DNA from: a virus
IMG/VR virus record: IMGVR_UViG_3300024999_000395
Span: 1 to 23,888 of that record
Strand: one strand, 5' to 3'
DNA length: 23,888 nucleotides
Positions 1 through 23,888 of the stretch are shown one piece after another; within the stretch, counting starts at the first letter, position 1; the number at the start of each line of letters is the position of its first letter. The position numbers and the translations under genes are program-made. The notes beneath the pieces are model-generated. The model was given only the letters and a program-made list of their open reading frames with translations, ran no database searches and was not told where the DNA came from.

Positions 1-353
1 CTTAAATCAAACAACTTTCCTTTGTAATTTTCATTTAATGAACTATGTTGTAGAGCATGATATGAACAAACTGTAACATGACCAATAGTTTTTGTACCAT
101 CTAATTCTTCCAATGTTTCAGGTATTTTTAATCCATGTGATTCTAATAAACGTTTTTTAACTTGTCTTTTTAAATTTGTTCTGTTTGACACAAATAATAC
201 TTTACTTGGTGACATATAAGGTATGAAAATATTCTCTATGAAATAATTCTTACCTGTCCCTGTCTGTGCTTCAATAATTACTATATCACTTGGCTTCCAT
301 GTCTTATAACTTTCACCTATGATATTTGATACATAATCTAGATTTAATTTCAT
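1..353 (-). CDS. Helicase-like P-loop ATPase, N-terminal part (runs off the window)
   Basis: Reading the minus strand from the ATG at 353-351 gives 117 codons open to the window edge. A Walker A-like loop, AQTGTGKN, lies at residues 29-36, followed by a strand with VLFVSNRTN (about 52-60), which fits helicase motif Ia, and VTVCSYHAL (about 93-101), which fits the region before the DEAD/DEAH box. The order and spacing match the first RecA-like domain of superfamily 2 helicases, so the product is probably an ATP-dependent DNA or RNA translocase. The residue after the P-loop lysine is Asn36 rather than the usual Thr/Ser. A strong ribosome site (AAGGAGG, about 8 bases upstream) fixes the start. 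The gene lies 34 bases after the 58-residue gene and is probably co-transcribed with it. The Walker B box and C-terminal domain are outside the window, so the subfamily cannot be given. Confidence 0.75.
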   Translation of the reverse strand, partial: MKLNLDYVSNIIGESYKTWKPSDIVIIEAQTGTGKNYFIENIFIPYMSPSKVLFVSNRTNLKRQVKKRLLESHGLKIPETLEELDGTKTIGHVTVCSYHALQHSSLNENYKGKLFDL

Positions 354-387
354 TAATCGCTTGCCTCCTTCAAAATGGTATAGAAAA

Positions 388-564
388 TTAAGTGTTTCTT
401 AATTTCTCTTTTAATTGATTTAATTCAGTCATTGCCTTAGAAAATTTATCAGTATCCTCAAAACTATAAACTGTATCAGCACCAAAACCTTGTTTGTAAT
501 ATCTGAATCCTAAATATGATAAAGCCTCTGCTAAATATCTCTTGCGAATTTCATATGTTTTCAT
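388..564 (-). CDS. Small DUF5659-like protein (58 aa)
   Basis: This short minus-strand frame starts at an ATG preceded by AAGGAA and ends in TAA. The 58-residue product reads as helix-hairpin-helix: RKRYLAEALSYLGFRYY, then a turn, then TVYSFEDTDKFSKAMTEL. The pattern of an N-terminal helix ending in a GF motif, an aromatic beta-strand pair and an F-D/E-D-T motif followed by a helix resembles the DUF5659 family, small proteins of unknown function frequent in Firmicute phages. A clearer member lies at 3227-3412, so the window carries two divergent relatives. It sits between a 50-residue gene and the helicase-like gene, all on one strand with short gaps, which suggests one operon. The family assignment rests on pattern reading only and no function is claimed. 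Confidence 0.65.
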   Translation of the reverse strand: MKTYEIRKRYLAEALSYLGFRYYKQGFGADTVYSFEDTDKFSKAMTELNQLKEKLRNT

Positions 565-631
565 TAATAATCATTCCTTCTTTTTTATTTTGCTAATAGG
601 ATGTGTTGAACAAATTTACTTTTTGCTATAA

Positions 632-784
632 TTAATCATCCAACTCAACAATCCTTAAATCCGTCAATATTTCTTTGCAAACAAATAAATCATTATCATT
701 GCTATTTTGTTTTGGTTTAAAATGGATAAGTAAGTCAATAAGAAAATCAATTCTTTCTTCATCAAGTTTCAATACTTTATTCAT
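632..784 (-). CDS. Hypothetical small acidic protein (50 aa)
   Basis: A 50-codon frame starts at an ATG with a good ribosome site (AAGGGAG, about 6 bases upstream) and ends in TAA. The product starts MNKVLKLDEERIDFLIDLLIHF, which would form an amphipathic helix. A polar Asn/Asp-rich loop follows (about 24-31), then a second helix with LFVCKEILTDLRIVELDD. It has no signal peptide or membrane segment. I do not recognise the family. It is the first gene after the 437-bp gap and precedes the DUF5659-like and helicase-like genes in the same direction. The strong ribosome site and the operon position are the main reasons to call it real. A small regulatory or accessory protein is possible, but nothing in the sequence proves it. 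Confidence 0.55.
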   Translation of the reverse strand: MNKVLKLDEERIDFLIDLLIHFKPKQNSNDNDLFVCKEILTDLRIVELDD

Positions 785-819
785 ACTTTTCTCCCTTCAA
801 TTAATTATCAATAATTAAA

Positions 820-849
820 GAGAGAACCTTAAATTAATAAAATTCTCTC
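820..849 (-). repeat. 7-bp inverted repeat before the 50-aa gene
   Basis: GAGAGAA at 820-826 pairs with TTCTCTC at 843-849 around a 16-base AT-rich loop. On the minus strand the second arm is followed by TTTAATTATT, so a weak terminator or a leader hairpin of the small downstream operon are both possible. An adjacent 8-bp inverted repeat, TTAATTAT with ATAATTAA, lies at 801-818 between this hairpin and the ribosome site of the 50-residue gene. The stem has only three GC pairs, and I give it no function. Confidence 0.35.
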
Positions 850-1183
850 AAAAATACAAAATATTAAATTATAGAATATTCACAACTTTTATTTGCTAAT
901 AAATGCTTCCATATACTCCATTTTCCTAATGTATATTTCCCATCAAACTGGAAATTCATTGGATGGTTATTATTATTTATCTTCTTGAATGGAGATCCAC
1001 ATAATATAAATAGAATATACTATGATTGAAAATATTACTGCTTTGAAATAAATCAATATATTTATACCTATCCTTATCTCTTATCTTTGAGTGTGAATTT
1101 TGATCTAAAAACTAATATTTTCACAATCCTGAAACCGTACTCTAGCAACACTTTTTTCAGGCCCATAATATTATGATATCCAC

Positions 1184-1205
1184 AAAAACGACTCTATTTT
1201 GAGTC
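1184..1205 (-). terminator. Intrinsic terminator after the holin gene
   Basis: On the minus strand GACTC and GAGTC form a 5-bp stem around a 6-base A-rich loop (1190-1205), followed at once by GTTTTTG (1189-1183). It lies 16 bases after the holin stop codon, where the lysis transcript would be expected to end. The stem is short, so termination may be partial. Confidence 0.55.
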
Positions 1206-1221
1206 AGAATTATCTGTTTGA

Positions 1222-1626
1222 TTAAATTGTGCCACTCTCATTTTTTGAATTGATTACGGGACTGTTAATTAATGATTTTTCTAATATAGTAGATGTAGTT
1301 GAAACTACATTTTTCTTATTAAATAAATCAACAGTAAAACTAGAACCCTTACTAGCTAAAAATCCTGTAACTGCAATATCAACAATCCAATAAAGCACAT
1401 CATATCCTATTTTAAATTGACTTATTAAATCTACAAAATTATGAGCAGGGACAAAACCTAAAGGTTGCAAAATGCTAGTTCCTGTAACCAAAGATAAAAT
1501 CATAGCAATAATTACACTAGCTTTTTGAGTGTTCTTATCAGAAATTACTTCTTTATATACTTGTGTTATTCCAAGGGTTAAAGTTCCAAGCATCATAAAA
1601 CTTTGTAACGCTGTTGCAATATCCAT
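1222..1626 (-). CDS. Putative holin (three membrane segments)
   Basis: The product has 134 residues. Three hydrophobic segments are visible at about residues 5-24, 36-58 and 71-92, followed by a polar C-terminal tail of about 40 residues. Size, three-TM layout and charged tail fit a class I-like phage holin, which forms lesions in the cytoplasmic membrane and lets the endolysin out. The ATG at 1626 has AAAGGAGATG just upstream. The gene is the last of the lysis cassette and is followed by a terminator. It is separated from the other lysis genes by a homing endonuclease gene (1686-3209). I do not recognise the exact holin family; the call rests on topology and neighbourhood. A different small phage membrane protein remains possible. 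Confidence 0.65.
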   Translation of the reverse strand: MDIATALQSFMMLGTLTLGITQVYKEVISDKNTQKASVIIAMILSLVTGTSILQPLGFVPAHNFVDLISQFKIGYDVLYWIVDIAVTGFLASKGSSFTVDLFNKKNVVSTTSTILEKSLINSPVINSKNESGTI

Positions 1627-1685
1627 ATTAATACATCTCCTTTAAATTATTATTTAGTTAAAAATTAATTATCTTGAACAGACAA

Positions 1686-3209
1686 TTATTTCAAAATAAT
1701 GGATTGGAGTTTTAAGTATTCATCGTAATACATCCATTTAAGTTTTTCGCCTGTGATTGGATGTTTACCTGAATGTTCGCATCTTTTAATACAACACCCT
1801 GAAATACTACTTGTTGACAATATATTATATTTAGTACCAGCCTCTTTCAAAGAATTAAAAATTTCTCCTGTTGTTAAACATATAACTCCTTTACAATTAT
1901 GTCTAACCATTTTAAGAGAGTTATATTTACTTTTTATTTCTTGATCATAATTGCACCATCCTAATTTAAAACCTTGTTTTAAATATTTCCCTACTGTATT
2001 ACTAGTTATTTGGAATATTTCTGCTATTTTAGTTGTACTTTTAATTCCATCATCCCACAAGTCACAAACCAACTTAACTAAACTATTATAAGCATACTCA
2101 TGGCATTTTAACCAATTTATATCCTCCTCTTTAAAATTCAAGAGGTTAGGAAGTCTACTATTCATTATGCTATTCTTTATCCATTCCATTGTAGATTTCC
2201 TACAGTCTAATATTATGTAATTTTTAATATTACTCTTCCTAGCAATCCACTCTTTATCGAAATCATTATCTTGAGTTTTTTCTAATGATTGCCAATTATT
2301 ATTTATTTCTTCATAATGTTGTATTCCATGAGTTTCAATTATGCAATTAATATTATTTATGTAATTATCATATTTATATTTATCACACCATTTAAAAGTT
2401 GTTTTAGATAATTGGGATTGGAATTTTTGATCTAATAATTGTTGTAATACATTAAATAAAAACTTCTCTGGATATGGCTTACCATCTGAACATTTAAGAC
2501 ATCCAAATCCAACATATGCTAAAATACAAACTTCTAATTTTCTTTCCAATCCACAATCTGGGCATTTCATATATATTTTTTTATGTGATCCTACTGAATA
2601 TTTCAAAGCATCTTCTTTATTTGCAAAATACTTTATTAAATGAGGATGAGTTGCTGCTATTGTATTGCATTGATCGCAATTTATGCTTTTTTCTTGTTTT
2701 TTTATAAGATTTTTTATACTTTTTAATTCTGACTCATGAACTCCTTTAGGGCATTTAAAATATATTTTTTTATTTGATCCATATCCTATTTCATTGGGTT
2801 TATATTTATTTAACTTATAATCCCACCTATCTAAGATATCTTGCCTATTGTTTTCTATACACCATTGATAAAATGATTTACCATTTCTTAATCTTGATAT
2901 TCTACGATTCTCATCCCCATATAATTTCCTGACACACTCATGACAAAAATATTTTCCATCATTTTGCATATATTTTTTATATGAACGCAATTCCATTCCG
3001 AATATTTCTTTCCCACAATTATCGCATTTAACATCAACTAAGACATGAGAATTATCTGGTAAATCATTAACGTTTACTATAATTTTCGCTAATCTTTCAA
3101 CAACCATTTTACCTTTTTTAAATATTCTAGGTATTTTATACCCTTTGTCTTCATACCACTTTACAGTTTGTGGTTTTAATCCAACTTCAACTTCTTTTGT
3201 AATCAACAT
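1686..3209 (-). CDS. Zinc-ribbon EDxHD/Vsr-like homing endonuclease
   Basis: The 507-residue product begins with a domain common in phage endonucleases (LKPQTVKWYEDKGYKIP). Cysteine pairs suited to zinc ribbons follow: C62/C65 with C89/C92, C153 with C178/C181, and C216/C219 with C237/C240. The nuclease core runs from about 245 to 345: PEKFL with E248, YKYDNY with D281, IIETHGIQHYE (292-300) and a later YIILDCRKS strand. This matches the PD-(D/E)XK-related EDxHD fold known from Vsr and I-Bth0305I. A helix-turn-helix-like stretch (about 385-415) and a NUMOD1-like DNA-binding repeat (about 440-490) form the C-terminus. It would cut a specific DNA site and promote its own spread. The start has AGGAGG about 9 bases upstream. 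It stands free between the small DUF5659-like gene and the holin gene, with no sign that it interrupts an open frame. All key residues appear intact. Confidence 0.8.
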   Translation of the reverse strand: MLITKEVEVGLKPQTVKWYEDKGYKIPRIFKKGKMVVERLAKIIVNVNDLPDNSHVLVDVKCDNCGKEIFGMELRSYKKYMQNDGKYFCHECVRKLYGDENRRISRLRNGKSFYQWCIENNRQDILDRWDYKLNKYKPNEIGYGSNKKIYFKCPKGVHESELKSIKNLIKKQEKSINCDQCNTIAATHPHLIKYFANKEDALKYSVGSHKKIYMKCPDCGLERKLEVCILAYVGFGCLKCSDGKPYPEKFLFNVLQQLLDQKFQSQLSKTTFKWCDKYKYDNYINNINCIIETHGIQHYEEINNNWQSLEKTQDNDFDKEWIARKSNIKNYIILDCRKSTMEWIKNSIMNSRLPNLLNFKEEDINWLKCHEYAYNSLVKLVCDLWDDGIKSTTKIAEIFQITSNTVGKYLKQGFKLGWCNYDQEIKSKYNSLKMVRHNCKGVICLTTGEIFNSLKEAGTKYNILSTSSISGCCIKRCEHSGKHPITGEKLKWMYYDEYLKLQSIILK

Positions 3210-3226
3210 TAAGACATTCCTCCTAA

Positions 3227-3412
3227 TTATTTGTTTTTGAAACGTAAATACTCCTGAATCACTTCTTGTAACTCAGGAGTATCATTAAAGATAAATATTT
3301 TTCTTTTAGATTTTTTATCATCTCGCATTAATTTAAGTACAAAACCTTGTAACATAAGATAACCTGCAAGACGTAAAGAGTAAGAACTGAATTCTTGTTT
3401 CATTGAATACAT
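3227..3412 (-). CDS. DUF5659-like small protein (61 aa)
   Basis: The product of 61 residues contains SLRLAGYLMLQGFVLK, then a basic loop DDKKSKRK, then IFIFNDTPELQEVIQEYL. This helix, GF turn, beta-strand pair, F-N-D-T, helix pattern is the DUF5659 signature as I know it; function is unknown. I place the start at the ATG at 3412-3410, with AAGGAG 5 bases upstream, not at the in-frame TTG one codon earlier, which would crowd the ribosome site. It lies 28 bases after the XhlA-like gene and 17 bases before the endonuclease gene, so it is probably co-transcribed with the lysis cassette. It has no membrane segment or signal peptide, so it is not a holin. A more divergent relative lies at 388-564. 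Confidence 0.75.
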   Translation of the reverse strand: MYSMKQEFSSYSLRLAGYLMLQGFVLKLMRDDKKSKRKIFIFNDTPELQEVIQEYLRFKNK

Positions 3413-3440
3413 CAATTCTCCTTACTATTTATTATTTTAA

Positions 3441-3920
3441 TTACATAATAGCTGGAATTCTTACTCCATACTTTGCAGCAAAGAATCCTGTTAATACAAT
3501 TGCTACAATACCAAGTACCTTCAATATGACTTTCGTGTTATTGTCCATTTTTCCTTTTATAAACTCATTTTCACTTTTATTATCTTCTTTGGCAATCTCA
3601 TTTTTAGTAGAGGAAGTATTTATTGCAATTTGTGATAAAGCATTTAAAAGAATATTTGAGGATTGTAATTGAGTGTTCTCCATTCTTACTAATGTAGTTT
3701 TAATCGAATCAAACTGGGAATCGATGGAATTAAACCTCTCATCATAAGTGGCATTTTTTACTTCAAGTCCATGAATCTTATTATCTAGTCCACAAATTTT
3801 TTCTTCGTGTACATTTGTCTTAGTTTGTAAAACTATAATTTTTTCAGAATGACTCTCCAAAACCTCTTTAATTTCGTTATCATCCACATTTAACACCTCT
3901 TCCATAATTATATTTTCCAT
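3441..3920 (-). CDS. XhlA-like coiled-coil membrane protein, lysis cassette
   Basis: The 159-residue product has a long heptad-rich region (about residues 12-125, with runs such as LESHSEKIIVLQTKTNVHEE), then a single hydrophobic helix at about 130-150 (VILKVLGIVAIVLTGFFAAK) and a short tail. A coiled coil before one C-terminal membrane segment is the layout of XhlA/haemolysin-type proteins, which act with holins and endolysins at the membrane. It is nearly twice the usual length of XhlA (about 80-90 residues) because the coiled coil is longer. The region around 54-80 (DERFNSIDSQFDSIKTTLVRME) is typical of such proteins. The ribosome site AGGAGG is about 13 bases from the ATG, a rather wide gap. 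It lies between the amidase and DUF5659-like genes, which supports a lysis role. Direct lytic activity is inference. Confidence 0.6.
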   Translation of the reverse strand: MENIIMEEVLNVDDNEIKEVLESHSEKIIVLQTKTNVHEEKICGLDNKIHGLEVKNATYDERFNSIDSQFDSIKTTLVRMENTQLQSSNILLNALSQIAINTSSTKNEIAKEDNKSENEFIKGKMDNNTKVILKVLGIVAIVLTGFFAAKYGVRIPAIM

Positions 3921-4011
3921 AAATAATACTTGCCCTCCTCTTTACTAAATTTATTTTGTATGGTATAATGAATTAATGGTTGTAGTGCTACGAACATTAC
4001 AATCAGGATTC

Positions 4012-4049
4012 GGCAGATAAAAACTGAGGGCAATCAGTAAATATCTGCC
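4012..4049 (-). promoter_or_regulatory. Two-stem RNA-like element between amidase and XhlA-like genes
   Basis: GGCAGATA (4012-4019) pairs with TATCTGCC (4042-4049). Inside, ACTGA (4023-4027) pairs with TCAGT (4034-4038) around a 6-base loop, and the two stems are separated by three bases on each side (AAA/AAA on plus, UUU/UUU in the minus transcript). The structure is perfectly nested and far more GC-rich than its surroundings. In the minus transcript the inner stem is followed by five U, so the inner stem alone resembles a weak terminator, while the outer stem would compete with it. It sits about 50 bases after the amidase stop and about 90 bases before the next start. A regulatory or processing role is inference. 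Confidence 0.45.
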
Positions 4050-4099
4050 ACCTATACATATGACAATTGAATATAAAAATAATTAAATTACAATATAAT

Positions 4100-4957
4100 T
4101 TATAGAATATTTACAACTGTTTGTAATGTATCCTTTGCTTCTTTTCCTGAAAGCAATTTCTCGTTTTTATGGTTAACTGTTGACCCTCCTACGACAAATA
4201 AAGTATTCGCTTTTAAGCAATCTTGATTAAATGTTTTATCTGTATTTCTAAAATAAATAGCACAGTTTCCATATTTCTGAGATACCAACATACAAGCCCC
4301 TAAGTCATTAAGTGAGAATCCGAGTACAGCATAATTCACATTATCATCTCCTTGATTATTATTATTTGTTGATTGGATAGTTTGAGTAATTTGTTCTTTA
4401 TAAGCCAATCCAATGAAATTACACACGCCTCTTGCTATAGCACTCGAAACATTATCATCCCACTTAGAATCTTTCATTAACGCTTCTTCTTTATGATTAG
4501 AAATAAATCCAATTTCTGTTAAAATAGCAGGACAATCAGTCTCACGTAAAACATGATAATTTGCTGTCTTTAGCCCTCTGTCAAACAGTCCAGTAGTAGG
4601 GACAAGTTCTTTATGTACTGCTTGTGCTAATTCTCTGCCTTTTCCTGTAGTTGCTAATGAAAAAGTCTCTACACCATGAGAATCTACTGAGAAAGAATTA
4701 CAGTGTATGCTGATAAAATAGTCGCTTTTCCAAGCATTTGATTTATTTGTCACATCGTATAAATCTCCATCTTGGTATACCATCGTTTCCATTCCATTAA
4801 ATTTAAGCTTAATAGATACTAAATCTGCTATTTCTTTTGTTTCTATGTGTTCTTGATATCCTGATGGGCCAATTGCACCAGGATCTATTCCATTTGAACT
4901 TGAATTTCCTATTCCTTTATTACCATGACCTGCATTGATTGCAATTTTGTAAGACAT
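4100..4957 (-). CDS. N-acetylmuramoyl-L-alanine amidase (Amidase_3 endolysin)
   Basis: The 285-residue enzyme cleaves the bond between N-acetylmuramic acid and the stem peptide of peptidoglycan to lyse the host. The catalytic Amidase_3 domain covers about 1-190 with the zinc ligands and catalytic residues in place: AGHG with H11, HIET around E39, SIHCNS with H85, and TEIGF with E148. A Gln/Asn-rich linker (about 190-208) leads to a C-terminal domain of about 75 residues (YAVLGFSLND to VVNIL) with FVVGG. That pattern recalls CWB2-type cell-wall binding modules and the wall-targeting ends of clostridial phage lysins. The start has AGGAGG 7 bases upstream. There is no signal peptide, so release should depend on a holin. 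It stands between the GIY-YIG gene and the XhlA-like gene, with structured spacers on both sides. The enzyme class is firm; the C-terminal assignment is tentative. Confidence 0.92.
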   Translation of the reverse strand: MSYKIAINAGHGNKGIGNSSSNGIDPGAIGPSGYQEHIETKEIADLVSIKLKFNGMETMVYQDGDLYDVTNKSNAWKSDYFISIHCNSFSVDSHGVETFSLATTGKGRELAQAVHKELVPTTGLFDRGLKTANYHVLRETDCPAILTEIGFISNHKEEALMKDSKWDDNVSSAIARGVCNFIGLAYKEQITQTIQSTNNNNQGDDNVNYAVLGFSLNDLGACMLVSQKYGNCAIYFRNTDKTFNQDCLKANTLFVVGGSTVNHKNEKLLSGKEAKDTLQTVVNIL

Positions 4958-4989
4958 TTCATTTCCTCCTATTAGAAATTTAATCTTTA

Positions 4990-5045
4990 TTACATACTAC
5001 ATATAGTGTTTATATTTAACCTTAGATACTATATGTAGTATGTAA
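4990..5045. repeat. 18-bp perfect inverted repeat upstream of the amidase gene
   Basis: TTACATACTACATATAGT (4990-5007) is matched exactly by its reverse complement at 5028-5045, with a 20-base spacer. The stem is AT-rich (five GC pairs) and is not followed by a T run on either strand, so it is a poor terminator. It ends about 33 bases before the amidase start, in its mRNA leader. It could be a leader hairpin, a protein-binding palindrome, or the trace of an inserted element. The sequence does not decide among these. Confidence 0.7.
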
Positions 5046-5058
5046 AATACAACCCGAT

Positions 5059-5082
5059 AAAAGCGTGATTTTAAATGCTTTT
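5059..5082 (-). repeat. Small hairpin in the amidase leader
   Basis: AAAAGC (5059-5064) pairs with GCTTTT (5077-5082) across a 12-base AT-rich loop. On the minus strand the stem ends in GCTTTTAT, so it may act as a weak terminator or pause site. It is the middle of three successive inverted repeats between the GIY-YIG stop codon and the amidase ribosome site. With only six pairs it could be chance. Confidence 0.3.
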
Positions 5083-5097
5083 AAATATAAAATTAAG

Positions 5098-5117
5098 GGA
5101 GTATAGAAATATACTCC
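5098..5117 (-). terminator. Hairpin after the GIY-YIG gene (weak terminator)
   Basis: GGAGTATA (5098-5105) pairs with TATACTCC (5110-5117) around GAAA/TTTC. It lies 36 bases after the GIY-YIG stop codon. On the minus strand it is followed by CTTAATTTTATATTT, a broken T tract. Its core (GAGTATA, A-rich loop, TATACTC) is the same as the core of the strong terminator at 5948-5978 on the other side of the endonuclease gene. Confidence 0.5.
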
Positions 5118-5153
5118 ATTCTTTTATTTTATTATATTTTGTGAAATATGAAT

Positions 5154-5918
5154 CTATATGCCTATAAGACATTTAAGATTATCTGGACATTCATCTATAT
5201 AATAAATTTTATATTTACGCGGATTTCCCCTATTCGCGTTTTCATTTAGTTGCCTTTGAATACCTCTGGTACTAATATTTATTTCTTCACAACAACGAGT
5301 TTGATTATTCCATCTCCCAATGTAATTATTATTTTTATCAAATATTACAAAGTCCCTAGTATTCCTTACTTTATTCATTCTGTTTTTTAGATTCTCTTCC
5401 GTAAAATCATCTTTATAAATGAGAATATAATCACCAACGGAAGGTCTTCTATTTGTTAATGATTGATTAGCATCATTTGTGGTTATATTGTTTTCAACAC
5501 AGAATAAGAATCTATTGTCTGATTCCTTAATAAAATTACCATGTTTATCAAATACTAAAAATATTTTATCATCATGTTTTGTACGCAGGTATTCGATGCG
5601 CTTTTCTTTTGATGGTTTATGGTTTTTCTGACCACCAATAGTCATGTTATACCCTTTGTGTCCATAAGTTCCAAAGTGATTAATCCAGTATGTTTCTTTA
5701 TAATCAAGTTCTCCGGGAGAATTTGCATAATCAATAATTTCCCATAAAAAATTTTCTATACCGTATTTCTTCATTGCTTTTTGGAAACTAAATTTTTGTT
5801 GGTTAATAGAGTTAATATGTTCCCTCTTTCTTTTTTCTAAAGCACATGTAGTTTGACCAATATATTTTTTATTATTTACTGTATTGGTTGCTGAGTAAAT
5901 TATTCCATAGTGTTCCAA
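5154..5918 (-). CDS. GIY-YIG homing endonuclease
   Basis: The 254-residue product starts with a GIY-YIG nuclease domain (about 1-95): YGIIYSATN, then KKYIGQT, then the catalytic-type Arg in KRKREH, and Glu in KETYWI followed by a GYNMTIGG motif. Such enzymes nick or cut DNA at a chosen site and spread their own gene by homing. Two similar modules follow, FLVFDKHGNFIKES (about 117-170) and DFVIFDKNNNYIGRW (about 190-245), which look like NUMOD-type DNA-binding repeats. The start is TTG at 5918, supported by AGGTGA about 6 bases upstream; no ATG lies before the GIY motif. It is free-standing between the end of the tail module and the lysis genes, directly after a strong terminator, so it may need its own promoter or read-through. 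All key motifs look intact. Confidence 0.85.
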   Translation of the reverse strand: MEHYGIIYSATNTVNNKKYIGQTTCALEKRKREHINSINQQKFSFQKAMKKYGIENFLWEIIDYANSPGELDYKETYWINHFGTYGHKGYNMTIGGQKNHKPSKEKRIEYLRTKHDDKIFLVFDKHGNFIKESDNRFLFCVENNITTNDANQSLTNRRPSVGDYILIYKDDFTEENLKNRMNKVRNTRDFVIFDKNNNYIGRWNNQTRCCEEINISTRGIQRQLNENANRGNPRKYKIYYIDECPDNLKCLIGI

Positions 5919-5947
5919 ATAGTCACCTGCCTTAATTGAGAATAATC

Positions 5948-5978
5948 AAAAAAGAGAGTATAAAATATACTCTCTTTT
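5948..5978 (-). terminator. Strong intrinsic terminator at the end of the tail module
   Basis: A perfect 13-bp stem, AAAAGAGAGTATA (5950-5962) with TATACTCTCTTTT (5966-5978), has a 3-base loop. On the minus strand it is followed by a run of T (TTTTTTG, overlapping the stem end). It lies about 50 bases after the stop of the last tail gene (6030) and just before the GIY-YIG start, so it should separate tail and lysis transcription. Confidence 0.85.
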
Positions 5979-6029
5979 ACAAATAATTATATTTAGTTTT
6001 TAGTGAACAGTTGATTGTCTACTGCGTCA

Positions 6030-6644
6030 TTAAGATTGAAACTCTATCTCTATACCGCCTATCTCCATCTGTGGTGTAGCAGGATCAACATGTCCAGTAT
6101 CTAATATTCCGATCTTAAAATACATATCCGTATTCAAAGCATCCTTATTAATAAGTGCCTTGGAGAAGATAACCTTACCACTCGCTAATATATATATTTG
6201 CCCCTCTTTTGGGAGTATCAATAAGCTCATATGCGATTTAGTAGCATAATAAAAATAGTTACAATACGGATACCAAACAGGGGAAACACTTGTTCCATTT
6301 ACTATATCGGTTTCCGAAAAATTTAAACTGTCTAACCCAATGGAAGTAACACCATCTGTTAGTTGCAGTAAATGGTGCATTATACTCCCATTACTACTAA
6401 GGTTAAACGCTGTAATTTTTACCAAATCGAAGTTCATAGGGTTAAAAACTACAGATTTTAGCGTTGCTTCCCTTTCTACGTTATCCGCTAAAAATAAGGC
6501 ATCTCTTTGTGTGTTTCTGCTTGCACTTCCCTTTGTTAATGTCAACCATTGAGGAGTTATCGAGGCTGTTTCCTCAAAATACGTTGTCAGTTTCTTCGTG
6601 AATTTACCTCTTTTTAATGTTTCTATCTCCATATCTTCCCACAT
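6030..6644 (-). CDS. Putative tail fibre companion / beta-sandwich protein
   Basis: The product has 204 residues, is mostly alternating hydrophobic and polar stretches typical of beta structure, and has no coiled coil or membrane segment. The ending GGIEIEF, the segment KIGILDTGHVDP and the aromatic stretch WYPYCNYFYYA would suit a jelly-roll or lectin-like fold, but I cannot name a family. The start at 6644 has AGGAGG about 8 bases upstream, and that ribosome site lies over the last codons of the fibre gene, so the two are translationally close. It is the last gene before the tail terminator. Like the fibre gene it is visibly richer in GC than the rest of the window, suggesting that the two moved together as a host-recognition pair. 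A role in binding the cell surface or capping the fibre is inference. Confidence 0.55.
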   Translation of the reverse strand: MWEDMEIETLKRGKFTKKLTTYFEETASITPQWLTLTKGSASRNTQRDALFLADNVEREATLKSVVFNPMNFDLVKITAFNLSSNGSIMHHLLQLTDGVTSIGLDSLNFSETDIVNGTSVSPVWYPYCNYFYYATKSHMSLLILPKEGQIYILASGKVIFSKALINKDALNTDMYFKIGILDTGHVDPATPQMEIGGIEIEFQS

Positions 6645-6656
6645 ATCTTATACCTC

Positions 6657-8711
6657 CTATCTCAATATTGCACAGTGTAGAATGTTGTCACATTGGTAAT
6701 AAATGTAGATTAAATTATACTCTGAATAAACATGACAACCTCTTATGTTGCCACTTTCGCCAACACCATCAAGATTAAACATTTTTTTTGGTTTGCCTAA
6801 TATGTGTTTAAAATCATCCTTTATTTCAACCATAGCAATATAGGCTTCTTGGGGAGTTTCGCCAGCCACGAACTGCACATAGGTTCCCAATAACCACCAT
6901 TTCCCCTCTCTGTAAATAGGTGTACAGAAATTCCAAGACATGAATCTGTTATTAGTTAATCCTATGAAATTGTCCTCGTTTTCTAATGCTCCGCACCCTA
7001 ACTCATTCAAGTCGGTATACCACTTATAGCCATCTTTACTATAGCTTATACCGTATTTATAGGTGCTATCTATGAGGTGATATGCAAACCACTTATTACC
7101 TACTCTAAACGGATGAAAGTATCCATTATGCCCCTTACCAACTATCTTAGTCACATCGAGAGTCAATGTTTTCGTTTTGTTTGCCCAGTTTATTCCGTCC
7201 ACAGATGTCACAGTCCAAGTTGTTTGTTCCTCACTAACGAATGATGATCTACTGTGGAAATACATTATTAACTTTCCATTAGCTTCATCCCACATTACAG
7301 ACGGTGTTTCAGTTTCCAACCCAACTAATTCCGCATCATAATTTTTATAAACCTGTCCGTAATTAGTAAATGGGCCAAAAGGACTGTTGCTGTGTGCCAT
7401 GCTTATAAAACCGTCTACCCCTGCGTGATCCGTGGAATAAAATAAATAATATTTTCCAAGAGGACTTACTAATTTGTCATCTACTTTAACAAGCCAACAC
7501 CAATAAATATCGGATAATCCACCACCAAATATATTTAGATGCTTTTCTATACTTAATTTAGAAGAACCTCCTGTAAAAGCAAATTGTTGTGGTTGATTGA
7601 TCAATGGAGCATTAAACTTAAAAGTTGGTTTTGTCACGTTACTACTATAAAACCTTGTACTGCCTTGATATGTCCTCATCTCAACTAGTTGTGTGATGGC
7701 TTCCGTTTGTGTAGCAATCTGATGATAAATTGCTATGGGATTACCTGTTAAAAGTGTCCTTAACCCTGCTTGGTCATACGTCGATAATCTGCTTTTCAAT
7801 ATTTGTAAATATATTTGTGTGTTTGCGTTTACTAATACAGATTCCTTTGTGCGATCAAGGGAAGGGTCACTATATGGCATTTTGTCGCAGTAACCAACTT
7901 CACCATGAGTTACGTTTATTGCTGTATTCAATATCCTAAAGGTTACTGTATCCGTGTTAACGGTTACTTGATTGGTAACGACAAGATTGTCGAGAACAAT
8001 TTTTTGTGATTTCCTCAACAATACGTATTGCCCGCCAACTTTTGTGATTGTGTCTACATATCCTGCGAACATTCCTCTAAGTGGTTTTGAAATCGCAATT
8101 GGATTTGAGTAAATAAGACCATTCCCTGTAGAATATAAAGATATGGTGTTATCAGTTTCTCCGACAGAGACTACGGTTGAAGGCGTTTCAAACGATGGAG
8201 AGCTTCCAGTAATGACCGTATTGCCGTAGATTTCTACGCCCTGCGTATAACCATTGGCTGTGTCTACAACTGTGATATCTGTTCCTAACGGGGATGTCAA
8301 GAATAATAATTCGTCTTTTGGGTTAATAACTACAGCTTGTAATGCATCAGTTAATTTAGTTTCATCAACACTTTTGGATGCAATACTTGTGGCTTGATAT
8401 GTCCCTCCAATTACCCATGCAGATCCATTCCAGTAATTCCATTTTCCGTCTGTGGTTAAGTAAGTGTTTGTGTTACCAAGCGGTATCCCTGCTTGCAACA
8501 ATACTAAGGTCGCATAATCGGTTTTCGGAGATCCACTTGCAAGACTTTGAGTTAACACATCGACATAGGTTTTATCAGCTTTTAATGTCACTATTGAATT
8601 AGTGATTTCTAAGCTAGATTGGTCAATTTTTGTATCTAACTGATTCGCAGTTTCTGCCAACTGCGTATTAAATTGTGAAGGAGTTACGACTCCTTGTAAT
8701 GGATTTCCCAT
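6657..8711 (-). CDS. Tail fibre with C-terminal glycosidase-like beta-propeller
   Basis: The 684-residue product opens with a helical, probably trimer-forming stalk (about 1-60, QFNTQLAETANQLDTKIDQ), then a short fibre module with WNYWNGSAWVIGGTY (about 80-130). A beta-rich middle follows (about 130-350). From about 365 to the end, repeated blades of the type GKYYLFYSTD, GKLIMYFHSR, NKWFAYHLIDS, GKWWLLGTYV and LIYIYYQCD alternate with SKDGYKW-like turns, as in the five-bladed propellers of GH43/GH32-type glycosidases. Acidic residues such as D456/E461 and E466/E468 could be catalytic, but I cannot confirm this. The protein probably binds, and perhaps cuts, a host surface glycan. The ribosome site AGGTGA lies in the end of the preceding gene, one base away. 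GC content is higher than in neighbouring tail genes. Confidence 0.7.
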   Translation of the reverse strand: MGNPLQGVVTPSQFNTQLAETANQLDTKIDQSSLEITNSIVTLKADKTYVDVLTQSLASGSPKTDYATLVLLQAGIPLGNTNTYLTTDGKWNYWNGSAWVIGGTYQATSIASKSVDETKLTDALQAVVINPKDELLFLTSPLGTDITVVDTANGYTQGVEIYGNTVITGSSPSFETPSTVVSVGETDNTISLYSTGNGLIYSNPIAISKPLRGMFAGYVDTITKVGGQYVLLRKSQKIVLDNLVVTNQVTVNTDTVTFRILNTAINVTHGEVGYCDKMPYSDPSLDRTKESVLVNANTQIYLQILKSRLSTYDQAGLRTLLTGNPIAIYHQIATQTEAITQLVEMRTYQGSTRFYSSNVTKPTFKFNAPLINQPQQFAFTGGSSKLSIEKHLNIFGGGLSDIYWCWLVKVDDKLVSPLGKYYLFYSTDHAGVDGFISMAHSNSPFGPFTNYGQVYKNYDAELVGLETETPSVMWDEANGKLIMYFHSRSSFVSEEQTTWTVTSVDGINWANKTKTLTLDVTKIVGKGHNGYFHPFRVGNKWFAYHLIDSTYKYGISYSKDGYKWYTDLNELGCGALENEDNFIGLTNNRFMSWNFCTPIYREGKWWLLGTYVQFVAGETPQEAYIAMVEIKDDFKHILGKPKKMFNLDGVGESGNIRGCHVYSEYNLIYIYYQCDNILHCAILR

Positions 8712-8712
8712 A

Positions 8713-9054
8713 CTATATCACCTGCCATTTCACTTGCATTGTTGCTCCAACAGATAATTGTAAATTATAAGTTGAACCAGATAGCAAAGATACATCCCAC
8801 TCATACCATGCACCAGCAACTAAACTTGACCCACTATTTAAAGTTCCAGAAACTCCATCAACAACCAAAGATAAAACTCCTGCTGTATTTGTCATTACTT
8901 GTAAAACTGATTTTTTGTATGCAGTAGATGTATAATTTGATGCCAATATATTGGTATTTGCAAGTACAACTTTATTAGTTTGATTATTCGCTAAATTACC
9001 AGTAACAGTTACTTCTTGAGTAGAATCATTAGTAAAAAATCCATTATTACTCAT
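8713..9054 (-). CDS. Small beta-sandwich tail protein (113 aa)
   Basis: The 113-residue product is made of short beta-strand-like stretches rich in Ser, Thr, Val and Asn, and ends in the repeating pattern SVGATMQVKWQVI. I do not recognise a family. The composition and its place directly before the fibre gene (one base between stop and start, with the fibre's ribosome site inside this gene's last codons) suggest a small baseplate or fibre-anchoring protein made in step with the fibre. AGGAGG lies about 10 bases before the ATG. No cysteine, membrane segment or enzyme motif is seen. It resembles in style, not in clear sequence, the 116-residue protein at 9449-9799. Confidence 0.6.
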   Translation of the reverse strand: MSNNGFFTNDSTQEVTVTGNLANNQTNKVVLANTNILASNYTSTAYKKSVLQVMTNTAGVLSLVVDGVSGTLNSGSSLVAGAWYEWDVSLLSGSTYNLQLSVGATMQVKWQVI

Positions 9055-9094
9055 TATTATTTATTCCTCCTCTAATATTTTATTTAACTATTTA

Positions 9095-9403
9095 TTAATC
9101 CTTGAAAATACCCATATACCAATAATTAATATTTTCTTCAACAATCTTAAATTCGCTTATAACTCTATGAATAGGATTCATCCCTATGTCCATAATAAAT
9201 TCCTTGTTGGCCTTAAAAGGAATTGGATCACTGTCATTGATAATAATTGTACAATCTTGTTTGGCAATAAAATTAAATTTATTTACTACTAAATTTTTAC
9301 CATTTTGATTTAATTTCCATGATTGAATTATTTCTAAATTAGAAGTTGAAATTCCCTCTTTTCCAAAATATTCCGATTTATAGTTGCTGGACAGATTTGA
9401 CAT
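9095..9403 (-). CDS. Small structural tail protein (102 aa)
   Basis: The 102-residue product begins with a polar leader and continues as beta strands: LVVNKFNFIA, CTIIINDSDPIPF and EFIMDIGMN, ending in an aromatic segment NINYWYMGIFKD. The strand, turn, INDSDPIP, strand order fits a small beta-sandwich of the type common at baseplates and fibre joints. No family is recognised. The ATG at 9403 follows AAGGAGG by about 9 bases. It sits in a run of four small genes between the YiiX-like hydrolase and the fibre gene, all on one strand with short gaps, which supports a tail-tip role. Confidence 0.55.
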   Translation of the reverse strand: MSNLSSNYKSEYFGKEGISTSNLEIIQSWKLNQNGKNLVVNKFNFIAKQDCTIIINDSDPIPFKANKEFIMDIGMNPIHRVISEFKIVEENINYWYMGIFKD

Positions 9404-9448
9404 TTTTTATATCCTCCTTTATTTTTTTATTTTAAAATATAATTATAA

Positions 9449-9799
9449 CTAAACTAAATTCTCTTCAATCCCATTTACAAGAATAACAACATCCGTCCCT
9501 ATATCTTGTTTAAATGACATTGATTGACCATTTTCAAGAAAAAATGACAACCCATTCATAATTGTATATGCAACTCCATTAGCAGGGTTGAGATATAATT
9601 TTAATATTTCATTAGATGTTGATGTGCCATTTTTATATATGGTTATAGTTCTACCTAAAGTTCCTCCAGTTTGTAAGTTTAATGTAATCGAAGTAATATA
9701 TTTTCTTACACCTACTGCTCCACTAATTGTACTATCTATAGTTAAAGTTGTTAATGATTTTTGTAACCATTCTTTTGGTGTCATGTCTCCTATTGCCAT
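9449..9799 (-). CDS. Small structural tail protein (116 aa)
   Basis: The 116-residue product starts MAIGDMTPKEWLQKSL (a short helix) and continues as beta strands, with RTITIYKNGTSTSNEILKLYL and ISGAVGVRKYITSITLNL. The repeating pattern of strand, NG turn, strand suits a small beta-sandwich attached to the baseplate. No named family is recognised. The start overlaps the stop of the preceding gene as TAATG, so translation is probably coupled. GGGGTGA lies about 7 bases upstream of the ATG, inside the end of that gene. Its position and fold style match its neighbours at 8713 and 9095. Confidence 0.6.
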   Translation of the reverse strand: MAIGDMTPKEWLQKSLTTLTIDSTISGAVGVRKYITSITLNLQTGGTLGRTITIYKNGTSTSNEILKLYLNPANGVAYTIMNGLSFFLENGQSMSFKQDIGTDVVILVNGIEENLV

Positions 9800-10413
9800 T
9801 AATAATTCACCCCCATTAACGCTTTATATTTTAAATTTAGAAGATTTATTTGTGTTGCAAATGTCCCATCATTTACAAATTCATCAAGAGATTCTTTAGT
9901 TGCCAATGCAATTGCAGTCGAAGATTCTAACTCCGATCTGATATTATTTGCTGTAGAAATCGTAGAGTTTAAACTTGAATTTAATGTACTGCCAGTTGAA
10001 ATAGATGAATTTAAATTTGAAAGAACTGTAGATGCGCTACCGATATTATCTGCTACTTCTTGTAAGTTTTGTGTTGCTTCCCCATCAACAGATTTTGTAT
10101 ATATTCTTTCTGCTGGTATTTCAATAATTCCACGACCTAAAAAATTAGCAGTTACCGTCTTTCCATTTTCTGAAGACGCGAAAGACACAATGCCATTCAA
10201 ATAATTTACATAGAATGTCGTAGCTATTAAACCACTTGATATTTTGGATTCTGCGTATCCAGGTATTGACACTCCTTCAAATTCACTAGGTAACTCAGAT
10301 AAAATTATTTTATTACTAATAATTACAGATGTTGTGGACAAAGATACAAATGGGTCTAATGCACTCCCCTCGCGAAGTTCGTACAAAAGCGGATTATTAA
10401 ATTCAAAAGCCAT
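9799..10413 (-). CDS. Baseplate / fibre-base protein with helical tail (204 aa)
   Basis: The 204-residue product has two parts. Residues about 1-115 are beta-rich and include FYVNYLNGIVSFASSENGKTV followed by LGRGIIEIPAERIY. This YLNGIV / NGKTVTA / GRGIIEIPAERIY pattern recurs at the head of many Firmicute phage fibre or upper baseplate proteins. Residues about 115-200 are helical and rich in Ser, Asn and Leu (NLQEVADNIGSASTVLSNL), probably a trimeric coiled coil. It would connect the tail tip to receptor-binding proteins. The ATG follows AAGGAGG by about 7 bases, and the stop overlaps the next start as TAATG. An 88-base gap, with a tandem 10-mer at 10464-10483, separates it from the YiiX-like gene. 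Confidence 0.65.
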   Translation of the reverse strand: MAFEFNNPLLYELREGSALDPFVSLSTTSVIISNKIILSELPSEFEGVSIPGYAESKISSGLIATTFYVNYLNGIVSFASSENGKTVTANFLGRGIIEIPAERIYTKSVDGEATQNLQEVADNIGSASTVLSNLNSSISTGSTLNSSLNSTISTANNIRSELESSTAIALATKESLDEFVNDGTFATQINLLNLKYKALMGVNY

Positions 10414-10501
10414 TTATTTTCCTCCTTTTTAGACATAGAATTAGAGAGATAAAATTATTACCATAGAATATGTTAGAATATGTTTATTTATTTCCTTATT
10501 T

Positions 10502-10975
10502 CTAATAATTTTCACTAAACCTTAATAATTTACTATTAATTACATCGTCTGGTATTGGAAATCTCTTCTTACTTAATCTTATACCAATTGATGATTTAAA
10601 AATTTTATTAACCAATTCACTACAAATCATTGAAGAATCGTTTATATATGGCAATTTAAGTCTGAACACATACTTTACAAATAGCCATAATAAAAGAAGT
10701 CGGTCATACCTACGACCAACTTCTTTCTTAGCAAAATAAACTATATCCTGTCTTTGCTTATCTGATAGTGAATCACAGGTATAGATAACTGCTTTGCCTC
10801 GATAATCTTCAATATCTCTATATCTTACAAAACCAGATACCCCATCTGACTCAACTATTTGTGTATTAGAAATTATAATCCCAACATGCGAATAATAACT
10901 ATTTGTAATTAAACAAATTGCTTCTGATATTAAAGAATCTTCATCCCGACATGCTAATATATCACCTATTTTCAT
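10502..10975 (-). CDS. YiiX-like permuted NlpC/P60 hydrolase
   Basis: The 157-residue product starts with GDILACRD and holds YSHVGIII with H30, VESDGV with E42, and ICSEL with C118. The order His, Glu, Cys with GDI at the start and CSEL late is that of the circularly permuted papain-like (YiiX/YebB-type) NlpC/P60 family, whose members act as amidases, peptidases or lipid hydrolases. A hydrophobic helix (LLLLWLFVKYVF, about 93-104) lies before the catalytic Cys, as in related proteins. The ribosome site GGTGAT overlaps the end of the preceding gene, with a 4-base gap. Its place among tail-tip genes suggests that it attacks or modifies the cell envelope during infection, but a cytoplasmic role cannot be excluded. 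The presumed catalytic residues are intact; the substrate is unknown. Confidence 0.75.
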   Translation of the reverse strand: MKIGDILACRDEDSLISEAICLITNSYYSHVGIIISNTQIVESDGVSGFVRYRDIEDYRGKAVIYTCDSLSDKQRQDIVYFAKKEVGRRYDRLLLLWLFVKYVFRLKLPYINDSSMICSELVNKIFKSSIGIRLSKKRFPIPDDVINSKLLRFSENY

Positions 10976-10979
10976 ATTA

Positions 10980-11540
10980 TCACCACACTATTGCCTTTAT
11001 TTGTTCTATTGATGTCATTGCTAAAATTTGTTCTTTTAAACTAAAATAACGATATAATTTTGATTCCATGAATAGTTTTCCATCAAGGTAAAGTTGTATG
11101 AATTCTGACCTTGTATGATTCACAATTCCAATATTCTTAGTAGGCCAAGGTATAGAATCCAAAGATGGATCAACACTAATTGCACCAATCATCAGTCCAA
11201 AATTTCGTTGGTATTCTTCATCGAATTTGTAAGAATGTTCTTCACCACTTGCTGAACTTTTAAATCCATTTAAAATCTCTAAATTACACGCTAAATTTAT
11301 TTCTTCTATTTTCGCTTGTTGCATAGATGGCAGTCTAACTGAATCAGGCACATATGTATAATAAGCAGGAATATTATTTTCGATTGTATAATAACTATAT
11401 TTTTTTTTTACGTCTGGATATTCTTCGTCATCTAGATATAGTGGTGTAGTACCTTCTGGGATACTAGTTAATTTTACTTCTGGTGATATTGCACCAACAC
11501 AATATGGGATTTTCCCATCGGAATCATAAAATACATACAT
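10980..11540 (-). CDS. DUF4376-like tail protein
   Basis: The product has 186 residues. The N-terminal part (MYVFYDSDGKIPYCVG, about 1-70) is beta-rich and resembles start regions of phage fibre-assembly proteins. From about 80 onward it is helical with NLACNLEILNGFKSSASGEEHSYKFDEEYQRNF, then PWPTKNIGIVNHTRSEFIQL and a final helix. The features G-x-H-x-Y-x-x-D-x-x-x-Q followed by a W-x-T segment and a terminal helix match DUF4376, found near phage tail tips and fibres; its biochemical role is unknown. GGAAGTGA lies upstream of the ATG at 11540. It is 12 bases after the tail-tip gene and 4 bases before the YiiX-like gene. A role in tail-fibre assembly or attachment is inference. Confidence 0.6.
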   Translation of the reverse strand: MYVFYDSDGKIPYCVGAISPEVKLTSIPEGTTPLYLDDEEYPDVKKKYSYYTIENNIPAYYTYVPDSVRLPSMQQAKIEEINLACNLEILNGFKSSASGEEHSYKFDEEYQRNFGLMIGAISVDPSLDSIPWPTKNIGIVNHTRSEFIQLYLDGKLFMESKLYRYFSLKEQILAMTSIEQIKAIVW

Positions 11541-11552
11541 ATTATCACTTCC

Positions 11553-14500
11553 TTATTTAGTTATAACCACTAAATCAGCCCTATACAATTTTATATTATA
11601 TCCATCTGCAGGTAAAATTGCTACAACTAATTCTGTATTAGCGTCAAGAGAAAATGAAGTTGACCTTAATTTGGTTGGAGTTGTAATAATTGTAGATATA
11701 GACGCCACAACATCAAATCCTACTGCGGGGTTTATTAAATTCACCCATGCTGCATCTGTAGAACTACTTGAACTAAAAATAGCCTCTAACGCAAATAATG
11801 TCCCTGAAGGCCAAGATGGACTTACTTTGTGTAATATATTTGCCGAAGTTAAAGATCCTATATCTGCAGACGTTAAAGTATTTGATCCTATATTAATTGC
11901 TTTATATGCATAAGTAGAACTACTTATATAAGAATTAAAAGCAGGATAATACAATGGAATATATACTTCAGGAGTAGTAATAAATGATGCTATTTTATTC
12001 GATAATGTCATTTTTGCATTATAGTAATTTGTAAAGTTGTTTCTAAAATCTGCACTTACAATTACAGAAGTTGTAGATAAACTTGCCATAAGTGTAGTGG
12101 TATTTGGAGAAATTATAGTTACATTTAGATAATTATTTAAAGCATCATAAGCATTAGTATAATTTGTTTTTTCTGTAGTTATATAATAATAACCTGCTTG
12201 TGTTTCAATTAAAGTCTTTTCTCCAGTAATAATATTCCATTCCTTTTGAACTGTTTGTTTTTCATCAGGAGTAATTTTATTATCGTCTGCTATCTCTGCC
12301 AACAAAGCATTTGTCGCATCAATTTCTGCTTGAACATCTTCGATTGCAGGAGTCCAATCTGTTACTTTATTGCCTAACTCAAATTTTAAATTATCATAAA
12401 AAACACTCCCACTAGACACATCTGTATTAGGCCTCATTATAAACCAAAGGTGGGTTGTGGAGCAATCTGAAGGAACTATAACTGGAAAACTTATTCTAGT
12501 CCAATCAGTGGGGATAGGATTTGATATATTTGCCGAGCCAAAAACTCTAAAACTACCACCACCTTCTACAATAGCAGGAACAGACAATATTGTTTTGTTT
12601 GCTAAATTTGACTTTATATCATAAGACATCATATACATGCCAGCAGGAGGTTTTGTGATGGCAAAAGCATAGTAACGGTCGGCACTTGAAGTCCCATATA
12701 TAGCCAAACTTTTGACGCTGTTATTTCCTGCTTCAAATGTTCCCACCATATTAGCAGTAGGCCACAACGATGCAGTTCCAAGTTCAAAACCACTATCTAA
12801 TAATAAATTCCTTCCACCAATCTTAATATTATCAACACTGTCTTTTTGAGAAGAAGCAATAAAGTTTAATAATACATTTTTTGCACTATAATATGCATTA
12901 AATTTAGTATTAAAATCACTTCTAACAATAATAGATTTTGTTGTCAAATCTACTAAAATTGCAGTTACATTACCTGCAAGGATGGTAGTATTAAGATAGG
13001 TATCTAAATCATCATAAGAGTCAGTATATGCATCATATAATATGGTCATTGTTGCTGATGGATATAATAAAGCCCCCGCATCTAAATTTGTTTTTTCTGT
13101 AACTATATTATCCCATATTGGTTTTAAGATTTTAACTTTTTCGTCTTTAGTTATTCTATTATCATTAGCTATATCTGATAAATTATCTAATGCGGCAGTT
13201 GCATCTTCTTGTGCTTGTTCTGCCAATGCTTTTGCCTGATTTGCAACTGTATCATCAGTATATTTAGATGATTTTACCCAATCAGATAGAGAATAACTAC
13301 TACCTAATGATTTTTTAGTTATACAAATCATTAAATCACCACTTGTACCTTGACTCCATAAATCAGAAATATCATAAGGTGGTGTAGGTACTTGAGTAAA
13401 TATTCTTCGTTTTCCATCTGCTGTGTCTGGAGCAATAGAAGCATTATATAAAGCTGTTACTATATCTGAATCAGTTATTTGAATCCATGAATATTCAGTG
13501 GAAAATGAAAATTCATATGCTAATCCAGATGCAGTATTGTAAAAATAATCACCTAAATGAGCATCTTTTAGAGTAACTTTTGTCCATGCATTTGCAGGAG
13601 AATTTGTTAATGATGGCAAATATCCAGAAAACCAAACTTCAATTTTACCATCCACTTGTGCCTGAAGATCAGCAATTACAGTATCATTAAAATCCATAAT
13701 CTGTTGAGCAGCATTATTATTAGCATTATCTAATTGAACTGTCGATATTTTATTAAGCAAAAGTGATTTTGTACTTTGTACGGCTGAAAAATTTGTTTGA
13801 ATACTAAGTCTTTGATCTGCATTAATAGTAATTGGATATAGTGATAATGCTTGATTAATCCAATTGTTTAATTCATCTTGCAAATTCGTTAAAGCAGTTT
13901 GATAATCAGTTTTTTCAGTTGATATTCCTAATTGTGTAGCTAAATCTATAAATGGTACTGATTCAGCAATAAGTGTATTTAATGACGTTTCTAAATCTAC
14001 TGATTCCTTCTGTGTAATAATCCCATCTAAAGTTACTGAATTTATAGTACCTGCTAATCCTACTATAGATTCAGCTAATCCTGCTACAGCATCCCCAATA
14101 TAATCTCTAGCAACTCCCATGATTGCTGTTAATAGTGCAATTTTAGCATCATAATATGCTTTAAATTTATTTATAAAGGTTGCAGAAACAATTGTAGAAC
14201 TTACGGTTAAATCATATAATATAGGATAAAAATTTGGTGGTGCAATAGAAACATTAAGATAGGTATTTAAGTTAGAATAAGCAGTTTCATAACTTGCTAG
14301 TGTACTTACGATATCTGGATAATTAGAAGTATTATAATAACTTGCTTGTAATTCAACATCTGCTTTTTCATTTACAATTAAATCCCAATATTTTTTTACA
14401 GTTTTCTTTTCTTTTGCTGTAACTGTAGTGTTACTAGCAATATTTGCAATATCAGCATTTGCAATATCTGCTTCAGCTATGGCAGTTTGAACTGCTAATG

Positions 14501-17444
14501 TAGCTTCTGCTGAAATTACGGAGGTTCCAATTGCAATCCCTTGTGGTAATCCATCAATAATTTTAGTATTTATATCTGCATAAGGAGCATTACTAGCACT
14601 GTTTGAAAAGACTTCTAATGCAGAACCCTTAAATAATCCTGGAATTCCGACAAGTGCAAATGGGAATTTACCTGTTCCTGTATCTACCCCAGAACCACCA
14701 CATCTTATTATTGAAGTTAATAAGGTAGAATTCCAACCTATAGAATCATAAGAAGTCAATACGACAATTACTGTATCATCTAATGTATCTAATTTTGTTG
14801 CTAATGCATTCTTGCCTACATTATCAGAATTAAAAGTATCATATAATTGAGTAAATATTATAGATAAATCTTCTCTACTAATTACTGTTAACATTAATCC
14901 TCTACCTGATACACTACTTGCAGAAATAGATTTTTTATTAATTTTTAATATACGAGCAGAATTTCTATTTGCTCCAGTTCCCCTAACAGACATTTCTCCA
15001 TCTATTGAATATTCTGGTGTTTTTAAAGATATTGCATCAAATAATAATTTTTTTGTACTATTAACTAATACAAATTTACCAACTAATGCTTTTTTCTGAG
15101 AACTTGACATTGGTTTAGGATAATCTAATTCTAAAAATCCTACCCATTTATTTAATTCTACCTCTAATCCATCAATTCCACATGATGCAACTGTGCCAGT
15201 TAATGAATTTGTGTAATTAGTAATTAATGCTGTATCAATTTCTAAAGCATTAGCAATATTTATTACATCATTACTTTCAGTCATAATTTTGTTAAATGAA
15301 TTAGTTAATGCAACTGATTCATCGTAAGTAATCTGCTTATCTTTAGCAAAATCAGCAATATTAGTTAACATATTCGCAATAGAAATATTCACTTCTGAAA
15401 CTTGCTCATCTGCATATTCATTAGCATTATTCTCACGGATTATTGCAATTTGATTAATTAATTTTGCTTTTGAATCTTGTACGTCTCGAAATAAAGTAGT
15501 CAAATGTCCTCTTTCGGTTGTAAGCAATGTAATAGGGTATGATGTAGCAGGTTGATCTATCCATTGAAGCAATTCATTTTCAAGATTAGTTAAATCAGTA
15601 TTGTATTTTTCTGTTTCTGTTATGATTCCTAATGATATTGCAATATTTACAAAATCTTCAGATTCAGCTTGCATTTGTTTGAGAGAATTTTTTAGGGCAT
15701 TACTTTCTGATCTGGTAATGTAGCCATCTTGAGAGAATTTATTTACATCAATGTTTAAGTTAGAGAGTGTGCCATTAAGTTCATTTATTTGTTGGTCTAT
15801 GTAGTTTGTGGCATTATTTTCTGATTCATTCCATTTTAGTTTGTTTGTGTCAATTATGTTGACGTAAGAGGATGTATGATATAAAGAGTCAGATAATCTT
15901 TGTGATGCAGTTTTTACATTAGAAATTGTTAATTGAATGTCTGCATTTTCGAAATCAAAATTTATAGAAATTATTTTAGCTGTTAAATCAATTCCTAATT
16001 GTTCATGTTCAATTGCAATTGAATCACCTAAATTTATTTTGTCCCAATTTCTTTGTTCTTCTAGAATTTCCAAGAAATTAACAATGGAAATTTGAATAAC
16101 TGTTTTAGGACTTTTACGGATTTGCATTTCATCTAATCCATAAAGATAAAGGTCTGTAGCAGTTAAAATACTATCATTATTCCAATCCTTGTCTATTTGA
16201 TATGAAGTTTGAAGTTCAGATAATAATTCAGGAGCAAAATATGTTTCTACTGACATAGTAGTTTGAATTTCTGTGATTGATGCTTGAACTCCTGCAATTT
16301 GGACATTTACGGCATCTATTTCAGATTGTTTTGCATCAATTTCTACTTGTTTAGCTACTTTTTCAGCAATTAAAGTAGTTGTACTTTGACCTAAATCTTG
16401 AGCAGTTTTAATATTATCATCAATAATTGCCATTTCATCTGTTAATACAGTCATTTCATTATTTAAAGATGTTAGTGTTATTTGCAATGCTGTCAAATCA
16501 GCTAATAATGTTGCAAATCCATCTGCGTTTTGAGATAATAAAATTTGATAATCTAAAATAGCATGACATAAAGCATCAGTCATGTAATCTGAATGACTGA
16601 TTACTTCTCTAGTAATTTCATCTCTTTGAAATGGGAATAAAAAATATGAATAATCTTCAATATATGACATTCCGTTTGGAGAAATTGAATTTATTGTTAA
16701 TCCATCTTTTCCATAAACTTTTAATCTTGTACAAAAGAATTCGCTATCAATATTTTGTACAATTGTACGGAGGTACTTAATATCAGTTATTCTAAATCCT
16801 TTAGAAACACCATATTCGTTAATTGGATAAAAATTAATCGTTCTATTAATTGAATTAAATTTGGCAATCAAATTAAATTTATCAGCAACTTCTAATATAA
16901 AATCAAATTTTGTTTTTATAGAAACTTCAAATGATCTATAGATCGAAGTATTTTCTATAGGAAATTCACCTAAAGCCCATGCCGTTTCTTTTAGTATCCC
17001 ATCTGTTAAAATCGGAATAGTATCAACATTTCTTGTAAATCCATTCATAACTTCAGACAATAAAACAGCATCTACTTTATAAACTCTCAGATTTTTATCT
17101 CGCAGTTCATATTCTAATGAATAGCAATTTACTTGTAAAAAATCTGTAGAATCATCAGCGTTTGGAGATGGATTATCTATTATGAAAAATGCAATATATT
17201 CACCCAAGACTAATTTAATTAAATATCTGTTTTTAAGCATTGTACAATGAGTATTGTATTGTTGTTCATTATTTTTTTCTATTTGATAAGGAAGATTGAA
17301 TGTTAATTCTGATAATGTTGTGAGATTCATACGTAAATTTGCAGAGCAATGTTCTTTTAATGATGCTATAATCGTTTTGTTTGGTTTGCATAAGTATAAT
17401 TTTGGTTTTTGAGGAGTAAGGGATAAGTCTATGTCTAGGAACAT
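11553..17444 (-). CDS. Large tail-tip / tail spike protein (prophage endopeptidase tail class)
   Basis: The 1963-residue product is the tail-associated (Tal-like) protein following Dit. Residues about 1-310 and 400-515 form the Prophage_tail core, split by a coiled coil (about 312-398). Six helical repeats of about 100-115 residues follow in two types. Type A (about 575-675, 704-806, 1142-1240) starts ITxxES; type B (about 1006-1112, 1428-1535, 1722-1823) starts ITxxEK. Between them sit an ILEI/GG-like domain (about 815-950, RGLMLTVIS, LYDTF, FALVGIPG), a fibre module (about 1258-1400) and a carbohydrate-binding-like domain (about 1541-1700, GGRNLLLDSGFE to KVTDWTPA). The C-terminal 140 residues are beta-rich. 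It should sit at the distal tail end, bind the host wall and open for DNA delivery. No protease active site could be assigned. The ATG follows AAAGGAT. Confidence 0.8.
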   Translation of the reverse strand: MFLDIDLSLTPQKPKLYLCKPNKTIIASLKEHCSANLRMNLTTLSELTFNLPYQIEKNNEQQYNTHCTMLKNRYLIKLVLGEYIAFFIIDNPSPNADDSTDFLQVNCYSLEYELRDKNLRVYKVDAVLLSEVMNGFTRNVDTIPILTDGILKETAWALGEFPIENTSIYRSFEVSIKTKFDFILEVADKFNLIAKFNSINRTINFYPINEYGVSKGFRITDIKYLRTIVQNIDSEFFCTRLKVYGKDGLTINSISPNGMSYIEDYSYFLFPFQRDEITREVISHSDYMTDALCHAILDYQILLSQNADGFATLLADLTALQITLTSLNNEMTVLTDEMAIIDDNIKTAQDLGQSTTTLIAEKVAKQVEIDAKQSEIDAVNVQIAGVQASITEIQTTMSVETYFAPELLSELQTSYQIDKDWNNDSILTATDLYLYGLDEMQIRKSPKTVIQISIVNFLEILEEQRNWDKINLGDSIAIEHEQLGIDLTAKIISINFDFENADIQLTISNVKTASQRLSDSLYHTSSYVNIIDTNKLKWNESENNATNYIDQQINELNGTLSNLNIDVNKFSQDGYITRSESNALKNSLKQMQAESEDFVNIAISLGIITETEKYNTDLTNLENELLQWIDQPATSYPITLLTTERGHLTTLFRDVQDSKAKLINQIAIIRENNANEYADEQVSEVNISIANMLTNIADFAKDKQITYDESVALTNSFNKIMTESNDVINIANALEIDTALITNYTNSLTGTVASCGIDGLEVELNKWVGFLELDYPKPMSSSQKKALVGKFVLVNSTKKLLFDAISLKTPEYSIDGEMSVRGTGANRNSARILKINKKSISASSVSGRGLMLTVISREDLSIIFTQLYDTFNSDNVGKNALATKLDTLDDTVIVVLTSYDSIGWNSTLLTSIIRCGGSGVDTGTGKFPFALVGIPGLFKGSALEVFSNSASNAPYADINTKIIDGLPQGIAIGTSVISAEATLAVQTAIAEADIANADIANIASNTTVTAKEKKTVKKYWDLIVNEKADVELQASYYNTSNYPDIVSTLASYETAYSNLNTYLNVSIAPPNFYPILYDLTVSSTIVSATFINKFKAYYDAKIALLTAIMGVARDYIGDAVAGLAESIVGLAGTINSVTLDGIITQKESVDLETSLNTLIAESVPFIDLATQLGISTEKTDYQTALTNLQDELNNWINQALSLYPITINADQRLSIQTNFSAVQSTKSLLLNKISTVQLDNANNNAAQQIMDFNDTVIADLQAQVDGKIEVWFSGYLPSLTNSPANAWTKVTLKDAHLGDYFYNTASGLAYEFSFSTEYSWIQITDSDIVTALYNASIAPDTADGKRRIFTQVPTPPYDISDLWSQGTSGDLMICITKKSLGSSYSLSDWVKSSKYTDDTVANQAKALAEQAQEDATAALDNLSDIANDNRITKDEKVKILKPIWDNIVTEKTNLDAGALLYPSATMTILYDAYTDSYDDLDTYLNTTILAGNVTAILVDLTTKSIIVRSDFNTKFNAYYSAKNVLLNFIASSQKDSVDNIKIGGRNLLLDSGFELGTASLWPTANMVGTFEAGNNSVKSLAIYGTSSADRYYAFAITKPPAGMYMMSYDIKSNLANKTILSVPAIVEGGGSFRVFGSANISNPIPTDWTRISFPVIVPSDCSTTHLWFIMRPNTDVSSGSVFYDNLKFELGNKVTDWTPAIEDVQAEIDATNALLAEIADDNKITPDEKQTVQKEWNIITGEKTLIETQAGYYYITTEKTNYTNAYDALNNYLNVTIISPNTTTLMASLSTTSVIVSADFRNNFTNYYNAKMTLSNKIASFITTPEVYIPLYYPAFNSYISSSTYAYKAINIGSNTLTSADIGSLTSANILHKVSPSWPSGTLFALEAIFSSSSSTDAAWVNLINPAVGFDVVASISTIITTPTKLRSTSFSLDANTELVVAILPADGYNIKLYRADLVVITK

Positions 17445-17488
17445 TATTATTCATCCTTTCGGTATATTGGATTTTATTTATTATCTTG

Positions 17489-18301
17489 TTATCTAGTTTT
17501 AAATTGATATCTGAATTGTATTTTACAAGTTCCTTTGATAATTAGGTTGTTGATACCTCTTGGTAAGGAAATAAAATCTCCTGCGAGATTATTTAGACGA
17601 TAAGTGTCAGGAAGTGATGATGTAATTTCTTCATTTTCATTATCAATGAATAAATCTTCATTGTTTTTAAGCGATTCGAATAATGTTGCTCCTTCACTGT
17701 CTAAAATTGATGATAATTTAAATTCTTTTCCTGAATCAGAATTGTTTATTATACTGATATCTCCGTCATTTATTTTGAGAAGTGATATTTGTGGTTGACA
17801 TGGGACGTCTCCGAGATTAGAGAATATTATTGGAGTTCCTGTAGATGGATTAGATGATAGGTCTATCAAATCATCAATATAAACTGGAGAGTATGAATAT
17901 GGAGAATTACATCTAAATTTTAGTGTTACATAACCTAATTTTAAACCATTGTGTATTAATTGTGGTTCATCAACGCAAATGGCATAGAATACTTTATCTG
18001 GATTCTCTGAAAAAATTAATGGACGATATGAATCTTTTGTTAATGCTCTTGCTACAGAACGAAGTTTATCTTCATCAAAGGATTCTGAAAATGCAAAAGA
18101 CATTTGTATTTCCCTTGGAAGTTCTTTTACCTGAACTAAATATGGTTTAGGATTTCTTCTTGTTCTTTGTTCTAAAATTTCTCTGCCTGATAAAAAGGTT
18201 TCTTGATACATCCCTGAGTCTACATGTATGTTCAGGATTCCGTATTCTTCATAGAAATTAATATTGTCATATATAAAATATAATGATTCTGAAATTGACA
18301 A
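17489..18301 (-). CDS. Distal tail protein (Dit, siphovirus tail component)
   Basis: The 270-residue product fits the Dit family, which forms a hexameric ring joining the tail tube to the tail-tip protein. The N-terminal half holds the pattern GILNIHVDSGMYQETFLSGREI, then YLVQVKELPREIQMSFAF, then helix EDKLRSVARALTKDSYRPLIF and FYAICVDEP..YVTLKFRCNSPYSYSP, the usual belt domain. The C-terminal half (about 140-270) is a galectin-like beta-sandwich with GTPIIFSNLGD at its start and RGINNLIIKG near the end. Length is normal for the family. The start is TTG at 18301, with GGAAGGTGA about 7 bases upstream and no better ATG downstream. It lies between the tape measure gene and the tail-tip gene, the standard order. 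Confidence 0.88.
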   Translation of the reverse strand: MSISESLYFIYDNINFYEEYGILNIHVDSGMYQETFLSGREILEQRTRRNPKPYLVQVKELPREIQMSFAFSESFDEDKLRSVARALTKDSYRPLIFSENPDKVFYAICVDEPQLIHNGLKLGYVTLKFRCNSPYSYSPVYIDDLIDLSSNPSTGTPIIFSNLGDVPCQPQISLLKINDGDISIINNSDSGKEFKLSSILDSEGATLFESLKNNEDLFIDNENEEITSSLPDTYRLNNLAGDFISLPRGINNLIIKGTCKIQFRYQFKTR

Positions 18302-18339
18302 AGTTTATTCACCTTCCTTTCTTGGTCTTTATAAGGAAA

Positions 18340-18363
18340 GAGGAAGAATAAATTATCTTCCTC
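18340..18363 (-). repeat. Hairpin over the tape measure stop codon
   Basis: GAGGAAGA (18340-18347) pairs with TCTTCCTC (18356-18363), and the tape measure stop codon (18353-18355) lies in the 8-base loop. On the minus strand it is followed by TTTCCTTATAAAG, a poor U tract. It could be an mRNA processing or stability hairpin, or a leaky terminator lowering expression of Dit and later genes. About 40 bases separate it from the Dit start. Confidence 0.4.
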
Positions 18364-21300
18364 TAATAATCTGAGCACGCTCAATTTTCTTGATTGTGAA
18401 GTCGGCTGCTCTTTCAAGTTCTTTTCTGCTAATTACCCCATCTGTCGATGTTACATTGAATTCTATTTTTGGAATTGTAACATTTGTTCCAGATGAATTA
18501 TTATTTATAAATTGTGGCATTTTAAATTGTTGTAATGATATATTTGGTAAAACAGATGGTAAATTCTTAATCAAATCCATTAATGATCCATTAATAGCAG
18601 TTCCATTGGCATAAGATGGAATATTTAGGAGTTTAGATTTACTGATTAATTGTTCTGTTAAATTATTAGGTATAATCTTTGTCCCTTCTGGTAAATTTGC
18701 TATTTTAGATCCACTATTATCACCAAGAATTTGTTTTCCTGAAGGAAGAACTAATAATTCTCTGCCAGCATCATCAAATTCTGCAAGTCCTCCAGGATGA
18801 TAATTAGTTCCTGTTGCATTAGAAGGAATTTCAGGAATTTTTCCAGATAATTCTTTAATTTGATTAATAGTTTTTATTATTTTCTTAAAACTATTGTCAA
18901 TTTTAGTTGCACTTTTGGTTAAATCTGCTGTATATCCATCAGAAAATTTCTTTAAAGAAACATTGATATCAGTAATATTTTGATCAATGATTTCTTTTTT
19001 CTTGTTAGCAAAATATTGTTCATCAGCCATCATTGTATTGTAAGCTTCATCTGCTATTTTCTTCTTGTCTTCCGCTATTTTTTTTGCAGAATTATAAGAT
19101 TCATTTTCAGCATTCTTTTTTGCTTCTAATACTTTTTTAATTTCATCTAATTGATCTTGTAAATTTTGTTTACGAAGTTCAATTGTACGATCTGCTTGCA
19201 TATCTTCAATTGAAGAATTTTTCTCATCAATCTGTTTCTGTAATTCTGCTACCCTTGCTCTGCCCTCAGTTGATGTATCGAGAGACAGAGAACTTTTTTC
19301 ACTTTCTAATTTTTGTACATCAGATTGAGCAGAATTTAATGATTTATTATAGTCTTCAGCAGATTTCAATTTATCCATTGCATCAATTTGAGAATTAATT
19401 GAATCTTCATATGCTTTTTCTTCTTTATCAAGATTGTCAAGAACTTTCTGATGTGCAGAATCTAATTTTTTCATTTTTTTCTCATATGCTTCATCATCTA
19501 GTTTTTTCTGATCTTCATAATATTGTTTTAGAAGAGCAATTGCTTCATCTGCTTGGGATGATTGGATATCTAGGAGGGATTGTTTTAGGGATTTAGATGA
19601 TTCGGCATTTTCATCCATTGCAGATTTATTAGACATCCATGCGTTACGAAGTAATTGGAGAGATTTGAATGTTTCATCCATTATTTTTCTAGTGGATTCT
19701 GATGCTTTATTTTTTTCTTCTATGAAAGTTGCTGATTCTTGATTGTCATTTCCAACAAACCAACGTGAAGTATCCCCAAATTGAGATGATGCAGTTGAAA
19801 TAGCAGAATCTTTAAGCTGATTTATTTTTGAACGAGCTGTAGAGAGTAATTCTGTCTCTTTAATTTGCGAAGCGATTAAAGAATTAGTAAGTTCGATAGT
19901 TTTTGCATAATCTTTTTGTGATTGTGCTTGAGAGAGGTCTTTTTGGATTGAATCTGATTTAGCTTTTTGGAGGAGATATTCTTGTTGGATTTGATTGATT
20001 AGGGCTTGGGTTGTGGATTCTATTGAGAGGGGTTTTTCTTCTTTTTCTTTTTTATTGTCGCTTTTAGACATGCCAAGTTTAGAAAAATCAATGCTTTTTG
20101 TTCCATTCATTGCAATATCATCAAATTTCTTCTTAACTTCTAAAGAAGCATCATAATACGCCTTAAGTTGTGCTCTCATTTCAGGAGTAATATAGGTTTC
20201 CTTACCATCTTGACCTACAATAGTTCTTCCACCATCAATAATATTAGCCTTAGTCATATTACCTTGGGCATCATAATATTGTGACCACATTCCTGCCAAG
20301 TTCTTCATTAGTTCGTTTTCAACTTTTAATTTTGCTTCAGCCAATGATTTTGCTCCAGATAAATCGACTTCGCGAGCACCATCTAATCCAGCAACAAATT
20401 TTTGTATACCTTCAATATTTTTATTATAGAAATCAACACTTCCATTGAGCATGGTAATATATGCTTGTCTGGATTTTTCTTGCTCTTGTTCTATAATGTT
20501 TGTTAATTCTTGATGAACTGCTTTTTCATCGCCAAGGATTCCTATTAGGCTTTCATGTTTATCAGCAAGTTTTACCAGAGTGTCAAGAGAAAAAGCTTTA
20601 TTCTCTGCGTATTCATCGAGAGCAGATTGAATTTCGGTAATTGCAGATGAGGAAGTGGATAGGGTTTTTTGGAGAGTAGCAAAAGATTGTGCTGTAGAAT
20701 CTATCCCATCTTTAACTTTGGGAGTAACATTTCCTAATAAAATAAAAGATTGTGCAATCGAATCAACTATTTCTGGTTTTAATTCAGGATTAGATTTTTT
20801 TAGTGATTCAGTTAAATCATCAATTGTCTTCTTATGTAACTTTTCAACTTCAACAGCTTCGATAGATCCTTCTTTATATTTATTTTGAGCATCAGTCCAA
20901 TTCTTAAAGACATTTTGTATATCAGAATCTTTCTTTATTGACTCAAATATTCCTCTTAAAGCAACAGATGGATCATTACCATTATTTTTTAACACTTCTA
21001 CTAAAGATAAATAATTATCTGAAAAAGTATTTATGACATCGTTAGATAGTTTTAATGACTCCAACTCATATTTTACGGTTGATGTTAATCCTTGGTCATA
21101 AGTTGATTTAACTTCATTTAATTTACTCTGAGTGGTAGAAATCTTTTCACTTACTTCATCAAATTTTTCATACCATCCGACTAAGTAAGATTCTTTCACA
21201 TCTTCAGACATACCATCATTAGTTTTGACATTATCTATATTGCTTTGTATATCATTTTGTTCTTTCTTTAAATTATTTAATTCTGTTTGGGAAACAACCA

Positions 21301-23888
21301 TTGACTGTATCCAAGTTGATTGATTTTGATAAAATTGAGAAGAAAGACGATTAGTTTCTAAATCTATTTCTTCTTTCTTTAAATTATTTAATTCTGTTTG
21401 GGAAACAACCATTGACTGTATCCAAGTTGATTGATTTTGATAAAATTGAGAAGAAAGACGATTAGTTTCCAAATCTATTTCTTCTTTCTTTTTATCAAGT
21501 AAATTACTCAATTTTGAATCAACATTTATAATTGCTTGACCTTCCAATGTATAACCACTCACAAGATTCGGGAAAAGTTGAGCAAGTTGTTGTTGTATCT
21601 CAATTATTTTCTGTTTTTGATCGACTGTTTTATCTGCAACCCCAGATAATTTATTATAGGCACTAACTAATTCATTTGCTTTTGCATAATCTGAACTAAG
21701 ACCACCTAAATTATCTAATATATCTTTAAATGCTCTTGCTTGATCTTCCATAGTATCTTTAGATTTACCTAGTGATTCCATTAACTTTTGAACTAATGTT
21801 ATTACGCCAGTGATAGCTAAACTTAACCCTAAAGTCATGGTTGTTTGTAGTGCAATTACAGAAACTCTTGTACTCGTTAATCCGGTTCTTAAAAATGCCA
21901 ATGCTCCTGAAAATCCTCTAACTCCACCAGTAGCGGTTAACCATAAAGCAGGAATTGAACGTAATAAACCATATTGTTCAACTTTTAATCTTATAGTTTC
22001 ATAAACAGATGTTCTAAGAGCACTAGAGAATACCAATACCGCAGTTGTGGATGCTCCTGCTAACGCTGGTAAACCTCCAAAAATAGAAGACACACCATTT
22101 AATCCACTAACAATACCACTAAGAACACCTATACCACCTTTGAGTAAATCAGAAGAGAAAAATAATTTATAAAGTTCCTCAAGACTTACACGAAATTGTT
22201 TAACCTTTGCCTCGACAGAGGTTAAGTATACTTCGTTTTCCTTTGCACTAGACCCTACGGAAGTTAACGCATCTCCCATAGTTTTTTCCGCTTCCGAAAA
22301 ATTTTGAAGGGTGGCTGCCAAAACATTTGCTTGGTATTTCCCTCCCATATCTTCCAGAAGTTTACTTCTACTCATGTCGTCCATGCCCATATAGACTTTT
22401 GAAAAATCCTTAAGTATATTATAGGTACTTCTAAAGCCTCCATCAACATTTCTTATTTGGACTCCAACAGCATTCAAATCTGCTTCTAATTTTGGAAATA
22501 CATCTTTTGATTCTTCATCTACACCTCTAAGTCTAAGTGCTAAAGTTTTAAATCCATTTCCGACTTTTTCTGGATTTTGAACCACAGCATTTGCAGCAGT
22601 TAAAAGTGCAGTTGTTTCTTCGATTGTATTTCCTGCTTGTGCCATGACCGCAGAAGATCGTTCGTATGCACTTCCTAGCCCATCTACAGAAATACTGTGT
22701 TTATTCGACACTTCATTCATAATATCGATTACTTTCGAGCTTTCACTTACTTGAAGATCAAAACCTTTTAATGTTGAAATTAAATATTGTGTTGCTTTAT
22801 CAACATTTTCAATATCTCCTACGTTTTGCATAATTAAAGCTTCTTTTGCAAGCTCTTTTGCTTCCCTTAATGTATAACCCATTTTTGCAAAATTCGTAGT
22901 GGCTTTTATTACTTCAATAGTTGTTCTAGCAAGAGTTTTACCTAAATTAGAAGAATCATTTTCAAATTCTTTATATGCCATATCTGTTTCATTAGTAACC
23001 TTTTTTAGATTAATCATGGCAAAATCTAAATCCTTGATAAAAACCACTGCGGATTTTATTTGGGAAATAGTTCCAAAAATTAAATTTCCCATCCCAAGCC
23101 ACGTAAGCATTTTAAAAGCTACAAGTTTTAAACTTTCTCCTAGAGACATCGCATTTCTATTTACGGTATTTATCCCATTGGCAATGGCAGTTGTATTTAA
23201 TGCATTAAACTCTGCTCTTAATAATCCTACATTTCTTCTTAAATTTTCTGTTGTTGGAGTTAATTGATTTAATCTAGTTCTTAGATTATTTAATTCATCA
23301 ACATTGTACAATCCGGTTCTTTGAGTTTCAAACCTACTCATTGAAGAGTTTAAATTCATTTGTTGAATTCTAAGATAATGTTGTAAAGATTCAGCATTAT
23401 TTTGTATTTGAGCATTTAATCTTTGACGCAATTGTAATTCTCTTTCAATATTTGTACTAGATGAATCACTATTGCGCATGTTTACCCTTGAAAGTCTTTG
23501 ATTTAGTTCATCCCATTGCAGCGCGTATCTTTTAATAACTCCACTAGCAGTTTCGACTTTTAAATTTACTTTACCGAATTCATCATATACAACAGAAGTT
23601 TGCCCTTTAAACTTTTGAAACGTAGAAACTAAATTGTTTACTGTGTTAATATATTTTTGAGCACCTTGATTTGGATTATCAAGATTAAACATTGGTGCTT
23701 TTATTGCATTAAGTTCTTTTGCGGCAGATTTAGAAAGTTGACTTAATCTTTCTAACCCCTTCAATGTAGCTTCGTTTAAGTTAAGATTTATTTTTAGATT
23801 ATGGTTCTTAGTTATGTAATTTTGTATTGCATTAATTTGACTTGTTAACTCTTGTGGAGTCCAAGTTAATTTTATACCTATCCCAAAC
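18353..23888 (-). CDS. Tape measure protein (5' end outside the window)
   Basis: The frame is open from the window edge to the stop at 18353, giving at least 1844 residues; the true start lies beyond 23888. The first internal TTG (23764) has no reason to be the start, because the reading frame continues upstream with good protein (FGIGIKLTWTPQELTSQIN). Residues about 280-540 of the visible part form the TP901-type tape measure domain (NFAKMGYTLREAKELAKEAL, GLGSAYERSSAVMAQAG, NGFKTLALRLRG). Two hydrophobic zones (about 580-625 and 675-705) may enter the host membrane. Long coiled-coil regions follow to about 1640, then a C-terminal part with ATGTNYHPGGLAEF typical of the family. The protein sets tail length and leaves with the DNA. 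An in-frame 111-bp duplication lies at 21260-21481. Dit follows 51 bases downstream. Confidence 0.9.
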   Translation of the reverse strand, partial: FGIGIKLTWTPQELTSQINAIQNYITKNHNLKINLNLNEATLKGLERLSQLSKSAAKELNAIKAPMFNLDNPNQGAQKYINTVNNLVSTFQKFKGQTSVVYDEFGKVNLKVETASGVIKRYALQWDELNQRLSRVNMRNSDSSSTNIERELQLRQRLNAQIQNNAESLQHYLRIQQMNLNSSMSRFETQRTGLYNVDELNNLRTRLNQLTPTTENLRRNVGLLRAEFNALNTTAIANGINTVNRNAMSLGESLKLVAFKMLTWLGMGNLIFGTISQIKSAVVFIKDLDFAMINLKKVTNETDMAYKEFENDSSNLGKTLARTTIEVIKATTNFAKMGYTLREAKELAKEALIMQNVGDIENVDKATQYLISTLKGFDLQVSESSKVIDIMNEVSNKHSISVDGLGSAYERSSAVMAQAGNTIEETTALLTAANAVVQNPEKVGNGFKTLALRLRGVDEESKDVFPKLEADLNAVGVQIRNVDGGFRSTYNILKDFSKVYMGMDDMSRSKLLEDMGGKYQANVLAATLQNFSEAEKTMGDALTSVGSSAKENEVYLTSVEAKVKQFRVSLEELYKLFFSSDLLKGGIGVLSGIVSGLNGVSSIFGGLPALAGASTTAVLVFSSALRTSVYETIRLKVEQYGLLRSIPALWLTATGGVRGFSGALAFLRTGLTSTRVSVIALQTTMTLGLSLAITGVITLVQKLMESLGKSKDTMEDQARAFKDILDNLGGLSSDYAKANELVSAYNKLSGVADKTVDQKQKIIEIQQQLAQLFPNLVSGYTLEGQAIINVDSKLSNLLDKKKEEIDLETNRLSSQFYQNQSTWIQSMVVSQTELNNLKKEEIDLETNRLSSQFYQNQSTWIQSMVVSQTELNNLKKEQNDIQSNIDNVKTNDGMSEDVKESYLVGWYEKFDEVSEKISTTQSKLNEVKSTYDQGLTSTVKYELESLKLSNDVINTFSDNYLSLVEVLKNNGNDPSVALRGIFESIKKDSDIQNVFKNWTDAQNKYKEGSIEAVEVEKLHKKTIDDLTESLKKSNPELKPEIVDSIAQSFILLGNVTPKVKDGIDSTAQSFATLQKTLSTSSSAITEIQSALDEYAENKAFSLDTLVKLADKHESLIGILGDEKAVHQELTNIIEQEQEKSRQAYITMLNGSVDFYNKNIEGIQKFVAGLDGAREVDLSGAKSLAEAKLKVENELMKNLAGMWSQYYDAQGNMTKANIIDGGRTIVGQDGKETYITPEMRAQLKAYYDASLEVKKKFDDIAMNGTKSIDFSKLGMSKSDNKKEKEEKPLSIESTTQALINQIQQEYLLQKAKSDSIQKDLSQAQSQKDYAKTIELTNSLIASQIKETELLSTARSKINQLKDSAISTASSQFGDTSRWFVGNDNQESATFIEEKNKASESTRKIMDETFKSLQLLRNAWMSNKSAMDENAESSKSLKQSLLDIQSSQADEAIALLKQYYEDQKKLDDEAYEKKMKKLDSAHQKVLDNLDKEEKAYEDSINSQIDAMDKLKSAEDYNKSLNSAQSDVQKLESEKSSLSLDTSTEGRARVAELQKQIDEKNSSIEDMQADRTIELRKQNLQDQLDEIKKVLEAKKNAENESYNSAKKIAEDKKKIADEAYNTMMADEQYFANKKKEIIDQNITDINVSLKKFSDGYTADLTKSATKIDNSFKKIIKTINQIKELSGKIPEIPSNATGTNYHPGGLAEFDDAGRELLVLPSGKQILGDNSGSKIANLPEGTKIIPNNLTEQLISKSKLLNIPSYANGTAINGSLMDLIKNLPSVLPNISLQQFKMPQFINNNSSGTNVTIPKIEFNVTSTDGVISRKELERAADFTIKKIERAQIIRGR
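21260..21481 (-). repeat. In-frame 111-bp tandem duplication in the tape measure gene
   Basis: The segments 21260-21370 and 21371-21481 are the same 111 bases except for one change (a TTA versus TTG leucine codon), giving two identical 37-residue blocks that include EIDLETNRLSSQF and NQSTWIQSMVVSQTELNN. The boundaries carry the 10-base pyrimidine motif TTCTTTCTTT at 21260, 21371 and 21482, which could have served as the slippage or recombination homology. The silent difference argues against a simple assembly stutter. The frame is kept throughout. Confidence 0.95.

Follow-up and report, generated by a model that had tools for sequence, protein, structure and literature searches.

The tail-tip (Tal) protein analyzed here probably carries a modular adhesion arm, in which rigid helical spacers hold a series of beta domains. 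Its open reading frame of 1963 amino acids runs uninterrupted at 11553-17444 (minus strand) of a 23,888-base virus stretch, referred to as the window, and by its sequence matches the product is a siphophage Tal protein of the YomG/Prophage_tail kind. Tail tips decide host adsorption, yet most of the length of such giant proteins is without a domain name. Six stretches of this arm can now be identified as one homologous bundle in two types, A and B. The bundle family connects siphophage Tal proteins with the long tail fibres of myophages, and the bundle spacing offers a testable explanation for an adaptive duplication published for an Enterococcus phage. In the proposed mechanism, the N-terminal hub would close the tail tube, as in other Tal proteins. 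Four-helix bundles of the restricted type A and the widespread type B would serve as rigid spacers in the long C-terminal arm, joined directly via common helices or parted by beta domains. The beta domains are probable binders of host glycans. The bundles would set the reach of the arm and the presentation of these domains, and selection on adsorption would drive the variation of the arm.

The preliminary description of this DNA named the product a tail-tip protein, and this was borne out by the domain matches and the gene neighbours. The hub (15816-17444, minus strand) matched YOMG_N (PF24049) with 85.9 bits and Prophage_tail (PF06605) with 50.2 bits, both above the curated Pfam cut-offs of 27 and 31.3, respectively. 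Similarly, residues 1-560 matched the minor tail protein family phrog_6211. The gene order is tape measure, Dit, and Tal, with Tal directly after both. The Dit (distal tail protein) gene directly upstream (17489-18301, minus strand) was identified by TIGR01633 (34.7 bits) and by the Dit family phrog_33 (E 4e-30), and the tape-measure gene (18353-23887, minus strand; PF10145 and TIGR01760) continues past the end of the window. No PDB sequence matched the whole Tal protein at E<=1.

Several other genes were observed in the window. A permuted papain-like protein of the C92/YiiX type is encoded in the tail module at 10502-10975 (minus strand; PF05708, 35.3 bits, cut-off 27), two genes after Tal with a DUF4376 protein in between. 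A tail-fibre-like protein at 6657-8711 (minus strand) contains a GH43-like stretch (23.3 bits, under the cut-off of 32.2), which is possibly a glycan-binding or depolymerase part. Two homing-endonuclease-like genes, at 1686-3209 and 5154-5918 (minus strand; HNH/DUF4379 and GIY-YIG), flank an amidase endolysin gene at 4100-4957.

Self-comparison of the Tal protein resolved six units of about 130 amino acids in the order A-A-B-A-B-B, as the preliminary description had read them. All lie on the minus strand: A1 at 15417-15815, A2 at 15000-15428, B1 at 14097-14519, A3 at 13716-14114, B2 at 12834-13250, and B3 at 11970-12371. Identity is 34-39% between A units, 35-41% between B units, and 16-18% between A and B. 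Self-matches between units of one type had E values down to 1e-20 to 1e-27 (BLAST against the single Tal protein), which excludes chance as the source of the repeats. Of the motifs that had been proposed, each of the three A units has the ITxxES start exactly as given, and each of the three B units has both YLN and FxxYYxAK. The ITxxEK start of type B holds for two of the three units, B1 reading VTAKEK instead. The turn of type A had been given as WI/WV-x-x-YP; the actual pattern is W[IV], six residues, and YP (WIDQPATSYP, WVGFLELDYP, and WINQALSLYP). The near-invariant motifs are E/S and W in type A, and EK and Y/F in type B. An EF-hand, considered on account of the D-G-x-I-T-x-x-E turn of the units, was rejected, as it was absent from the listed Pfam matches up to E 1 of the whole protein and of the B units.

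The inserted domains that had been noted between the units were found after A2, A3, B2, and B3. The first, D0 (14520-14999, minus strand), is an ILEI/GG-like beta domain that scored 23.1 bits with PF15711, under the cut-off of 27; the same domain in the relative L004 scored 28.1 bits, over the cut-off, and D0 is present in all 14 segmented proteins. The second, D2 (13251-13715, minus strand; IEVWFSGY...PTPPYDISDLW), had no Pfam or PDB match. When profiles of D0 and D2 were compared with solved structures, the matches were weak and all to proteins without a relation to them. The insert at 12372-12833 (minus strand) is, by its sequence, a carbohydrate-binding-like domain beginning with IGGRNLL, without a significant Pfam match; the GGRNLL start is shared with an insert in the same place of L013, and a GTRNLL CBM_4_9-like domain likewise comes after a B unit in the phages EFP01 and EfV12-phi1. 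The C-terminal tip domain (11556-11969, minus strand; YIPLYYPAFNSY...) is related to the tips of L010 and L013, and partly to those of L007, L008, and L011. Because D2 and the tip match no known family, we can only infer a glycan-binding role. The distal domains vary among the relatives: D2 occurs twice in L002 and L006, the GGRNLL domain is found in the window and L013, the tips are different, and KASYxHI/collagen-like stretches are present in L004, L005, and L007-L011.

The two types are distributed differently. In a search of 50,697 phage records with B3 (E<=0.01), 90 records matched, of which 69 are from Enterococcus phages, and type B is, on these sequence matches, widespread in phage tail fibres. 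None of the same records was matched by A1, A2, or A3 (single-sequence tblastn, with E limits of 0.1, 0.1, and 0.01). Beyond the window, 23 virus contigs carry type A, 21 with a related arm and two in other contexts. Similarly, phrog_38044 was matched by 29 of 29 B units and phrog_21973 by 3 of 46 A units. Profile scans of bacterial genome contigs with the D0-B1-A4 and A1 alignments returned no relatives, and 15 of 72,556 plasmid records were matched, mostly via the hub. No dedicated Pfam model for type B was found. The GA-like domain GA_3 (PF22775) was considered and rejected: its lowest E value of 2e-4 was the best of any Pfam model on the 29 B units, but only 5 of these had a GA_3 match at E<=1, and its best score in outside fibres was 26.5 bits over 42 residues, under the cut-off of 27. 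The sole Pfam model above its cut-off on outside-fibre B units was Alanine_zipper (25.8 bits, cut-off 23.1), which spans the boundary between units 5 and 6 in EFP01.

Individual occurrences were observed outside the related arms. L070 encodes three tandem A units (7552-12183) in a 1544-residue protein without a Pfam match, and L071 has a 352-residue frame with a single A unit (8515-9570). The scan of viral contigs for B units gave at least one locus. The Oceanotoga phage vB_OteS-UFV02 carries four B units almost end to end; its host belongs to the phylum Thermotogota, and these units show the wide reach of the B module.

The relationship between the two types was determined by profile comparison and phylogenetic analysis. 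The A profile (46 units) aligned with the B profile (29 units) over 106 columns with E 3.3e-7 and a score of 45.5. None of 180 column-block shuffles scored above 23.3, and the reversed B profile scored 13.6. When type A was compared with 54 independent B units from named phages, the score was 48.2 (E 1e-7); here the controls did not exceed 27.5 (60 shuffles) and 18.4 (25 tape-measure pieces). Scores of the A profile with single B units are often weak (median 21, lowest 11-14), and because many single-sequence comparisons are weak, the homology claim rests on the profiles. The B units of this family and those outside it are closely related as profiles (E 7e-37). The two types split with a support of 100/100 in a tree built from 75 units. 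When the outside B units were included, all A units came together at the end of a long branch (SH-aLRT 100), and the family B units fell among those of Enterococcus, Acinetobacter, and Elizabethkingia phages. The split is called ancient because the Tal B units nest among the B units of outside phages. These comparisons argue that A and B are distantly homologous, as two ancient types of one module. As the tree is unrooted, we infer that type A is a divergent offshoot of the widespread B module.

The predicted structures are in agreement with the profiles. In the AlphaFold2 model of B1-A3 (9 sequences, pLDDT 81.9, pTM 0.59), both units are folded alike as helix, short bridge, two helices, short bridge, and helix. 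B2 modelled alone (29 sequences) reached pLDDT 90.5 and pTM 0.85 with the same elements. Four helices and two short bridges were thus predicted for each of the three units, and several of the unit motifs sit at the helix starts and short bridges of the models. A continuous helix of 54 residues (model residues 118-171; 14025-14186, minus strand) is common to B1 and A3, and adjoining units are predicted to be joined via one such long helix. With a pTM of 0.59 for the two-unit model, the geometry of the rod is unsure and the arrangement between units of only moderate confidence.

The A and B folds were compared through common PDB neighbours, both aligning to the same four-helix bundles. With VIA-align, TLNRD1 (6xz3) aligned with the A3 part at Z 10.8 (rmsd 2.7, 111 residues) and with B2 at Z 10.9 (rmsd 2.8, 115 residues). 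The best Foldseek E value was 0.044, to bundles of the vinculin, alpha-catenin, FAT, and TLNRD1 type. The models resemble these tandem bundles in having two bundles with a common long central helix; however, no sequence relation to them was found, and Z values of about 11 to vinculin/alpha-catenin-like bundles are within the range of the tool for common helical arrangements. The likeness to alpha-catenin, FAT, and TLNRD1 is probably that of a common arrangement only. Unit profiles searched against solved structures gave nothing beyond weak matches to unrelated proteins. Among viral models in BFVD, 23 matched B2 at E<=0.001, and among those with names, tail and structural proteins predominate, from phages of Enterococcus, Fusobacterium, Acinetobacter, Bacillus, Lactococcus, and Lactobacillus. 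The earlier view that the units are one fold split into two types is therefore supported by profile homology, the element order of the models, common PDB neighbours, and the tree.

Arms with other numbers of units were found among the relatives. The complete frames contain four units (L007, L008, L011, and L030), six (the window, L003, and L010), or seven (L004, L005, L006, L009, L013, and L024), and L002, whose frame ends at the contig edge, has at least eight. Of the 22 proteins in which the first A block is in view, 20 have three A units before the first insert, and the window and L001 have two; each contig was counted once, the window included, and two of the A blocks end at a contig edge. 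In the tree, units cluster by position across phages and not by protein, which indicates that the unit order is conserved. In the window, A1 clusters with position A1 of the relatives, A2 with position A3 (a set of 13, support 98/99), and A3 with position A4; the window thus lacks the middle A unit. The single B unit of L007 and L008 groups with position B2, as though B1-A4-D2 were missing. L007, L008, L011, and L030 have an A-A-A-D0-B arm attached to another kind of hub, which is shorter and about 20-26% identical to the hubs of the other proteins, as though the entire arm had passed from one tail type to another.

Blocks also differ in their relationships. Protein identity between L002 and L062 is 95% for the hub and 96% for D0 and B1, but 58, 42, and 51% for A1, A2, and A3, respectively. 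At the DNA level, the hub is 82-100% identical across 17 segments, 13 of them at 91% or more; identity is then 78% at residue 568 and 59-71% over residues 601-967, and it rises again to 87% and 93-100%. All three A units seem to have been exchanged between near-identical flanks or, less probably, the block is a chimeric assembly. L010 and L028 show the reverse, with different hubs (52%) and closely similar arms after about residue 567. For the pairs L010-L028, L005-L010, and L009-L010, identity is 51-53% in the hub, 83-98% from A2 to D2, 60-87% in A1, and 62-89% in B2. Across 19 proteins, hub identity was poorly correlated with the identity of B1, A4, and D2 (Spearman 0.15, 0.05, and 0.0, respectively).

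These data qualify the earlier proposal of a modular arm changing its length and binding domains by shuffling. Unit number and distal domains do differ, while the changes in physical length and binding are our reading of them. Units are lost and gained, blocks are exchanged at the same position, and distal domains are swapped, but the order is conserved and the units are bound to their positions. The variation of the arm is constrained in position rather than freely shuffled.

Three other explanations were weighed. The A blocks of L002 and L062 might be assembly chimeras, so that the arm does not really exchange blocks. All of these sequences are metagenome contigs from few related data sets, and no intact donor was found for the A block of L062. 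Several pairs, however, break at the hub/A1 edge and come from more than one data set, and differences in unit number occur in named Enterococcus phages as well, which makes this explanation quite unlikely. Still less credible is that A and B are unrelated bundles, alike solely through their common helical composition. The pairwise identity is low and many single-sequence comparisons are near noise, as such an origin would have it, but the profile scores stand well above the best of both sets of shuffled controls, the alignment is co-linear across all its columns and repeated with the independent B set, and the predicted folds have an identical element order. This explanation is considered highly improbable.

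The function of the bundles is a further question, as the helical units could bind proteins or glycans, or act as an attachment trigger that unlocks the tail, rather than serve as spacers. Their position-specific conservation and their near-invariant motifs, needless in a pure spacer, point in this direction. The structural neighbours include FAT and vinculin head four-helix bundles, which are binding and force-responding domains. However, the motifs may serve folding, given their places in the models; the units are flanked by more typical binding domains, and their number varies from 3 to 6 in Enterococcus fibres. A binding or signalling role is considered rather unlikely, and the units are read as spacers.

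The hub matches and the tape measure-Dit-Tal order resemble the SPbeta-like YomG/Prophage_tail Tal proteins (PF24049, PF06605), whose relatives in Bacillus phages FADO and BcoS-136 and Brevibacillus phage Sundance carry B units. Unlike these, an arm of two to four A units together with B units was seen only in metagenomic contigs. The Staphylococcus SPbeta-like PhiSepi-HH3 had only weak A-like matches, of 21 and 12 bits. In lactococcal P335 phages (PMC9692632), the Tal extension is likewise built of a repeated domain with CBM domains: the "3-beta" domain occurs ten times in BK5-T and once in C41431, with predicted Tal lengths of 140 nm and 45 nm. The repeat here differs, being a predicted four-helix bundle in two paralogous types, and a BK5-T-type 3-beta repeat was ruled out by the four-helix models of A3, B1, and B2. 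The repeat-extended Tal was thus known, and the candidate novelty is the four-helix module in two types; no paper describing it was found in the open-licence PubMed Central literature.

The long tail fibres of Enterococcus Herelleviridae (phiEF24C ORF31, EFP01, Porthos, and EfV12-phi1) also carry B units. These phages differ in their contractile tails, in a fibre without fusion to the YomG hub, and in having no A units that were found. Among nine Enterococcus phages, the fibre contains three B units in phiEF24C, Revolver, and phage 113, four in EfV12-phi1, iF6, and EA1, five in 21C1, and six in EFP01 and Porthos. The GTRNLL CBM-like domain follows a B unit in both fibres that were checked (EFP01 and EfV12-phi1). 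A point mutant of phiEF24C ORF31, a long tail-fibre component, is reported to adsorb better (PMC3201976); the mutation, E1287K, maps outside the three B units.

In the EfV12-phi1 fibre EFV12PHI1_98, in-frame tandem duplications of 1.8 kb are reported for all four coevolved replicates and for no controls; the authors describe no conserved domain within the duplication and leave the mechanism unexplained (PMC6365445). Units 3 and 4 of the four B units in this fibre are spaced by 622 amino acids (1866 bp), and the GTRNLL domain comes after unit 4. Under 5 of 8 readings of the published constraints (two stated CBM distances, 400 bp and about 100 nt, with two CBM starts and two lengths), both ends of the duplication fall in units 3 and 4. 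Random placement containing R1460 puts both ends in B units in 17-20% of cases, so the agreement between the duplication period and the spacing of units 3 and 4 is suggestive only. No exact 12-mer repeats were found in the fibre at an offset of 1.65-1.95 kb. A 9-base in-frame repeat at offset 1866 is present in units 3 and 4, but repeats of 9 and 10 bases are also seen at further offsets. Ordinary homologous recombination between the two units is doubtful because their DNA identity is just 61.6%.

A broader and more tentative proposal is that the B/A bundle is a general "arm-length" module of phages of Gram-positive and Gram-negative hosts, with cassettes being added, deleted, and exchanged, and that the EfV12-phi1 duplications reflect the same process. 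If so, bundle-plus-domain cassettes would tune the reach of the arm or the number of adhesive domains presented, and the 1.8-kb duplications would be arm-length adjustment caught in the laboratory.

In the EFP01 fibre (residues 1473-1887), three adjoining B units are found where EfV12-phi1 has one. Their mutual DNA identity is 74-76%, and on these sequences the triple, which directly precedes the CBM-like domain, is read as a tandem amplification that arose in nature.
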